DNA of 64,000 nt from contig NZ_JASSUA010000001.1 in assembly GCF_030227115.1 (NCBI RefSeq), positions 1,488,001 through 1,552,000 on the forward strand. Reading direction: 5' to 3'. This document shows positions 1-64,000 of this stretch, in pieces; positions within the stretch are counted from its first letter, which is position 1; each line of letters begins with the position of its first letter. The DNA is from Marinobacter sp. SS13-12. GTDB lineage: Bacteria; Pseudomonadota; Gammaproteobacteria; Pseudomonadales; Oleiphilaceae. The position numbers and the translations under genes are program-made. Under the pieces are notes generated by a model. That model was given only the letters and a program-made list of their open reading frames with translations, had not been told where the DNA came from and ran no database searches.

Positions 1-938
1 GCGAGCAGGTGACGGAAAGGGTAACTCACCTCTGGCTTGAGCTCTGGCGATCGCAGGAGAGTATCCGGTTGATAGAGGACAAACGGGGGCTCTTCGAACA
101 GTTGTCAGATGTCGCTGAAGCAGGCTACACCTCGGCAACCATGGGCTCGAGGCAACAGGATATTATTCGCGCTTCGCTGGAGCTGACCCGGCTTGAGGAC
201 CGGCTGGCAGCCCTGAACACACAACTGGCGTCCAACCGTGAATCGCTGGGCGAGTGGATTGGCGCGGAGGCAGCACAGTTACCGGTGACCGGACAGATTC
301 CGCCAGAGCTATCGACCGGGCTTCCGGACAGGTGGCGCGAAACGAATATCGATGGGTTGATCCGCCACCCCTCGATTCGGGCGACGGATCAGTTGATCGA
401 TGCCCAGGCGATTGATGTTGACCTGGCGCGCCAGGCCTACAAACCAGAATGGTCTGTTTTCGCGCAGTATGGCTATCGGGACAGGGCACCGAACGGACAG
501 GATCGTGCCGACCTGTTTTCTGTAGGCATTGGTTTTGACCTCCCGATTTTTACCGGCAACCGACAGGACCGGAAGCTGCGTTCCTCGACAGCACGGCTGG
601 AAGCGGCCAGATCCGAGCGGATACTGAAGATGCGGGATCTCCAGGCCAGGGCCCGCGCCGCAATGGCACGGATGGAACAACTTGACGACCGGATCAGGCT
701 TTACCGTCAGACCCTGCTGCCGCAAATGGAAGAGCAGGCCAGCGCCGCCCTGACAGCCTACGACAATGACGATGGCGATTTCGCAGAAGCCGTGCGTGCG
801 CGCATTGACGAACTCAATGCCCAGGTTGAGTTGACACAGATACTTGCCGAGCGTGCAAAAAGCCTTGCGAGCTTTCGTTATCTGACCGCGAATTCCTCCG
901 AAGATCCCTCTTTGAAACTGCCTAACCATCAGGACTAA
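1..938 (+). CDS. TolC-family outer-membrane efflux channel, CusC/CzcC-like (5' partial)
   Basis: Outer-membrane factor of a tripartite metal efflux pump. The frame is open to the left window edge, so the signal peptide and N-terminal part are missing; about 311 residues remain. The visible part is alpha-helical, rich in Ala, Arg and Gln, with long coiled-coil-like stretches (about residues 185-300) and a central 'FAQYGYRDRAPNGQ...GIGFDLPIFTGNRQ' type beta segment, as in the two repeats of TolC-like proteins. It ends 5 bases before the membrane-fusion protein gene and is followed by a CusA-type pump, which makes it the channel of that operon. The metal is inferred from the neighbours, not from this protein. 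Confidence 0.85.
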   Translation, partial: EQVTERVTHLWLELWRSQESIRLIEDKRGLFEQLSDVAEAGYTSATMGSRQQDIIRASLELTRLEDRLAALNTQLASNRESLGEWIGAEAAQLPVTGQIPPELSTGLPDRWRETNIDGLIRHPSIRATDQLIDAQAIDVDLARQAYKPEWSVFAQYGYRDRAPNGQDRADLFSVGIGFDLPIFTGNRQDRKLRSSTARLEAARSERILKMRDLQARARAAMARMEQLDDRIRLYRQTLLPQMEEQASAALTAYDNDDGDFAEAVRARIDELNAQVELTQILAERAKSLASFRYLTANSSEDPSLKLPNHQD

Positions 939-943
939 CGACC

Positions 944-2242
944 ATGGCCAATCTGATTCGCCCATTGGGTTTTGTGTTACTGGGTGGCGTTGCCGGGGCG
1001 GCGGCTGCCTACTGGCTGGCCCCCGACGCCGGAATGAACCATGCCCCCGAAACTGCCACCACTGAAAGCAAAGAACCTTTGTATTGGGTGGCGCCCATGG
1101 ACCCCGAATTCAAACGTGATAAACCGGGCAAGTCGCCCATGGGCATGGACCTGGTTCCCGTCTATGAGGAGGCTGGGTCCGGGGAGGACGCACCAGGCAC
1201 GGTCCGGATCTCACCAACCGTGGTCAACAACCTGGGCGTGCGCACGGCACCCGTAATCCAGGGGCGGTTGCCAAGCACCCTCAGAACCGTGGGCTACGTG
1301 CAGTACAACGAAGATGAGATGACCCACGTGCACCCTCGTGTTGAAGGGTGGATCGAAGCCCTCTACGTAAAAGCAGAGGGCGAAACCGTCGAGGAAGGAA
1401 AGCCCCTGTACACCCTCTATTCGCCAATGCTTGTTAACGCCCAGGAAGAGCTGATCCTGGCATTGAACAGGGGAAACCAGCGCCTGATCAATGCCGCTGA
1501 AGAACGTCTCAGGGCCCTGAATGTACCCGCAACGGTAATCCGGCAGTTGAAAGACGCCCGTGAAGTTCAGCGGACAATGACTGTCCATGCCCGGGCCTCG
1601 GGCGTTATCGATAACCTGAACGTGCGAGAGGGCATGTTCATCAAGCCCGGCGACCGGGTTTTGTCGATAGCGTCGCTTGATGAAGTATGGGTGATCGGTG
1701 AGGTATTCGAGAGCCAGCTTTCGGCGCTCGACGCGGGCAATCGGGTGGTGATGACTCTGGATTACATGCCCGGGCGCCAATGGACGGGGCGCGTGGATTA
1801 TGTCTATCCGGAGATCAACCCGAAAACCCGGACGGCACGGGTCAGAATGCGCTTTGACAATACCGATGGTGCACTGTTGCCAGGTATGTTCGCCGGGCTC
1901 GAGGTTCAGGGGGAGCGAAGGGAACGACGCATGCTTGTGCCCCGGGAGTCCATAATTCGCACCGGACAGAGCGACCGCCTGGTGCTGGCGCTGGAGGAGG
2001 GCGCCTTCAAGTCTGTCAATGTGAGTGTCGGGCGTATCGGCGAGCAGTATGCGGAAATTCTCAAAGGCGCCAGACCGGGCGATACGGTAGTGACGTCGGC
2101 CCAGTTCCTGATCGATTCCGAATCCAGCAAAACGTCGGATTTTCAAAGGATGTCCCCGCCACCTGGTGACGGGATGGATCCGCAGATGGATCACGGGGGG
2201 ATGGATCACAGCACCATGAATCATGGCGGAGACGAGTCATGA
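944..2242 (+). CDS. cusB: Periplasmic adaptor subunit of heavy-metal RND efflux (CusB-like)
   Basis: Membrane-fusion protein of 432 residues linking the RND pump to the outer-membrane channel. An N-terminal membrane anchor or signal segment (about residues 5-25) is followed by a heavy-metal-binding domain with the motif YWVAPMDPEFKRDKPGKSPM (about residues 46-66), typical of CusB/SilB-type adaptors. Next come the lipoyl-like and beta-barrel regions. The C-terminus is Met/His-rich (MDPQMDHGGMDHSTMNHGG), which suggests copper or silver binding. The ATG lies 5 bases after the channel gene, and its stop overlaps the pump start by 4 bases (ATGA), so the three genes are translationally coupled. Cu(I)/Ag(I) is the likely substrate; other divalent metals cannot be excluded. 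Confidence 0.88.
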   Translation: MANLIRPLGFVLLGGVAGAAAAYWLAPDAGMNHAPETATTESKEPLYWVAPMDPEFKRDKPGKSPMGMDLVPVYEEAGSGEDAPGTVRISPTVVNNLGVRTAPVIQGRLPSTLRTVGYVQYNEDEMTHVHPRVEGWIEALYVKAEGETVEEGKPLYTLYSPMLVNAQEELILALNRGNQRLINAAEERLRALNVPATVIRQLKDAREVQRTMTVHARASGVIDNLNVREGMFIKPGDRVLSIASLDEVWVIGEVFESQLSALDAGNRVVMTLDYMPGRQWTGRVDYVYPEINPKTRTARVRMRFDNTDGALLPGMFAGLEVQGERRERRMLVPRESIIRTGQSDRLVLALEEGAFKSVNVSVGRIGEQYAEILKGARPGDTVVTSAQFLIDSESSKTSDFQRMSPPPGDGMDPQMDHGGMDHSTMNHGGDES

Positions 2243-5200
2243 TTTCAGCCATCATCTACTGGTCTGTTCGTAACCGCTTCCTGGTGCTGCTGGCGACTTT
2301 GCTTATCACGGGGCTTGGCCTCTATTCCCTGAAGAACACGCCAGTGGACGCCCTGCCGGATCTCTCCGATGTTCAGGTCATCATCAAAACCAGCTTCCCG
2401 GGGCAGGCTCCGCAGGTGGTAGAAGACCAGGTAACCTACCCGATGACAACGGCGATGCTATCGGTACCGGGCGCGAAAACGGTCCGGGGCTACTCGTTCT
2501 TTGGTGACTCCTACGTGTATGTGATCTTCGATGAAGACACCGACATGTATTGGGCCCGTTCCCGGGTGCTGGAGTACCTCTCCCAGGTGGCGCCCAGCCT
2601 GCCGGACTCGGCCCGGCCTCAGCTTGGGCCCGACGCCACCGGAGTCGGCTGGGTTTATCTGTATGCCCTGGTTGACCGCACCGGGAACCACGATCTGAGC
2701 GAGCTGCGCAGCCTGCAGGACTGGTTCCTGAAATACGAGCTGCAAACGGTACCCGGTGTGTCCGAGGTGGCCGCGCTGGGCGGTATGGTGAAGCAATATC
2801 AGGTCAAGGTCAGCCCGGAAAAACTCCGGGCCCTGGGCATACCCCTGGCTCACATCCAGAATGCCATCAAACGGGGCAATCAGGAAGTGGGTGCCTCCGT
2901 CATTGAGATGGCAGAAGCGGAATACATGGTTCGCACGTCCGGCTATATCCAGTCCCGTGACGACCTGTTATCGATCCCGCTGGGTCTCGATGATAACGGT
3001 ACCCCCATACTTCTGAAAGATGTGGCCAGCGTTGAAGTCGGCCCCCAGATGCGCCGCGGTGTTGCCGAGCTGAATGGGGAAGGGGAAACCGTAGGCGGCG
3101 TTGTGGTAATGCGCTTCGGCGAAAATGCCCAGGCAACCATTAACGGTGTAAAGGCGAAGCTGGAGGACCTGAAATCCAGCTTGCCCGACGGTGTGGAAGT
3201 GGTGACGGTTTATGATCGTTCCGGGCTGATCGAGCGGGCCGTCAATAACCTGGGGTTCAAACTGCTGGAAGAGTTCCTGGTGGTGGGCCTGGTGTGCATC
3301 GTCTTCCTGTTCCACGTGCGCTCGTCACTGGTGGCGATTCTCAGCCTTCCCGTGGGTATTCTGGCGGCCTTTATCGTCATGCACTGGCAGGGTATCAATG
3401 CCAACATCATGTCACTCGGGGGGATTGCCATCGCCATCGGCGCCATGATCGACGGCGCCATCGTGATGATCGAGAACATGCACAAGCACATGGAGCGGAC
3501 ACCGCTCACGCCCGAGAACCGTTGGGAGGTTGTCGCACGGTCCGCCTCCGAGGTGGGTCCGGCGCTGTTTTTCTCGCTCCTGATCATTACCGTCAGCTTT
3601 GTGCCGGTGTTTGCCCTGGAGGCGCAGGAAGGGCGGATGTTTGCGCCCCTGGCCTTCACCAAGACATACGCCATGGCGGCGAGTGCGGCCCTCGCAGTGA
3701 CGCTGGTTCCGGTGCTTATGGGCTATTTCATTCGCGGCAAGGTGCTGCCGGAACACAAGAATCCCGTAAACCGCCTGCTGGTTGGTGCCTATATGCCGGC
3801 CCTGAAGCTGGTGCTCCGGTTTCCCAAAATGACGGTTCTGGCTGCACTGCTGATCCTGGTTGTCGGTCTGTGGCCAGCCACCAAAATCGGCAGTGAGTTC
3901 ATCCCTCCGCTGGACGAGGGCGACCTGATGTACATGCCCACCACCTACCCGGGCATCTCCATTGGTAAGGCACGGGAGCTGTTGCAGCAGACGGACAAGC
4001 TGATTGCGACCCTGCCCGAGGTCGAAACCGTGTTCGGCAAAGTAGGGCGGGCGGATACCGCTACCGACCCGGCGCCGTTAACCATGATCGAGACCTTTAT
4101 CCAGCTCAAGCCCAGGGATGAATGGCGGGAAGGCATGACGACGGAAAAACTGAAACAGGAGCTCAATACCCTGATTCGTTTCCCCGGGGTAACCAATGCC
4201 TGGGTGATGCCGATCATCACCCGTATCGATATGCTGGCAACAGGCATCAAGACCCCCGTTGGCATCAAGGTGGCGGGGCCAGACCTTGCCATTATTCAGG
4301 ACATTGGCAAACGTCTTGAGGAAATCATGGTGGACATACCTGGCACAGCATCCGTCTATTCTGAGCGGGTCGCCGGGGGGCGCTACATCAAGGTGGATAT
4401 TGATCGCGAGCGAGCCGCCCGCTATGGGCTGAATATCGCAGATGTTCAGCAGGTGGTGGCCTCGGCAATTGGTGGTATCAACGTATCGAGGACCATCGAA
4501 GGGCTTGAACGTTACCCGATCAACCTACGGTACCCGGAGGACTACCGGGATTCGCCCGAAAAGCTGGAGCAACTTCCCATAGTGACCGCATCGGGGCAGC
4601 GGATTGCCCTGGCGAATGTGGCCGATATACGGGTGGAGGACGGTCCGCCTGCCATCAAGAGCGAAAACGCCCGCCTGAATGGCTGGACCTTCGTGGATAT
4701 TGACGGGGTTGATGTCGGCACCTATGTGGAGCAGGCCATGGCCACCGTAAGCGAGGAGCTGGATTTGCCCGCAGGCTATTCGGTCAGTTGGTCTGGCCAG
4801 TATGAATACATGCTGCGTGCCAAGGAAAAACTGACCTATGTGGTGCCGCTGACCCTGGCCATTATTGTCATCCTGCTGTTCCTGAACTTCCGTCGTTTCG
4901 GGGAAGTCGCGATCATCATGGGCACGCTGCCGTTTTCGGTGATCGGTGCTATCTGGCTGATGTATTTGCTGGATTACAACTTCTCAGTGGCCGTCGGTGT
5001 CGGTTTCATTGCCCTGGCCGGTGTTGCTGTGGAGATTGGTGTCATCATGCTGGTGTATCTGAACCAGTCCTATCAGCAAATGCTGGAAACCTGCGAAGAG
5101 AAAGGGCTGACCCCCAGGCGGGAAACCCTTCGCCATGCGGTGTTGCACGGGGCCGGATTACGAGTACGGCCAGTGATGATGACAGCGGCTGCCATAATCG

Positions 5201-5361
5201 GGGGCCTGGTGCCTATCATGATTGGTACCGGCACAGGTTCGGAAGTTATGGGGCGAATTGCGGCGCCGATGGTCGGAGGGATGATCAGCGCGGTGATTCT
5301 TGCCCTGCTTGTCATTCCCGTGCTGTTCTATCTGTGGAAGCAGAGGAGTGTTGTCGCGTGA
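2239..5361 (+). CDS. cusA: Heavy-metal efflux RND pump, CusA/CzcA family
   Basis: Inner-membrane proton-driven pump of 1040 residues, full length for the HME-RND family. The start IIYWSVRNRFLVLLATLLI is the usual first membrane helix; 'NTPVDALPDLSDVQVIIKT' and 'PGQAPQVVEDQVTYPM' are family hallmarks. Helix 4 carries 'GAMIDGAIVMIENMHKHME' with the Asp and Glu used for proton relay in metal pumps. A second set of membrane helices runs from about residue 870 to the end. The sequence groups better with CusA (monovalent) than CzcA, in line with the Met-rich adaptor and the Met-rich secreted protein downstream. Third gene of the operon. Confidence 0.92.
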   Translation: MISAIIYWSVRNRFLVLLATLLITGLGLYSLKNTPVDALPDLSDVQVIIKTSFPGQAPQVVEDQVTYPMTTAMLSVPGAKTVRGYSFFGDSYVYVIFDEDTDMYWARSRVLEYLSQVAPSLPDSARPQLGPDATGVGWVYLYALVDRTGNHDLSELRSLQDWFLKYELQTVPGVSEVAALGGMVKQYQVKVSPEKLRALGIPLAHIQNAIKRGNQEVGASVIEMAEAEYMVRTSGYIQSRDDLLSIPLGLDDNGTPILLKDVASVEVGPQMRRGVAELNGEGETVGGVVVMRFGENAQATINGVKAKLEDLKSSLPDGVEVVTVYDRSGLIERAVNNLGFKLLEEFLVVGLVCIVFLFHVRSSLVAILSLPVGILAAFIVMHWQGINANIMSLGGIAIAIGAMIDGAIVMIENMHKHMERTPLTPENRWEVVARSASEVGPALFFSLLIITVSFVPVFALEAQEGRMFAPLAFTKTYAMAASAALAVTLVPVLMGYFIRGKVLPEHKNPVNRLLVGAYMPALKLVLRFPKMTVLAALLILVVGLWPATKIGSEFIPPLDEGDLMYMPTTYPGISIGKARELLQQTDKLIATLPEVETVFGKVGRADTATDPAPLTMIETFIQLKPRDEWREGMTTEKLKQELNTLIRFPGVTNAWVMPIITRIDMLATGIKTPVGIKVAGPDLAIIQDIGKRLEEIMVDIPGTASVYSERVAGGRYIKVDIDRERAARYGLNIADVQQVVASAIGGINVSRTIEGLERYPINLRYPEDYRDSPEKLEQLPIVTASGQRIALANVADIRVEDGPPAIKSENARLNGWTFVDIDGVDVGTYVEQAMATVSEELDLPAGYSVSWSGQYEYMLRAKEKLTYVVPLTLAIIVILLFLNFRRFGEVAIIMGTLPFSVIGAIWLMYLLDYNFSVAVGVGFIALAGVAVEIGVIMLVYLNQSYQQMLETCEEKGLTPRRETLRHAVLHGAGLRVRPVMMTAAAIIGGLVPIMIGTGTGSEVMGRIAAPMVGGMISAVILALLVIPVLFYLWKQRSVVA

Positions 5362-5492
5362 ATTCCGGACGAATGACCCAGGTCAATCCCTGTTGATTTA
5401 TAGTCAATGGGAAGTGATTTTTCAGCCCCAGTTCAGTTTCATGGTCTTTACTGGACAGGGTGCAGTTCAATGTAGGTATTAAGGAGGATCTC

Positions 5493-6011
5493 ATGAACAG
5501 ATTTAGCCGTTTAATCGCGTGTTCCGTACTGGTGGCAGCGCCCGCTTTGGTCTTTGCACAGGGGAATTCCCAGCAAATGCCCCGCGGGGGCATGATGGAC
5601 CAGGAACAGATGCAGCAAATGAATGAAAACATGTCGCAAATGCAGTCCATGATGCAGGAAATGCGCAACGCCAAATCTGATGCCGAGCGCCAGCGCATCC
5701 GCGAAAAGCACATGGAGTCCATGCAGGAGCACATGGGTATGATGCGTGGCGGCATGATGGGCCAGGGCATGATGGGCCAGGGCATGATGGGCCAAGGTCA
5801 GGGCATGATGAATAACCAGGGCCAGGGCATGATGAATGATCAGGGCCAGGGTCAAGGCAAGAAGCAGTCTGGCAATGGCCAGGGCAACCGCGCTGGTGGT
5901 GCCGGTATGGATAACGAGCAGCGTCTGGAGATGATGGAGAATCGCATGAACCAGATGCAGCTCATGATGGAACAGATGTTGGAGCATCAGCGCCAACTGA
6001 ACCGGAATTGA
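5493..6011 (+). CDS. Secreted Met/Gly/Gln-rich low-complexity protein, probable copper-binding
   Basis: Protein of 172 residues with a clear signal peptide (MNRFSRLIACSVLVAAPALVFAQ). The start at 5493 is chosen because AAGGAGG lies at 5481-5487; an in-frame start at 5460 has no ribosome site and would spoil the signal peptide. The mature part is dominated by Met, Gln and Gly. About residues 85-125 form short tandem repeats of GMMGQ and GQGMMN type, encoded by repeats of 'ggccagggcatgatg' (5758-5850). Flanking parts are helical and Met/Gln-rich ('MQQMNENMSQMQSMMQEMR'). Met-rich periplasmic proteins next to Cus pumps commonly bind Cu(I); that role is inferred from context. Separated from cusA by 131 bases, so it may have its own promoter. 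Confidence 0.72.
   Translation: MNRFSRLIACSVLVAAPALVFAQGNSQQMPRGGMMDQEQMQQMNENMSQMQSMMQEMRNAKSDAERQRIREKHMESMQEHMGMMRGGMMGQGMMGQGMMGQGQGMMNNQGQGMMNDQGQGQGKKQSGNGQGNRAGGAGMDNEQRLEMMENRMNQMQLMMEQMLEHQRQLNRN
5758..5860 (+). repeat. Short tandem repeats coding GMMGQ / GQGMMN
   Basis: Repeated units of 12-18 bases ('ggcatgatgggcca', 'ggccagggcatgatgaat') lie inside the Met-rich secreted protein gene. Copy number is likely to vary between strains by slippage. Confidence 0.7.
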
Positions 6012-6091
6012 TCTCTGTCCCACAACCGGTTGGCGCGTATGTGGTAGCGTAAGGCCTTTCGTAACTCTTTTCTGAAGAAACGGAGGCTGAT

Positions 6092-7711
6092 GTGCTGGAA
6101 CGGCTGCAGCGCCGACTTGGGCTCCAGACTATACCTGGGGTGTTTTTCACCTCTGCCGGGGTGGCTACTTTGTTTGTCGCCCTGGCGGTCCCGTTTGACC
6201 AGGTCGTAGCCGACAGTTTCGGGCTACTCACTGGCTGGGTGGCCCGTAATCTGGGCTGGTTCTACATCCTCGCCGTTACTTCGTTACTGGTGTTCCTGCT
6301 TGGTCTGGCTGTGAGCCGCTACGGCAATATCCGCCTGGGAGCCGACGACAGCCGCCCCGACTATTCCAACCTGACCTGGTTCACGATGCTCTTCGCCGCC
6401 GGCATCGGCACCATACTTATGTTCTGGGGCGTAGCAGAGCCGATCTCCCATTTCGCCAATCCTCCCTTTGAGGGCGTGCAGCCGGGTTCGGAAAGGGCTG
6501 CCGGTGATGCCATGACCGTAGCGCTCTATCACTTCGGCCTGCACACCTGGACCATCTTTGCCATGCCGGGACTGGCGATCGGCTACTTTGCCTACCGGCA
6601 CAACCTGCCCATGCGCATCAGCAGCCTGTTCTATCCGATTCTCGGCGAGCGGGCCTTCGGGCCCTGGGGCTGGGCGGTGGATGTGATTGCCGTACTCGGT
6701 ACCCTGTTTGGCGTGGCAACGTCGTTGGGGCTGGGGACGCTGCAACTGAACAGTGGTCTCAACTATCTTTTTGATGTGCCATCGACTGGCCTGGTCCAGG
6801 TCATTCTGATTGCGACCATTTCCAGTATCGCCGCTACGTCGGTGGCTCTCGGCCTGGATAAGGGAGTGCGCCGGTTGTCGCAGCTCAACATTGTGCTGGC
6901 CATGGTTCTGCTCTTATTCGTGCTCGCCGTCGGGCCAACCGTGTTTATTGCCGAGGGAATGGTCCAGAGCGTGGGTGATTATTTTGATGCCTTGCCCTGG
7001 TTGGCCTTCTGGACCGAGACCTTCAATGAGACGGACTGGCAGCGGCAATGGACCCTGTTCTACTGGGCCTGGACCATCTCCTGGGCACCCTATGTCGGAA
7101 TCTTCATTGCCCGGATTTCGCGGGGGCGGACCATCCGTGAGTTCGTTGCCGGTGTTCTGTTTGCTCCCACAGCCTTCACGCTGGTGTGGTTCGGGATCTT
7201 CGGGTTATCCGCCATTCAGGTGGAAATGAACGGGCAGATCGCGCTGGCTGAACAGGTGCAGCAGGACCCCTCAGTGGCCATTTTTGCTTTCCTGGAAGCC
7301 TTTCCGCTTGCGGAAGCAGCATCGGCCCTGAGTGTCGTCATCATTGTGATTTTCTTTACCACGTCATCCGACTCCGCCTCCCTGGTTATCGATATGCTGA
7401 CCCGGCGGGACGATCAGCCGTCTCTGGTGCGCCAACGAATTTTCTGGGCGGCAGCCCAGGGTGTCATCGCTGCCACTCTGCTGTTGGCGGGTGGGCTCGA
7501 TGCCCTGCAGAACGTGATTACCTCCCTGGGCCTGCCCTTCTGTTTTTTACTGATTTTCATGGCGGTGGCTCTGTTCCGGGCGCTGCGGGCAGATTACCGG
7601 GGGTACAGTATCAATGAACTGGTCCAGGGACGGGCTTTCCCGGAAGTTGTGGCCACTTCCGAAACGAAACAGGAGAATGATTATGTATCGGAAACTGTTA
7701 ATCGCCATTGA
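6092..7711 (+). CDS. BCCT-family betaine/choline/carnitine-type transporter
   Basis: Sodium- or proton-coupled carrier for quaternary-ammonium osmoprotectants, 539 residues with about 12 membrane helices. Family signatures are visible: 'AAGIGTILMFWGVAEPISH' (about residues 105-123) and 'YWAWTISWAPYVGIFIARISRGRT' (about 328-351). The start is GTG at 6092 with CGGAGG at 6081-6086; an ATG two bases earlier is out of frame. It overlaps by 29 bases with the Usp gene downstream, and ectoine hydroxylase lies next, so osmoadaptation is the likely setting. The exact substrate cannot be read from sequence. Confidence 0.9.
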   Translation: MLERLQRRLGLQTIPGVFFTSAGVATLFVALAVPFDQVVADSFGLLTGWVARNLGWFYILAVTSLLVFLLGLAVSRYGNIRLGADDSRPDYSNLTWFTMLFAAGIGTILMFWGVAEPISHFANPPFEGVQPGSERAAGDAMTVALYHFGLHTWTIFAMPGLAIGYFAYRHNLPMRISSLFYPILGERAFGPWGWAVDVIAVLGTLFGVATSLGLGTLQLNSGLNYLFDVPSTGLVQVILIATISSIAATSVALGLDKGVRRLSQLNIVLAMVLLLFVLAVGPTVFIAEGMVQSVGDYFDALPWLAFWTETFNETDWQRQWTLFYWAWTISWAPYVGIFIARISRGRTIREFVAGVLFAPTAFTLVWFGIFGLSAIQVEMNGQIALAEQVQQDPSVAIFAFLEAFPLAEAASALSVVIIVIFFTTSSDSASLVIDMLTRRDDQPSLVRQRIFWAAAQGVIAATLLLAGGLDALQNVITSLGLPFCFLLIFMAVALFRALRADYRGYSINELVQGRAFPEVVATSETKQENDYVSETVNRH

Positions 7712-8150
7712 TCCGGACGACGATGGTGAGGGCAAACGTGCGCTTGCGGCTGCTATGGATCTTTTGGACGAGGACGGTGAGCTTCACCTTGCCAGTGTCT
7801 ACAGCCCCGGCGGTGGCGGTTTTTTCCCGCATGTGACGGAAGAGGCACCGGAGGAGAAAGAGGCCGAGGTCCGGGAGGTGCTGGATCTTCTTGTGCGGAA
7901 ATATCTGCCGCTGAACCGCAGTGCAAACCTGCACGTGGTGGCAGGCAACGCTGGCGAAAAATTGGTGGGCCTGGCGGGCCAACTTTGTGCTGATCTGTTG
8001 ATGCTGGTATCCCGTGGCAGCACCGGGCACTGGCCGATGCGCCGGGCGACAGTGGAGCATGTTTCAGTGAATGCCCCGTGTCCGGTACTCGTATTGCCGT
8101 CTCTGGAAAAATCCGGGCCCGAGCCGGGGGAAAAGGAATCGGTTGACTGA
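7683..8150 (+). CDS. Universal stress protein (UspA family)
   Basis: Cytoplasmic alpha/beta protein of 155 residues beginning 'MYRKLLIAIDPDDDGEGKRALAAAMDLL' as Usp domains do. The start at 7683 has AGGAG seven bases upstream; the ATG at 7677 is too close to it. The nucleotide-binding loop is only partly conserved: 'SRGSTGHWPMRRATVEHVSVNAPCPVLVLP' keeps the first glycines but has ATVEH where ATP-binding Usps have GSVSE. ATP binding is therefore uncertain. The gene starts inside the end of the BCCT gene, recalling TeaD, a Usp protein that regulates the ectoine transporter TeaABC in Halomonas; a similar regulatory role here is inference. Confidence 0.85.
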   Translation: MYRKLLIAIDPDDDGEGKRALAAAMDLLDEDGELHLASVYSPGGGGFFPHVTEEAPEEKEAEVREVLDLLVRKYLPLNRSANLHVVAGNAGEKLVGLAGQLCADLLMLVSRGSTGHWPMRRATVEHVSVNAPCPVLVLPSLEKSGPEPGEKESVD

Positions 8151-8162
8151 TCGCCCGATAGT

Positions 8163-8191
8163 CTCTGGTCAGAGCATTACTCTGACCAGAG
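8163..8191. terminator. Perfect 12-bp hairpin between convergent genes
   Basis: CTCTGGTCAGAG, five-base loop, CTCTGACCAGAG, sitting between the stops of the Usp gene and ectD. It lacks a clear T tract on either side, so it may stop transcription weakly or act as a 3'-end stabiliser for both transcripts. Confidence 0.55.
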
Positions 8192-8223
8192 CTCTGCGGG
8201 ACTTGCTTTGCCTCCTGCGCTTG

Positions 8224-9129
8224 TCATACCGGCTTTAAGGGTTCCTGGTTCTTCCGATTGGCCAGGAACTCGGGCCGCGGCTTGTTGCCGCAATACGGCT
8301 CTTCCAGCGTGTTGTGAACGCTGTTGTAGACGAAGAACAGATTGCTTCGTGGCCAGCACGACATGTTCACGTTGGAACCATGGAGGGTGTTGCACTCGAA
8401 TATGATCAGCGATCCCGGAGGCCCTTTGGGCGCTTCAATGGAATTCTCGTTCATCAGCCTGGTCAGGCTGGCGGCATCAGGAACACCCAGGTTCTGGGAT
8501 TTGAGCGATTCCTTGTAGTTGTCTTCCGGCGTACGGCCAACACAGGGAATGAAGTACTTCTGGGAGCCGGGAATCAGCATCAGCGGGCCGTTGAACTCGT
8601 TGTTGTCGGTCATCACGATGGAGCAGCTCAGGCAGCGCATCCGTGGCATGCCGTCTTCGCTGTGCCAGGTTTCAAAGTCCGAGTGCCAGTTGAATCCCTT
8701 GCCCTTGAAGCCGGGTTTGTAATTGATTCGTGACTGATGGATGTAGACCTCGCTGTCCAGCAGCTGGTGAACGATGTCCAGCAGATGCGGGTCACGGGTC
8801 AGCCGGTCGAAGCGCTCCGATATCTCATGAATACCAAAGATGGAACGAATCTCTTCCTTTCCCGGTTCAAGGATGGTTCCTTCGGACAGCTTGAGGTCCT
8901 CATCTTCCTCATAATCCTTCAGTTCCTTGATGAAACCGTCCATCTCGTCCTTGGAAAAGAAGGAATCAAAGAACAGAAATCCGTTGTCATCGAATTCGCG
9001 CACCTGCTCGCTGGATAACGGGCCGTCGGAGAGCCTTTCTTCTGGCGTATGCACCACCGGGTCCAGCCTTTCGAACATGCCCAGCTTCCGCTCAAGGCGA
9101 GTCGGAAAAAGGTCCTGTGAGCGTGACAT
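8224..9129 (-). CDS. ectD: Ectoine hydroxylase (ectoine 5-hydroxylase)
   Basis: Non-heme Fe(II)/2-oxoglutarate dioxygenase converting ectoine to 5-hydroxyectoine; 301 residues, usual length. The EctD signature 'NWHSDFETWHSEDGMPRMR' (about residues 145-163) provides the His and Asp iron ligands; 'NTLHGSNVNMS' (about 247-257) gives the second His, and 'WPRSNLFFVYNSVHN' the 2-oxoglutarate-binding Arg. The start at 9129 has GGAGGA just upstream on the minus strand. ectABC are not in the window, so ectoine must be made elsewhere or imported. Convergent with the BCCT-usp pair. Confidence 0.93.
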   Translation of the reverse strand: MSRSQDLFPTRLERKLGMFERLDPVVHTPEERLSDGPLSSEQVREFDDNGFLFFDSFFSKDEMDGFIKELKDYEEDEDLKLSEGTILEPGKEEIRSIFGIHEISERFDRLTRDPHLLDIVHQLLDSEVYIHQSRINYKPGFKGKGFNWHSDFETWHSEDGMPRMRCLSCSIVMTDNNEFNGPLMLIPGSQKYFIPCVGRTPEDNYKESLKSQNLGVPDAASLTRLMNENSIEAPKGPPGSLIIFECNTLHGSNVNMSCWPRSNLFFVYNSVHNTLEEPYCGNKPRPEFLANRKNQEPLKPV

Positions 9130-9295
9130 AAATGTCCTCCTTATCGGGTAACACGTACTAGAGTTATAGATGAAATGGAGGTTTTCAACCATGGAGCGTG
9201 GTGAAGGCCGCCCTTGAAACACTGCAGAATGAGTCCACGGTTGTAGTAGAGCACTGGACTTACCGAACTATCTAACCAGTTACGGAGGGATCCCG

Positions 9296-10636
9296 ATGAC
9301 ACGAAGCACCTCAAAAACTGCAACCGGAAATACCAGCCCGCCAGGGAAATCCTCATCGCGCCGGGTTTATCTTGTGGATGGTGCACGCACCCCGTTCCTC
9401 AAGGCCAGGGGGCGCCCCGGCCCGTTTTCGCCGGTTGATCTCGCCGTTCAGTGTGGGCGCCCTCTACTCTTGCGACAGCCAATACCGGCGGACGCCTATG
9501 ACCAGGTCATCCTTGGCTGTGTCAACGTGGTGCCATCAGAAATGAACCCGGCAAGAATTGCTGCCCTGCGCCTGGGTATGGGAGAAGCCATGCCCGCGTT
9601 TACGGTGCAGATCAATTGCGGTTCCGGCATGCAGTCCATTGATACCGCCTACATATACATCCGTGATGGTGACAGCGATCTGATTCTGGCGGGCGGCACC
9701 GACGCTCTCAGCCATGCCCCCATGGTTCTGCAAACAGAGGCCGTGGAATGGCTGGCAGGGCTGAGTGCGGCTTCGTCTCCGCAGGATTATGCCCGCCAGC
9801 TAGGCCAGTTCAGCTCGAAGGACTTCAAGCCGGAAATCAGCCTGGCCAAGGGGCTGACCGACCCCATTGTCGGTTTGAGTATGGGCCAGACAGCAGAGGT
9901 TTTGGCTCAGCAGTTCAATATTACCCGGCAGGAAGCGGATGAGTATGCCGTATCAAGCCACCAGCGCCTTGCCCGGGCGCAGGAGGAAGGCTGGCTGGAT
10001 GATGAGGTGGTGCCAGCCGTATCGCCGGAAGGGGAATTGTTCCGGCAGGATGATGGCGTGCGCGCCGACACATCCGCCGAGGCCCTCGCCAAGCTCAAGG
10101 CAGCCTTCGAGCCGCCTTTCGGGCAGGTGACGCCCGGGAACAGTTCCCAGGTCACTGACGGAGCCTCCTGGATGATACTGGCATCTGAGGACGCGGTGAA
10201 AAAATACGGACTCAAGCCCCGGGCGGTTCTGGTCGACAGCGAATGGGCCGCCCTTGACCCCAAGATCATGGGCCTTGGCCCGGTGCTCAGCTCCACCGCC
10301 CTGCTAAAACGACACAACGCCGGCCTTAACGACATTGACCTGTGGGAAATTAACGAAGCCTTTGCAGCCCAGGTGCTGGCCTGTACCAGAGCCTGGGACG
10401 ACCCGGAGTTCTGCAAGGTAGCCCTGGGACTGGACAAGCCCATGGGCAAACTGGATCCCGAGCGCCTGAATGTCGATGGCGGTGCTGTGGCCATGGGCCA
10501 CCCGGTTGGCACCAGCGGTAACCGGATTGTCCTCCATCTGATGAACGCCTTGCACCGCAAGGGCCACAAGCGGGGCATTGCTACCGAATGTATTGGTGGT
10601 GGTCAGTCCGGAGCCATGCTGATTGAGGCCGTTTAA
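9296..10636 (+). CDS. Acetyl-CoA C-acyltransferase (thiolase)
   Basis: Thiolase of 446 residues catalysing the last step of beta-oxidation. The nucleophilic Cys is in 'INCGSGMQSID' (about residue 104); the catalytic His sits in 'NEAFAAQ' and 'GGAVAMGHPVGTSG', and the second Cys in 'ATECIGGGQSGAML'. An N-terminal Ser/Thr-rich extension of about 20 residues precedes 'RRVYLVDGARTPFLKA'. GGAGG lies nine bases before the ATG. It lies 63 bases upstream of a FadB/FadJ-like gene with which it should form an operon; the thiolase-first order and long length fit a FadI-like partner. Confidence 0.88.
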   Translation: MTRSTSKTATGNTSPPGKSSSRRVYLVDGARTPFLKARGRPGPFSPVDLAVQCGRPLLLRQPIPADAYDQVILGCVNVVPSEMNPARIAALRLGMGEAMPAFTVQINCGSGMQSIDTAYIYIRDGDSDLILAGGTDALSHAPMVLQTEAVEWLAGLSAASSPQDYARQLGQFSSKDFKPEISLAKGLTDPIVGLSMGQTAEVLAQQFNITRQEADEYAVSSHQRLARAQEEGWLDDEVVPAVSPEGELFRQDDGVRADTSAEALAKLKAAFEPPFGQVTPGNSSQVTDGASWMILASEDAVKKYGLKPRAVLVDSEWAALDPKIMGLGPVLSSTALLKRHNAGLNDIDLWEINEAFAAQVLACTRAWDDPEFCKVALGLDKPMGKLDPERLNVDGGAVAMGHPVGTSGNRIVLHLMNALHRKGHKRGIATECIGGGQSGAMLIEAV

Positions 10637-10699
10637 CGCCGGCCATAGCAACGCCCGACACAGCATCTACGCGTTAGCCACAAGATTCAGGAGGCAACA

Positions 10700-12817
10700 A
10701 TGACAGGTCATATTCTGAAAGCCCTGAGTGCCCGTGAAATGGCCCGGGGACCGTTTGAGAACGCCGATACAGAAAAACAGGCGGGTAACTGGCAGCACTG
10801 GCACCTTGCTCGGGACGATAAAGACGTCGCCTGGCTGATCTTTGACAAAAAGGACGCCGCAGCCAACGTACTCTCTGCCGGGGTTCTTGAAGAGCTCGAC
10901 AAGATTGTGGAGGAGCTTGAGAGCAAGCCGCCCAAGGGACTGGTGTTACGCTCTACCAAGCCCACAGGCTTTTGTCTTGGTGCGGATATCTCCGAATTCT
11001 CCAAACTCGAGTCGGAGTCGGACGTAGTGGACAAGCTTACCGAAGCCCACACAGTGGTTGACCGGTTTGAGGCGCTGTCGTTTCCCACCATCGCGGTTAT
11101 CCATGGCTCTTGCCTGGGTGGCGGCCTGGAACTGGCGCTGGCGTGTGATTACCGGTTTGCCATTCCGGGCGCCAAGCTGGGCTTCCCTGAAGTGCAGTTG
11201 GGGCTGCATCCGGGCCTGGGTGGTACCGCCCGCTTCACCCAGCTGGTGGACCCCATTGAAGCCATGACCATGATGCTGACCGGCAAGACAGCCCCCGATT
11301 TCAAGGCAAAGAAGTTGGGGCTCGTTGATCAGATAGTGGAGGAACGTCACGTTGGGGAAGCTGTCGACGCGGCGATTGCCGGCGAGATTGAACAGAGCAG
11401 CAGTGGCATGCGTGGCAAGGTGCTCTCCACCAAGCCGGCCAGGCAACTGCAAACCCGCCAGATGCGCTCACAAGCGGCCAAAAAGGCGCCTCCTCAGCAC
11501 TATCCTGCCCCTGAGGCACTGATTGAGTTGTGGGAACAGTTCGGTGGGGATTCCGGCCCATCCATGCGCAAGGAGGAAATCGCCTCTTTTGCCAGATTGA
11601 TGATGACTGACACCTCACGCAACCTGGTCAAGGTGTTTTTCCTGCGAGAAAAGATGAAAGGCCTGACCCGAACCGGGGCCGAACCCGTCAAGCATGTGCA
11701 CGTGGTCGGTGCAGGTGCAATGGGGGCTGACATCGCGGGTTGGTGTGCCTTTCAGGGGTTGAGTGTCACCCTCTTTGATATGGAGGCGGAGAAGCTGGCC
11801 GCCGCGGTGGGAAAACTGTCTGAACTGTGTGAAACGAAGCACCGTTCGGAATCCCAGCGCCGGGATATCCTCGACCGCCTGACACCGGATTTTGCCAACC
11901 GTGGTGTTGAATATGCGGACCTGGTGATTGAGGCTGTGCCCGAGAAGGTGGATATCAAGCAGAAGGTCTACGAAGACGTGGAGCCCAGGCTGAAGCAGGA
12001 CGCCATTCTGGCCACCAATACCTCCAGTATTCCTCTGGAAACCCTGGGTGAGAAACTCAAGGACCCGAAACGCCTGGTTGGTCTGCACTTCTTTAATCCG
12101 GTTGCCCTGATGCCACTGGTTGAAGTGGTCAACCACGACAAGGCCGATAAGAAAGTACTGGATCGGGCCCTGGCCTTTGTTGGCCAGATTGACCGGTTGC
12201 CGGCCCCGGTTGAAACCGCGCCTGGCTTCCTGGTGAACCGGGCGCTGACGCCTTACCTGGTGGAAGCAATGGTCATGCTGGATGAAGGCGTTCCCGCCGA
12301 GAGCATCGACCGGGTGGCGGAAGAGTTCGGTATGCCCATGGGGCCGATAGAGCTGGCCGACCAGGTAGGCCTGGATATTTGCCTGAGTGTGGCTGACATG
12401 CTGCGTGAGCGGCTGGATACCGATATGCCGCCGGTGCCGGACTGGCTCAGGCAGAAGGTTGAGGACGGCAAGTTGGGCAAGAAATCGGGAGAAGGCCTGT
12501 ACCAGTGGAAGAAAGGCAAAGCCGACAAGCAGGACAATACGAATGCAGCTCCGGACAACACCCTGGACCGGTTGCTGTTACCCATGCTGAATGCCTGCAT
12601 GGCCTGCCTGCGCGAGGGCGTGATCGAGGATGAGGCACTGGCAGACGGCGCAATGATCTTTGGTACCGGCTTCGCCCCCTTCCGTGGCGGCCCCATGAAC
12701 TATGCCCACAAACGTGGCTTTGACAATATCCGGGAATCACTGGAATCCCTGGCAAAGAACCATGGGGACCGGTTCAAACCGGATGCAGGTTGGTCGGAAA
12801 AGGGCTCACCCGGGTAA
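10700..12817 (+). CDS. Fatty-acid oxidation complex alpha-type protein (enoyl-CoA hydratase / 3-hydroxyacyl-CoA dehydrogenase)
   Basis: Bifunctional beta-oxidation enzyme of 705 residues. The N-terminal crotonase domain (about 30-230) has 'IHGSCLGGGLELALACDYRFA' and 'GFPEVQLGLHPGLGGT', which contain the two catalytic Glu residues. The NAD-binding domain starts at about 330 with 'HVVGAGAMGADIAGW'. The dehydrogenase signature 'LVGLHFFNPVALMPLVEVV' follows at about 455, then the C-terminal helical domain. CAGGAGG precedes the ATG. It shares an operon with the thiolase upstream; FadJ versus FadB cannot be settled from sequence alone. Confidence 0.9.
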   Translation: MTGHILKALSAREMARGPFENADTEKQAGNWQHWHLARDDKDVAWLIFDKKDAAANVLSAGVLEELDKIVEELESKPPKGLVLRSTKPTGFCLGADISEFSKLESESDVVDKLTEAHTVVDRFEALSFPTIAVIHGSCLGGGLELALACDYRFAIPGAKLGFPEVQLGLHPGLGGTARFTQLVDPIEAMTMMLTGKTAPDFKAKKLGLVDQIVEERHVGEAVDAAIAGEIEQSSSGMRGKVLSTKPARQLQTRQMRSQAAKKAPPQHYPAPEALIELWEQFGGDSGPSMRKEEIASFARLMMTDTSRNLVKVFFLREKMKGLTRTGAEPVKHVHVVGAGAMGADIAGWCAFQGLSVTLFDMEAEKLAAAVGKLSELCETKHRSESQRRDILDRLTPDFANRGVEYADLVIEAVPEKVDIKQKVYEDVEPRLKQDAILATNTSSIPLETLGEKLKDPKRLVGLHFFNPVALMPLVEVVNHDKADKKVLDRALAFVGQIDRLPAPVETAPGFLVNRALTPYLVEAMVMLDEGVPAESIDRVAEEFGMPMGPIELADQVGLDICLSVADMLRERLDTDMPPVPDWLRQKVEDGKLGKKSGEGLYQWKKGKADKQDNTNAAPDNTLDRLLLPMLNACMACLREGVIEDEALADGAMIFGTGFAPFRGGPMNYAHKRGFDNIRESLESLAKNHGDRFKPDAGWSEKGSPG

Positions 12818-12844
12818 TGTGCAATCTCATGCCAGGGTGGGTCC

Positions 12845-13705
12845 ATGACTGATAACACGGAAAGTGACAGTTCTCCGGCCGTATTCATGCAGCGGCTGTG
12901 GTTGTTCTCACGCAGGGTGTTGCGTAATTTTTTGCGCAACCGGGGAATTCTGCTGGCAGGAGGCGTGGGCTACAACGTGCTGCTGTCAGCGGTGCCCCTG
13001 CTGGCCTTGATGGGGGTTCTGCTCACCCGCGTGGTGGAACAGGAGCAACTGCTGGAGGTCATGGCGATCCAGGCGCAGCACTTTGCGCCCGCCCACGCGG
13101 ACGTGTGGCTGGAGGCGGTGCGTGCGTTCATGGAGTCGCGGGATATTATCGGGATTGCGGGTATTCCGGTCCTGCTTTTTTTCAGTTCATTTGCTTTCCG
13201 GATGCTGGAAGATTCGATTGGCATTATCTTTCACCGCCCGGAAAATCCCCGGCGCAGCTTCTGGCTTTCAGCCGTGCTTCCCTTCGCGTTCATGCTGGTT
13301 CTGGGCGTTGGTCTGTTTACGCTGACTCTGCTGTTTGCCTTCGTCAACACGCTTTACGAGGAGCCGGGCCTTCTTCTATACGTGCTCAGCTTTGTCAGCG
13401 TCTTTCTCATGTTCAGTGCCATCTACAAGGTACTGCCCATTGTACGTATATCGCCACGCAGGGCGGTGATCGGAGGGCTTGTGGCTGCCATACTGTGGGA
13501 AGCGACACGGCTGGTCATGATGTATTACTTTCTCAATATCTCGTTCGTCAACGTGGTGTACGGGTCATTGGCAACCATTATTGTCCTGCTGATCAGCCTC
13601 GAGGTGGGCTCCATCATCCTGTTGTTGGGAGCCCAGGTAATCGCAGAGCTGGAGCTCAGTGAGCGGGCTGGTTTGCCATGGTATATCAGCCTGGACTTTC
13701 AATAG
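12845..13705 (+). CDS. YihY/BrkB-family inner-membrane protein
   Basis: Integral membrane protein of 286 residues with about six hydrophobic helices. The start 'FLRNRGILLAGGVGYNVLLSAVPLLALMGVLL' is the family hallmark (formerly annotated ribonuclease BN, which it is not). 'IYKVLPIVRISPRRAVIGGLVAAILWE' near residue 200 is also typical. Transport or envelope role unknown. Lies 27 bases after the fatty-acid oxidation gene, possibly by read-through. Confidence 0.82.
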   Translation: MTDNTESDSSPAVFMQRLWLFSRRVLRNFLRNRGILLAGGVGYNVLLSAVPLLALMGVLLTRVVEQEQLLEVMAIQAQHFAPAHADVWLEAVRAFMESRDIIGIAGIPVLLFFSSFAFRMLEDSIGIIFHRPENPRRSFWLSAVLPFAFMLVLGVGLFTLTLLFAFVNTLYEEPGLLLYVLSFVSVFLMFSAIYKVLPIVRISPRRAVIGGLVAAILWEATRLVMMYYFLNISFVNVVYGSLATIIVLLISLEVGSIILLLGAQVIAELELSERAGLPWYISLDFQ

Positions 13706-13874
13706 GCAGAGGCAAGGGGGTTGGTTCGCTCGGTTGCGGGCAGTAGGTACCCTGAAATCCGCTCCCTGGTCCTGACCAGCGGTGTTTACAGGAAATTTAC
13801 GATCTACCGGTGCCCAATACGTTTTCGTCGTTCTAGTATTGTGGAGTCAGGGATGCAGGAATGGGAGAGTAAGT

Positions 13875-14468
13875 ATGTGCATGCTGTTATCAACCAGGAT
13901 GCTGTGGCTCATGTTACTTCCCGGCCTGGTTGCATTGCCGGGCGCCGCCAGTGGCGCATTTCGTTGCGGATCCTCACTGGTGGATGTCGGCGACTGGCCG
14001 GTGGAAGTGGAAGAACGTTGTGGCGCCCCGGACTACGTGGCAACTTACCCGACCGCCACTGTTCCCGGCGTTGGGGTTGTGGGTGAAGTAGAGCACTGGT
14101 ATTACAATCCTGGCCCTCAGGGGTTCATTCGCCGCCTTGAATTCCGCGACGGCAAACTCGTCCGGGAGCACAGCCTGAGCTATGGCTTTGCCGGTGACAG
14201 TGCCGGTGATTGCTCACCGGCCCGGCTGCAAAGCGGGGTCAGTGAGTTCGAGATGGTGGCCTACTGCGGAGAGCCGGTTTCCAGGCGGGTCACCTGGGAA
14301 GTTGTTGGCCACGGATCAAAGGTTTCCGGGCATTATCGGCCGAGTACCCTGGTGCCCGTGGAAGAGTGGATGTATGAAACCGGCAAGACCCAGTTTCGCC
14401 GGATCGTTAAATTGCGGAATGGCCGTGTAGTTCAGGTTGAGACCGCCAAGAAACCACGGGGAAATTGA
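13875..14468 (+). CDS. Secreted DUF2845-family protein
   Basis: Protein of 197 residues with a signal peptide (MCMLLSTRMLWLMLLPGLVALPGAASG). The mature part starts 'FRCGSSLVDVGDWPVEVEERCGAPDY', the DUF2845 hallmark. A second copy of the Cys motif, 'FEMVAYCGEPVSRR', follows at about residue 120, so two related halves are present. Start 13875 is preferred over an in-frame upstream start because GGGAG precedes it and it yields the signal peptide. The stop overlaps the possible starts of the HAD gene. Function unknown. Confidence 0.75.
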   Translation: MCMLLSTRMLWLMLLPGLVALPGAASGAFRCGSSLVDVGDWPVEVEERCGAPDYVATYPTATVPGVGVVGEVEHWYYNPGPQGFIRRLEFRDGKLVREHSLSYGFAGDSAGDCSPARLQSGVSEFEMVAYCGEPVSRRVTWEVVGHGSKVSGHYRPSTLVPVEEWMYETGKTQFRRIVKLRNGRVVQVETAKKPRGN

Positions 14469-14470
14469 TT

Positions 14471-16159
14471 GTGGCTCGATTCAGCGATGGATTGCCCGCA
14501 CCATCGGTGCTGATGTTCGACTGGCACGGCACTCTGGTGGACACCCACGATGCCATGTTCAGCGCCATGGAGGAGATGCTGCCGCAACTGGAAGATCTGG
14601 GTCTGGTGGAGAGGCTGCTGCCTGAGGATAAATGCCGCACCGCCGATGACGCCCGCCTGGTGCGCTACATCCGGATCTTCCGGCGCTTGCATCCGCGCAT
14701 TCTGGCGGAGCGGCGGGTATCCCGTACCGACATCTTCAATGCCATCTTTGGTGACGACAAAGAGGCCAAGCTGATCGCCCACAAGGCTTACAACAACTGC
14801 TACCGAAAATATTTCGGAAAAGTACGGCCGTTCCAGCAGGGCGCTTACGAATACCTCACCGCCCTGAAAGAAATGGGTATCCGGCTGGCGGTATCCACCA
14901 ATCGCAACCGGGAGTTCCTGGACAAGGAACTGAGAATGGTGGACGAGGGGCGTTGGCAGAACCTCTTTGATGCCACGGTCTGTGCCGATGACGTGACCGA
15001 GTACAAACCCGACCCCGAAGTGATCACCCGCGCCCTGGAGAAGCTGGATCTACCCGCGGACGCGCGGGCCTGGTACGTGGGTGACAGTTATGTGGACATG
15101 CTCACCGCCAACCGCGCCGGTGTCTCCGGAGTCTTTTATAACGGCGCCTGCTGGGAGTCCGGGCGGATTGACAGCTGGTTCAGCCATCGCGATGCGCCGG
15201 CAGCGATTCTTGACAGTTTTGAGGACCTTATCAACCTGCTGGCACTCCTGGAACGGCAGGAGCCGGAAGCGTTTCGGTCGACGCCTGCGGAAGTCCGGCC
15301 ACGGCCCTACCCGCGCCCGGAACCGCCCCAGCCCCGTATCGAGCCGGACTGGCACCCGGCGGTTGTCAGCCTGATCCGGCCTTCGGTGGTGTTGTTCGAC
15401 TGGCACGCCACTCTGGTGGATACCCTGGACGCCATGTACCACGCGGTGGATGACATGTTTCCCGAATTTGAGGAACTGGGGCTGACAGACCGGATGCTGG
15501 CACCGGAAGACAGTAAAACTCCTGAGGATGCCCGCCTGGTGGCCTATGTTCGAGAGTTTGCCAAACTGCACCCCAAGGTGCGGGCGGACCGCAAGATCTC
15601 ACGGACGGATATTTTTGAAGTGCTGTTCGGTGAAGACCAGGACGCGAAACAGATTGCCCACAAGGTATTCAACCGTCACTACCGGGAACATTACGGTACT
15701 GTGAAAGCCTTTGAGCCCAAAGTGCGGGCCGTGCTTGAGGGGTTGCGGCGTATTGGCATTCAGGTGGGAGTGATCACCAACCGCGACCGGGAGTTTTTCG
15801 AACACGAACTGGCCGCGGTGGACGATACCGGCTGGACACACCTGTTCGATGTGGATGTGTGCGGCGACGACACGCCCTTGCGAAAGCCTCACCCGGACCA
15901 GCTCTACCTCGCGGTGCAAAAGCTGGACTACCCGCCGGACCCGAGCGTCTGGTACGTGGGTGACAGCACCACCGATGTGATTGCCGCCAAGCGTGCCGGC
16001 ATGACGGCTGTGTTTTTTAACGGGGCGCAATGGGATCTGCCCTGGTTGAACCGGATTTTCCCGGGCACCCACAAACACCCGGACAAACCGGATGTGGTGG
16101 TTAACGACTTTTCTGAGTTCTGGGCGCTGGTTCTGGCCTGTGAGATCGGGCCCCCATGA
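14471..16159 (+). CDS. Tandem-duplicated HAD-superfamily protein with DxH motif I
   Basis: About 562 residues made of two homologous HAD domains (about 10-245 and 295-560) joined by a Pro/Arg-rich linker. Each has motif I FDWHGTLVD or FDWHATLVD, motif II (VSTN / VITN), motif III Lys (KPDPE / KPHPD) and motif IV (YVGDSYVDM / YVGDSTTDV). Both domains replace the usual general acid/base Asp (DxD) with His, so ordinary phosphatase chemistry is doubtful although the Asp nucleophile is kept. Start is uncertain: GTG 14471, or TTG 14465 overlapping the upstream stop. Substrate unknown. It ends two bases from the convergent solute-binding protein gene. Confidence 0.8.
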   Translation: MARFSDGLPAPSVLMFDWHGTLVDTHDAMFSAMEEMLPQLEDLGLVERLLPEDKCRTADDARLVRYIRIFRRLHPRILAERRVSRTDIFNAIFGDDKEAKLIAHKAYNNCYRKYFGKVRPFQQGAYEYLTALKEMGIRLAVSTNRNREFLDKELRMVDEGRWQNLFDATVCADDVTEYKPDPEVITRALEKLDLPADARAWYVGDSYVDMLTANRAGVSGVFYNGACWESGRIDSWFSHRDAPAAILDSFEDLINLLALLERQEPEAFRSTPAEVRPRPYPRPEPPQPRIEPDWHPAVVSLIRPSVVLFDWHATLVDTLDAMYHAVDDMFPEFEELGLTDRMLAPEDSKTPEDARLVAYVREFAKLHPKVRADRKISRTDIFEVLFGEDQDAKQIAHKVFNRHYREHYGTVKAFEPKVRAVLEGLRRIGIQVGVITNRDREFFEHELAAVDDTGWTHLFDVDVCGDDTPLRKPHPDQLYLAVQKLDYPPDPSVWYVGDSTTDVIAAKRAGMTAVFFNGAQWDLPWLNRIFPGTHKHPDKPDVVVNDFSEFWALVLACEIGPP

Positions 16160-16161
16160 GG

Positions 16162-17409
16162 TCAGTCCGTGTCACGGGCCCCGAGAGCCCTTTCGATATC
16201 CAGTCCGAGCGCGATCATGCCCTTGGGCATACCCTCTGAAACCGGCCCCACAGGCGCGCTGACCGTTACCTGAAAACGGGAGGTGGAGGCGTCGTACCGG
16301 ATGTCTGATATGGCCATGGCGTCCAGTCCGGTTGAGCCTGCCCTGATATTTTCGATTACCCGGGTGAACTTGGGTTCGTCGCCCTGCCAGTAATCAGAAC
16401 TAAGCGCGCTCATGGCGACCAGTGTGCCCAGGTTATTGGTCAGCAGAGCCTCTGTGACCACGTCGCTATGAGTCAGCTTCCAGGCAAAAAGAGCTCGTGA
16501 TCCGGGCAGCTCAAGTATCGCTTTGGCAAGTTCGGGGGCTTGCCCGGGGGCGAGTGCTTGCCACATGGTGTCGAAGGTCAGCACATCGGTCAGGTTTTCC
16601 ATTCGGGGCCCGGCGTCAATGGCCTGCTGCAGGTTGAGCATGCCGTCGATTTCCCTGAATAGTCGCTCTGCAAGGTGCTTGATGCGCGCTTCTTCATCGG
16701 CAGAGAGTGTAATCTGGCCTTCCATGCAGGCGGGCAGGAACTTGTTGAAAGTAGAAAGGAAATCAGGATTGTTGGCAGTGAAGTTTTCACTGAGATACAT
16801 ATACAAGGGTGCGTAACGGAGAAAGTGGGCGTTCAGTTCGCCAGCGCCTGATCTGTCTGGAGCGTGCAGCTCAATCATGGCCCGCCTGTCCATCAGGGCA
16901 GCGTCGATTCGGCCGCGTTTCAGCAGGGCGAGCAACTGGCTCGGCATTGAAACGCTCATGAAAACGTCGAAGCCGTTGTCTTCAAGCCAGGCTTTCTCAT
17001 TACTGCCGTCCACTACCCCGATGCGGGCAGATTCTGCCACCACATCCGGCTCAGTGGTGAAAAAATACCATTTCTCCAGCGTGACCGGATTGCTTCTTTT
17101 CGCGGTGGCATCGAGTTCTGTGGAGGGATCTATGGCAAAGTAACCATCGATCAGGTTTCGTCGCAACGAGTGTACGGCCCGATTTTGCGGCGTGATCCGA
17201 ACGCGGGTCGACCAACCGGCCTGCCTTGCTGCACAGGTGACTGTATCTACCGTCTCGCCCACCACCTTCGCGTTGCCAGGGCCTGCCAGTGCCGGAATCT
17301 GGTAAGGCGATGATGCAAATGTATAGAGGTTGAGTACAGGGGGCCGGGCGTGAGCGACAGACAGGGCAGCTGTGCCGATGACACCCAGTACCACAGGCCG
17401 GAAATCCAT
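16162..17409 (-). CDS. Periplasmic solute-binding-like protein (SBP type 3 fold)
   Basis: Secreted protein of 415 residues with signal peptide (MDFRPVVLGVIGTAALSVAHA). Residues about 25-260 resemble family-3 solute-binding domains ('AGWSTRVRITPQNRAVHSLRRNLIDGYFAI', 'RIGVVDGSNEKAWLEDNGFDV', 'LLKRGRIDAALMDRRAMIEL'). The remaining 150 residues form an extra C-terminal domain not recognised here. Start 17409 has AAAGG six bases upstream; an ATG at 17427 has none. Divergent from the response-regulator gene, so it could feed a signal to that two-component system, but no direct evidence shows this. Confidence 0.6.
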   Translation of the reverse strand: MDFRPVVLGVIGTAALSVAHARPPVLNLYTFASSPYQIPALAGPGNAKVVGETVDTVTCAARQAGWSTRVRITPQNRAVHSLRRNLIDGYFAIDPSTELDATAKRSNPVTLEKWYFFTTEPDVVAESARIGVVDGSNEKAWLEDNGFDVFMSVSMPSQLLALLKRGRIDAALMDRRAMIELHAPDRSGAGELNAHFLRYAPLYMYLSENFTANNPDFLSTFNKFLPACMEGQITLSADEEARIKHLAERLFREIDGMLNLQQAIDAGPRMENLTDVLTFDTMWQALAPGQAPELAKAILELPGSRALFAWKLTHSDVVTEALLTNNLGTLVAMSALSSDYWQGDEPKFTRVIENIRAGSTGLDAMAISDIRYDASTSRFQVTVSAPVGPVSEGMPKGMIALGLDIERALGARDTD

Positions 17410-17530
17410 GGTGAACCTTTCATCCATTTTTGTTAACAATATTGAACTTAGCCTAGCACTCACTCGGGGCTTTTGCCTCACAACTTTTAGACATATGCTT
17501 GCAGGTGCGAACAACAATAAAGGTTTTTAA

Positions 17531-18247
17531 ATGTCTGATGTAAAAGCATCGATTCTTGTTGTGGACGACGATCTGGCGATACGCGAGCTATTGCAGGAAC
17601 ACCTGTCCCGCGTTGGCTACGACGTGACGACAGCCGCCGAGGGTGATGCCATGCGCCAACAACTCACCCAGGCAAAGGTAGACCTGATCGTGCTCGACAT
17701 CATGATGCCCGGCGACGATGGTTTTACGCTTTGCCGGGAAATTCGCGAGCATTCCCAGGTGCCTATCATCATGCTGACGGCGAGCTCCGATGAAACGGAC
17801 CGGGTGGTGGGCCTGGAAATCGGTGCCGACGATTACCTGGCCAAACCGTTCAGTGCCCGTGAACTGCAGGCCAGGGTCAAGGCGTTGTTGCGGCGTTCAA
17901 GCTTCACCCGGGCAGACAACCCCAGGTTTGTCCGTTTTGATCGTTGGCGCCTGGACACGCTGGCCCACGAGCTCATCTCCGACCAGGGCAAAGCCAGCCC
18001 ACTGTCGGGTGCTGATTTTGCCCTGTTGCAGCTTTTTCTCGCTCACCCCAATGAAGTGCTGGACCGTGACACTATCTCGGGTGTTACCCGAGGCCGGGAA
18101 TCCATGCCGCTTGACCGTGTTGTGGATGTTGCGGTCAGCCGCCTGCGCCAGCGCCTTGGGGATCAGGGGCGTAACCCCAGGCTGATCAAGACGGTGCGCG
18201 GGGCAGGGTACCTGTTGGCGGCAACGGTGACTCATGCCGCGGAATGA
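17531..18247 (+). CDS. gltR: OmpR-family response regulator, GltR-like
   Basis: Transcription factor of 238 residues. The receiver domain (about 8-120) has acidic pair DD at 14-15, phosphoacceptor Asp in 'DLIVLDIMMPGDDG' and Lys in 'DDYLAKPFSA'. A winged-helix output domain follows with 'VVDVAVSRLRQRLGDQGRNPRLIKTVRGAGYLL'. It overlaps the kinase gene by 14 bases. A sugar porin and a GtsABCD-type ABC transporter lie just downstream, the same arrangement as GltR-GtrS glucose control in Pseudomonas. The gene symbol rests on that context. Confidence 0.8.
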   Translation: MSDVKASILVVDDDLAIRELLQEHLSRVGYDVTTAAEGDAMRQQLTQAKVDLIVLDIMMPGDDGFTLCREIREHSQVPIIMLTASSDETDRVVGLEIGADDYLAKPFSARELQARVKALLRRSSFTRADNPRFVRFDRWRLDTLAHELISDQGKASPLSGADFALLQLFLAHPNEVLDRDTISGVTRGRESMPLDRVVDVAVSRLRQRLGDQGRNPRLIKTVRGAGYLLAATVTHAAE

Positions 18248-19703
18248 TGCCGGGGCGGTCGACACCGGTCGCAAGGTGTGGCGCCTGGTGCCGTCGTCGC
18301 TCCTTGGTCGCATCCTGCTGCTGACACTGCTGGCAATGGGTGTTGCCCAGGTGGTTTCGAGTGTGATCTGGGTGGGCACCTTCCGTGCCCAGCAGGTGGA
18401 GGGACTGGTCAATACCACCCGCAATCTTGCCTCTTCAGCGGCGGCAACCACTCAGTTCTTCAAGTCTCTGCCACTGCAATACCGGCATATTGTGCTGGAC
18501 CAGCTGAGAGATATGGGTGGGTCCCGATTCTTCGTCTCCCTGAATGACAAGCGCATCAATATGCGTGCGCTGCCAGACAGTGAACGCAAGCGGCTGGTCA
18601 CAGAGGAAGTCGAGGCGGTGCTCAGGAGCAGGCTCGGGAAATCCACCAACCTGTACGTTGAGTTTGTTCACCCTGATGACCTGCGAATCCTCAATACCCA
18701 ACTGCCACTGGATGCATTACCCAAATCCTGGGCTCACCACGCACTGACCCTCGAGCCTATCAAACCCCCCGTGCTGGTCACCCAGGTGGAAGTGGCCACG
18801 GGGGAGTGGCTGTATCTGGCCTCATTGTTACCAGCACCCTATGTGTCACTGGATGACGAAAGCATCCCCGGCCAGCAGATTGTGTTTATCCTGGTGATGA
18901 TCGGCGTGCTCTTCCCGGTGCTGGCATGGCTGGTGCGTCGCCAGACCCGGCCGTTGCATAAACTGGCCAGGGCCGCGCGTGACCTGCCACTGGATGAATG
19001 CCAACCGCCATTGCGGGAACAGGGCAGTGCTGAAATTGTCGCCGTTACCCGGGGGTTCAATACCATGCACCGTCGTCTGCAGAGTTACATCAGCGACCGT
19101 GACCAGCTGTTCCGGGCAATCTCCCACGACCTTAAAACGCCGATCACAAGGCTGCGCCTGCGTGCCGATCTGATTGAGGATGACACCATTCGCGAACGGC
19201 TAGAAAGCGATCTTCAGGAACTGGAGTTGCTGGTAAAAGGTGCCCTCCAGAGCATGAAGGACACGGACATTCATGAGAATGTCGAACTCGTTGATATTGA
19301 TGGCATGTTGCGTCGAATGGCGGAAGCCTACACCGGCGACAGCCCTCGCATTGTCGTGGAGGGAACCTGTGTCCCGTATCGCGGCAAGCCCCTGGCGCTG
19401 AAGCGCTGCCTGGGCAACTTGATGGATAATGCGGTCAAGTACGGGGAGTCGGCAACCATCTGCGTGGAAGACTCTCCCGAACAGCTGGTTATTCATGTTC
19501 GCGATCATGGGCCAGGTATTCCCGAGGCAGAGCTGGATCGGATTTTCGAGCCCTATTACCGCCTGGGTCAGGAACACCGGAAGGGCCATGGCCTGGGGCT
19601 CGGGATTGCCCGCAACATTGCTCAGAGCCATGGTGGCGACCTTGAAATTGCCAACTGGTCAGGCGGTGGCCTGGACGTGACACTCTCGCTTCCTCGACAT
19701 TGA
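18234..19703 (+). CDS. gtrS: Sensor histidine kinase, GtrS-like
   Basis: Membrane kinase of 489 residues: first helix about 23-48, periplasmic sensor loop about 50-210, second helix about 212-232, then HAMP. The phosphorylated His is in 'FRAISHDLKTPITRLRLRADL' (about residue 300). ATP-binding boxes follow: 'LGNLMDNAVKYG', 'RDHGPGIPEAELDRIFEPYYR' and 'GHGLGLGIARNIAQSHGG'. Translationally coupled to the response regulator. By analogy with Pseudomonas GtrS it would sense a glucose-derived sugar acid in the periplasm; the ligand here is unknown. Confidence 0.82.
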   Translation: MPRNDAGAVDTGRKVWRLVPSSLLGRILLLTLLAMGVAQVVSSVIWVGTFRAQQVEGLVNTTRNLASSAAATTQFFKSLPLQYRHIVLDQLRDMGGSRFFVSLNDKRINMRALPDSERKRLVTEEVEAVLRSRLGKSTNLYVEFVHPDDLRILNTQLPLDALPKSWAHHALTLEPIKPPVLVTQVEVATGEWLYLASLLPAPYVSLDDESIPGQQIVFILVMIGVLFPVLAWLVRRQTRPLHKLARAARDLPLDECQPPLREQGSAEIVAVTRGFNTMHRRLQSYISDRDQLFRAISHDLKTPITRLRLRADLIEDDTIRERLESDLQELELLVKGALQSMKDTDIHENVELVDIDGMLRRMAEAYTGDSPRIVVEGTCVPYRGKPLALKRCLGNLMDNAVKYGESATICVEDSPEQLVIHVRDHGPGIPEAELDRIFEPYYRLGQEHRKGHGLGLGIARNIAQSHGGDLEIANWSGGGLDVTLSLPRH

Positions 19704-19710
19704 GATTTCA

Positions 19711-19730
19711 ATGTAACAACCATGTTACAT
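19711..19730. promoter_or_regulatory. Inverted repeat upstream of porin gene, candidate operator
   Basis: ATGTAAC, six bases, GTTACAT: perfect 7-bp arms, 84 bases before the porin start and directly after the kinase gene. It is the only strong dyad in this gap, so it is a candidate binding site for the adjacent response regulator or a sugar-responsive repressor. Confidence 0.4.
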
Positions 19731-19774
19731 CGGTCTTTCAGTTTGATACGTTCCCGTTTCGGGTATTGCCATAG

Positions 19775-21250
<1,476 letters not shown>

Positions 21251-21289
21251 TATCGAGCCGGGTCTTCCCAACAAAAACAAGGAGTGATT

Positions 21290-22549
21290 ATGAAAACCTT
21301 CAAGCGTCATCTTACTGCCCTGGCGGTGTCTGCCGCCCTGATGCCAACCGCGGCCGTCCAGGCCGGTGAAGTGGAAGTCCTGCACTGGTGGACTGCCGGT
21401 GGCGAAGCGCGGGCTGCTGCTGCGCTGAAAAAAATGATGGAAGAACAGGGCCACACCTGGAAAGACTTCGCGGTAGCCGGCGGCGGTGGGGAAGCCGCCA
21501 TGACCGTGCTGAAAACCCGCGCCGTATCCGGTAATCCACCTGCGGCGGCCCAGATCAAGGGCCTGGACATTCGTGAATGGGCGGAGCTGGGTTTTCTGAC
21601 CAGCCTGGACAGTGTCGCCGAATCCGAGAACTGGGATCAGCTTATTCCGCCGATGATTTCCGATGTCATGAAATACGAAGGTGAGTATGTAGCCGTGCCG
21701 GTGAACGTGCACCGGGTGAACTGGCTGTGGGTGAACCCGAAGGTGATGGAAGACGTCGGTGTTGAAGTTCCCACCACGCTGGACGAGTTTTTCGAAGTGG
21801 CCGACAAGCTCAAGGCCGAGGGCTACATTCCCCTGGCGCACGGAGGTCAGCCCTGGCAGGACGCTACCGTGTTCGACGCGGTGGCACTGGCGGAACTGGG
21901 ACCCGACGACTACCGCAAGGCGTTTGTAGACCACGACATGGATGTGATCAACAGCGAAAAGATGGAAGAGGTCTTCGCTCAGTTCGCCAGGGTGATGAGC
22001 TATGTGGATGACGATGCCGCCGGCCGCGACTGGAATACGGCCACCGGCATGGTGATTCGCGGCGAGGCGGCCATGCAGATTATGGGCGACTGGGCCAAGG
22101 GTGAATTCACTGCAGCGGAACTGACGCCTGGTGAAGACTACCTGTGTGCGCCAGCGCCGGGCACTGAAGGCCAGTTCACCTTTAACGTCGATTCCTTCGC
22201 CATGTTCAGCCTGTCGGAAGAAGAGAACATCAAGGCACAGAAGGATCTGGCACGTACCATCCTGGAACCTGAATTCCAGACCCTGTTCAACCAGAACAAG
22301 GGCTCCATTCCGGTACGTACTGACATGGATATGGGGGCATTTGACACCTGTGCCCAGGCGTCGATGGACACGTTCAAGTCCAGTGCCGATGACGGCGGTC
22401 TGGTACCGAGCTTCTCCCATGGCCTGGCGACCACAAGCTACATCCAGGGCCAGATCTTCGATGTGGTCACCAACTTCGTCAACTCCAACAACCCGGACCC
22501 GGCAAAAACCACGGACCAGTTGGCAGCCGCCATCCAGTCCGCCATGTAA
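21290..22549 (+). CDS. gtsA: Sugar ABC transporter periplasmic binding protein, GtsA-like
   Basis: Family-1 solute-binding protein of 419 residues with signal peptide (ends near TAAVQAGE). 'VEVLHWWTAGGEARAAAALKKMM' and 'TFNVDSFAMFSL' are characteristic of glucose/mannose-binding GtsA proteins. The leader 'acaaaaacaaggagt' before the ATG is the same as before the porin gene. Followed by a strong hairpin and then the permease genes. Glucose or mannose is the likely ligand from family resemblance. Confidence 0.88.
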   Translation: MKTFKRHLTALAVSAALMPTAAVQAGEVEVLHWWTAGGEARAAAALKKMMEEQGHTWKDFAVAGGGGEAAMTVLKTRAVSGNPPAAAQIKGLDIREWAELGFLTSLDSVAESENWDQLIPPMISDVMKYEGEYVAVPVNVHRVNWLWVNPKVMEDVGVEVPTTLDEFFEVADKLKAEGYIPLAHGGQPWQDATVFDAVALAELGPDDYRKAFVDHDMDVINSEKMEEVFAQFARVMSYVDDDAAGRDWNTATGMVIRGEAAMQIMGDWAKGEFTAAELTPGEDYLCAPAPGTEGQFTFNVDSFAMFSLSEEENIKAQKDLARTILEPEFQTLFNQNKGSIPVRTDMDMGAFDTCAQASMDTFKSSADDGGLVPSFSHGLATTSYIQGQIFDVVTNFVNSNNPDPAKTTDQLAAAIQSAM

Positions 22550-22559
22550 TGCCGCACCA

Positions 22560-22578
22560 GGCCGCCCGGTGGGCGGCC
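22560..22578 (+). promoter_or_regulatory. Intercistronic hairpin between gtsA and gtsB
   Basis: GGCCGCCC, three-base loop, GGGCGGCC, eleven bases after the gtsA stop and without a T tract. Such hairpins often protect the binding-protein message and lower expression of the permease genes. Confidence 0.6.
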
Positions 22579-22603
22579 TTCGGGTTATTTCAGGGGATTC
22601 CTC

Positions 22604-23530
22604 ATGGAACATACTCAACGTCGCCCTGCCGGGGTGGCCCGGGCATCGTCTGGCCTGATGGATGGCCTGCAGCGCTGGCTGCCGAAGCTGGTGGTGGCGC
22701 CAACCTTCATACTGGTTGGTATTGGTATCTATGGCTACATGCTATGGACGGGCGTGTTGTCGTTTACCAATTCCAGCTTCCTGCCCAGTTATAATTTCGT
22801 CGGCCTTGACCAGTACGCCAAGCTGATGGAGAGCGAGCGCTGGCTGGTCGCATCCTGGAATCTTGCGATTTTCGGGGGGCTTTTCATTGGCATTTGTTTG
22901 CTGATTGGCGTTGTACTGGCCATCTTCCTGGACCAGCGCATCCGCCAGGAAGGCGCTATAAGAACGATCTATCTCTACCCCATGGCATTGTCCATGATCG
23001 TCACCGGCACGGTCTGGCGATGGATTCTGAATCCGAGCCTGGGGCTGGAAAAGCTGATGCACGACTGGGGCTGGACCTCGTTCAGTTTTGACTGGCTGGT
23101 AAATTCCGATTTTGCCATCTACACCATCGTGATGGCCGCCGTATGGCAGGCTTCCGGCTTTGTCATGGCTCTGTTTCTGGCTGGCCTGCGGGGCGTTGAT
23201 CCATCCATTATTCGCGCTGCAAGAGTGGATGGCGCCAGCCTGCCGGTGATTTACTGGAAAATCATCCTGCCCTCCCTGCGGCCGGTTTTCTTCAGCTCCG
23301 TGATGGTGCTGGCCCACATCGCCATCAAGAGTTTTGACCTGGTGATGGCCATGACCTCTGGTGGGCCAGGCTATTCCACCGATCTGCCTGCAGTGTTCAT
23401 GTACGCCCACACCTTTACCCGCGGCCAGATGGGCCTGGGCTCTGCCAGCGCCATGCTGATGTTGGGTGCCATTCTCGCGCTGCTGGTGCCGTACTTGTAT
23501 TCCGAACTGAGGGAGAAGCGCCATGACTGA
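22604..23530 (+). CDS. gtsB: Sugar ABC transporter permease, GtsB-like
   Basis: Inner-membrane permease of 308 residues with about six helices. The EAA-type coupling loop reads 'RAARVDGASLPVIYWKIILPSLRP' (about 204-227). AGGGGA precedes the ATG. Overlaps gtsC by eight bases. First of the two heterodimeric channel subunits. Confidence 0.9.
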   Translation: MEHTQRRPAGVARASSGLMDGLQRWLPKLVVAPTFILVGIGIYGYMLWTGVLSFTNSSFLPSYNFVGLDQYAKLMESERWLVASWNLAIFGGLFIGICLLIGVVLAIFLDQRIRQEGAIRTIYLYPMALSMIVTGTVWRWILNPSLGLEKLMHDWGWTSFSFDWLVNSDFAIYTIVMAAVWQASGFVMALFLAGLRGVDPSIIRAARVDGASLPVIYWKIILPSLRPVFFSSVMVLAHIAIKSFDLVMAMTSGGPGYSTDLPAVFMYAHTFTRGQMGLGSASAMLMLGAILALLVPYLYSELREKRHD

Positions 23531-24392
23531 TGTGGTTCGTACCGGGTTTCGTCCCAGCCGTATTGCCATATACGGAGTGCTGCTGCTGGCGTGTCTGGTG
23601 TACCTGATTCCGCTGATCATCATGCTGATTACCAGCTTCAAGACGCCAATGGATATCCGCACCGGCAACCTGCTGGCACTGCCCACCGACTGGACCGTTA
23701 TGGGCTGGACCAAGGCCTGGTCCGGGGCCTGTACCGGTGTGCAATGCGACGGGGTCAAAGGGTACTTCTGGAATTCGTTCAAGATGACCGTGCCTGCGGT
23801 GCTGATTTCCACACTGCTGGGTGCCTTTAACGGTTACGTGCTGTCCAAGTGGAAGTTCAAGGGCTCTGACCTGATGTTCGGCATGCTGCTGTTTGGTTGC
23901 TTTGTGCCGTTCCAGGTTGTGCTGCTGCCCATGGCGGCCACCCTGGGCAAACTCGGGCTGGCGAACACGACAACCGGGCTGGTACTGGTTCACGTTATTT
24001 ACGGAGTGGCGTTTACCACACTGTTTTTCCGTAACTATTACGTGGCCATTCCCGATGCCCTGATCAAGGCCGCGCGGCTGGACGGGGCCGGCTTCTTTAC
24101 CATCTTCTTCCGCATCCTGCTGCCCCTGTCCACGCCGATTTTCATGGTGTCGCTGATCTGGCAGTTCACCCAGATCTGGAACGACTTCCTCTTCGGGGTG
24201 GTCTTCGCCAGTGGCGACAGCCAGCCCATAACGGTGGCCCTGAACAATCTGGTGAACACCAGTACCGGGGTGAAGGAATACAACGTGGATATGGCCGCCG
24301 CCATGATCGCCGCGCTGCCAACACTGGTGGTGTACATCGTGGCAGGCAAGTACTTCATACGCGGCCTGACGGCCGGCTCGGTTAAAGGGTAG
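23523..24392 (+). CDS. gtsC: Sugar ABC transporter permease, GtsC-like
   Basis: Second permease, 289 residues, about six helices; coupling loop 'KAARLDGAGFFTIFFRILLPLSTP' (about 180-203). It carries the insertion 'WSGACTGVQCDGVKGYFWNSF' between helices 1 and 2, seen in GtsC-type proteins. Ends eight bases before the ATPase gene. Confidence 0.9.
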   Translation: MTDVVRTGFRPSRIAIYGVLLLACLVYLIPLIIMLITSFKTPMDIRTGNLLALPTDWTVMGWTKAWSGACTGVQCDGVKGYFWNSFKMTVPAVLISTLLGAFNGYVLSKWKFKGSDLMFGMLLFGCFVPFQVVLLPMAATLGKLGLANTTTGLVLVHVIYGVAFTTLFFRNYYVAIPDALIKAARLDGAGFFTIFFRILLPLSTPIFMVSLIWQFTQIWNDFLFGVVFASGDSQPITVALNNLVNTSTGVKEYNVDMAAAMIAALPTLVVYIVAGKYFIRGLTAGSVKG

Positions 24393-24399
24393 AACAACA

Positions 24400-25518
24400 A
24401 TGGCACAACTTGAACTGCGGGACATCCGCAAGACTTACGCAGGCGCCCTGGACGAGACCCTCAAGGGCATCAACATAGACATCGCATCCGGCGAGTTCCT
24501 GACCCTGGTCGGACCATCGGGCTGCGGCAAATCCACACTGATGAACAGCATCGCCGGCCTGGAAACCATCACCGGCGGGTCGATTGTGGTGGATGGCAAG
24601 GACATCTCGGGCATGGAGCCGAAGGACCGTGACATCGCCATGGTGTTCCAGTCCTACGCGCTCTATCCCACCATGTCGGTGCGTGAGAACATCGCATTTG
24701 GCCTCAAGATTCGCGGCATGCCGAAAGAGGAAATCCGCCAGGAAGTGGAGCGGGTTGCCGACCTGCTGCAGATATCCCCGTTGTTGGACAAGAAGCCCTC
24801 GCGGCTTTCCGGTGGCCAACAACAGCGCGTGGCCATGGGGCGGGCGTTGGCCCGCAGGCCCAAGATCTACCTGTTCGACGAGCCCCTTTCCAACCTGGAC
24901 GCCAAGCTGCGGGTGGAAATGCGTACCGAGATCAAGAAGCTGCATCAGCGCCTGAAAACCACCATCGTGTACGTCACCCACGACCAGATCGAGGCCATGA
25001 CCCTGGCGGACAGGATCGCGGTGCTCAAAGACGGCGAGCTGCAGCAACTGGGAACACCAAAGGAAGTCTACGACACCCCGGAGAATCTGTTCGTCGCCAG
25101 CTTCATGGGGTCGCCTTCCATGAGCTTTATTGGTGTGACCGTTGAAAAATCGGAGGCGAGCCTGTCAGTGACGGTTGAAGGAAGCGACGGCCGCACACTG
25201 GCTTTGCCGGCGCCGGAGCATCTGGAAAGCTGGGCCGGCAAACGGGTGGTACTCGGCATCCGCCCGGAACACATAAGCCAGCCTGACGAACAGAAAAGGG
25301 ATAGCCGGATGGTGGCAGAGGGCAGGTTCACGGTGGAAGTCACCGAACCGACCGGGCCAGACGTGCTCGCGATCATCCGCCTTAACGGAATTGATGTGCA
25401 GTGCCGGCTGGATGCAGAACACCCAGTCAACTGGGGCGAAGAGGCCGAACTGATGTTCGATATGAGAAAAGTCGTGTTCTTCGATCCGGAGAGCGAGAAA
25501 CGCATCCGCCCGCAATAA
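24400..25518 (+). CDS. gtsD: Sugar ABC transporter ATPase (MalK/UgpC/MsmX type)
   Basis: ATP-binding subunit of 372 residues: Walker A 'GPSGCGKST' (about 37-45), signature 'LSGGQQQRVAMGRAL', Walker B 'IYLFDEPLSNLDA', switch His in 'VTHDQ'. The C-terminal third (about 240-372) is the regulatory OB-fold (TOBE) domain of sugar-type ATPases. Last gene of the uptake operon. Confidence 0.92.
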   Translation: MAQLELRDIRKTYAGALDETLKGINIDIASGEFLTLVGPSGCGKSTLMNSIAGLETITGGSIVVDGKDISGMEPKDRDIAMVFQSYALYPTMSVRENIAFGLKIRGMPKEEIRQEVERVADLLQISPLLDKKPSRLSGGQQQRVAMGRALARRPKIYLFDEPLSNLDAKLRVEMRTEIKKLHQRLKTTIVYVTHDQIEAMTLADRIAVLKDGELQQLGTPKEVYDTPENLFVASFMGSPSMSFIGVTVEKSEASLSVTVEGSDGRTLALPAPEHLESWAGKRVVLGIRPEHISQPDEQKRDSRMVAEGRFTVEVTEPTGPDVLAIIRLNGIDVQCRLDAEHPVNWGEEAELMFDMRKVVFFDPESEKRIRPQ

Positions 25519-25523
25519 CGGGT

Positions 25524-25538
25524 CGAAGAGAGTCTTCG
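25524..25538. terminator. Small hairpin between gtsD and photolyase gene
   Basis: CGAAGA, three bases, TCTTCG in the 21-base gap between convergent stops. Short and without a T tract, so only a weak terminator candidate. Confidence 0.3.
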
Positions 25539-25539
25539 C

Positions 25540-27072
25540 TCAGAGCTGCTCCAGCCGTGCCAGCAAGTCATCGGCCCGCTGGAGCAGCGCCCCTCGCCTC
25601 TCAGGCTTCTGCCTGTCCCAGTTGCGGTACATCATCCCCATGCGCGGGTTATTGGCGAAATCCTCCCGGTGCCGGTCGATGAAATGCCAGTACAGGGCAT
25701 TGAACGGACAGGCATCCTCTTCCGTGGATTTATTCACCTTGTAGTGGCAGTTGTTGCAATGGTTCGACATCCGCTGGATGTACTTGCCGCTGGCGGCGTA
25801 AGGTTTCGAGCCCAGGTAGCCGCCGTCGGCGTGCATCACCATGCCGAGCACGTTGGGCAACTCGACCCAGTCATAGGCATCGGCGTACACAGCCAGGTAC
25901 CAGTCACAGATCTCCTCCGGTTTTACGCCAGCCAACAGCGCAAAATTGCCGGTGACCATCAGCCGTTGAATGTGATGTGCGTAGGCGTTGCGGCGGGTGG
26001 CATCAATGGCCTTGTGCATGCAGCGCATCTTCGTTTCGCCGGTCCAGTAGAACCAGGGCAGGGCGCGGGTATTGCCAAGCCGGTTTTCCCTGGCGTACTC
26101 CGGCATATTCATCCAGTAGATCCCCCGCACAAACTCCCGCCAGCCCAGAATTTGCCGGATAAACCCCTCCACCGCATTGATAGGTGCACGCCCGGCATAC
26201 CAGGCCTGCGCTGCTGCCTCGCACACGGCGAGCGGATCCAAAAGACCGCAATTGATGTAGGGAGACAGAATGGAATGGAACAGCCAGTCCTCGTCATCGG
26301 ACATGGCGTCCTGAAAATCGCCAAAACAGGGTAGGGCGAAATCGATGAAGTAATCCAGCGCCTGCTCTGCGTCCTCCGGCGTCACGGCAAAATGAAAGTC
26401 CTCCATAGTGCCAAAATGACTGGTGAAATGCGCTTCCACCAGAGCAATTACCTCCTGCGTCACCTTATCGGGCTCCACACGAAATGGAGCGGGGGCCGCT
26501 GGCTTGCCGGTCCATTTGCGCCGGTTATCGGCATCAAAATTCCACTGTCCACCCTCGGGCTTGCCATCGGAAGTCATCAACAAGCCGGTTTTTCGCCGCA
26601 TTTCCCGGTAGAAGAACTCCATTCGCAGCTGTTTCCGACCCTCCGCCCAGTCCGCAAATTCCTGTTTGCTGGCGATGAAACGGGTATCCGGGCGGATCTC
26701 CACAGGAACTCCAAGCCATTCATGCCACTGACCGATCTGTTCATGCAGCCGCCACTCGCCGCATTCCGTGGTGATCACTCTGTCCGCGCCGGTCTCCTTG
26801 AGCTGGCGGGCGATGACCGACTCCAGGCTCCGGGCATCGTTGTCCGGATGGTATGCCTGGTAGTGAACCTGCCAGCCATCGGCTTCCAGGCGATGGGCGA
26901 AATGGCGCATGGCACTGAACAGCAGGACCAGTTTTTTCTTGTGGTGATTGGTATAGCTCGCCTCGTCATGGACCTCTGCCATCACGACTCTGTCTCGTTC
27001 CCGATCCGCGCCGTCCAGAGCACTGATATCAGTCGTTAATTGGTCACCAAGAATCAGAATCAGGTTTGGCAT
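25540..27072 (-). CDS. FeS-type cryptochrome/photolyase (CryPro/PhrB family)
   Basis: Flavoprotein of 510 residues related to bacterial (6-4) photolyases with an iron-sulfur cluster. 'LILILGDQL' opens the Rossmann-like antenna domain; 'INAVEGFIRQILGWREFVRGIYWM' and 'WVELPNVLGMVMHADGGYLGSKPYAASGKYI' belong to the FAD domain. Four cluster cysteines can be placed: MRCMHKAID, NHCNNCHYK (two) and DACPFNALYW, as in Agrobacterium PhrB. Start 27072 is chosen for 'MPNLILILGDQ'; the longer frame runs through a repeat element. Likely repairs (6-4) photoproducts or senses blue light. Confidence 0.88.
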   Translation of the reverse strand: MPNLILILGDQLTTDISALDGADRERDRVVMAEVHDEASYTNHHKKKLVLLFSAMRHFAHRLEADGWQVHYQAYHPDNDARSLESVIARQLKETGADRVITTECGEWRLHEQIGQWHEWLGVPVEIRPDTRFIASKQEFADWAEGRKQLRMEFFYREMRRKTGLLMTSDGKPEGGQWNFDADNRRKWTGKPAAPAPFRVEPDKVTQEVIALVEAHFTSHFGTMEDFHFAVTPEDAEQALDYFIDFALPCFGDFQDAMSDDEDWLFHSILSPYINCGLLDPLAVCEAAAQAWYAGRAPINAVEGFIRQILGWREFVRGIYWMNMPEYARENRLGNTRALPWFYWTGETKMRCMHKAIDATRRNAYAHHIQRLMVTGNFALLAGVKPEEICDWYLAVYADAYDWVELPNVLGMVMHADGGYLGSKPYAASGKYIQRMSNHCNNCHYKVNKSTEEDACPFNALYWHFIDRHREDFANNPRMGMMYRNWDRQKPERRGALLQRADDLLARLEQL

Positions 27073-27126
27073 GGCGGAAGCTGTCCTCCGTTTTCGGGTT
27101 TGCGGCCTGGCAGAATAGTCAGGTTG

Positions 27127-27227
27127 GCGGAGGGAATGCCCTGCCAAAATCGTGCGGAGCCATGGATGGCGGAGCCGAGCGTACAGGGACGTATTCACAG
27201 CGTATTTTGGCAGGGCATTCCCTCCGC
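27127..27227. repeat. 101-bp element bounded by 24-bp perfect inverted repeats
   Basis: Outer arms 27127-27150 and 27204-27227 are exact reverse complements (arm begins gcggagggaatgccctgcc). Inside lie GCCAT-gg-ATGGC (27160-27171) and a GGAGCC direct repeat. It holds no gene. The form fits a dispersed intergenic repeat or MITE-like unit; I recall similar text in other marine gammaproteobacteria but could not check. The gap 27073-27421 otherwise holds only the hemN promoter. Confidence 0.65.
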
Positions 27228-27334
27228 TAACCGGGCGCCAGACACCAAATACTCCCCAAAAGGGGTAGCAGGGATACGCCAAGAGCCCAAGGGTGGTTCA
27301 TAGCGCGGACTGGTAAACTGAATTCATCGGTCAG

Positions 27335-27376
27335 CTGACTCGCATCAAAATGCGTAGCACCGGAGTGTCCTAGAAT
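27335..27376 (+). promoter_or_regulatory. FNR/ANR-type box and -10 element of hemN
   Basis: CTGAC-N4-ATCAA at 27335-27348 (consensus TTGAT-N4-ATCAA, right half perfect). TAGAAT at 27371-27376 lies exactly where a -10 belongs if the box is centred at -41.5 (class II), with transcription starting near 27383. Anaerobic activation of hemN by FNR/ANR is well known in proteobacteria. Confidence 0.6.
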
Positions 27377-27421
27377 GACGACATCTTCCGGATGACCCCC
27401 ATATTCGACCCCAGAGCTCTT

Positions 27422-28843
27422 ATGATGACTTCGACCTCCGCCCTGAAAACCACTGAATCCACCCTCCCGGAATTCATCTGGGACGAAGCGCTGATCCGCC
27501 GCTACGACCTCAGCGGCCCGCGCTACACTTCCTATCCAACGGCAGTGGAGTTCAACCAGAACTACCCGGTGGAAGATATGGTAAAGGCAGCCGCTCGCAG
27601 CAAAGCCAGCGACCGTCCGTTGTCGCTCTACACCCACCTGCCATTCTGCGCGCACCTCTGCTATTACTGCGCCTGCAACAAGGTGATCACCAAGAAGCGC
27701 GACAAGGCCATGCCCTATGTAGAGCGGGTGCTGAAGGAAGCCGCTATCCAGTCGCGCCTGTTCGGGGCCGACCGGCCGGTGACGCAACTGCACTGGGGCG
27801 GTGGTACGCCCACCTTCCTGCCAAAGGATGTGATGGAATATCTGATGGCGGGGTACGGGGAACTGTTCAACCTGCAGACCGGTGACGACCGGGATTACAG
27901 CGTGGAAATCGACCCGCGGGAAGTGGACCAGGATACCCTGCCAACCCTCTGGGACCTGGGCTTCAACCGCATCAGCCTGGGTGTCCAGGATGTGAATCCA
28001 AAGGTTCAGAAAGCTGTTAACCGCATCCAGCCGCGGGAAATGACCGAGGCTGTGCTGAACGAAGCCCGCCGACTCGGCTTCCGCTCCATCAACCTGGATC
28101 TGATCTACGGTCTGCCACACCAGACCCCCGAGAGCTTTGCCGAAACTCTGGAAGCAGTGATCGAGATGTCACCGGACCGGCTCTCCGTGTTCAGCTACGC
28201 CCACCTGCCGGATCGCTTCTACCCGCAAACCCGGATTCTGGCGGATACCCTGCCCACACCGCAGCAGAAGCTGACCATCCTGCACAACACCATCAACCGG
28301 TTGCTGGAGGCCGGTTACGAATACATCGGCATGGACCATTTCGCCAAGCCGGATGACAGCCTGGCCGTGGCCCAGCGGGAAGGCCGGCTGCACCGGAACT
28401 TCCAGGGTTACACCACCCACTCTGAATGCGACCTGGTGTCCCTGGGTGTCTCTGCCATCGGCCAGACCGACGATGCCTACTTCCAGAACAACCACGACCT
28501 GCCATCCTGGGAAGCGGCCATTGATTCCGGCCAGTTGGCCGTTACCAAAGGCGTGAACCTGACCCGGGACGACCGCATCCGCCGCTGGGTGATCGGCCAG
28601 TTGATCTGCCAGTTCCGGCTGGATCGCAAGCTATTCGCAGAAGTGTGGCAGGAAGACCTGGACCGTTACTTCACTGATGAATTGAACCGCCTGAAGCCCA
28701 TGCTTCAGGATGAACTGATCGCGGATGACGGCAACGCGCTCCAGGTTCAGCCCGCCGGGCGGCTGTTGATCCGGGCCATCTGTCAGATCTTTGATCTGTA
28801 TCGGAAGGAAGGGGCAAGTAAACGGTTTTCTCGCATTATCTGA
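27422..28843 (+). CDS. hemN: Oxygen-independent coproporphyrinogen III dehydrogenase
   Basis: Radical SAM enzyme of 473 residues making protoporphyrinogen IX without oxygen. 'RYDLSGPRYTSYPTA' and 'YTHLPFCAHLCYYCACNK' show the CxxxCxxC cluster motif with its extra Cys, typical of HemN. Start is ambiguous: ATGs at 27392, 27422 and 27425. 27422 leaves a normal leader after the predicted transcription start near 27383 and matches usual HemN length; 27392 would leave only about nine bases. Supplies heme for the anaerobic cytochromes coded in the window. Confidence 0.93.
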   Translation: MMTSTSALKTTESTLPEFIWDEALIRRYDLSGPRYTSYPTAVEFNQNYPVEDMVKAAARSKASDRPLSLYTHLPFCAHLCYYCACNKVITKKRDKAMPYVERVLKEAAIQSRLFGADRPVTQLHWGGGTPTFLPKDVMEYLMAGYGELFNLQTGDDRDYSVEIDPREVDQDTLPTLWDLGFNRISLGVQDVNPKVQKAVNRIQPREMTEAVLNEARRLGFRSINLDLIYGLPHQTPESFAETLEAVIEMSPDRLSVFSYAHLPDRFYPQTRILADTLPTPQQKLTILHNTINRLLEAGYEYIGMDHFAKPDDSLAVAQREGRLHRNFQGYTTHSECDLVSLGVSAIGQTDDAYFQNNHDLPSWEAAIDSGQLAVTKGVNLTRDDRIRRWVIGQLICQFRLDRKLFAEVWQEDLDRYFTDELNRLKPMLQDELIADDGNALQVQPAGRLLIRAICQIFDLYRKEGASKRFSRII

Positions 28844-28860
28844 TCACACTGTACTGACAA

Positions 28861-28897
28861 AAAAGGGGCTACCAGTTATCTGGCAGCCCCTTTTTTG
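28861..28897. terminator. Bidirectional intrinsic terminator
   Basis: AAAAGGGGCT...CCAG-ttat-CTGG...AGCCCCTTTTTT between the convergent hemN and chemoreceptor genes. GC-rich stem with A run before and T run after, so it works on both strands. Confidence 0.9.
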
Positions 28898-28908
28898 GCT
28901 CCGAGGTC

Positions 28909-30937
28909 TCAGCTGTACGCCGGAACCTTAAACTCATTGGCCAGATCCTGAAGTACCCTCGCCAGTTTTGCCTGCTCTCCGGTCACCTGAGTAATTTCCT
29001 GGGAACCGGTCAGTGTCAGGATGGCTGCCTCGCTAACGGATTCCATATTGCCCGCAAGCTCCCGCGTCACTGACACCTGTTCCTCAGAGGCGGTGGCAAT
29101 CTGTGAGGCCATGTCAGAGATGCTGTTCACGTCGCTGAGTATATTGGCAAACGTCTGTTCCAGCTCCAATGCCTGCTCGCTGGTCTCATTGGCCAGTTTG
29201 TGGCTGGCGGTGATGGAGCGGCTGGCGCTGTCAGTGATATCTTTGAATCCATTTATAATGCCTTCAATTTTGGTTGTGGATTCGTGAGTCTGCCGCGCCA
29301 GGGTCCGTACTTCATCGGCCACCACTGCAAAACCACGGCCATGCTCTCCCGCGCGGGCGGCTTCGATGGCGGCATTGAGGGCAAGCAGGTTGGTCTGGTC
29401 CGCCACCTGGCGAATCACATCCACCACCTCGCTGATCGTGGTGCTGCGGCGTTCCAGCTCCTCAATCACCTCATTGACTTCCTGCACCGAAGTGGCCAGG
29501 GAGCGGATTCTGCGCACACTACCGTGTAAAACTTCCTCGCCGGCGCGGCTTTTTTCCATGGCGCTGCCGGCTGCATCGGCCACTTGCTGGGTATTGCGAG
29601 AGATTTCTTCGGAGGTCGCAGACATCTCCTCGGTTGCAGCGGCAACCTGCTCGATCTGTTGCTGTTGATTCTTTACCTGCCCGGTATTCTGGTCGGCGGT
29701 GGAGCTGGTTTCTTCGGTGGCTGTTGCCAGCTGAACACTGGCCTTGTCGATGTGCTGCAGAGCACTACCGAAACGGCCGAACAGTTCATTGATGGCCTTG
29801 CCAATGGTACCCACCTCATCGGTGCTGGATATGGAAACCTGGCGGGTCAGATCTTTGTTGTCCATGGCAAACCGGACGGCAGCAAGTAGTTCAGCGACCT
29901 GACGGCTGATGGCGCGGATGATAATCACTGTCAGCACCAATACGGAAACAATGGCAGCTAGCGCAACAGTCGACGCAGTGACCAGCTCACCGCGAGCAGT
30001 GGCAACACCGTTGTCGGCCTGCGTCAGAATTTTTTGCAGCTCATCCGTGCGGACCTGGTTGAGACTCTCTATGCGACGAGTAGTGGTCTCAAACCACTTC
30101 GGTGCGTCCAGTGCGTACAAGCCGGCCGGGCTGCTGAACAGGGTTTCACGCATCTCCATAAGTTCCCGGTTAGCAGGTGTTTGTCTGAGGTTTTCAAGAG
30201 AAGTGCTCAGTGCAGCATCGGAAGGGAGCATGTTCAGGGCCTGGTTCAGGTACGAATCCTGCTGCCCACCCAGGGCGGCTATGTTTTGGATGGAGGGCAG
30301 GTCAAAGTCGCCGCTGCGAATGAGTGATGCGCCGGCGGCCCGCTCCCGACCGGCTCGCTCTGTAGTCTCTGCAAGGGCGTAGTAGGCGCTCACTCCCCGG
30401 GGTCAGCTCCGGATCGGTGGCGCGTCGAATGATCAGTGGGATTCGGTCCATTAACCCCATGATAATCGCGGTATAGCGCTTCGCTGATTCGGCGGCGACA
30501 ATGCTTCGCCTGTCCACCGACTGCCGAAGAGAGTTCAGGTCGCTCAGGGCCTGCCGTACTGACTGGATGTTGTCGGTCACGCTGTTGTCGAAGTCGGCGT
30601 GGGCCAGTGCGGTATCAAGTTGTGCCCGGTAATCCCGCAGGCGGGCATCGGTCTGTTGCCGTTGTGTTTCCAGTTCCCGCGTTGACTGTTTGGCGGCATC
30701 CGTTTCCGGCTGGCTGGCAAAGCGAACGGCGGAACGGCCCCGCTCTTTCTGCAGGGTTTCAATCAGTGGGTCACCAATATCAGCCAGCTCCACCATAGTG
30801 CGCAGTTGTCGCATATTGCCAAGTTCATCATAGCTGTTGGCGATAGAGTCGATCGCAAACCAGGCGATAACCACCAATGCCGGCACCACCAGCGTCAGGA
30901 GTTTGCCTCGCATGGAAAGATTGTTGATCAGATTCAT
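28909..30937 (-). pseudogene. NIT-domain methyl-accepting chemotaxis protein, frameshifted
   Basis: Two minus-strand frames join into one 675-residue chemoreceptor if one base is removed from the run CCCCGGGG at 30395-30402; the span is 2029 bases, one more than a multiple of three. The N-terminal frame starts MNLINNLSMRGKLLTL (membrane helix) and continues as a nitrate/nitrite-sensing NIT domain ('DPLIETLQKERGRSAVRFAS'). The second frame, from '[21 protein letters not shown]', has the rest of NIT, a second helix (about residues 320-340), HAMP and the signalling tip '[37 protein letters not shown]'. Either a true single-base insertion or a sequencing error. NIT domains bind nitrate or nitrite, fitting the nitrate-respiration genes nearby. 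Confidence 0.85.
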
Positions 30938-31161
30938 GATTCGTTCTCATCTGTAAAACGTGCGCCCATTGTCCGCAAGGGATGGGGATGGTGGTATTCG
31001 CGTGAGTGGGTAGCTGTGGTGGTAGTTTCGGGCGGGTAAGTCTTTGTAAGTTGGTGTTAGTCTGCTGTTTTTAAGTCAGAAATTCTGGCACTAGGTAATT
31101 GTGCCTGGAGTATTTAATGAGAGGTATACAGAAGCCTGCAGGTGACCTTTCAAAAACCGGG

Positions 31162-31203
31162 CTGACAATGGTCAATGTATCTCCGTGACGTTGCCGCTAG
31201 GCT
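31162..31203 (+). promoter_or_regulatory. FNR/DNR-like box and -10 element of ubiU
   Basis: CTGAC-AATG-GTCAA at 31162-31175, a dyad of FNR/DNR type. TAGGCT at 31198-31203 lies at class II -10 spacing; transcription would start near 31210, 22 bases before the ubiU ATG. The rest of the gap 30938-31161 shows nothing clear. Confidence 0.5.
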
Positions 31204-31231
31204 GCACGTTGTTTCATTCAGCGGAGGGGTT

Positions 31232-32227
31232 ATGGAACTCGTATGCCCGGCCGGCAGTCTGCCGGCCTTGAAAACCGCCGTGGATAATGGCGCTGATGCG
31301 GTCTACTTCGGTTTCCGCGACAGCACCAATGCCCGCCAGTTTGCAGGGCTGAATTTTAATGACAAGCGCGCTGGCGAAGGTATTGAATATGCCCACTCCA
31401 AAGGCAGCCGCGTGTTCTGTGCCATTAACACCTACCCGCAACCGGATGGCTGGGAGCAGTGGAAAGGGGCAGTAGACCGTGCCGCCGGCCTGGGTGTGGA
31501 TGCCATCATCCTGGCCGATATGGGCCTGCTGGATTACGCCGCCAATAAATACCCGCATATCCCCCGGCACCTGTCTGTTCAGGGCTCCGCCACCAGTTAT
31601 GAAGCCCTGTCATTCTACAAGGACAACTTTGATATCCGCCGGGCCGTGTTACCCCGCGTGCTTTCCCTGGACCAGGTCCGGGGTGTGGCAAAACACAGCC
31701 CGGTTGAGCTGGAAGTCTTCGCCTTTGGCAGCCTGTGCATCATGGCAGAAGGCCGCTGTTATCTTTCATCCTACCTGACGGATGAATCCCCCAATACCCG
31801 CGGTGCCTGCTCGCCGGCCAAGGCTGTGCGCTGGCAGGAGACTCCGCAGGGGCTGGAATCGCGCCTGAACGATGTTCTGATTGACCGCTACGGACCGGGA
31901 GAATCTGCCGGTTATCCAACGTTGTGCAAAGGCCGATTCGAGGTTGAAGGCAGTGTTTATCACGCCATTGAAGAGCCGGTCAGCCTGAGCACTCTGGATA
32001 TGTTGCCGAAACTGAAGGAACTGGGTATCAGCGCGGTGAAAATCGAGGGCCGTCAACGCAGTCCAGCTTATATTGCCGATGTAGCCCGCACCTGGCGCCA
32101 TGCCCTGGATAACCTGGAAGCCCGGCCGGATGACTATAAAGTTGATCCGGCCTGGAGAAACACCCTTTCGGGCCTGTCCGAGGGCGGGTTGACCACCCTG
32201 GGCGCCTACCATCGCAAATGGAAATAG
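31232..32227 (+). CDS. ubiU: O2-independent ubiquinone hydroxylation protein UbiU
   Basis: U32 peptidase-like [4Fe-4S] protein of 331 residues that with UbiV hydroxylates the ubiquinone ring without oxygen. 'MELVCPAGSLPALKTAVDNGADAVYFG' is the family start. Cluster cysteines lie in 'GSLCIMAEGRCYLSSYLTDE', 'TRGACSPAK' and 'PTLCKGRF'. GCGGAGGGG sits just before the ATG at 31232; the frame is open further up but lacks a ribosome site. Twelve bases before ubiV. UbiT is coded at 56246 in the same window. Confidence 0.93.
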   Translation: MELVCPAGSLPALKTAVDNGADAVYFGFRDSTNARQFAGLNFNDKRAGEGIEYAHSKGSRVFCAINTYPQPDGWEQWKGAVDRAAGLGVDAIILADMGLLDYAANKYPHIPRHLSVQGSATSYEALSFYKDNFDIRRAVLPRVLSLDQVRGVAKHSPVELEVFAFGSLCIMAEGRCYLSSYLTDESPNTRGACSPAKAVRWQETPQGLESRLNDVLIDRYGPGESAGYPTLCKGRFEVEGSVYHAIEEPVSLSTLDMLPKLKELGISAVKIEGRQRSPAYIADVARTWRHALDNLEARPDDYKVDPAWRNTLSGLSEGGLTTLGAYHRKWK

Positions 32228-32239
32228 GTTCTTCCGATT

Positions 32240-33130
32240 ATGATGAAGTTATCCCTGGGCCCGATTCTGTGGTTCTGGTCCAAGCAGAGTGTTTTTGATT
32301 TCTATGGCAAGGCCGCCGAGTGGCCGTTAGATACCATCTATCTGGGCGAAGCCGTGTGCTCGCGCCGGCGGGAACTTAAGCCGGATGACTGGTTTGATAT
32401 GGCCCGTGACCTGAAAGCCTGCGGTAAGGAGGTGGTGCTTTCTACCCAGACCCTGATTGAATCCGAGGCGGATCTGAGACGCCTGCGCCGGATCTGCGAC
32501 CAGAATGAATTCATGGTGGAGGCCAACGACCAGAGCGCCGTTCAGGTTGCCGTTCGCAATCACATACCATTTATTACCGGCCCTTCCATGAACCTCTACA
32601 ATGTCGCCTCATTGAAAGTCTTGGCAAGGCAGGGGCTGAAGGGTTGGAACCTGCCAGTGGAGCTGGGTAAGGAATCTCTGGAGGAACTCATCAAGGGCCT
32701 GAAAGCAGAGGGCCTGGACTTGCCTGCGGAAGTGTTTGCCTGGGGCTTCCTGCCATTGGCCTGGTCTTCCCGCTGTTTCACTGCCCGGCATTACAACCTG
32801 CCGAAAGACAACTGTGAATTCCGCTGCCTGGAGCATCCGGACGGTATGGAGCTGCGCTCCCGTGAAAGCCAGGAACTGTTCCGGCTGAATGGTATTTCCA
32901 CTCTGTCAGGCTCGCGCTATGACCTGATGCGGGAGCTGCCGGATATGGAACGCATGGGGGTGTCTACCGTGCGCCTGAGCCCGGAACATCTTGGTATGGA
33001 TGAGGTGGTCAAGCGGTTCGATCAGGTGCGCCGTGGTGAGGCACCGGCGACCGATCCGCTGCAGCTGGTGGAGGCGCCACCCTGCAACGGATACTGGTAC
33101 GGCAAGCCGGGAATGGAACTGGTCGGCTAG
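32240..33130 (+). CDS. ubiV: O2-independent ubiquinone hydroxylation protein UbiV
   Basis: U32 family partner of UbiU, 296 residues (usual length). Conserved segments: 'LSLGPILWFWSK', 'YLGEAVCSRRRELK', 'WGFLPLAWSSRCFTARHYNLPKDNCEFRCLEHPDG', the latter giving three of the cluster Cys. Two ATGs are adjacent (32240, 32243). Forms a heterodimer with UbiU and allows ubiquinone synthesis for nitrate respiration. Ends six bases from the convergent cytochrome gene. Confidence 0.93.
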   Translation: MMKLSLGPILWFWSKQSVFDFYGKAAEWPLDTIYLGEAVCSRRRELKPDDWFDMARDLKACGKEVVLSTQTLIESEADLRRLRRICDQNEFMVEANDQSAVQVAVRNHIPFITGPSMNLYNVASLKVLARQGLKGWNLPVELGKESLEELIKGLKAEGLDLPAEVFAWGFLPLAWSSRCFTARHYNLPKDNCEFRCLEHPDGMELRSRESQELFRLNGISTLSGSRYDLMRELPDMERMGVSTVRLSPEHLGMDEVVKRFDQVRRGEAPATDPLQLVEAPPCNGYWYGKPGMELVG

Positions 33131-33136
33131 GGCCGA

Positions 33137-33607
33137 TCAGTCCCCTGAGGATTTAACACCAGGGAAACGGTCAGATACGTACTTGCCGTGGCATTGAATA
33201 CAGTTGCCTGTCATTTTGTTGAACAGCTTTTGCTGTTTTTTCGTGTCCTTGTCTCTGCCGGCTTCGGCCAGTGATGCCGCGAGTTTGTGAAACTCCTTGT
33301 CCAGTTTGATGAAGCCCTTCGGGACAGCCGACATCAGGTCTTTGCGATCCTGTTCGGTCAGTTCCTGTTGCAGGATGAAGCTGTCATGAATTTGTTGGGC
33401 ATTTTCAGCAACACTCTCATGTTGCCCCATGACCATGGCGGAATGAATAGAGGCCATGCCTCCCTGCACCGCTCTCATCTCCTTCTGAAGCAGTTGGCTC
33501 AGTTTGTCAGTGAGTTTCGGGGTGACAGGTTCCGCCGCCAGTGAACTGGTTGAAACTGCCAGGCCCAACAGTACGGTTGCCAGGAATTTTCCGGTTCTAG
33601 CTGTCAT
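33137..33607 (-). CDS. Periplasmic cytochrome c with C-terminal heme site (class II/c'-like)
   Basis: Protein of 156 residues: signal peptide (MTARTGKFLATVLLGLAVSTSSLAAEP), four-helix-type body, and a single heme motif CIQCH near the C-terminus ('KMTGNCIQCHGKYVSDRF'), the layout of class II cytochromes such as c'. It differs from classical c' in sequence, so the class is inferred from layout. AAAGGA lies upstream of the start at 33607. Downstream of and codirectional with the RND pump gene, 49 bases away; more likely linked in function to NO/nitrite handling. Convergent with ubiV. Confidence 0.72.
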   Translation of the reverse strand: MTARTGKFLATVLLGLAVSTSSLAAEPVTPKLTDKLSQLLQKEMRAVQGGMASIHSAMVMGQHESVAENAQQIHDSFILQQELTEQDRKDLMSAVPKGFIKLDKEFHKLAASLAEAGRDKDTKKQQKLFNKMTGNCIQCHGKYVSDRFPGVKSSGD

Positions 33608-33656
33608 GTTTAATGATTCCTTTTGTTTGCAGGTTTTAAATACCATAGCAGTGGTG

Positions 33657-36600
33657 CTACTGCCTGTCAGGGTCGGGCGCTCTCGCCCAGCCAAGATCTT
33701 CAAGAATCGTGTAAAGCGCCGGCAATGCCACCAGTATCACAACGGTGGACACCAGCAGGCCGAATACCACCGAGATCACCAGTGGAATGACTGCCATGGC
33801 CTGGGTGCTGGTTTCGGCCAGCAGGGGCAGCAGGCCGGCGACGGTAGTGCTGGTGGTGATCAGGATGGCCCGGAAGCGGGCGCGGCTGGCGGTACCGGCG
33901 GCTTCCCGGGCACTCATGCCCTGAGCCCGGTAGGCCTTGATGAACTGCACCAGCAGAATCGCGTTGTTGACCACAATACCCGCAAGAGAGGCGGCGCCGA
34001 TCAGTGAGGGCATGGACAGGTTGTAGCCCATGAGCAGGTGGCCCCACACGGCTCCCATAAAGGCCACCGGGATCGCCAGCATCACGATGATCGGCTCAAG
34101 GTAGCTGCGGAACTGGAACGACAGGATCAGGAAGATCCCCAGCAACCCGATCAGCAGTCCCCGGGCGATGGATTGGCCGGTTTCCCGGGAGCGGGCGGTC
34201 TGGCCTTCCACCTGCAGGCTGATCTCTGGCCATTGCTCACGAAGTTGCGGAAACAATCGGTTCTGTAAGTCGGCCACGATGGCACCGGCGTTGGTTTTTC
34301 GGCCGTTCACGTCGGCCGATACGGTGACTGTGCGTTGGCCGTCAATACGGGTGACCTGCGACCATTGCCGATCCTCGGTGATGGTGGCCACTTCGCGCAA
34401 CGGAATCATCTGGCCCTTGGCCGTGGTGATCACGGTATCCTCTAGGAATTGGCGGGTGTTGCGTTCGGCGCTGGTCTGGCGCACCAGGATTTCGATGTGC
34501 TGGTCACCGAGCTGCACCGTATCCACGATATCTCCCAGCAGGCCGGTGCGGATCTGGCTGGCCACTTCAGCGGCATTCAGGCCGAGAGAGAGGGCGCTGT
34601 CGTGCAGTGTCAGAATCCGCTGGGGCTTGCCGGGGCGAAGATCATCCAGCACGTTGAACGTGCCGTTATAGCTGGAGATGTCCTCCCCCAGAAAACGGGC
34701 CGCGGCTTTAAGTTCGTCCAGATCGGTACCCTGCAGGCGGACCTCGATCGGAACGCCGGCCGGGCCGAAGCCGGGTTCCTGGATGTTCATGGCAATCAGC
34801 CCCGGAATCTCACCTATTTCCTGATACCAGCGGTCAGTGAGGGTGGCCAGATCGACGGTGCGCAGCTCTGCGGTCAGTAAATCGGCCATTACGGTGGCCA
34901 CATGGGCGCCTTTCTCGCCGGCTCCTGCATGCTGGTTGAAGCGGGTCTGGATGTTTTGCACCAGGGCTTGCTGGTCGGGTGGTTCCGACGCGTATTCCTC
35001 GTTGATCCTGTGCATGGCCGAGGTGATGCGATCAGTAACGGCCTGCGTCTGGTGCAGGGGCGTGCCCTGGGGCATCAGCACCCGGGCTTCCAGAACGTCA
35101 CCGTCAATTTCCGGCATGGCTTCCATGCGTACATGGCCACCCGCCATAAGCCCCACCGAGCCAAGGATAATCAGAAGCATGCCTGCCAATACTCCGTAGC
35201 GGAAACGAATGGCGATGTCAGCCAGCTTTCCCACCTTTTCACGAACCTTTTCAAAGCCGTTGTCGAAAGCGGCGCGGAAGCGGGACGGCGCTTTCTCGCC
35301 CTTGTTGCCGAGACCACTTTTGAGGTGGTGGGGGAGTATCCAGAAAGCTTCGACCAGTGAGGCGGCCAGGGCGGCAATCAGAACGACCGGCAAGACCTCC
35401 AGCACCGATCCCAGCTCGCCGGCCAGGAACGCCAAAGGGATGAACACGGAAACCGTGGTCAGAAAGGACGACAGCACCCCGGGGAGAATTTCCTGGGTGC
35501 CTCTGACGGCAGATTCCAGCGGGCTGAAGCCCTCGGATGCCCGCTGGGCGATGTTGTCGGTGACCACCACGGAGTCGTCCATGACAATACCAATAGCCAT
35601 GAGCAGGGCCACCAGAGTGATCATGTTCAGCGACAGCCCGGTCAGGACCATCATCACAAAGGCCCCGGCAAAGGCGGCAGGCAGGCCGAACAGGGCCCAG
35701 AAGGCGAGGCGGGGGCGGAAGAACAGTCCCATCACGAGACCCACCAGCAGCAATCCGGTGATCCCGTTGCCCACAAGCATCTGCAAGCGGTCCCGGACGA
35801 TGGACGTCATGTCCTGGGTAATCTCCAGTGCCACGGTGCCACCACGGCGGGTCTTCTCCTCATCAACAAAGGCCTGTAGCGAATCCATTACCCGTAGGGC
35901 ATCGTCGTGCCGGTTCTTGTGGATCTCCAGAATAATGGCGCGCTGGCCGTTGAATTCCACCCGTTCCTCTTCCCGTTCATGGGCTTCGGTAATGGTGGCG
36001 AGATCGCCCAGGGTAAGCACGGCACCGGCTTCGCCACCAATGATTGGAAGCTCGGCCAGGGCCCGCAGGGAACGCCGCTCATCCACGAACCTAAGCTGGA
36101 TATCCTGGCTGTCGGTTTCAATGTTGCCCAGGGGCATGTCCAGGTTCTGGCTGCTGATGGCACGGGCGATGTCACGCACACCCAGGCCATACTGGCGCAG
36201 CAGGTCCCGGGAGACTTCCACGTGCCATTGGCGCTGGGACAGGCCAACGGGGATAACATCGGCCACGCCCTCCATGGCGAAAAGTCGGTCTTCCAACTGG
36301 TTGGTGTAAGCCTCCAGGTGGGAAAAGCTCATAGGCCCGTATATTGCGATGGCCGCCACCAGACTGGTCCGGTACAGCTCGCGGATAACCGGCTCTTCGG
36401 CTTCCTCGGGCAGGTCGGTCAGCGCTTCAATTTCGGTGCGTATATCATCCAGAAACCGGCCCATATCGCCCTGTGGCGCCATGCTGGCTATGGTCTGGGC
36501 CTGATTGTCCCTCGCGGTGCAGGAGATTTCCTCCATGTAGTCCACACGCTGCAATGCTTCGCCCAGACGCTGGCAGATGGCTTCCTCCACATCCGCTGCG

Positions 36601-36758
36601 GTGGCACCCCGGTATTCCATGGTGATGCTGACTTCCGGTGGCAGGTAGTCCGGAAAGGTTTCCCGGGTCAGGTTCGGTGCCGAAAACAGGCCTGCCGCCA
36701 GAATCAGAATCAGCAGCAGGTTGCCCGCAGTAGGATGGCCGGCAAACCAGCGGATCAT
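33657..36758 (-). CDS. RND-family efflux pump, inner-membrane subunit
   Basis: Proton-driven multidrug-type pump of 1033 residues. Helix 1 'IRWFAGHPTAGNLLLILILAAGLF' and periplasmic 'YLPPEVSITMEYRGATAADVEE' are RND hallmarks; helix 4 has 'AIGIVMDDSVVVTDNI' with the paired Asp used for proton transfer. Twelve membrane helices in two sets. It belongs to the branch with 'RETFPDYLPPEV', distant from AcrB. The start overlaps the adaptor stop by four bases (ATGA). No outer-membrane channel gene is present, so it would borrow a TolC. Substrate unknown. Confidence 0.9.
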   Translation of the reverse strand: MIRWFAGHPTAGNLLLILILAAGLFSAPNLTRETFPDYLPPEVSITMEYRGATAADVEEAICQRLGEALQRVDYMEEISCTARDNQAQTIASMAPQGDMGRFLDDIRTEIEALTDLPEEAEEPVIRELYRTSLVAAIAIYGPMSFSHLEAYTNQLEDRLFAMEGVADVIPVGLSQRQWHVEVSRDLLRQYGLGVRDIARAISSQNLDMPLGNIETDSQDIQLRFVDERRSLRALAELPIIGGEAGAVLTLGDLATITEAHEREEERVEFNGQRAIILEIHKNRHDDALRVMDSLQAFVDEEKTRRGGTVALEITQDMTSIVRDRLQMLVGNGITGLLLVGLVMGLFFRPRLAFWALFGLPAAFAGAFVMMVLTGLSLNMITLVALLMAIGIVMDDSVVVTDNIAQRASEGFSPLESAVRGTQEILPGVLSSFLTTVSVFIPLAFLAGELGSVLEVLPVVLIAALAASLVEAFWILPHHLKSGLGNKGEKAPSRFRAAFDNGFEKVREKVGKLADIAIRFRYGVLAGMLLIILGSVGLMAGGHVRMEAMPEIDGDVLEARVLMPQGTPLHQTQAVTDRITSAMHRINEEYASEPPDQQALVQNIQTRFNQHAGAGEKGAHVATVMADLLTAELRTVDLATLTDRWYQEIGEIPGLIAMNIQEPGFGPAGVPIEVRLQGTDLDELKAAARFLGEDISSYNGTFNVLDDLRPGKPQRILTLHDSALSLGLNAAEVASQIRTGLLGDIVDTVQLGDQHIEILVRQTSAERNTRQFLEDTVITTAKGQMIPLREVATITEDRQWSQVTRIDGQRTVTVSADVNGRKTNAGAIVADLQNRLFPQLREQWPEISLQVEGQTARSRETGQSIARGLLIGLLGIFLILSFQFRSYLEPIIVMLAIPVAFMGAVWGHLLMGYNLSMPSLIGAASLAGIVVNNAILLVQFIKAYRAQGMSAREAAGTASRARFRAILITTSTTVAGLLPLLAETSTQAMAVIPLVISVVFGLLVSTVVILVALPALYTILEDLGWARAPDPDRQ

Positions 36759-38125
36759 GGCTGCTCTCCGGCAGCCATTCTCTGCAGCCGTTGACGGACT
36801 TGCTCATCGGGTCGCGGCTTCAGAAGTGTGCCATCAATTGCCGGGACCAGATCGTCCAGAATCAGCCGGTCGCCGGGTGCCAGTCCGCCGCTGATCACTG
36901 CAAGCTCACCCTGTTGCCAGGCCAGAGTGACGGGCTGGCGCTGCAGGCGGTCATCACCATCGGCCAGGTACACCTCGCCCTGGTGAATGGTGCTGGCCGG
37001 CACCACCAGCACCGGATCGGGTGTCGGAACTGCGATAGTCGCCTGTACAAACATGTTTCGCACCAGCGGTGGCCGGGCTGGGGGACTGGCATCGCGGTAT
37101 GGCTCCTCCACCGTAATGACTGCCTGCACAGTGCGTGTGACCGGGTCGAGGCTGCCAGTAACCCGGGTCAGCTTGCCCGACCATTGGCTGTCGGGTGCGC
37201 CGGTCGGGTGCACCCACACAGTCAGCGAATCCAGGGGCAGTTGCTGGTGGAAGTCGGTAAAGCCCCGGGAAGCTCTGTTGTCTGCCAGCTCAGGAACGCC
37301 CGGTATCTGGAACAGCACGTTACGAAGCTCGGATATTTCCAGCTGCACGGTGGCTTCTGCAGCGGTGATATCATCCGCCACAAACAGGGTCTGACCGGGG
37401 TTCACCTGTTGGCCGGTTTCGATGTCGGATTGGTGAACCCGCATATCCCAGGGGGCCTCAAAGCGAGTATCCTCAAGGTCTTCCCGGGCACCGGCCAGGG
37501 CCGACTCACTCCGGGCCAGGCGGGCATTCAGGGTGTCCTTGCGCACGGGGATCAGGTTGAGCTGGTTTTGCAGGGACTGCACCGCCTGTTGTTGCTGCAG
37601 GGTGGCCCGTTGTTGTTCATCCAGCCGGGTTTCAGACAGGGCACCACGATCCACCAGGGTTTTTGCCCGTTCCAGTTCCCGCTGGGCGAGGGCCAGCCGG
37701 CGGTTTTCCAGCTCCAGCAGCTCCCGTGTGTTTCGCTGCTCCTGCTCCAGTTGCCGCAGTTCCGCCTCAAGGCCGGCGATATCGGCCTTGGCCGAGGCCT
37801 CGGCCAGTTTGTAACGGGTTGGGTCTATCTGCAGCAGGCGGGTACCTTCGGGAAGCAGGTTGCCGCTTTCCAGATCCGGGTGCTTCCAGGTGATACGACC
37901 TCCCACGCTGGCCACAGCCTTCCAGCTCCGGGCAGGTAACACCTGGCCATAACCACGGGCTTCGGTTCGGACGGTCAGGGGCGTGACTTCAAGGATTCTT
38001 GCCGGTGTTGCTGTTACCTGTTCAGTTGACCGCTCTGGTGGCTGCTTCAGTTTCACCATTATCACCACGAAGGCAGTGCCGGCGATCAGTGTCAGGGCGA
38101 GGATGATTTTATTCGTTCGGGTCAT
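36755..38125 (-). CDS. RND efflux periplasmic adaptor subunit
   Basis: Membrane-fusion protein of 456 residues: N-terminal anchor (IILALTLIAGTAFVVIMVKL), a long coiled-coil hairpin (about 115-210, rich in Gln, Glu, Arg and Leu), lipoyl half-sites ('VASVGGRITWKHPDL' and 'RFEAPWDMRV') and a C-terminal beta-barrel. Starts two bases after the TetR stop. Middle gene of a tetR-adaptor-pump operon. Confidence 0.88.
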   Translation of the reverse strand: MTRTNKIILALTLIAGTAFVVIMVKLKQPPERSTEQVTATPARILEVTPLTVRTEARGYGQVLPARSWKAVASVGGRITWKHPDLESGNLLPEGTRLLQIDPTRYKLAEASAKADIAGLEAELRQLEQEQRNTRELLELENRRLALAQRELERAKTLVDRGALSETRLDEQQRATLQQQQAVQSLQNQLNLIPVRKDTLNARLARSESALAGAREDLEDTRFEAPWDMRVHQSDIETGQQVNPGQTLFVADDITAAEATVQLEISELRNVLFQIPGVPELADNRASRGFTDFHQQLPLDSLTVWVHPTGAPDSQWSGKLTRVTGSLDPVTRTVQAVITVEEPYRDASPPARPPLVRNMFVQATIAVPTPDPVLVVPASTIHQGEVYLADGDDRLQRQPVTLAWQQGELAVISGGLAPGDRLILDDLVPAIDGTLLKPRPDEQVRQRLQRMAAGEQP

Positions 38126-38127
38126 CG

Positions 38128-38760
38128 TTACTCTCCGTCATCACTCGTCCGGATGCTGGCACTAAACAGCTTGAAAATTCGGGGTGCCGACTCTTCGATA
38201 GACATAATGTCGCCACCCACCATGGCCTGCACCACCAGGCCCTGAATGGCGCCGATGTAGAGCACCGCAGCGGCTTCTGTGTCGATGGTCGGGCTGATGC
38301 ATTTTTGTTCGATACCGAGGTGCAGCAGAGCAACGACTTTCTGGCGGTAGAAAGCCAGCGTCTGGCGGATGATACGCTTGGCGGGTTGGTTGCCCGGTTT
38401 CTGGAGCTCACCGAGCATCAGCCTCGGAATACCCGGATGGCGGGCAATAAAGCCGATATGCGCCAGAAACATGGCTTCCAGGGCCTTGTCTGCCCCTTCG
38501 TGCTGGTCGGCAACACTGAACACCCGTGTTGTCAGTTGACCGGCTACCCATCCAGCTACTGACTCCCACAGGCTGCTCTTGTTGGGAAAATGCTTGAACA
38601 GGGCACCCTGGGACACCCCCACCTTTTGAGCAATGCGGGTAGTTGTCAGGGTGGAGGGATCCTGCTCGCCGCACAGATGCACCACTGCCTCAATGGTCTC
38701 GGACTGGCGTTGTTCGGTGCTTTGGTAGGCTCGTTTTGTGGATTCTGGAGTGGTTGCCAT
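38128..38760 (-). CDS. TetR/AcrR-family repressor of the RND operon
   Basis: 210 residues. The N-terminal helix-turn-helix 'TTTRIAQKVGVSQGALFKHFPNKSSLWESV' (about 39-68) is typical TetR; the C-terminal part is ligand-binding helices. First gene of the operon it should control, with a palindromic operator candidate 17 bases upstream of its start. Confidence 0.88.
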   Translation of the reverse strand: MATTPESTKRAYQSTEQRQSETIEAVVHLCGEQDPSTLTTTRIAQKVGVSQGALFKHFPNKSSLWESVAGWVAGQLTTRVFSVADQHEGADKALEAMFLAHIGFIARHPGIPRLMLGELQKPGNQPAKRIIRQTLAFYRQKVVALLHLGIEQKCISPTIDTEAAAVLYIGAIQGLVVQAMVGGDIMSIEESAPRIFKLFSASIRTSDDGE

Positions 38761-38776
38761 CGGTTTCTCAAAGAAG

Positions 38777-38794
38777 AAAGTGATTAATTACTTT
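38777..38794. promoter_or_regulatory. Palindromic operator candidate for the TetR repressor
   Basis: AAAGTGATTAATTACTTT is an 18-bp dyad with one mismatched pair, in the leader/promoter of the tetR-adaptor-pump operon. Size and position suit a TetR dimer site and autoregulation. Confidence 0.6.
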
Positions 38795-38960
38795 ATTCTG
38801 AAAGGAGCTGCTGGTTTTTGCAAGGCTGGTTTTGTGCAGGGTGGGTCCGGCATTGGCATTTGTCTGGGGTCTGAGCACTGCATACACTGATGACGGATCT
38901 CTCTCGGAAAGCCTGCGGGAGTTCGTTCCCCGGCAGGCAGATCAGCAGGAGCAATCGTCT

Positions 38961-39323
38961 ATGGATATCCGCCTGAAACGAGCCTACGACCAACCGGCTC
39001 GCTCCGATGGCCCGCGCATTCTGGTGGACAGAATCTGGCCCCGGGGTGTGGCCAAGGAAGATGCTGACATTGCTCACTGGCTGAAAGGTCTGGCACCGTC
39101 TACCGAATTGCGCAAATGGTTCAACCATGACCCGGACAAATGGTCGGAGTTCTGCGAGCGCTATCTGAAAGAGCTCAAATCCGATGAGGCCGCAGAGGAT
39201 CTGAGTACACTCCGGAAACTGCTTGATGAACACGAGCGCATAACGCTGGTGTTTGCTGCGAAGGATACCGAGCACAACAATGCTGTGGCACTTCGGAATT
39301 TTATTCTGAACGATCGGCTTTGA
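38961..39323 (+). CDS. DUF488 / YeaO-family protein
   Basis: 120 residues. 'IRLKRAYDQPARSDGPRILVDRIWPRGVAKEDADIAHWLKGLAPS' is the family signature, with 'WFNHDPDKWSEFCERY' following. Cytoplasmic; function unknown, some relatives are linked to metal or nucleotide handling. AGGAG is nine bases before the start at 38961; the frame upstream is open but has no ribosome site. Confidence 0.85.
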   Translation: MDIRLKRAYDQPARSDGPRILVDRIWPRGVAKEDADIAHWLKGLAPSTELRKWFNHDPDKWSEFCERYLKELKSDEAAEDLSTLRKLLDEHERITLVFAAKDTEHNNAVALRNFILNDRL

Positions 39324-39475
39324 ATGTGTCCGTCAATGGTGCTGCCGAGCCAGTGCGGTTTGCGTAGCGGCTTTCGGCCAATGTCATGGTTATGTTCCTG
39401 AAAAGTGATTTGTGTCATTGCCAAAAAAGGGTAATGGGTAAATGGTATATCCTTATTCCCTCAAAGAGGTGTGCT

Positions 39476-39679
39476 ATGACAATTAATGAAGGTCTTCGCC
39501 TGATGGCAGGCGTGTTCACCCTGATCTCCATTCTGCTCGCCCACTATGTAAGTCCCTATTGGCTGCTGTTTACCGGCTTTATTGCCCTTAACCTCATTCA
39601 GTCTGCGTTCACCAAATGGTGCCCGGCCATGGCGATCCTCAGGAAGATGGGACTGAAAGAGGAAAAACCGGTTAACTGA
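39476..39679 (+). CDS. DUF2892-family small membrane protein
   Basis: 67 residues with two membrane helices: 'MTINEGLRLMAGVFTLISILLAHYV' and 'WLLFTGFIALNLIQSAFTKWCPAM'. The Cys-Pro pair in 'FTKWCPAM' is typical; the fold is that of the membrane tail of YgaP-type rhodaneses. AGAGG precedes the ATG. Confidence 0.8.
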   Translation: MTINEGLRLMAGVFTLISILLAHYVSPYWLLFTGFIALNLIQSAFTKWCPAMAILRKMGLKEEKPVN

Positions 39680-39763
39680 CCGGCCCTTGCGGGAAATGTG
39701 CAGGCTGCGGCTTGATTCTGCCAGATCGGTTTTTGCGTCTTTGGTCGTAGAGTTGTAATCTTA

Positions 39764-39785
39764 AAGATTCATTTACAATGACTCT
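39764..39785. promoter_or_regulatory. NsrR-like site overlapping promoter of the 104-residue protein
   Basis: AAGATTCATTTACAATGACT (continuing CT) matches the published E. coli-type NsrR consensus AAGATGYATTT-N-AAATRCATCTT at 17 of 22 positions by eye. TACAAT (39774-39779) inside it is a good -10, so binding would block transcription of the gene at 39855. Confidence 0.5.
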
Positions 39786-39854
39786 ATTTTGGTCCATTAC
39801 TGAAAGAGCCTCGTGAAAGAGGCCCATAAATTGATGAGAGCCAAGGAGATAATA

Positions 39855-40169
39855 ATGATTAAACCAAGAAACAAAATTCAGGTGGTTTGTGCAGCTCTGG
39901 TGTTTAGCGTGTCTTTGGCGGTACAAGCGGAAGATCAGGAGAAGTCCGATATCTGGCTGCCGAGCCTGGTTACTGAAACACCTCAAGAAGGTTTTCAACT
40001 GGCCATCAAACTGTCCCGGATGGGGGTGAAAAGTACTCAGTCTGATAAGGAGACTCTGTTCCGTGAGCGTGCAAAGTACTCTCAAGATGGTGAGGCACTT
40101 ATCCATGCGTCCGAGGTGATAGCGGTCCATTTCCAAACCGTGGCCGCGGCCAACAACTACTGGAAGTGA
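39855..40169 (+). CDS. Small secreted protein of unknown function
   Basis: 104 residues: signal peptide (MIKPRNKIQVVCAALVFSVSLAVQAED) and a mature part of about 78 residues without Cys or recognisable motif ('GFQLAIKLSRMGVKSTQSDKETLF'). AAGGAG precedes the start. The upstream NsrR-like site and the position beside dnr/nsrR suggest NO-induced expression. Not recognised as any family. Confidence 0.65.
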   Translation: MIKPRNKIQVVCAALVFSVSLAVQAEDQEKSDIWLPSLVTETPQEGFQLAIKLSRMGVKSTQSDKETLFRERAKYSQDGEALIHASEVIAVHFQTVAAANNYWK

Positions 40170-40177
40170 TATTGACT

Positions 40178-40200
40178 ATGGCGGCTAGCAGGGCCGCCAT
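40178..40200. terminator. Hairpin after the small secreted protein gene
   Basis: ATGGCGGC, seven bases, GCCGCCAT right after the stop at 40169; no T tract. Confidence 0.5.
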
Positions 40201-40228
40201 CGCCTCGCCTGTTTAGGTATTCTTTTCG

Positions 40229-40330
40229 TATTTCAATCACCATCGGTAGGCAACGGAATCCTCCCGTGGGGATGAGGGCCTGCTCGGGCTGCTCCTTGGG
40301 AGGCAGGTTTCGGGGTGAGAACCGCCTGGA
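40229..40330 (-). pseudogene. Cytochrome P450 C-terminal relic
   Basis: The minus-strand frame just downstream of the dnr-type gene reads '...LPPKEQPEQALIPTGGFRCLPMVIE', closely resembling the P450 C-terminus at 45153 ('EDRPERAVFPTGGFSYLPMIM'). No heme-binding Cys region is left, so this is the tail of a lost P450 gene. The DNA is clearly diverged from the intact gene, so it is not a recent copy. Confidence 0.55.
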
Positions 40331-40370
40331 AAATGCCATCCTCCAACTCAATTGGAGGTTACGAGAGACA

Positions 40371-41105
40371 TCAAGTCCACATCTCCATATTTCGATACTC
40401 CACGCCAAGTAACTGCTCCAGGGCAGGGCGATTGAGAATCTGTAGCTGGCTACCCTTCTGCTCTACGAATCCATTTATTTTAAACCGCCCCAAAGTGCGC
40501 GAGACCGTTTCACCCCGTATTCCCAAGCGGGAACCTATTTGTTTTTGATGGCACGGAAGTTTCAGTCTTGTACCGTCTTGCAGGTCACTAAGATACAGAA
40601 GGAACGCAGCCAGTCGTTGTTCGGCGTTACTACCAGTGAAAAAGTCGACCTGGTTCATGTAGGCGTGGGCCTTTTGGCTCATGTGCTGCAGGAGCGCTCG
40701 AGTTAAACCAGGGTTCTTCTGAGCGATCCCCGAAAGCGCGTTTCTTTCGAAGCTGTATGCAATGCCATCTTGGGTACCGCGACCATTCAGAGAAAATACA
40801 GGCATTTTCATAAACATCGAGTAGAGTTCAACGAGTTGGCCGTGTCGATAATAACCAAACAGCTTTTCGTCACCTCCGGGGGTTGCGCGGAATACCTCTA
40901 TTTCGCCTGCAACGATCAGGAAAAAATGATCAGCCACCATTCCCTCAGAAAAAATCGCTTCTCCCTGAGAAAACGCGTGTCTTCGGACATCTTTTAAAAG
41001 CATGGTGACGTCCATCTTACTTAAGCATGCGAATATCGGATCTTCCTGCAAAAGACGTTTCAAAGTTGGATATTCAAAACTATTGGGCGCTGCTGCTATA
41101 TTCAT
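40371..41105 (-). CDS. dnr: Crp/Fnr-family regulator, Dnr-like (NO-responsive)
   Basis: 244 residues. Cyclic-nucleotide-type sensor fold (about 25-150; 'HAFSQGEAIFSEGMVADHFFLIVAGEIEVFR') and C-terminal helix-turn-helix 'QIGSRLGIRGETVSRTLGRF' with the E-x2-SR contact motif of FNR-type proteins. It lacks the N-terminal Cys cluster of FNR/ANR, so it cannot hold their [4Fe-4S] cluster; Dnr-type proteins sense NO through heme. Placed next to nsrR and the nirK cluster. The DNA-contact helix suggests a TTGAT-type target. Confidence 0.8.
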   Translation of the reverse strand: MNIAAAPNSFEYPTLKRLLQEDPIFACLSKMDVTMLLKDVRRHAFSQGEAIFSEGMVADHFFLIVAGEIEVFRATPGGDEKLFGYYRHGQLVELYSMFMKMPVFSLNGRGTQDGIAYSFERNALSGIAQKNPGLTRALLQHMSQKAHAYMNQVDFFTGSNAEQRLAAFLLYLSDLQDGTRLKLPCHQKQIGSRLGIRGETVSRTLGRFKINGFVEQKGSQLQILNRPALEQLLGVEYRNMEMWT

Positions 41106-41114
41106 GATCGACCC

Positions 41115-41543
41115 TCAAGGTCCCACCATGCGTAGGCGCTCCACCATATGGGAATCGTCCAACATCATGGCGAGTGTATATTCATTGAGCGTGGCAACAA
41201 AAGCGTCGCGTGCAGCATTGACTGCACTTTTGATGGTGCAGCCCCCTTGGAGCGGGCACTCTTGTTTGTTGCAGTCAATGATTTCCATGTTCTCCTCCAT
41301 TTCCAGTACAAATTGGCCTAATCGAACCAATTCGGGAGAACGGCTGAGCATAACTCCACCGGACTTGCCCTGGGTTGTTTGTACATACCCAAGAGTGCTC
41401 ATACGATGAATAACTTTGCGTAAGTGTTCCTGAGAGATGCCGTAGGCTGTTGCTATTTCCCGCCGGGGGACTGACCTGCCTCGTCGGGTTCCGACATAGA
41501 CCAGGACCCTCAAACCAAAATCTGTATACGTTTTTAATTGCAT
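41115..41543 (-). CDS. nsrR: NsrR, Rrf2-family NO-sensing repressor
   Basis: 142 residues. 'MQLKTYTDFGLRVLVYVGTRRG' and the winged helix 'IATAYGISQEHLRKVIHRMSTLGYVQTTQGKSGGVML' are NsrR-like. Three Cys ligands for the iron-sulfur cluster lie in 'IIDCNKQECPLQGGCTIKSA' (C-x5-C-x5-C). Start 41543 has AGGTG upstream. NO nitrosylates the cluster and releases DNA. In Nitrosomonas NsrR represses the ncg-nirK cluster, and the same genes follow here. Confidence 0.9.
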   Translation of the reverse strand: MQLKTYTDFGLRVLVYVGTRRGRSVPRREIATAYGISQEHLRKVIHRMSTLGYVQTTQGKSGGVMLSRSPELVRLGQFVLEMEENMEIIDCNKQECPLQGGCTIKSAVNAARDAFVATLNEYTLAMMLDDSHMVERLRMVGP

Positions 41544-41578
41544 CGTTTCACCTGGATGACAGCTGCATAAAATCATAC

Positions 41579-41597
41579 GATACATTTTGTATACATC
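41579..41597. promoter_or_regulatory. NsrR-like site upstream of nsrR (autoregulation)
   Basis: GATGTAT-N5-ATGTATC on the minus strand, 36 bases before the nsrR start. The left half is perfect for NsrR, the right half imperfect (4 of 6 core bases). Confidence 0.4.
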
Positions 41598-41614
41598 ATC
41601 GTGTCCTTAACAGC

Positions 41615-41642
41615 AAAAAAGGCCGGCCCGGATAGGGCCGGC
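41615..41642 (-). terminator. Intrinsic terminator of the ncg-nirK operon
   Basis: GCCGGCCC, five-base loop, GGGCCGGC followed on the minus strand by a T run (AAAAAA at 41615-41620). Lies between nirK and nsrR, so nsrR is transcribed separately. Confidence 0.85.
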
Positions 41643-41691
41643 GAAAACCTCCTTGCTCGCTTTCGAAAGAATCAGTGAGGGAGGCGAGGGG

Positions 41692-42642
41692 TCATCGAAT
41701 CAATATGTTTCCTTTCTTGCCAAGTGAAGGGTCCGCCCCTTCAGTATTCATCAAGACGCTTATGCCACCGTTCAGAGCGCCTTTCATCTGGTGATCTACG
41801 ATGGCGTTGTTGGTGTCACGGTCAGAAGGACTGACCAGATCAAGAGTAGCTCCGGACGCCGCCGGTACAAGGTACGTTTGAATCCCTTTTTCGAGGTTGA
41901 ATGGGTGACCACTGTTAAAAACGCGTTCCCAAATCCCGGCAATCGGATGGAGGGCAACGGATTTATTGACGTGGGCATTCACGAAGTAGAACCGAACTCT
42001 TTCCCCAGGTTCGGATTGCAGCATCAAGCTGGCATTTGGGTCATGCAGGGGGTCATAGTGAAACGCTTTGCCATTCACTAAAGTGCCCTTCCAACCGTCG
42101 TCTTCCAGCATCTGTTCTGCTGTGGTGCCAGGCTTAAACAGATCGCTGTGGACGATGACGTACTCACGATCCGGTTTGGGGTAGTTTTCGTTATATCCCT
42201 CTTTGGGATCGACAATAATAACGCCATACATACCGCGGCCTATATGCTCAACCATAGGGTCGGTGCCACAATGGTAAATGAACACACCTGGGCTGGTTGC
42301 TTTAAACTTGAAGTGCTTTTTCTCCCCAGGTTTCACTGCTTCAAATTCGTCCAGTACGTCAACAACGGCGGCATGGAAGTCCATAGAGTGACTTTGTTTA
42401 TTGCCCTCCTCATTGATAAGAGTGAAGTCGACGACGTCTCCCTCTTTTACGCGAACAACGGGACCGGGAACGGTTCCCCCGAACGTCCACATGGTTTGCA
42501 TCGTTCCCTTGTTATCTACTGCGATTTCTTTCTCAATGACCGGGATCTCGATCTTCACCACTTCAGCCATCGCGGGAGATGCCAGTATTGCAGCCGCTGC
42601 GATAGCCGCGGTAGCCTGCTTTATTGATCTGGAAATAGACAT
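41692..42642 (-). CDS. nirK: Copper-containing nitrite reductase (NirK, Nitrosomonas/AniA-like class)
   Basis: Periplasmic enzyme of 316 residues reducing nitrite to NO. Signal peptide ends at 'SPAMAEV'. Domain 1 has 'SHSMDFHAA' (type-1 His, catalytic Asp, type-2 His) and 'YHCGTDPMVEHIGRGMYG' (type-2 His, type-1 Cys, His, Met). Domain 2 has 'ALHPIAGIWERVF' (catalytic His) and 'AIVDHQMKGAL' (type-2 His). The Cys-to-His spacing is that of AniA-type enzymes, one residue shorter than classical NirK. AAGGAG precedes the ATG. Last gene of the operon, 24 bases after the multicopper oxidase. Repression by NsrR is inferred from the upstream operator. Confidence 0.88.
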   Translation of the reverse strand: MSISRSIKQATAAIAAAAILASPAMAEVVKIEIPVIEKEIAVDNKGTMQTMWTFGGTVPGPVVRVKEGDVVDFTLINEEGNKQSHSMDFHAAVVDVLDEFEAVKPGEKKHFKFKATSPGVFIYHCGTDPMVEHIGRGMYGVIIVDPKEGYNENYPKPDREYVIVHSDLFKPGTTAEQMLEDDGWKGTLVNGKAFHYDPLHDPNASLMLQSEPGERVRFYFVNAHVNKSVALHPIAGIWERVFNSGHPFNLEKGIQTYLVPAASGATLDLVSPSDRDTNNAIVDHQMKGALNGGISVLMNTEGADPSLGKKGNILIR

Positions 42643-42666
42643 CTTTCTCTCCTTTGGTTTTACGTA

Positions 42667-43785
42667 TTAGTTGGACTGATTTCTGCCGCGGCTCCTGCCA
42701 CGACCTGAGGATTCATCGTTTTCAATTTTCTGGGCCTCGAAGCCCTCGTGATTGAAGAGACCGCTGCCTTCGGTCAAGCTTTGTGTGTAGTAAAAGTCGG
42801 GGTCGTAGGATTTGTCCTTCCAGACATACCAGTCATCATCTTCAATGCTGTCGTACTCGACGATCATGACCGCACCGCCAGGTACTTTTCCGTTGTTACT
42901 TGTGTGGTGTTCTATGTGGTCATGGGCAATCCAGCGCCCAGGGTTGTCCATCCTGACGATCACGTCGTACCGCTCGCCCTGATTGATATCCACGACGTCC
43001 GCCCAGAAGGGAGATTCCAATGGCAGGCCGTCTTTATGGGTGACGAGCATGTCGTGTCCATGCAAGTGAAACGCTGTCTCAATTCCAGCTGCAAATAAGC
43101 GCAGACGAAGGACATCACCTTCTTTAACTCTTAAGGGTTGAGTATTCGGAAAGGATTGGCCGTTGATCGAAAAATAAGTCAGCTTCTCAGCAGGGTGCCC
43201 TCCTTTGCCGAATGTCTGAGCGACTTCTTCATTCCAACCTGAAAACATCAGAATGGCTTCTTTGGTAACTTCGCTTTCGATTGGCGCTGGTTCCTTGGGG
43301 TCCACAATCAGGGGGCCCCACATTCCGCGCAATCCAACATGTTCCGGGACATTCACGTGGCAGTGATACCAGAGGCTTCCGGGCTTATCGGCAACGAACT
43401 TGTAAGTGAACGAGTCGCCGGGCTGTACCGCCTGTTGGGTGACGTTCGGGACCCCGTCATTCCGCCACGTACCGGTCTGGTAGATGCCATGCCAGTGGAT
43501 GGTATGGGCCAGAGTTGTCATGTTGGTCAACTCTACCTCTACTGTGTCTCCCTCTTTGACCCGTATGAGCGGCGCCGGTACCTGACCGTTATAGGCCCAA
43601 ACCTTTGCTTTGAATCCTGGCGCCACTTCTTTTTCCCGCTCCTCGATAGTCATTTGAAACTGGTGCGTTTCTGACCACGCTGGTGTGGCAATCCCCATTG
43701 AGACAATGGCAGCGATAGCAAGAGCGATCCGGGAGGCTTGCGGAGTGCCCGCTGCGCAGAGCGGCTTTGCCGTAGTTAATGTCAT
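42667..43785 (-). CDS. ncgA: Two-domain multicopper oxidase (NcgA-like)
   Basis: Secreted oxidase of 372 residues with signal peptide ending near 'ATPAWSET'. The four HxH copper motifs of the trinuclear site are HWHG, HCHV, HLHG and HDH. The type-1 copper lies only in domain 1 ('WYHCHVNVPEHVGLRGMWG'), as in the two-domain oxidase of Nitrosomonas. The C-terminus is an acidic, then Arg/Gly/Ser-rich tail. Start 43785 has AAGGAG six bases upstream; the TTG at 43800 does not. Role in NO/nitrite tolerance is known only from Nitrosomonas mutants; the substrate is unknown. Confidence 0.85.
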   Translation of the reverse strand: MTLTTAKPLCAAGTPQASRIALAIAAIVSMGIATPAWSETHQFQMTIEEREKEVAPGFKAKVWAYNGQVPAPLIRVKEGDTVEVELTNMTTLAHTIHWHGIYQTGTWRNDGVPNVTQQAVQPGDSFTYKFVADKPGSLWYHCHVNVPEHVGLRGMWGPLIVDPKEPAPIESEVTKEAILMFSGWNEEVAQTFGKGGHPAEKLTYFSINGQSFPNTQPLRVKEGDVLRLRLFAAGIETAFHLHGHDMLVTHKDGLPLESPFWADVVDINQGERYDVIVRMDNPGRWIAHDHIEHHTSNNGKVPGGAVMIVEYDSIEDDDWYVWKDKSYDPDFYYTQSLTEGSGLFNHEGFEAQKIENDESSGRGRSRGRNQSN

Positions 43786-43879
43786 CGTATACTCCTTCAA
43801 TGTAAAAAATGCACATCGTTTGGCTCGTTATTAAATCCGGTATTGCCAGCTTGAAAAATCCCTCCTGGATATGGGGTTA

Positions 43880-44233
43880 TCATGGAGCTTCGCAGTTACA
43901 GAGCTCTCGCAAATAGCGCACTACTCGGTCAATTTCTGCATCTGACATGTTGGCGTCCCAGTTGGGCATCAGAATGGATTTGTTAACAGCTTGCCCGCCA
44001 TGCTTTATGGCCTTGAACAGCTCCTGGTCTGAACGCGCAGACATCTCAGCGGAGTCGGTATGGTCTCTGGGAAGCACTTCGATATCTCTTGAATTAACAC
44101 CCCATCCGTCGCCATATATGCCGTGGCATTGTGTGCAGTATGTGTCGTAAAGTTGCTTTCCTGTCGGCTCGGATTCGGCTAGTGCCGGGGCAGAGAACAA
44201 AGTGATCAACATTATGCGAGTCAGAAAATGCAT
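43880..44233 (-). CDS. ncgC: Monoheme cytochrome c (NcgC-like)
   Basis: 117 residues: signal peptide (MHFLTRIMLITLFSAPALAES), heme motif CTQCH in 'DTYCTQCHGIYGDGWG', and likely axial Met in 'SILMPNWDANMSD'. Class I cytochrome c, likely carrying electrons to NirK. AAGGAG precedes the start. Four bases after the diheme cytochrome gene; 94 bases before the oxidase gene. Symbol assigned by analogy with the Nitrosomonas cluster. Confidence 0.82.
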   Translation of the reverse strand: MHFLTRIMLITLFSAPALAESEPTGKQLYDTYCTQCHGIYGDGWGVNSRDIEVLPRDHTDSAEMSARSDQELFKAIKHGGQAVNKSILMPNWDANMSDAEIDRVVRYLRELCNCEAP

Positions 44234-44237
44234 GCGT

Positions 44238-44942
44238 TCACTCCTTTGACAATGTGGTGATAAAGTCTGCCAATTTTTGAACCTCACTATCTTCTAAGTG
44301 CAGGTTCGACATAAAGGTTTTTGGTTCCCAGGCTTGAGGATTCCTGATAAAGCTGTAGAGAAATTCAGGCTTCAACCGGGCACCAGCTGTATAGACCTCA
44401 GGGCCTGAAATCCCGCCATACCCCTTCTCCAATTCGTGACAGCCGACGCAGCCCTTGAATTTGGTAAAGTTCATGTGTCCCATGGCGCCGGAGCTGGGTT
44501 TGGGTACGTAGTCGACATCTGATACCAGGTCATCGTGTGGAGTCAGCGACATCAGGTAGGATGCCGCGACTTGAGCCTCCGATTTACTGTAGACAGGATG
44601 CTCAGGCAACTTATCTTTGGGGACGATGTCACGGTCCTCCGCTGCCACTACATTTTGCCCGAAGAAGGTTCCTCCCGGACGGAGCCTGGTCGGTGATTGC
44701 AGCCACTGAATGAGCCAGTCTTTTTGAAACTTGTTTCCCGCATAGTGGAGGTCAGGTGCCTTACGTTCACGGATCCGAGCCGTCGTAAAACTTTGGGGTT
44801 CGTTAAGTGCGTGACAGCCAGAGCAGTTGGTCTCCACAAATTGCTTTGCCTTTTCTTCAGCGAATGCCGGGCTGGTGAATCCCGTTAAGATGCCGACTAG
44901 CATTGTCACGGTCGGTAGATGAAAGAGTTTCCGTTGGATCAT
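44238..44942 (-). CDS. ncgB: Diheme cytochrome c (NcgB-like)
   Basis: 234 residues: signal peptide (ends near TSPAFAEE), heme motifs CSGCH (about residue 41) and CVGCH (about residue 165), each followed by a class I cytochrome domain. First gene of the operon; an NsrR-type palindrome and promoter lie 57 bases upstream. Electron transfer within the ncg-nirK system is inferred. Confidence 0.82.
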   Translation of the reverse strand: MIQRKLFHLPTVTMLVGILTGFTSPAFAEEKAKQFVETNCSGCHALNEPQSFTTARIRERKAPDLHYAGNKFQKDWLIQWLQSPTRLRPGGTFFGQNVVAAEDRDIVPKDKLPEHPVYSKSEAQVAASYLMSLTPHDDLVSDVDYVPKPSSGAMGHMNFTKFKGCVGCHELEKGYGGISGPEVYTAGARLKPEFLYSFIRNPQAWEPKTFMSNLHLEDSEVQKLADFITTLSKE

Positions 44943-44995
44943 GTTCAGTGTTCCTCTCAGTAGTCCGCGGATATTCAGCAGTGAGCTCGACCTCA

Positions 44996-45028
44996 AACAA
45001 TGTATTTCAGATACATTGTTAAGGGCAA
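44996..45028 (-). promoter_or_regulatory. NsrR operator and promoter of the ncg-nirK operon
   Basis: Perfect 10-bp arms AACAATGTAT and ATACATTGTT separated by five bases (44996-45020). The core ATGTAT-N5-ATACAT is that of NsrR sites. On the minus strand TTGCCC (45023-45028) and TACATT (44999-45004), 18 bases apart, form a promoter covered by the palindrome, so repression by occlusion is expected. The remaining gap up to 45152 shows nothing clear. Confidence 0.75.
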
Positions 45029-45152
45029 GTTATGAGGATGACATTGATCAATGCGAACTAAAACTCGATCCTATTGGCTCGGGTCAATGACGGTGAACCA
45101 GTGTGAACTGGCGGCCAGCGAGAGCGCCACGTCTGGACATTGGCAGAGGTAT

Positions 45153-46316
45153 TTATCGTTTTCTCATGATCATCGGCAGGTAACTGAAGCCTCCAGTCGG
45201 GAAAACCGCCCGTTCAGGTCGATCCTCGGGCGCTGGTTCCAGTGTGTCGACAGCGGAAAGAAATTCTTCCATCAGCACCCTGAGCTCCATCCTGGCCAGC
45301 GGCGCCCCAGGGCAAACGTGAACGCCCGCACCGTAAAGCAGGTTATGGTCACGGTTCTTCTGTGGGCAAAACGCATCGGGGTCGCCGAAGACTTTTTCGT
45401 CCCGGTTGGCGGATGCCCACAGAATGGTGACTTTCTCGTCTGCGGGAATACGTCTTCCGCCAATGTCCACATCCCGGGTGGTAACCCGTCGGTTAGACAT
45501 CAGCGGCGCGTCCATACGCAGTATTTCATCGATAGCGTCCGGCAGGGCAACGGTATCGTTGGCAAGGCTCTGTTTGAGGTCGCGGTGTTCAGCCAGGTAA
45601 CTCAGGAGAATGGAGACGCTGGAGCTGATGGTGCCCAGTTCACCGACCGTCCAGTTCCGCAGAAGGCTTGTGAGCTCTTCATCGGTCATGGTGCGGCCAT
45701 TGACGGTCTCTTCCATCAGCGAGGTGGTGACGTCTCTCGGGGCGTTGGTTCCGGCCTGCCGTCGGGTTTCCAGCAGATTGTGAATATAGCCGTCGAACTC
45801 ATGGGCAACTTCAGCCATGGCCTGCCGGTCACTGGCGAGCGTAGCCTGGTGGTTTTTCAGTACCCATTCTCTCAATGGTTCGTGAAGGGAGTCGGGCCAC
45901 CCCATAAAGGCGCACTGTATCTGCAGGGCAAAGGCTCTGCTGAATTTTTCGACCACATCGAAGGGCTGACCGTCATGCAGGCTATTGACAAGTTTGCGGG
46001 CAATGCTCCGACAGGTTGGCTCGAATTCGCTCATTGCCTGTTGAGAGAAATAGGGCTCGATGACCTTTCGATAAGGGGTGTGTTCAGGTGGGTCCATGCC
46101 ATTGGGGACCGAAAGATGACTGGATGCCGCACTGCTGAATGTCTGGTGATCTTCCAGAACTCGCATGACATCGTCATGCCTGAATAACGTCCAGTGCTGA
46201 TAGTCGCTCCAGGCAACCGGGCACTGAGCGCGCATGCTATCGTAGGCCCGTATCTGGTCACCCAGAACCTCGTTGGCGCGGGGGTTCCAGTCAGCTGTGC
46301 GGGGATCGTCTGCCAT
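45153..46316 (-). CDS. Cytochrome P450
   Basis: Soluble heme monooxygenase of 387 residues. Heme-binding loop 'LLYGAGVHVCPGAPLARMEL' with Cys ligand (about residue 337; Tyr replaces the usual Phe at the loop start), K-helix ExxR in 'IDEILRMDAP' region, 'FDVVEKFSRAFALQIQCAFMG' earlier. The I-helix reads 'NWTVGELGTISSSV', without the usual AGxDT acid-alcohol pair, so oxygen activation may differ. No redox partner gene nearby. GAGG precedes the start at 46316. Substrate unknown. Confidence 0.88.
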   Translation of the reverse strand: MADDPRTADWNPRANEVLGDQIRAYDSMRAQCPVAWSDYQHWTLFRHDDVMRVLEDHQTFSSAASSHLSVPNGMDPPEHTPYRKVIEPYFSQQAMSEFEPTCRSIARKLVNSLHDGQPFDVVEKFSRAFALQIQCAFMGWPDSLHEPLREWVLKNHQATLASDRQAMAEVAHEFDGYIHNLLETRRQAGTNAPRDVTTSLMEETVNGRTMTDEELTSLLRNWTVGELGTISSSVSILLSYLAEHRDLKQSLANDTVALPDAIDEILRMDAPLMSNRRVTTRDVDIGGRRIPADEKVTILWASANRDEKVFGDPDAFCPQKNRDHNLLYGAGVHVCPGAPLARMELRVLMEEFLSAVDTLEPAPEDRPERAVFPTGGFSYLPMIMRKR

Positions 46317-46436
46317 TGCTAATCCTCGAAACAAAAATATGTTTCTTCAGATTAACAGAGCGCCGGGTTGTCTTCTTGAAGATAAATCAATTGGTGCCTG
46401 GCCAGATAATCGGAATCAGCAAGTTGTTGTCGTTAA

Positions 46437-47150
46437 TCAGACCTGTTCCCGCAGCAGCATGGCTTTGATGTGGCCGATGGCTTTCATAGGGTTGAGCCCC
46501 TTGGGGCAATAGGCCGTGCAGTTGCCAATACCGCGGCAACGGAAAACACTGAACGGGTCTTCCAGTTTTTCCAGGCGTTCGCGGGTGGCGGTGTCCCGGG
46601 AATCTGACAGAAACCGGTACGCCTGCAACAGTCCCGATGGCCCGATGTATTTCTCAGGATTCCACCACCAGGACGGGCAGGCGGAGGTGCAGCAGGCGCA
46701 GAGAATGCACTCGTATAACCCGTCCAGCTTTGCGCGGTCTTCCGGGCTTTGCAGTCTTTCAATTGCCGGGTCCGGCGTGTCGTTGATCAGCCAGGGCATA
46801 ACACGTTCGTACTGTTTGAAGAACATTGACTGGTCAACCACCAGATCCCGGATTACAGGCATGCCCGGAAGTGGCCGGATTTCCAGAATCTCTTTTTTGC
46901 CCAAGGCATCCGCTACGTTGGTAATACAGCCCAGGCCATTGCGGCCGTTGATGCTGAGCCCGTCGGAGCCACAAACGCCTTCGCGGCAGGAGCGCCGGAA
47001 TACCATAGTGGGATCCCGCGTTTTCAGGTGTTCCAGTACATCCAGTACCATGCGATTCCGGAATTCCTCACCAACCTCGACATCCTGGCTGTAAGGCACA
47101 TCGTCCTGTTCCGGGTGGTAGCGATATAGTCTGACTATAAAACCACTCAT
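46437..47150 (-). CDS. Succinate dehydrogenase/fumarate reductase iron-sulfur subunit paralogue (orphan)
   Basis: 237 residues with all three cluster motifs of SdhB: [2Fe-2S] 'CREGVCGSDGLSINGRNGLGC', [4Fe-4S] 'CILCACCTSACP', [3Fe-4S] 'CRGIGNCTAYCP'. No sdhA, sdhC or sdhD is next to it, so it is probably a second copy beside a complete sdh operon elsewhere. A spare iron-sulfur subunit next to NO-response genes may replace damaged SdhB; that is speculation. Confidence 0.85.
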   Translation of the reverse strand: MSGFIVRLYRYHPEQDDVPYSQDVEVGEEFRNRMVLDVLEHLKTRDPTMVFRRSCREGVCGSDGLSINGRNGLGCITNVADALGKKEILEIRPLPGMPVIRDLVVDQSMFFKQYERVMPWLINDTPDPAIERLQSPEDRAKLDGLYECILCACCTSACPSWWWNPEKYIGPSGLLQAYRFLSDSRDTATRERLEKLEDPFSVFRCRGIGNCTAYCPKGLNPMKAIGHIKAMLLREQV

Positions 47151-47291
47151 GGCATTGGGCTCCCATACATTGATCTGATGCCGTTGTGCTCAAAAAGTCG
47201 TATTCAGTATGAAGATTAGCAGATGATTTATGCAATCAAACCGAAAATACGGAATCAGGATTCTATGCCACACTCCAGGAGTTACCCGCCC

Positions 47292-47771
47292 TCAAAACTG
47301 AAATCTCGGAAACAGCACGTCGCGTTCCAGGTAGATTTGCTCAGACAAGCTGAAATCCAGAGCTTTGAGCTCGCGATAGAACCGCTGCCAGGATCGGCAG
47401 GCGGAATCCGGAGCCCGGTAGTTCCGGGTCATCAGGCGCAGTTTTTTCAGTTGCCGCTTGATGAGTGAATGCTCCTCGTTCATTTGAGCGATCGGTGTGT
47501 CTGGCTTAGGCGGCTGGTCATGCTCCATTTGTTTCAGAACATAGGTGTTTTCTCTCTCGATGTGATCGGTGAGGGTGTGCTCCAGCTTTTTGACAGCCAA
47601 TGTAATGCCTTTTGGAACATCGGGATTCGCCCTGTGCACTGCCTCGATCTTGCGGGCGAGCCGGTGCAGTTTGGGGAGTTGCTGGAGATGACCGACATCG
47701 TAGCCCTGCAATATGAGCTCCAGCAGCACGTCGGTATTCACATTCTCAATCGGTGTCTGTTGATCGTTCAT
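47292..47771 (-). CDS. Hemerythrin-like di-iron protein related to RIC/YtfE C-terminal domain
   Basis: 159 residues resembling the hemerythrin half of YtfE/ScdA/DnrN ('GYDVGHLQQLPKLHRLARKIEAVH', 'DHIERENTYVLKQM', 'EEHSLIKRQLKKLRLMT', 'EQIYLERDVLFPRF'). The N-terminal ScdA domain is absent. By alignment from memory, the His expected in the last motif ('EHISLENN' in YtfE) is Gln here, so one iron ligand is changed. GAGGAG precedes the ATG. An NsrR-like site lies 24 bases upstream. Likely role: repair or relief of NO damage to iron centres. Confidence 0.75.
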   Translation of the reverse strand: MNDQQTPIENVNTDVLLELILQGYDVGHLQQLPKLHRLARKIEAVHRANPDVPKGITLAVKKLEHTLTDHIERENTYVLKQMEHDQPPKPDTPIAQMNEEHSLIKRQLKKLRLMTRNYRAPDSACRSWQRFYRELKALDFSLSEQIYLERDVLFPRFQF

Positions 47772-47787
47772 TGCTGATTCTCCTCTC

Positions 47788-47817
47788 TTGCGATAAGATA
47801 TATATAGAATACATTTT
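47788..47817. promoter_or_regulatory. NsrR-like site between divergent hemerythrin and sufT-fusion genes
   Basis: AAGATATAT-N5-ATACATTTT (47795-47817), 7 of 9 arm positions paired, close to the NsrR consensus. On the plus strand TTGCGA (47788-47793) and TACATT (47810-47815) give a promoter overlapping the site, so both divergent units may be controlled. Confidence 0.6.
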
Positions 47818-47867
47818 ATTTGGTGTCAAGAATTGTTCTCATTGTCTCAGTGCATGGAGAGGTAACG

Positions 47868-48002
47868 ATGACTAGCAACAAGCCAGAGAAAACCAAAGAC
47901 CCGATCTGGAATCAGCATCTGAAGTGGCTGGATCTTGTCAGTAATGAGTGCAGATTCAACCAGCTTAAGCGTGAACGTCAAAAACGCAGAAAAGGTGAGT
48001 AG
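47868..48002 (+). CDS. Small basic protein of unknown function
   Basis: 44 residues: MTSNKPEKTKDPIWNQHLKW followed by a Lys/Arg-rich end (QLKRERQKRRKGE). GAGAGG precedes the ATG, and the next gene starts four bases after the stop, so it looks like the first gene of an operon. A longer frame from 47820 has no ribosome site. No family recognised. Confidence 0.5.
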   Translation: MTSNKPEKTKDPIWNQHLKWLDLVSNECRFNQLKRERQKRRKGE

Positions 48003-48005
48003 ATC

Positions 48006-48848
48006 GTGAACATCAATGCTGAAGTGAAACCGGAAGCCCGTGACTATCTGGTTACTTTGCTTGCGAAGCAGGAAGTGCCCGGGATGGCGGCGCGTGTGTA
48101 TGTGGACAAGGCCGGCACCCAGCATGCCGAAACATGCCTTGCCTTCTGTCCGCCGGGCGAGGAGTCGCCGGGGGATGTCCGTAAAGAGTTTGATGAACTG
48201 GTGCTGTATTTCGATGAGGTGAGTGTCCCTTACCTGCAGGATATGCAGATTGGTGTTCAGGGGGAGGGGAAACTCCAGTGCCTGACCATCAAGGCACCGA
48301 ATGCGAAACAGCCGGCAAAACCACCCAAAACTTTCGTGTTGTCGCAAAACTGCGAAGCCTTGCGGGTGCCATACGGAAACACTGTCACCCTTCCGGAGGG
48401 AGCGTCCGTCTCGATAACCCAGGCACTCGGTGGAAGCTTCACGGTTAACTACGAGGGCAACCTGTACCGTCTTTCCCCGGAGGTCACGCGACAACTGGGC
48501 TTTCAATCGGACGCCGTCATGTTCGAGCCGCCGGAGGATGGGCAGGTCAGGGAGCAACAATGCTGGGATGCGATGCGGCTGGTCTACGACCCGGAAATTC
48601 CGGTAAACGTGGTCGCTCTGGGGCTTATCTATAAACTGGATATTGATCAGGACAGCCATTCTGTACGTGTCGAAATGACACTGACATCACCGGGTTGCGG
48701 AATGGGTGACATCATTGCCGGCGACGTGAAAGGCAAGCTGTTACAGGTTCCCCACGTCGAAGACGCCAAGGTGGATATCGTGTTCGATCCTCCCTGGAGC
48801 TACGACAACCTGGAGGAGGAAGCGCGGCTGGAGTTGGGGCTGATCTGA
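48006..48848 (+). CDS. Fe-S assembly protein: NfuA N-domain fused to SufT (MIP18/DUF59)
   Basis: 280 residues in three parts. Residues 1-100 resemble the degenerate A-type carrier domain of NfuA ('VKPEARDYLVTLLAKQ', 'ETCLAFCPPGE', 'VSVPYLQDMQIGV', 'LTIKAPNAK'). Residues about 110-170 are the SufT beta domain ('LRVPYGNTVTLPEGASVSITQALGGSFTV'). Residues 180-280 are the MIP18/DUF59 domain ('VYDPEIPVNVVALGLIYKL', 'LTSPGCGMGD', 'VDIVFDPPW'). This should help mature or repair Fe-S proteins. It starts with GTG at 48006. The NsrR-like site upstream suggests NO induction. Confidence 0.8.
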   Translation: MNINAEVKPEARDYLVTLLAKQEVPGMAARVYVDKAGTQHAETCLAFCPPGEESPGDVRKEFDELVLYFDEVSVPYLQDMQIGVQGEGKLQCLTIKAPNAKQPAKPPKTFVLSQNCEALRVPYGNTVTLPEGASVSITQALGGSFTVNYEGNLYRLSPEVTRQLGFQSDAVMFEPPEDGQVREQQCWDAMRLVYDPEIPVNVVALGLIYKLDIDQDSHSVRVEMTLTSPGCGMGDIIAGDVKGKLLQVPHVEDAKVDIVFDPPWSYDNLEEEARLELGLI

Positions 48849-48932
48849 GCAGGACGATTAATTGACGGATCTCATGTGGGCGTTTGGACTACACTGCTAA
48901 TAGTTGCCTTTTCACATGGGAGTCCGAGCAAC

Positions 48933-50939
48933 GTGACAATACGCTGGGCCAATGAGTCGGATGCCTTTGAGATTTTCCCCTGGAACTGTAATTTCGAAAC
49001 CGGACTGAAAGAGATTGATGATCAGCATCGAGTGCTGGTGAAGATTCTGAACCGTCTGGCGTGGCATTTTGCCTCCAGTAGTTCGGAGGAGGATGGCTCT
49101 CATCTGCTTGACGAGCTTCTCGCCTACGCTTCCTATCATTTTGAGTACGAGGAGGGTGTCTGGGAGAACGGTCTTGGCAAATCGGAGATATCCCGGAATC
49201 ACCACGACTCACACCAGATGTTTTTTGCCCGGATCCGGACACTTCGCCAGAGCAAAGCGCCACAGGATGAGGTTCTGGCCGAACTGTTCGGTTATCTGAC
49301 CCGCTGGCTTGCCTTTCATATTCTGGAGTCAGACCGGCGTATGGCACTGACGGTGAAAGCCCTGGAGGCAGGCAAGTCTCTGAAGGAGGCGAGAGAGCAT
49401 GTGGATTCGGAGCTGAGTGGTTCTATATCGGTGCTTGTAACCGCTTTGCTGGAGATTTACGGCAAACTGTCTGCCAGCACAATTCAGCTGATGCGGGAGA
49501 AATTGGCCAGACAAAAAGCCGAGGACGAATTGCAGCGGTTGCAGAGTGAGCGGTTACACCAGGCTCTGGAGGCTCAGGCGAGTGATCATCAGAAGCAGGT
49601 GGAGTTTCTCGCGTATTCGGATGCGCTCACAGGCTTATGGAACCGTAACGGAATTACCCGATTGATCCGCGAGTTGCTTGATCGCGGGGACCTGGAAGAA
49701 GACTCGGCAGCACTGGTCTCCATCGATCTGGACAATTTTCACGAGATCAACAGCCGCTTCGGAGAAGAAACCGCCGATCGTATGCTGGGGTTACTCGCCC
49801 GGCGATGGCTGGATGCATTGCCTCCCGATGCGGCTCTCGCCCGGATTGGCGGAGATGAGTTCGCACTTCTTTTTCCGGATGCCAGCCAGGTGGAGTCCAG
49901 GCTTCATGCCTTGCAACTGACTGGCCGGCTACCTTTCGATCTTGGTGGCGAGTCGGCGCACGTATCGTTTTCAGCCGGTATCGTGTTGTTTCCCGATAAG
50001 GATCTGGGGGATATGGCTGAAGATGCGGACACACTCTTACGGCAAGCTGACAATACACTTTTTCGGGCCAAGCACGAACTCAAAGGCAGCTGGCTGTTCC
50101 TGGACGTGGAAGAAAAGAAAGCGAACAGATCCCGGCAGTTGCTGCTGTCAGATATCAGGAACGGTCTTGAAAACGAGCAGTTCAGACTGTTTTATCAGCC
50201 AAAGGTCAATCTCAGGAGCGGCGAGGTAAACGGGGTTGAGGCTCTGATTCGATGGCAGCACCCGGATAAAGGATTGCTTTCCCCCGCTGCCTTCCTGCCA
50301 GCGATTGACTACCACCCCTTGATGATCAAGTTGGGCGAGTGGGTATTGCTTGAAGCGCTGGCGCAAATGAAGGCCTGGGACAGCCAGGGCATCCATCTTG
50401 ATATCAGTGTAAATATTGCCGCAATTCAGTTGCTGGCGCCTGGATTCGCCGAGCAGCTAAAGGGCATACTGGCACGGTTTCCTGAACAGGACCCCGGGCG
50501 CCTTGACCTTGAAATACTGGAAACGGCAACACTGGGTGAGCTTGAGCGAGCGGTGAGTATCATTGTTGATTGCAAGCGGCTCGGTGTCACTTTTTCACTG
50601 GATGATTTTGGTACCGGGTATTCGTCGCTTTCTTATCTGAAGCAGTTGCCCGTGGACACTCTCAAGATAGATCGCGAATTTGTAAGCGGTGCGGGTGATA
50701 CCGAGGAGAACCTCTCAATCCTTAGGGGGATCATCGGCTTGTCCAAGGTTTTTGGCAGGGAACTGATTGCCGAGGGCGTGGAAACCATAGAGCAGGGGGA
50801 AGTACTGCTGAGTCTGGGATGTGAGTTCGCCCAGGGCTATGGGATATCGCCTCCGATACCCCCGGACAAATTGGCAGACTGGCTTACCCGCTGGAAGCCT
50901 TTTCCCCAATGGGCAGTGAACTCGACACTGCCTCAATAG
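48933..50939 (+). CDS. Hemerythrin-GGDEF-EAL protein (cyclic-di-GMP turnover, O2/NO sensing)
   Basis: About 668 residues. An N-terminal bacteriohemerythrin domain has the iron ligands '[13 protein letters not shown]', '[12 protein letters not shown]', '[10 protein letters not shown]' and '[13 protein letters not shown]'. A coiled coil (about 185-235) leads to GGDEF with intact '[11 protein letters not shown]' and an EAL domain with '[10 protein letters not shown]', '[14 protein letters not shown]' and '[11 protein letters not shown]'. Both catalytic motifs look intact. Start taken at GTG 48933 with GGGAG upstream; the frame opens at 48876. Probably links oxygen, NO or redox state to cyclic-di-GMP. 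Confidence 0.87.
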
Positions 50940-50964
50940 AACGCATTCATTAAAGGACTGTATT

Positions 50965-52002
50965 TTGTCAACGCGACTTACCGAGTTCAGTCACGGAGCC
51001 GGCTGCGGTTGTAAAATTGCGCCGGATGTCCTGGACCGAATTCTTCACACTACAACCCCTGATTTTCACGATCCGCGACTTCTGGTCGGCAATGCCAGCC
51101 GGGATGACGCTGCCGTCATGGATGTTGGCAGTGGTCTGGGCATCATCAGCACCACGGATTTTTTTATGCCCGTGGTGGACGATCCCTATGACTTCGGCCG
51201 GATTGCGGCTGCAAATGCCATCAGTGACGTCTATGCCATGGGCGGGAAACCGTTGATGGCAATCGCCATACTGGGCTGGCCGGTAAACCAGCTGGCGCCG
51301 GAGATCGCCTCCCGGGTAATCGAGGGTGGCCGGGCAGTATGCGCCGATGCCGGAATAGCGTTGGCTGGGGGGCACAGCATCGATTCGCCGGAACCGATCT
51401 TCGGGTTGGCCGTTACCGGACAGGTGCCGGTGAATCGAATCGTGCGTAACGATACCGCCCGGCCCGGCGACCTGCTGTACCTGACCAAGCCGATTGGCGT
51501 GGGAATTCTGACCAGCGCACTGAAAAAGCATCGGGTCAGCGAGGCTGATCTGGCTGTCGCCGTGGAAACCATGTGCACTTTGAACAAAGTAGGTGAGATC
51601 TTTGCTTCCGTGGACGAGGTACATGCCATGACCGATGTTACCGGCTTTGGTCTCGCCGGGCATTTGATGGAGATCTGCCGTGGGAGCGGTGTTGGCGCCA
51701 CGTTAAACCGGAGTTCAGTGCCGCAGCTGCCGAACCTCGCACGCTACATCGATTTGGACTGCATTCCCGGTGGCACCCATCGAAATGCCGCATCCTTGGG
51801 CGACGCCTTCGAGGGCCTGACGGATCAGGACAAGACGCTGCTTTGCGATCCACAGACCAGCGGAGGGCTGCTGGTTTGTGTCGCCGAGCAGGGCCGAGCC
51901 AGTTTTGAGGAAATGGCCAGGGATTACGGGCTGACGCTCTATCCGTTCGGCCAGTTGCATGAGCGTGGTTCAGGTGAGTCGCTGGTTCAGGTTATTGACT
52001 GA
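50965..52002 (+). CDS. selD: Selenide, water dikinase
   Basis: Makes selenophosphate for selenoproteins and selenouridine tRNA; 345 residues. The active-site loop '[16 protein letters not shown]' carries catalytic Cys (not Sec). '[37 protein letters not shown]' and '[10 protein letters not shown]' are ATP/metal-binding hallmarks. Start is TTG at 50965 with AAAGGA seven bases upstream. 25 bases after the GGDEF-EAL gene. The stop overlaps the convergent DHODH-like gene by 11 bases. selA and selU are not in the window. Confidence 0.92.
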
Positions 52003-52861
52003 GTTTCCAGCCAATGTCAGGCCCTTCGAACACAAGCGCATTGTGGAGTTGTACCAGATCGGCACCGGCATGGAGCCGGTCCTGATAGTTCTGGCGCGAA
52101 CACACGCCGCCATTGGTCAGCAAAGCTGAGCTCCCTTGGAGATGACGCTGGCAGGCCTCGATAGTGCGACAGGTGCTGGCCTGAAGTACAGGGTCCTGCC
52201 ACTGGCGGTAGTGGGCACTGGTGACTGGTTTGCCGAAGTCGAAGCTGACGAGAACACCATCGACACCCTGGGAGGCGAGGTAGGGCACGACGTTGCAGGC
52301 ATCTTCATTTCCCGGTCTTACCCGAAGCTTGTAAACAACGGGGCAGAATTTCCGGGTTAGGCTTTGCAGTGCCTGCTGGGCGTCCTGCAATCGCAGCAAA
52401 TTGCTGTGCAGCTGCTGGAAGGGAATTGCCTGCTGAAGCCAGTCAGGCGCTATGGTCAGGTAGTCTGCTGTTAGCCAGGCCTTCTCAATCAGACGAATGA
52501 GTTGACCCGTTTCCTGCTGCGGCGATACCGGAGTTGTTGCCGCCAGCCGAACCCCCAGCCGGGTACCGAGTAATACTTTGGGGTCCTCGGCAGGGAGTCT
52601 GTCTGGCCAGCTTCCCCGGCTCCAACTGCCCAGTTCAATCGCACCAAAGCCCAGGTTACCAGCACGCCGCCCCAGCCTTCCGGCCCGGTCAAAACCTGCG
52701 GCAATGCCCAGGCGGTTGGGGAAGGAAAGCCCCATACAGTTGACGGGAGTAACACCCTCCGCCAGGCGCGACCATGCAGGCAAAGGGGTGCTGGCCCGGT
52801 TGCAGGCGTTCACGAAAGCCTGTTCCCGGATGCTGGCCGGCCTGGTGAGAAGACTAGCCAT
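51992..52861 (-). CDS. Dihydroorotate-dehydrogenase-like TIM-barrel protein lacking the catalytic loop
   Basis: 289 residues. The start of the barrel matches class 2 DHODH ('[36 protein letters not shown]'), and so does the FMN-phosphate site near the end ('[35 protein letters not shown]'). The catalytic Ser loop (NxSSPNT) is replaced by '[10 protein letters not shown]' and the NTT motif by 'SFDFGKP'; the substrate Lys is Arg. So it probably binds FMN but does not oxidise dihydroorotate. Overlaps the SerC-like gene by eight bases; last gene of the pqqADE operon. Confidence 0.7.
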
Positions 52862-53945
52862 GATGCTTGCGGAAGCTGATCATGAAAGAGGCCAGGGCTG
52901 CGACCGCGGCGTCCGACTGGGCATTGTAGAGACTGGCACGAAGCCCTCCGGTGTGGCTGTGCCCCGCAAGGTTCATCAGCCCCATTGTCTCAGCCTCGGC
53001 GAGAAACCGTTGCTGATGGCTTTTATCCCGGGTGCCAAAACACACGTTCATAATGGAGCGGTGCCCAGGTATTACCGGGCAGTAGAAGAAGTCGTCTTCG
53101 TCGATGATGCGATAGATTGCCTGGCTCTGGGTGATATTGCGGAAGTGAAGCGCCTCGACACCGCCCTGTTTCTCAATCCAGTCCAGCATCAGGTGAACCA
53201 GGTAAATGCCGAACATCAGTGGTGTGTTGATGCGGTTCTGGCGTTCAATCTGCTGCTGATAGTTGAACACCGTCGGGGTTTCCGGCCGTGCCTGTCCCAA
53301 CAGGTCCTCCCGGATGATGGCAATCACCAGGCCCGTGGGGCCGAGGTTTTTCTGGGTTCCTGCGTAAATCATGCCGTAGCGTTCGATATCGACAGGGCGT
53401 GACAGAAACTCGGAGGTCATATCCGCTATCAGGGGGATATCGCCACAATCCGGATCTCCGGGGAACTGGACACCATTTGCGGTCTCGTTGGGCGTTATGT
53501 GGCAATAGTGAAGGTCTTCATCCAGCGCCCATTCGCAAACCGCAGGCACACGATCAAAACCACTGCCCCGGGCACTGGCCACTACGAGGCTTCGACCGTA
53601 CCGGCGCCCTTCCTCAAGTGCCCTTGCCGACCAGTGGCCCGTTTCGACGTAGCCGGCCGTGGCCGTTGGCGGTAACAGGTTCAGCGGAACCAGTGAGAAT
53701 TGGGCCGATGCGCCACCCTGAAGAAAAACCACCTGATAGTGATCCGGTACTGCCAGCACTGCCTTGATCTGATGCCGGGTCGTGTCCATCAGGGCCTTGA
53801 ATTCATCACCGGTGAATGGCGCTTCCAGTAATGAATAACCCAGCCCCTGCCAGTCGGCCAGGCTCGCCTTCGCTCGTTCCAGCACCTCCGGTGGCAGGGT
53901 GGCCGGCCCTGCGGCGAAGTTGAATACGTTGCTCCTGCGGCTCAT
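52854..53945 (-). CDS. SerC-like class V aminotransferase with altered substrate pocket
   Basis: 363 residues, full length for phosphoserine aminotransferase. The PLP machinery is kept: Lys in 'IYAGTQKNLGPTGL', Trp in 'ETGHWSAR', Thr in 'TPNETANGV', Asp in 'IADMTSEFLSRP', and 'INTP'. Residues binding the phosphate/carboxylate in E. coli SerC are changed: 'SHRGKEF' is 'PFTGDEF' (His-Arg to Phe-Thr) and 'GHRVVGGMRAS' is 'GHSHTGGLRAS' (Arg to Ser). It is therefore unlikely to be the serine-pathway enzyme. Starts by TGATG coupling with the upstream membrane protein. Automated pipelines will call it serC. Confidence 0.8.
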   Translation of the reverse strand: MSRRSNVFNFAAGPATLPPEVLERAKASLADWQGLGYSLLEAPFTGDEFKALMDTTRHQIKAVLAVPDHYQVVFLQGGASAQFSLVPLNLLPPTATAGYVETGHWSARALEEGRRYGRSLVVASARGSGFDRVPAVCEWALDEDLHYCHITPNETANGVQFPGDPDCGDIPLIADMTSEFLSRPVDIERYGMIYAGTQKNLGPTGLVIAIIREDLLGQARPETPTVFNYQQQIERQNRINTPLMFGIYLVHLMLDWIEKQGGVEALHFRNITQSQAIYRIIDEDDFFYCPVIPGHRSIMNVCFGTRDKSHQQRFLAEAETMGLMNLAGHSHTGGLRASLYNAQSDAAVAALASFMISFRKHHG

Positions 53946-54451
53946 CAGAACAGCGCCAGCCCGTGGCTCCCCGCAGCCATAAAAAAGATCAGCGGAAAGG
54001 ACAGGATGGTGTTGGTTCGGGATGACAGGAATGTGATTCGAGAACAGCGGATCCGCTCGGCGGCCGGTGCCGGTACAAAGCCCAGCACTTTCTTCTGATG
54101 GGGCCAGAGTACGAACCAGAGGTTCAGTACCATGATGATGCCGATCCAGGCCCCGACCCCGATCACCGCATGGTAGCCCTGAAGCATCAGGGCGTCGGCA
54201 AGAATACCGCGGTTCCAGAGCATCAGGGCGCCAGACACCAATACCACCAGGGACGCATAGCGAAAGGTGCCGTGTTCCTGGCGCATGCGTCGGGTCAGAT
54301 CGGAGGAGCGTTCGCTTCCCTCATCAGGCTCAATACGTAAGGGAATGAACCTCGGAGTTTTGACCACATTGGCGTAGTTATGGCCAATCCAGATCAGCGC
54401 AAACACGATATGGAGCCAGCGCAGGGCGATATCCATCAATGTCCAGCTCAT
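53945..54451 (-). CDS. Integral membrane protein resembling the PuuD/urate-oxidase membrane domain
   Basis: 168 residues with four or five helices. 'DIALRWLHIVFALIWIGHNYANVV' matches the start of PuuD-type membrane domains, with conserved His residues; 'YHAVIGVGAWIGIIMVLNLWFVLWPHQKK' follows. The C-terminal cytochrome domain of PuuD is absent. GGAGG lies six bases before the start, within the pqqE end; one base separates the two coding regions. Possibly a heme- or quinone-linked electron carrier for the operon; that is inference. Confidence 0.7.
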   Translation of the reverse strand: MSWTLMDIALRWLHIVFALIWIGHNYANVVKTPRFIPLRIEPDEGSERSSDLTRRMRQEHGTFRYASLVVLVSGALMLWNRGILADALMLQGYHAVIGVGAWIGIIMVLNLWFVLWPHQKKVLGFVPAPAAERIRCSRITFLSSRTNTILSFPLIFFMAAGSHGLALF

Positions 54452-54452
54452 A

Positions 54453-55586
54453 TCAGACCTCCGTGGGCACCCAGCCCACATTGCGGGCGATAAGCCTGGA
54501 GTGTTCCTGCTTTGTGGCAAGTGCCCTGGTCACGGCTTCCTGGACAATGTGATGATGGGGCGATTTGCTGCAGGCCGGGTCTGCATTGGCGGCATCGCCA
54601 GTCAGCAGCATGGCCTGGCAGCGGCAGCCGCCGAAATCCTGCTCTTTTTCGGAGCAGCTGCGGCAGGGCTCTTTCATCCAGCTGTCTCCCCGATAGAGGT
54701 TGAAACTCTCGGACTCGTGCCAGATCCAGCTGAGGTCATGGTCGCGAACACCGGGAAAGTCCAGGCCGGGCAGGGAGCGGGCTTGCGAACAGGGCAGTAC
54801 CACACCGTCCGGTGCGATGGTCAGGTGAATGCTGCCCCAGCCATTCATGCAGGCCTTGGGGCGGCCTTCGTAGTAATCAGGGATGACAAAGAAAATGGTC
54901 ATTTTGTCGCCGAGCTGCTTGCGGGCTTCGGCAACCTGGTGCTCGGCCTTTTCCAGGGCTTCCCGGGTGGGCATCAGTTGGTCCCGGTTCACCAGGGCCC
55001 AGTTGTAATACTGCACGTTGGCCAGCTCGAGGTATTCAACGCCGATGTCGGCGGCCAGAGCGATGATGTCCGGTACCTGGTGGATGTTCAGGCTGGAGAT
55101 CGGCACGTTCAGAACCATGGGGAAACCAAGGGCCTTGATCTCCCGCGCCATGCCGATTTTCTTTTCGTAGCAGTCAACTCCCGCAAGCCAATGGGCCGTT
55201 TGTGGTTCGCTCGACTGGAAACCGAGCTGGATATGACGGAGGCCCGCCTTCTTCAGGTTCTCCAGCCGCTTGCGGGTAAGGCCAATGCCGGACGTAATCA
55301 GATTGGTGTAGTACCCCAGGTCGTTGGCTTCTGCGACCAGCTCTTCCAGATCCTTGCGCAAGGTGGGCTCGCCACCGGAGAAACCGATCTGCATGGCGCC
55401 CATCTTGCGGGCATCATGAATCACCGTTTTCCATTCGGCAGTCGTCAGCTCGTCCTGGTGGGCATCGAGGTCGGTCGGGTTACTGCAGAATGCGCACTTG
55501 AGGGGGCACTTGTAGGTCAGTTCCAGAAGCAGCCAGACCGGGTTGCCCTGGCCATCAAGATTGAGGTTGGATCCAGCCTTTGCCAT
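54453..55586 (-). CDS. pqqE: PqqE, radical SAM PqqA peptide cyclase
   Basis: 377 residues. Joins Glu and Tyr of PqqA by a carbon-carbon bond. Radical SAM motif 'YKCPLKCAFCSNP' (CxxxCxxC, about 27-34), 'GFSGGEPTLRKDLEEL', and a C-terminal SPASM region with Cys in 'PCSQARSLPGL', 'EPCRSCSEKEQDFGGCRCQA'. GGAGG precedes the ATG. Overlaps pqqD by 32 bases. The clear similarity to true PqqE makes a PQQ-type reaction likely. Confidence 0.92.
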   Translation of the reverse strand: MAKAGSNLNLDGQGNPVWLLLELTYKCPLKCAFCSNPTDLDAHQDELTTAEWKTVIHDARKMGAMQIGFSGGEPTLRKDLEELVAEANDLGYYTNLITSGIGLTRKRLENLKKAGLRHIQLGFQSSEPQTAHWLAGVDCYEKKIGMAREIKALGFPMVLNVPISSLNIHQVPDIIALAADIGVEYLELANVQYYNWALVNRDQLMPTREALEKAEHQVAEARKQLGDKMTIFFVIPDYYEGRPKACMNGWGSIHLTIAPDGVVLPCSQARSLPGLDFPGVRDHDLSWIWHESESFNLYRGDSWMKEPCRSCSEKEQDFGGCRCQAMLLTGDAANADPACSKSPHHHIVQEAVTRALATKQEHSRLIARNVGWVPTEV

Positions 55587-55848
55587 GGCACACCTCCAGA
55601 AACTGGTGAACGCGGGGTTCGATGAATTCAGGTTGTTCGCAGAACAGTTCGGACAGCTGGTAAACGATGTCGTCGACCGTGTTCGTACCGTTGCAGCGGG
55701 TCAGGATTTCGCCGGCGGTGGGGTTCAGCTTGACGATGCCTTCGGGATACATCAGCACATGGGCTTGCTGGGACTCTTCCCACCGGAACAAGAAGACCGG
55801 GGCGATGCTGAATCGGTGCAGGCTGTTGTGATTGTTTGAGTCAGCCAT
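55555..55848 (-). CDS. pqqD: PqqD, PqqA-binding chaperone
   Basis: 97 residues. 'MADSNNHNSLHRFSIAPVFLFRWEESQQAHVLMYPEGIVKLNPTAGEIL' style start and 'CNGTNTVDDIVYQL' match PqqD, which presents the PqqA peptide to PqqE. Start at 55848 has GAGG upstream. Overlaps pqqE by 32 bases. Confidence 0.9.
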   Translation of the reverse strand: MADSNNHNSLHRFSIAPVFLFRWEESQQAHVLMYPEGIVKLNPTAGEILTRCNGTNTVDDIVYQLSELFCEQPEFIEPRVHQFLEVCHGKGWIQPQS

Positions 55849-55929
55849 AGGGTGCCTCACAGGTTGAATGGGCCACACTCTGCAGCGGGTCCCGCAGCAG
55901 GGACTGCTTGCGGGAACAGCACGGGATGG
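55849..55929 (-). other. pqqA-pqqD gap with strong hairpin; pqqB and pqqC absent
   Basis: On the minus strand TCCCGC-a-AGCAG-tcc-CTGCT-GCGGGA forms a stable hairpin, which could lower expression of pqqDE relative to pqqA. A frame through the gap is open and ends TGA inside the pqqD start (ATGGCTGA), but it has no ATG and resembles nothing I recognise. Confidence 0.5.
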
Positions 55930-56004
55930 TCAGCGAACGTAAACGTAGGCTGTTACCTCAAAGCCGAGTCTAAGGTCTTTGAAATCCGGGTCGGTCCACT
56001 TCAT
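55930..56004 (-). CDS. pqqA: PqqA, precursor peptide
   Basis: 24-residue peptide beginning MKWTDPDFKDLRLGF and ending EVTAYVYVR. It holds the Glu-x3-Tyr pair (Glu16, Tyr20) that PqqE crosslinks. GGAGA lies upstream of the ATG at 56004. 81 bases separate it from pqqD, where pqqB and pqqC usually sit. Confidence 0.92.
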   Translation of the reverse strand: MKWTDPDFKDLRLGFEVTAYVYVR

Positions 56005-56026
56005 GGTAATTCTCCAGCATCTATAA

Positions 56027-56064
56027 TGAATGTTTTTGGCCGGTTTTATTGCCGGCCACATTCA
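56027..56064 (-). promoter_or_regulatory. Structured 5' leader of pqqA
   Basis: Stem TGGCCGG / CCGGCCA (56037-56043, 56052-56058) nested in TGAATG / CATTCA, about 23 bases before the pqqA ATG. No T run after it on the minus strand, so more likely a stabiliser or regulatory leader than a terminator. The rest of the gap to 56245 shows nothing definite. Confidence 0.45.
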
Positions 56065-56245
56065 CTGTAGGCCCCGCGAAACAGGTCGATAAATGGTACC
56101 TTTGGCCTAATTTTCTGGGGCTTTGGTATCGATTATCCGGTTTCATGATGAAATTGGCTGACAAGCCTGCAGAGCGTTACGTCAGCCATTTTCTATAGAA
56201 GTATCATTATTGATTGTTATCAAGAGGGAGGGGGAGCTGGAAGGG

Positions 56246-56743
56246 CTATTTTTGACGGAACAGAAACCGGCGGATCGTGAAATCCCACTCGAGACTATCA
56301 AGTAGATTTTTCAGCCCCAGCCCGAGCTCTGTGTCCCCTTCGATAACCAGCCGGCGTTGAAAGAAGAGTTGGTCGGGGTCCTGCCGTCGCTCTGCCAGCG
56401 TTCTGAATGCGCCCAGGGAACCCCGGATAGTGGCCTCCCCCGGGCCATCAATAATGCGTAGGCGGCCCGCCCAGAAGCCGATGGTAATGCCCGGCTGTCC
56501 ACCGTTTGCTTCCAGGCGGATCCGGCGCCCTTCGAAATCATCGAATTCACCATCCTTGATGGCGGTTGCAAACAATCGGTTGAGCGGAGCTTCCGCAGCC
56601 AGTTGCTTGAACGGAACCGGAATACGGCGGTCTATGGCGTCCAGCACCGGGAAAGGCGAGGGCAAGTACTCACTGAGAACCGCCAGGGATTGGTCGAGAA
56701 GTGGGCCGTTCAGCGATGCAATGGGGGGTAGGGAAAATGCCAT
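56246..56743 (-). CDS. ubiT: UbiT, SCP2-type anaerobic ubiquinone accessory protein
   Basis: 165 residues. SCP2 lipid-binding domain: 'GFWAGRLRIIDGPGEATIRGSLGAFRTL' and the hallmark 'LFFQRRLVIEGDTELGLGLKNLLDSLEWD'. Binds ubiquinone precursors for UbiU-UbiV, coded 23 kb away. CCGGAG precedes the start at 56743. It has its own FNR-type promoter just downstream of narL. Confidence 0.88.
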   Translation of the reverse strand: MAFSLPPIASLNGPLLDQSLAVLSEYLPSPFPVLDAIDRRIPVPFKQLAAEAPLNRLFATAIKDGEFDDFEGRRIRLEANGGQPGITIGFWAGRLRIIDGPGEATIRGSLGAFRTLAERRQDPDQLFFQRRLVIEGDTELGLGLKNLLDSLEWDFTIRRFLFRQK

Positions 56744-56773
56744 GGTGTACTCCGGACGGTCAGAAACCCGCCC

Positions 56774-56815
56774 AGAGTAGCGGAAACCATAGTGTAGTGA
56801 TTTGATATAACTCAG
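56774..56815 (-). promoter_or_regulatory. FNR/ANR-type box and -10 element of ubiT
   Basis: CTGAG-TTAT-ATCAA on the minus strand (56802-56815), overlapping the narL stop. TACTCT at 56774-56779 is at class II -10 spacing; transcription would start near 56767. Confidence 0.55.
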
Positions 56816-57471
56816 CCCTTGTGCAGGCCTTCCTCTACTGCCCATACTGCCACTTCCACGCGGGAGCGCAGGTTCAGTTTCTTCAGCAGGTGCTTGACGT
56901 GCACTTTGACAGTGCCATCGCTGATGTCCAGCTTGCGGCCGATCATCTTGTTGGACAGGCCTTCGGCAATGAGGCGAAGGATATCTTTTTCCCGCGGGGT
57001 CAGGCTGTCAAAGTCCGGGCGTGAGGCCTGCTGTGGCTTCTGGGATCTCAGTGCCTGGGCCAGCAGGGCGGTCAGGCGGTCGCTGATGACCATCTTGCCC
57101 ACGGCGGCGTCGTGCAGCTGTCGGATCATGTCCTCCGGTTCCATATCCTTCAGCAGATAACCATCAGCGCCAGCTCTCAGGGCCGCCACCACGTCGTCTT
57201 CGTGATCGGACACCGTAAACATCACGATGCGGGAGCTGATGCTTCCTTCGCGCAGTTTTTTCAGTGCCTCAATACCGTTCATTTCCGGCATGTTGAGGTC
57301 CATCAGCACCAGGTCGGGCTCAAGCTCCTGTGCCAGGCGAATACCGTCAGCGGCGTTGCTGGCCTCGCCAACCACCTGCATGTCGTCTTCCATCTCGATC
57401 AGTTGTTTTATGCCCTGACGAAGCAAAGGGTGATCATCAATCAACAGAATGCTTGCTGGTGAGTCAGACAT
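56812..57471 (-). CDS. narL: NarL, nitrate/nitrite response regulator
   Basis: 219 residues. Receiver domain with '[14 protein letters not shown]', phosphoacceptor Asp in '[14 protein letters not shown]' and 'GYLLKDM'; C-terminal LuxR-type helix-turn-helix '[40 protein letters not shown]'. 35 bases after narX. Should control narK-narG in response to nitrate. Confidence 0.92.
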
Positions 57472-57506
57472 GGTTCCTCTCATTATTTGAAGTAGTGTTG
57501 CAACGC

Positions 57507-59366
57507 TCAGCCGCCAGCGGCTTCGGATGTAATCAGGTGCCTGCTCTTGGGCACAAAGCTCAGCGCCACTTCGACACCGCCGGTGTCACGGTTAAGGACG
57601 TTGACCTTTCCACCCAGGGTGCGGGCCCGGTCCTGCATGATGATCAGCCCATAGTGCTGTGACGGCTGGTCACCATCCGGCAGTCCTTTACCATTATCAA
57701 GTATTCTGACGCTTACCCGGGGAGATTCAAAAAGCACCTGCACCAGAATTTCCGATGCTTCAGAGTGCTTGACGGCATTGGCCAACCCTTCGCGGACGAT
57801 CTGCAAGGTATGGATTTCTTCGTTGGGAGACAGTGTTTGCGGTGGCAAACGGTAGTCCAGTTTCACCTCGCTGCCCAGGCGTTCAGAGAATTCCTGTGCG
57901 GTTTGCCGCAAGGCCGTAGCCAGGTCGGGGGTATCCAGCTTCAGCCGGAAGGTGGTCAGCAGCTCCCGTAGTTGACGGTAAGCACTGTTCAGGCCGGTAC
58001 TCAGCTCTTCCAGAATGTCATTGTGGACCTTTTCATGCTCGCCGGTGATATCGAGGCGGCGGAGCCGTGCTACCTGCATTTTCAGATAGGACAGGGACTG
58101 GGCCAGGGAATCATGGAGTTCCCGGGCAATCACAGTGCGTTCTTCTGCCAGGGTGATCTGTTGCTCCTCGGTAACCTGGCGCTCCAGGAAGATGGCCGTA
58201 GCAAGCTGATCACTCAGGGTCTCCAGCAGGCGACGGGCGGTCTGGGAAAGCCCCTTGCTGGCGGGATACCAGACTTCCAGGGTGCCCAGAAGCTGTCCCG
58301 GTGTGCGAATTGGTAGCAACAGCCTGCGGCCGTCGTTGCCCTCATTTGGCAGCTCATCAAACACTTCCGGAGTTACCAGGCAGGCATTGCAGTGATGGTC
58401 CTTACAGTAGAAGGGCCGATCCTTGGTAGATGTGGTAATGGCTTGGACCGGCTCGCTGGAGTTCTTGTCGTGCAGGTAAAGCCGGATGGGGCCGATGCCA
58501 AGCAACTGCTCCAGATCCTGAAGCATGGGGATGGCGCCATTGCAGAGGTCGTGATTGGCAAACAGGGAGCGGCTGGACGAATGGAGCAACTCCAGGGCAG
58601 CGTGACTCTTCTCCAGTTCCCGGGTTTTTGCCATGGCGTCTTCTTTCAGTTCGTTGTAGCTCAAGGCCAGTTCACTGGTCATCTGGTCAAAGGCAGTACC
58701 GAGCCGGGACAGCTCATCCGAGCCTTTCAGGTTGGCCTTGTGCGAGAAATCCTGCTCACCCACCGCGACCGCAATGTCCATCAACTTGCGGAGTGGGCGA
58801 AGTACCCGTTTTTTGATATCGAGGAAAAGTCCGAAAATAATCAGTATCGAGAGCACCAGGCTGATGATCTGGATCAGGTGCAGCAGATCGACGCGGGCCT
58901 CGGTCCGGTGCTCCAGCATGCTGACCAGTTTATCCACCTCAGTCACATAGCGCTCTGTCACCGCTATCAGGTCTTCCGTCACCCGAGTGCTGTTCGGGGC
59001 ATTGGCAATCAGAGCTGGGCGGAGTTCACCATGCCAGAGGGATTCCATAATCTGGTGCTGTTTCGCCAGTGGGTGGTCTTTGGCCCTGGGAATTGCCTGG
59101 TTGAATCCGGGGTGGGCCATCCGTTGCTGGTAGGCATCCAGCCCGGCCATAAATGTCGTGGAGTGGTTTTCTGTCGGGTCGGCCGCAGAGCGGGCAAGCA
59201 ATTCATAGGCGCCCATACGCAATGACCCTGCAATATTGATGGCCGTCGCATTGCCCTCGATGCTGCGTGATACCCCGAGAGTAGTGGCCATACTGACAAT
59301 GGCAGTCAGTACGACGGCGCCAACGACAATGGCGATACGTTTTACGAGGGGGCTATTGCGTGTCAT
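57507..59366 (-). CDS. narX: NarX, nitrate/nitrite sensor kinase
   Basis: 619 residues. Helix 1 about 10-32; periplasmic P-box '[19 protein letters not shown]' (about 39-57) binds nitrate; helix 2 about 163-183; HAMP; a Cys-containing central module ('[13 protein letters not shown]'); HisKA_3 H-box '[24 protein letters not shown]'; ATPase '[11 protein letters not shown]', 'DNGKGLP'. Divergent from narK. The 159-base gap between them shows no clear FNR or NarL site to my eye. Confidence 0.93.
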
Positions 59367-59525
59367 CTGGTCTCTTCGTTGGGTACAGCAAATATGGAGG
59401 GAGTGTACCTCCTTGAGGATAGTCGGGCACCCGTGATTACCCCAATAGGCGATCTCCCATCATAGTCTTTGACCCTGTGCAGGGCAAAACATGAAACTGC
59501 AAGTTGGTTTCGGGTGGATAGTGTC

Positions 59526-60803
59526 ATGCAGCCTTTCTCCATTGGTGATGATGACGATAACGATAAACTGACCTCGCTGGCAGTGGTTCTTCCGCTGGCG
59601 GTCGTTGGCTTCGTTATTGCGGCTGGTTGCTGGACCATTTTTGCCGTGGCCGGCGCGCACCTTCGGAATGCTCTTGGGGTGGGCAGCCTGGAGTTTGGTC
59701 TGTTGCTGGCAACGCCCATGGCTGCGGGTGCCTTTTTGGCGGTGCCAGCGGGCATTGCCGCCCAGAAGGTGGGTGCAAGGCGGGTCATGATTGCCTGCCT
59801 GCTCGGCCTTGCTGTTTCTATGGCATTGCTGCTGGTGGTGGAAACCTGGGCCGGGTACCTGCTGGTTGCGGCTGGTCTGGGCCTTGCCGGCGGATTTTAC
59901 AGCGCTGGCCTTCAGTTCGTGACCAGTCATGCCTCGTCCCGACATATGGGGCTTGTACTGGGCATATTCGGTGCCGGAGTGACGGGCGCCGGCTTCAATT
60001 ATTATCTGGTTCCGCTGATTGTGCAGGCATTCTCCTGGAAAGGCGTGCCACTTGCCTATCTGGTTGTTCTTTTATTAGTGACCGCCCTGCTGGTGTTGCT
60101 GACGGACGATTCGGATTCCCGTGGCGATCCCGATGTTGAAACCAGTGCCAGGCAACTGTTGCGTCGCCTTGAAAATCTGCGGATGTGGCGACTGTATCTG
60201 TATTTTGGAGTGGTAGCCGGGAGCTTTTTTTCCCTGGCGTTATGGCTGCCGGATTTCATGGCCTCCCGTTTCCTGCTGACGATGGAGTCAGGTGCCCGGC
60301 TGGCGTTGTGGTTTGTGATTCCCGGCGCCCTGGCACAGGTTCTGGGAGGGGGGCTGTCAGATCGCTACGGGGCGGGTAGGGTGGTAGTGCGCTCACTCGT
60401 GGCCTGTCTGGTCGCCCTGTTCGTGCTGTCCTACCCTCCCATGACGCTGTCAGTTCATGGCATTGATTCAGTGATTGCACTGGAGCTTTCCCTGCCACTC
60501 TTTCTCGAAGGATTGTTCATAGTCCTGCTGGGCATTGCGTTGGGCTCCGCCATGGGTGGTCTCCAGCGCATGGTCATTGAGGAAAACCGTGAGGCAGCGG
60601 CCTTCGCCGCCGGAATGTTGCTATTCAGTGCCTGCCTGGTTGCGTTTCTGCTGCCGGTGCTTTTCGGCGCCATGATTCACTGGGTCGGCGTGGGTACGGC
60701 CATGTTCATGATCCTTTTCATACTGCTGACCGGCAGCCTGTTCCTGTTCGCCCGGGACTACCGTCGCGAAGAGCGCCGGGCGTTGTTACACAAGGGTGTA
60801 TAG
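59526..60803 (+). CDS. narK: NarK-type nitrate/nitrite MFS transporter
   Basis: 425 residues, 12 helices. 'GLAGGFYSAGLQFVTSHASSRHMGLVLGIFGAGVTGAGFNYYLVP' corresponds to the nitrate signature region of the NNP family, though it is divergent from classical NarK (GASFAVG...). Position between narXL and narG supports nitrate/nitrite exchange. Start 59526 follows GGGTGG; an in-frame start at 59469 lacks a ribosome site. Confidence 0.75.
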   Translation: MQPFSIGDDDDNDKLTSLAVVLPLAVVGFVIAAGCWTIFAVAGAHLRNALGVGSLEFGLLLATPMAAGAFLAVPAGIAAQKVGARRVMIACLLGLAVSMALLLVVETWAGYLLVAAGLGLAGGFYSAGLQFVTSHASSRHMGLVLGIFGAGVTGAGFNYYLVPLIVQAFSWKGVPLAYLVVLLLVTALLVLLTDDSDSRGDPDVETSARQLLRRLENLRMWRLYLYFGVVAGSFFSLALWLPDFMASRFLLTMESGARLALWFVIPGALAQVLGGGLSDRYGAGRVVVRSLVACLVALFVLSYPPMTLSVHGIDSVIALELSLPLFLEGLFIVLLGIALGSAMGGLQRMVIEENREAAAFAAGMLLFSACLVAFLLPVLFGAMIHWVGVGTAMFMILFILLTGSLFLFARDYRREERRALLHKGV

Positions 60804-60831
60804 CGCTTCTACCACCTGGGTGGTAGAGGCG
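60804..60831 (+). terminator. Strong hairpin between narK and narG
   Basis: CGCTTCTACCACC / GGTGGTAGAGGCG directly after the narK stop, 13 paired positions with one G-T wobble, and no T run. It probably tunes expression of narG relative to narK rather than ending transcription. GGTTA...TAACC follows at 60832-60849. Confidence 0.5.
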
Positions 60832-60923
60832 GGTTATGTGGTAGTAACCACGCAGATTTCAGGGTTTTTCTCCCACACAATGGTCTCAAATCGGAACAAT
60901 GATCCGGACGACGGAGAGAGACC

Positions 60924-63900
60924 ATGAGTCATTTGATCGACAAACTGAACTACTTCAGGAAAAAGCGCGAGCCGTTCGCCAACGGCCACGGCGAAACCCA
61001 CGATGTCAGTCGCGAGTGGGAAGACAGCTACCGCCAGCGCTGGCAGCATGACAAGATCGTGCGCTCCACCCACGGTGTAAACTGCACCGGCTCCTGCAGC
61101 TGGAAAATCTACGTCAAGAACGGCCTGGTCACCTGGGAAACCCAGCAGACCGATTATCCCCGTACCCGTCCGGACCTGCCCAACCACGAGCCCCGCGGCT
61201 GCCCCCGCGGCGCCAGTTACTCCTGGTACATGTACAGCGCCAACCGCCTGAAATACCCGCTGATGCGCAAGCATCTGATGAGGCTTTGGCGTGAAGCAAA
61301 AACGCAACACAAGGATCCTGTGGATGCCTGGGCCTCCATCGTGGAAGACCCGAAGAAAACCGCCGAGTACAAGCCCCGCCGCGGGATGGGTGGTTTCGTG
61401 CGCTCGAGCTGGGACGAAGTCAACGAGCTGATTGCCTCCTCCAACGTGTACACCGCCAAAAAATATGGGCCTGACCGTATCATCGGCTTTTCGCCGATCC
61501 CGGCCATGTCCATGGTGTCCTACGCTGCCGGCAGCCGCTACCTGTCCATGATCGGTGGCGTGTGCATGAGCTTCTACGACTGGTATTGCGACCTGCCGCC
61601 GGCTTCCCCGCAAACCTGGGGTGAGCAGACCGACGTGCCGGAATCCGCCGACTGGTACAACTCCGGCTACATCATCGCCTGGGGCTCCAACGTACCCCAG
61701 ACCCGTACCCCGGACGCCCACTTCTTTACCGAAGTGCGTTACAAGGGTACCAAGACGGTCGCCATTACTCCTGACTACGCCGAAGTCTCCAAGTTGTCTG
61801 ACGAGTGGCTGAACCCGAAGCAGGGCACCGATGCCGCTCTGGGTATGGCCATGGGCCACGTGATCCTGAAGGAATTCCACGTCGACAAGCCCAGCGAGTA
61901 TTTCACTGACTACGTACGCCGCTACACGGATATGCCGTACCTGGTCATGCTGGAACAGCGTGAAGATGGCCGCTACGTGCCGGGCCGCTTCCTGCGTGCC
62001 AGCGACCTGGTGGATGGCCTCGGGGAAGAGAACAACCCCGAGTGGAAAACCATTGCTATCGACGAGAAGACCAATCAGCTGACTGCGCCTAATGGATCTA
62101 TCGGTTACCGCTGGGGCCAGAAAGGCAAGTGGAACCTGAAGCAGACCGCCGGCAGCGCCGATGTGGAACTGCAGCTGTCCATGGTCGAGAAACACGATGA
62201 CGTGGTGGACGTTGCCTTCCCTTACTTCGGCGGTATCGAGCATGACCATTTCAAGAGCGTGGAAATCTCCGACACCCTGACCCACAAGCTGGGCAGTCGC
62301 AAGGTTGAGTTGGCCGACGGCAGCGAAGGCCGCGTGGTCACGGTTTATGACCTGATGGTGGCGAACTACGGCATCAGCCGTGGCCTGGGCGACGATGATG
62401 GCGCTACCTCTTACGATGAAGTGAAGCCCTACACCCCGGCCTGGCAGGAAAAGATCACCGGCGTTCCTGCCGGCAAAGTGATCCGTATTGCCCGTGAATT
62501 CGCCGACAACGCCGACAAGACCAAGGGCCGTTCCATGGTCATCGTTGGTGCCGGTATGAACCACTGGTACCACATGGACATGAACTACCGTGGCCTGATC
62601 AACATGCTGATCATGTGTGGCTGTATTGGCCAGAGCGGTGGTGGCTGGGCCCACTACGTGGGCCAGGAAAAACTGCGCCCGCAGACCGGCTGGCAGCCGC
62701 TGGCGTTTGGTCTGGACTGGCAGCGTCCACCGCGCCACATGAACTCAACCTCCTTCTTCTATGCCCACTCCGGCCAGTGGCGCTACGAGAAACTGGGTGT
62801 GGACGAAATCCTGTCGCCGCTGGCGGACAAGTCCAAATTCAGTGGCAGCCTGATTGACTACAACGTCCGCGCCGAGCGCATGGGCTGGCTGCCGTCTGCG
62901 CCGCAACTGAACCGCAACCCGCTGGGTATCGCAGCCGAAGCCGAGAAAGCCGGCATGGAAGTGGCCGATTATGTGGCCCAGTCCATGAAGGACGGCTCCC
63001 TGGCCTTCGCCAGTGAAGACCCGGAAGCACCGCAGAACTGTCCGCGCAACCTGTTTGTGTGGCGCTCCAACCTGTTGGGCTCCTCCGGCAAGGGCCATGA
63101 GTACATGCTCAAGTACCTGCTGGGTACCAAGAGTGGCCTGCAGGGCAAGGATCTTGGCCACGAAGGCGGCGCCAAGCCGACGGAAGTGAAATGGCATGAC
63201 GAAGCGCCGGAAGGCAAGCTTGACCTGCTGGTGACCCTGGACTTCCGCATGTCCACCACCTGTCTGTATTCCGACGTCGTTCTGCCGACCGCCACCTGGT
63301 ATGAGAAAAACGACCTGAATACCTCGGACATGCACCCGTTCATTCACCCGCTGACTGCCGCCACTGATCCGGCCTGGGAAGCGCGCAGTGACTGGGAAAT
63401 CTACAAGGGCATTGCCAAGGCGTTCTCCAAAGCAACCGAAGGTCACCTGGGTGTCGAGAAAGACGTGGTTACCCTGCCGCTGCTGCACGACGCACCGGCC
63501 GAGCTGGGCCAGCCCTTCGACGTGAAGGACTGGAAGCGTGGTGAGTGCGAACTGATTCCCGGCAAGACTGCGCCCAACTTCATCACCGTTGAGCGTGACT
63601 ACCCGAACACCTATGCACGCTTTACCTCACTCGGGCCGCTGCTGGACAAGCTGGGCAACGGTGGCAAGGGCATCAACTGGAACACCGAGAAGGAAGTGAA
63701 GTTCCTCGGCGACCTGAACTACAAGCATATCGACGGGGCCAACGCCGGCCGTCCGAAGATTGAAAGCGCGATTGATGCGGCGGAAGTCATCCTGACCCTG
63801 GCGCCGGAAACCAACGGCCAGGTAGCAGTGAAAGCCTGGGCAGCACTGTCCGAGTTCACCGGCCTGGACCACAGCCATCTGGCGAAGAACAAGGAAGAGG

Positions 63901-64000
63901 AAAAAATCCGCTTCCGGGATATCGTGGCGCAGCCGCGCAAGATCATCTCCAGCCCGACCTGGTCTGGCCTGGAAGACGAGCACGTGTCCTACAACGCCGG
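60924..64000 (+). CDS. narG: NarG, membrane-bound nitrate reductase alpha subunit (3' partial)
   Basis: Molybdenum subunit reducing nitrate on the cytoplasmic side of the membrane. Starts MSHLIDKLNYFRKKREPFAN after GGAGAGAG. The FS0 ligands are in 'STHGVNCTGSCSWKIYVKNG' (His plus Cys). The Mo-coordinating Asp sits in 'MSFYDWYCDLPPASPQTWGE'. About 1025 of some 1250 codons are in the window; the frame is still open at the right edge. narHJI should follow outside. Confidence 0.96.
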   Translation, partial: MSHLIDKLNYFRKKREPFANGHGETHDVSREWEDSYRQRWQHDKIVRSTHGVNCTGSCSWKIYVKNGLVTWETQQTDYPRTRPDLPNHEPRGCPRGASYSWYMYSANRLKYPLMRKHLMRLWREAKTQHKDPVDAWASIVEDPKKTAEYKPRRGMGGFVRSSWDEVNELIASSNVYTAKKYGPDRIIGFSPIPAMSMVSYAAGSRYLSMIGGVCMSFYDWYCDLPPASPQTWGEQTDVPESADWYNSGYIIAWGSNVPQTRTPDAHFFTEVRYKGTKTVAITPDYAEVSKLSDEWLNPKQGTDAALGMAMGHVILKEFHVDKPSEYFTDYVRRYTDMPYLVMLEQREDGRYVPGRFLRASDLVDGLGEENNPEWKTIAIDEKTNQLTAPNGSIGYRWGQKGKWNLKQTAGSADVELQLSMVEKHDDVVDVAFPYFGGIEHDHFKSVEISDTLTHKLGSRKVELADGSEGRVVTVYDLMVANYGISRGLGDDDGATSYDEVKPYTPAWQEKITGVPAGKVIRIAREFADNADKTKGRSMVIVGAGMNHWYHMDMNYRGLINMLIMCGCIGQSGGGWAHYVGQEKLRPQTGWQPLAFGLDWQRPPRHMNSTSFFYAHSGQWRYEKLGVDEILSPLADKSKFSGSLIDYNVRAERMGWLPSAPQLNRNPLGIAAEAEKAGMEVADYVAQSMKDGSLAFASEDPEAPQNCPRNLFVWRSNLLGSSGKGHEYMLKYLLGTKSGLQGKDLGHEGGAKPTEVKWHDEAPEGKLDLLVTLDFRMSTTCLYSDVVLPTATWYEKNDLNTSDMHPFIHPLTAATDPAWEARSDWEIYKGIAKAFSKATEGHLGVEKDVVTLPLLHDAPAELGQPFDVKDWKRGECELIPGKTAPNFITVERDYPNTYARFTSLGPLLDKLGNGGKGINWNTEKEVKFLGDLNYKHIDGANAGRPKIESAIDAAEVILTLAPETNGQVAVKAWAALSEFTGLDHSHLAKNKEEEKIRFRDIVAQPRKIISSPTWSGLEDEHVSYNA

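What the first reader, a model, noticed from the sequence alone, without database searches (positions are those of the whole stretch)
51992..56004. pqqA-pqqD-pqqE operon without pqqB/pqqC, fused by overlaps to a membrane protein, a SerC-like and a DHODH-like gene
Seen: six minus-strand genes with gaps of 81, -32, 1, -1 and -8 bases. pqqB and pqqC are absent and replaced by an 81-base hairpin gap. Known: PqqA/D/E make the crosslinked Glu-Tyr peptide; PqqB and PqqC finish PQQ. Inferred: either B and C lie elsewhere and the extra genes support PQQ-linked metabolism, or the PqqE product is finished by a different route (aminotransferase plus flavoprotein plus membrane protein), giving a PQQ-like but different cofactor.
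Basis: partly seen in the sequence, partly recalled or inferred. Interest (0 to 1): 0.85.

Follow-up and report, generated by a model that had tools for sequence, protein, structure and literature searches.

The report
Second, denitrification-linked PQQ gene cassette
A marine bacterium that already has the full set of genes for the redox cofactor PQQ carries a second, partial set joined to three altered enzyme genes inside its nitrate-respiration gene region, probably so that it can make PQQ when no oxygen is present, an idea already in print but untested.

Summary
But pqqB and pqqC are in the genome: a complete pqqABCDE operon lies about 290 kb away. The window holds a second, divergent set whose PqqE forms one clade apart from canonical PqqE. 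In 66 loci with this PqqE, MemP is found in 66, SerC-like in 64, DHODH-like in 62. The cassette sits in an anaerobic island (hemN, ubiUVT, narL, narG, nosZ), has the window's only perfect FNR-type box upstream (kept in 25 of 62) and goes with nosZ (39 of 47 cassette genomes, 9 of 31 controls), though clade explains part of that. The SerC-like and DHODH-like proteins keep cofactor motifs but lose their parents' substrate residues. Best reading: an oxygen-independent branch of PQQ synthesis. PMC12423496 already proposed this, as speculation, for the same gene order in Hyphomicrobium. The evidence here supports it and does not prove it. A different cofactor is not excluded but less likely.

The parts
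55930..56004 (-). pqqA2, 24-residue precursor peptide with E-x3-Y and the tail EVTAYVYVR
   Evidence: EVTAY in 62 of 62 and EVTAYVYVR in 54 of 62 cassette sequences
55849..55929 (-). 81-base pqqA2-pqqD2 gap with a hairpin
   Evidence: fold z -2.26
55555..55848 (-). pqqD2, peptide chaperone
54453..55586 (-). pqqE2, radical SAM/SPASM maturase, 56% identical to the genome's canonical PqqE
   Evidence: own clade
53945..54451 (-). MemP, 168-residue 4-helix membrane protein related to the membrane domain of PuuD, no cytochrome c domain matched
   Evidence: Pfam PF06181; model pLDDT 87; 35 invariant columns in 22 rows
52854..53945 (-). SerC-like PLP protein, K199 kept, S-H-R replaced by P43-F44-T45
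51992..52861 (-). DHODH-like (class 2) protein, FMN-side motifs kept, orotate-side residues not kept
56210..56223 (.). perfect FNR/ANR-type palindrome, 205 bases between it and the pqqA2 start codon; only perfect match in the window

Best explanation
This is a second, specialised PQQ operon for growth without oxygen. PqqA2, PqqD2 and PqqE2 make the same Glu-Tyr crosslinked peptide as the canonical set (inferred from kept motifs). Peptidases encoded elsewhere release it. The three further proteins then stand in for the two O2-using finishing enzymes: MemP, kin of the membrane domain of the cytochrome c urate oxidase PuuD, would hydroxylate or oxidise the tyrosine ring and pass electrons into the respiratory chain (the job of PqqB); the DHODH-like flavoprotein would dehydrogenate the N-containing, carboxylated ring and pass electrons to quinone (the job of PqqC); the SerC-like PLP protein would act on an alpha-amino group of the intermediate. 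Shown here: the cassette, its conservation, its island, its FNR-type box, its link with nosZ and pqqC, and the changed active sites. Inferred: every catalytic step, and that the product is PQQ.
For: Conserved unit: in 66 loci picked by likeness to PqqE2, MemP 66, PqqD2 65, SerC-like 64, DHODH-like 62, PqqA2 61. One PqqE2 clade, 65 of 65 rows, support 100/100, against 17 canonical rows. Anaerobic setting: HemN, UbiU, UbiV, UbiT, NarL, a NarX-like kinase and NarG in the window, NosZ about 18 kb away. FNR-type box within 300 bases of pqqA2 with at most one mismatch in 25 of 62 (17 perfect), against 16 of 1240 random windows of the same loci and 14 of 1240 shuffles, and 2 of 33 canonical pqqA (4 further loci dropped for want of a pqqA). 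nosZ in 39 of 47 distinct cassette genomes and 9 of 31 pqqC-bearing genomes without it; over Marinobacteraceae and Pseudomonadaceae together CMH p about 2e-5. The SerC-like and DHODH-like proteins keep cofactor motifs but lose parent substrate residues, and a separate SerC is in the genome. The organism has a PQQ alcohol dehydrogenase gene. In Hyphomicrobium the pqqA/D/E genes of the same kind of cluster are transcribed less, along with denitrification genes, in two regulator mutants (PMC12423496, section 2.9 read).
Against: No activity, transcript or metabolite was seen here. nosZ follows clade: 10 of the 18 cassette Pseudomonadaceae tested are of the Stutzerimonas clade, and within Marinobacteraceae alone 8 of 8 against 6 of 8 is not significant (p 0.23), six nosZ-bearing genomes with pqqC doing without the cassette. 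37 of 62 pqqA2 upstream regions lack a box at one mismatch or less, among them all 21 Stutzerimonas-clade loci (clade by the tree and by name). All cassette genomes tested but one MAG also have a pqqC match, so none shows that the cassette suffices alone. L065 and L079 lack SerC-like; L079 has no DHODH-like match in the 5 kb after MemP. PuuD itself is reported only from aerobic bacteria (PMC4562309, passages). The role of the PLP protein is a guess.
Confidence: 0.6

Rival explanations
1. A low-oxygen supply copy: PqqA2, D2 and E2 only make more crosslinked precursor, PqqB and PqqC still finish PQQ with traces of O2, and the three extra genes do something accessory (precursor release, electron delivery, repair or export).
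For: pqqC matches in 47 of 48 cassette genomes tested. In Motiliproteus and Billgrantia campisalis the only PqqE found is the cassette's while pqqB and pqqC remain, so D2/E2 must be able to feed B/C if these make PQQ.
Against: Does not explain why three changed enzyme-like genes stay in the same order (62 to 66 of 66 loci each; order), nor why MemP is so invariant (35 invariant columns in 22 rows).
Confidence: 0.2
2. One reading: the cassette finishes the crosslinked peptide to a PQQ-like but different cofactor, made alongside PQQ.
For: PqqA2 has its own tail, EVTAYVYVR in 54 of 62, where the canonical peptides found read EVTMY, EVTLY or EITMY (the search pattern allowed only M or L before the Tyr). 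The finishing genes have no counterpart in the canonical operon, and the SerC-like and DHODH-like proteins have changed pockets.
Against: E-x3-Y and the PqqE cysteines are kept. In Motiliproteus pqqB-pqqC and what I recognise as a PQQ alcohol dehydrogenase flank the cassette. I did not search for an enzyme that would use a new cofactor.
Confidence: 0.15
3. Ordinary duplication with chance neighbours: SerC and PyrD copies happen to sit next to a spare pqqADE.
For: Both are common housekeeping families.
Against: Same order over Gamma-, Beta- and Alphaproteobacteria (classes recalled from the family names), overlapping frames and lost parent active sites.
Confidence: 0.02

Closest known systems
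pqqAED-puuD-serC-pyrD cluster of Hyphomicrobium denitrificans (Hden_0548-0553), PMC12423496
   Same: Same six kinds of gene, second to a complete pqqABCDE, linked to denitrification; the authors already suggest O2-independent PQQ synthesis and list Hyphomicrobium nitrativorans, Halomonas, Stutzerimonas, Methylophaga and Azoarcus (section 2.9 read)
   Different: Marinobacter is not named in that section; here the cassette stands in a hemN-ubiUVT-nar-nos island behind an FNR-type box, and the active-site, tree, box and nosZ comparisons were made here
Canonical pqqABCDE operon
   Same: pqqA, pqqD, pqqE above curated cut-offs
   Different: No pqqB or pqqC; three other genes follow; PqqE2 a separate clade
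PuuD, membrane cytochrome c urate oxidase
   Same: Pfam Urate_ox_N match, 45.9 bits; the 2015 paper already notes short 4-helix relatives without the cytochrome in other gene contexts (PMC4562309, passages)
   Different: 168 residues, no cytochrome c domain matched; stands between pqqE and a SerC-like gene
UbiU/UbiV/UbiT and HemN: O2-independent replacements of O2-using cofactor steps
   Same: Same idea, same genomic island in this window
   Different: Other proteins, other cofactors

Membership tests
PQQ biosynthesis (pqqA/D/E) | PqqA, PqqD, PqqE models above curated cut-off | tested here: met
   TIGR02107 35.3/20, TIGR03859 81.2/46, TIGR02109 515.6/381.35; a second PqqD model, NF002535, is missed, 87.2/101
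PQQ biosynthesis (pqqA/D/E) | E-x3-Y in PqqA; CxxxCxxC and SPASM cysteines in PqqE (roles recalled) | tested here: met
   (aligned to the own canonical PqqE)
Complete canonical PQQ operon | pqqB and pqqC in the same operon | tested here: not met
   absent from the locus, present about 290 kb away
Phosphoserine aminotransferase SerC | sequence family and PLP lysine | tested here: met
   NF003764 433.1/253; K199 invariant in 20 rows; but TIGR01364 is missed, 403.1/443.6
Phosphoserine aminotransferase SerC | S-H-R and G-H-R residues that bind the substrate phosphate (role recalled) | tested here: not met
   aligned to 4xk1, S-H-R is P-F-T and GHR is GHS; P43 and F44 invariant in 20 rows
Dihydroorotate dehydrogenase class 2 (PyrD) | curated PyrD models | tested here: not met
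   best 81.4 bits against 418; TIGR01036 76.6/200
Dihydroorotate dehydrogenase class 2 (PyrD) | fold | tested here: met
   model pLDDT 88; best PDB match E. coli PyrD 1f76, E 8e-16, TM 0.72 by query length
PuuD urate oxidase | 8-helix membrane domain plus C-terminal cytochrome c | tested here: not met
   168 residues, no cytochrome domain matched, four long helices plus short ones in the model
Haem b 4-helix membrane cytochromes | fold and haem ligands | tested here: inconclusive
O2-independent PQQ synthesis cluster (proposed in PMC12423496) | pqqADE-puuD-like-serC-pyrD, next to a separate full pqq operon in a genome with denitrification genes | tested here: met
O2-independent PQQ synthesis cluster (proposed in PMC12423496) | PQQ made without O2 and without PqqB/PqqC | not testable with these tools
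   needs mutants and LC-MS

The most novel reading that the evidence does not exclude
MemP is a quinone- or cytochrome-linked membrane hydroxylase that puts oxygen on a tyrosine ring without O2, and the DHODH-like protein is a flavin dehydrogenase that replaces the O2-using oxidase PqqC, so that bacteria have a complete O2-independent route to PQQ, switched on by FNR-type regulators together with anaerobic haem and ubiquinone synthesis.
Probability: 0.42. Interest if true: 0.85.

Novelty: new member of a known kind. Interest (0 to 1): 0.62.

Why it matters
PQQ synthesis is said to need O2, and a 2024 paper argues that PQQ enzymes are therefore of limited use in strict anoxia (PMC11102522, passages), while Hyphomicrobium denitrificans grows on methanol with nitrate, where its methanol dehydrogenase needs PQQ (PMC12423496, passages). 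A dedicated cassette would settle this and would offer two new kinds of enzyme. It also warns that MemP relatives are often auto-named 'urate hydroxylase PuuD' (names) although this one stands in a PQQ operon.

Tried and rejected
Rejected: that pqqB and pqqC are missing from the genome. Rejected: that the 81-base hairpin replaces genes. Set aside: the f37 group as matched controls for Halomonadaceae; the family is unnamed and, in the two of its genomes that I looked at, the PQQ proteins are not closest to Halomonas or Billgrantia, so the three-strata test (p 6e-7) gives way to the two-strata test (p 2e-5). Not used: G010 (L028), which first looked like a genome with PqqE2 only, but both its pqqC copies end at contig ends. 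G373 and G069 repeat G002 and G027 by place and are counted once. G037, a MAG, has the cassette and no pqqC match; it may be incomplete. Order scan: 81 of 390 genomes match the MemP profile, only 4 above 280 bits; the other 77 (75-93 bits) I take for a wider PuuD-like family. Six phylum matches at 125-138 bits have no pqq match within 1.5 kb. Foldseek gave no PDB match for MemP at E 0.001. The PqqA motif pattern over the genome gave 18 matches against 17 for the reversed control and told nothing. No sigma-70-type promoter was found in the cassette region. misread the frame of the Motiliproteus pqqD remnant; one search corrects it, and its tail has no significant PqqE match. Paper searches: in an open-access library only; (at least 4 of pqq, puud, serc, pyrd, pqqe) lists one paper, PMC12423496.
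Full report
Observation. PqqA, PqqD and PqqE pass curated models; the next three are a 168-residue membrane protein (called MemP here; Pfam Urate_ox_N, the PuuD membrane domain), a SerC-like PLP protein, and a DHODH-like protein that fails every curated PyrD cut-off. The 81-base gap folds better than most shuffles (z -2.26).

Whole genome. The window's genome (4.64 Mb, 10 contigs, 99.99% complete by the tool) has one pqqB, one pqqC and two PqqE above cut-off. The canonical pqqABCDE lies at C1 about 1,247,000-1,250,200, the cassette at C1 1,539,992-1,544,004. The two PqqE are 56% identical. A PQQ alcohol dehydrogenase gene is present, and a second SerC, the stronger match, lies on contig C3. 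The closest PqqE2 found is from Marinobacter denitrificans, 95%; the search may leave out records of the window's own genome.

Conservation. The genome-contig search found 152 relatives and kept 80 loci. By tblastn I set aside 14 that are canonical pqqBCDE without MemP (L082, L084-L096), leaving 66. In these, profile searches find PqqE2 in 66, MemP in 66, PqqD2 in 65, SerC-like in 64, DHODH-like in 62, and tblastn finds PqqA2 in 61. Of the four without DHODH-like, L063 and L064 have under 640 bases left after the SerC-like gene, L066 about 1.2 kb, and L079 about 5 kb after MemP. The usual order is A-D-E-MemP-SerC-DHODH. These loci were chosen by likeness to PqqE2, so they show that the cassette travels with this PqqE, not how common it is. 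In a sample of the order, MemP over 280 bits is in 4 of 390 genomes, and in a phylum sample in 2 of 398. A protein search gave 931 MemP relatives at E 1e-30 among 7996 scored, 120 listed. In the tree of 82 PqqE rows, the 65 cassette rows form one side of a branch with 100/100 support against 17 canonical rows (partial L020 and L083 left out).

Link with PQQ. Of 49 genomes reached through loci, one (G043) is a canonical control; of the 48 with the cassette, 47 have a pqqC match (46 above cut-off; G047 a fragment) and G037, a MAG, has none. In the order sample 4 of 4 cassette genomes have pqqC, where 89 of 390 do overall. Most cassette genomes also have a second PqqE; G010, G012, G017, G037, G040 and G041 show one only. 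G010 is not safe (contig ends). In G017 (Motiliproteus MSK22-1) the order is A2-D2-E2-MemP-SerC-DHODH-pqqB-pqqC, followed by a pqqD remnant with a 27-residue match, 78% identical to canonical PqqD; upstream is what I recognise as a PQQ alcohol dehydrogenase (sequence, name recalled). In G012 (Billgrantia campisalis) a pqqA-pqqB-pqqC stretch has no D or E match in the 6 kb after it. In G040 (L077) the cassette's E, MemP, SerC-like and DHODH-like genes are followed by pqqB, pqqC, pqqA and pqqD. So the cassette's D and E probably can feed PqqB and PqqC, which argues that they make the same crosslink as the canonical pair.

Link with life without oxygen. In the window: HemN 27392-28843, UbiU 31175-32227, UbiV 32240-33130, an FNR-like regulator 40371-41105 and an NsrR-like one 41115-41585 (both under cut-off), a NirK-like protein under cut-off 41692-42642, UbiT within 56246-56761, NarL above and a NarX-like kinase under cut-off, and NarG from 60924; NosZ follows in the next 18 kb. 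In G000-G005 and G355 cassette and nosZ are about 18-21 kb apart. A perfect TTGATN4ATCAA lies at 56210-56223; it is the only perfect match in 64 kb, expected 0.09, and 9 of 100 shuffles have one anywhere. Within 300 bases upstream of pqqA2, 25 of 62 sequences have it with at most one mismatch, 17 perfect; random windows of the same loci (which can include the real box) give 16 of 1240 and shuffles 14 of 1240. Canonical pqqA gives 2 of 33, the own canonical pqqA not among them (4 of 37 loci dropped, and the start codon taken is too far inside for many). Fisher p for 25/62 against 2/33 is 3e-4, without regard to kinship. Counted from its first base the box stands 219 bases before pqqA2 in the window and 173-185 in the Pseudomonas and Halomonadaceae loci that have it. 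None of the 21 Stutzerimonas-clade loci has it at that level. nosZ is in 39 of 47 distinct cassette genomes tested and 9 of 31 controls with pqqC and no cassette (counts by family). Marinobacteraceae: 8 of 8 against 6 of 8 (p 0.23). Pseudomonadaceae: 17 of 18 against 2 of 13. The two together give CMH p about 2e-5. Shared ancestry is not removed by this test.

Prior work. PMC12423496 (passages; section 2.9 in full) describes pqqAED-puuD-serC-pyrD in Hyphomicrobium denitrificans. Its pqq genes Hden_0551-0553 are transcribed less in two regulator mutants, and the authors speculate that the final PQQ steps in the absence of O2 are encoded in the same unit. They list further denitrifiers with the cluster and give Klebsiella pneumoniae and Pseudomonas aeruginosa, which have only canonical genes and make no PQQ during anaerobic growth, as counterexamples. 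I had set down the same reading from the window's context before seeing this paper (note), but the published idea is theirs.

Verdict. A real, conserved cassette and a new member of a kind proposed in print in 2025. I hold O2-independent PQQ finishing at 0.6, a supply copy with accessory genes at 0.2, a different cofactor at 0.15. I found no report that shows any step of the chemistry (searches, in an open-access library only).

Noticed in passing
window 27392-33130 and 56246-56761: HemN, UbiU, UbiV and UbiT, the O2-independent haem and ubiquinone genes, share this stretch with the cassette and nar genes: an island of anaerobic cofactor synthesis.
   Followed up: partly
window 45153-46334 (-): A cytochrome P450 gene, an O2-using enzyme type, lies inside the denitrification region.
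   Followed up: no
window 41692-43800 (-): Two multicopper proteins side by side; the first is NirK-like but well under the curated NirK cut-off (179 of 296 bits).
   Followed up: no
L106:4788-4997 (-): Motiliproteus MSK22-1: a canonical pqqD remnant after pqqC with a 27-residue PqqD match, no canonical PqqE found in the genome, and what looks by eye like the S9-peptidase gene next to it.
   Followed up: partly
G037 (L072): An alphaproteobacterial MAG with the cassette, a single PqqE and no pqqC match; important if its genome proved complete.
   Followed up: partly
L065 and L079: Bradyrhizobium and Paramagnetospirillum variants in the order D-E-A-MemP without a SerC-like gene; only L065 has a DHODH-like match.
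   Followed up: partly
window 56005-56209: 205 bases lie between the FNR-type box and the pqqA2 start, which would leave a long untranslated leader.
   Followed up: no
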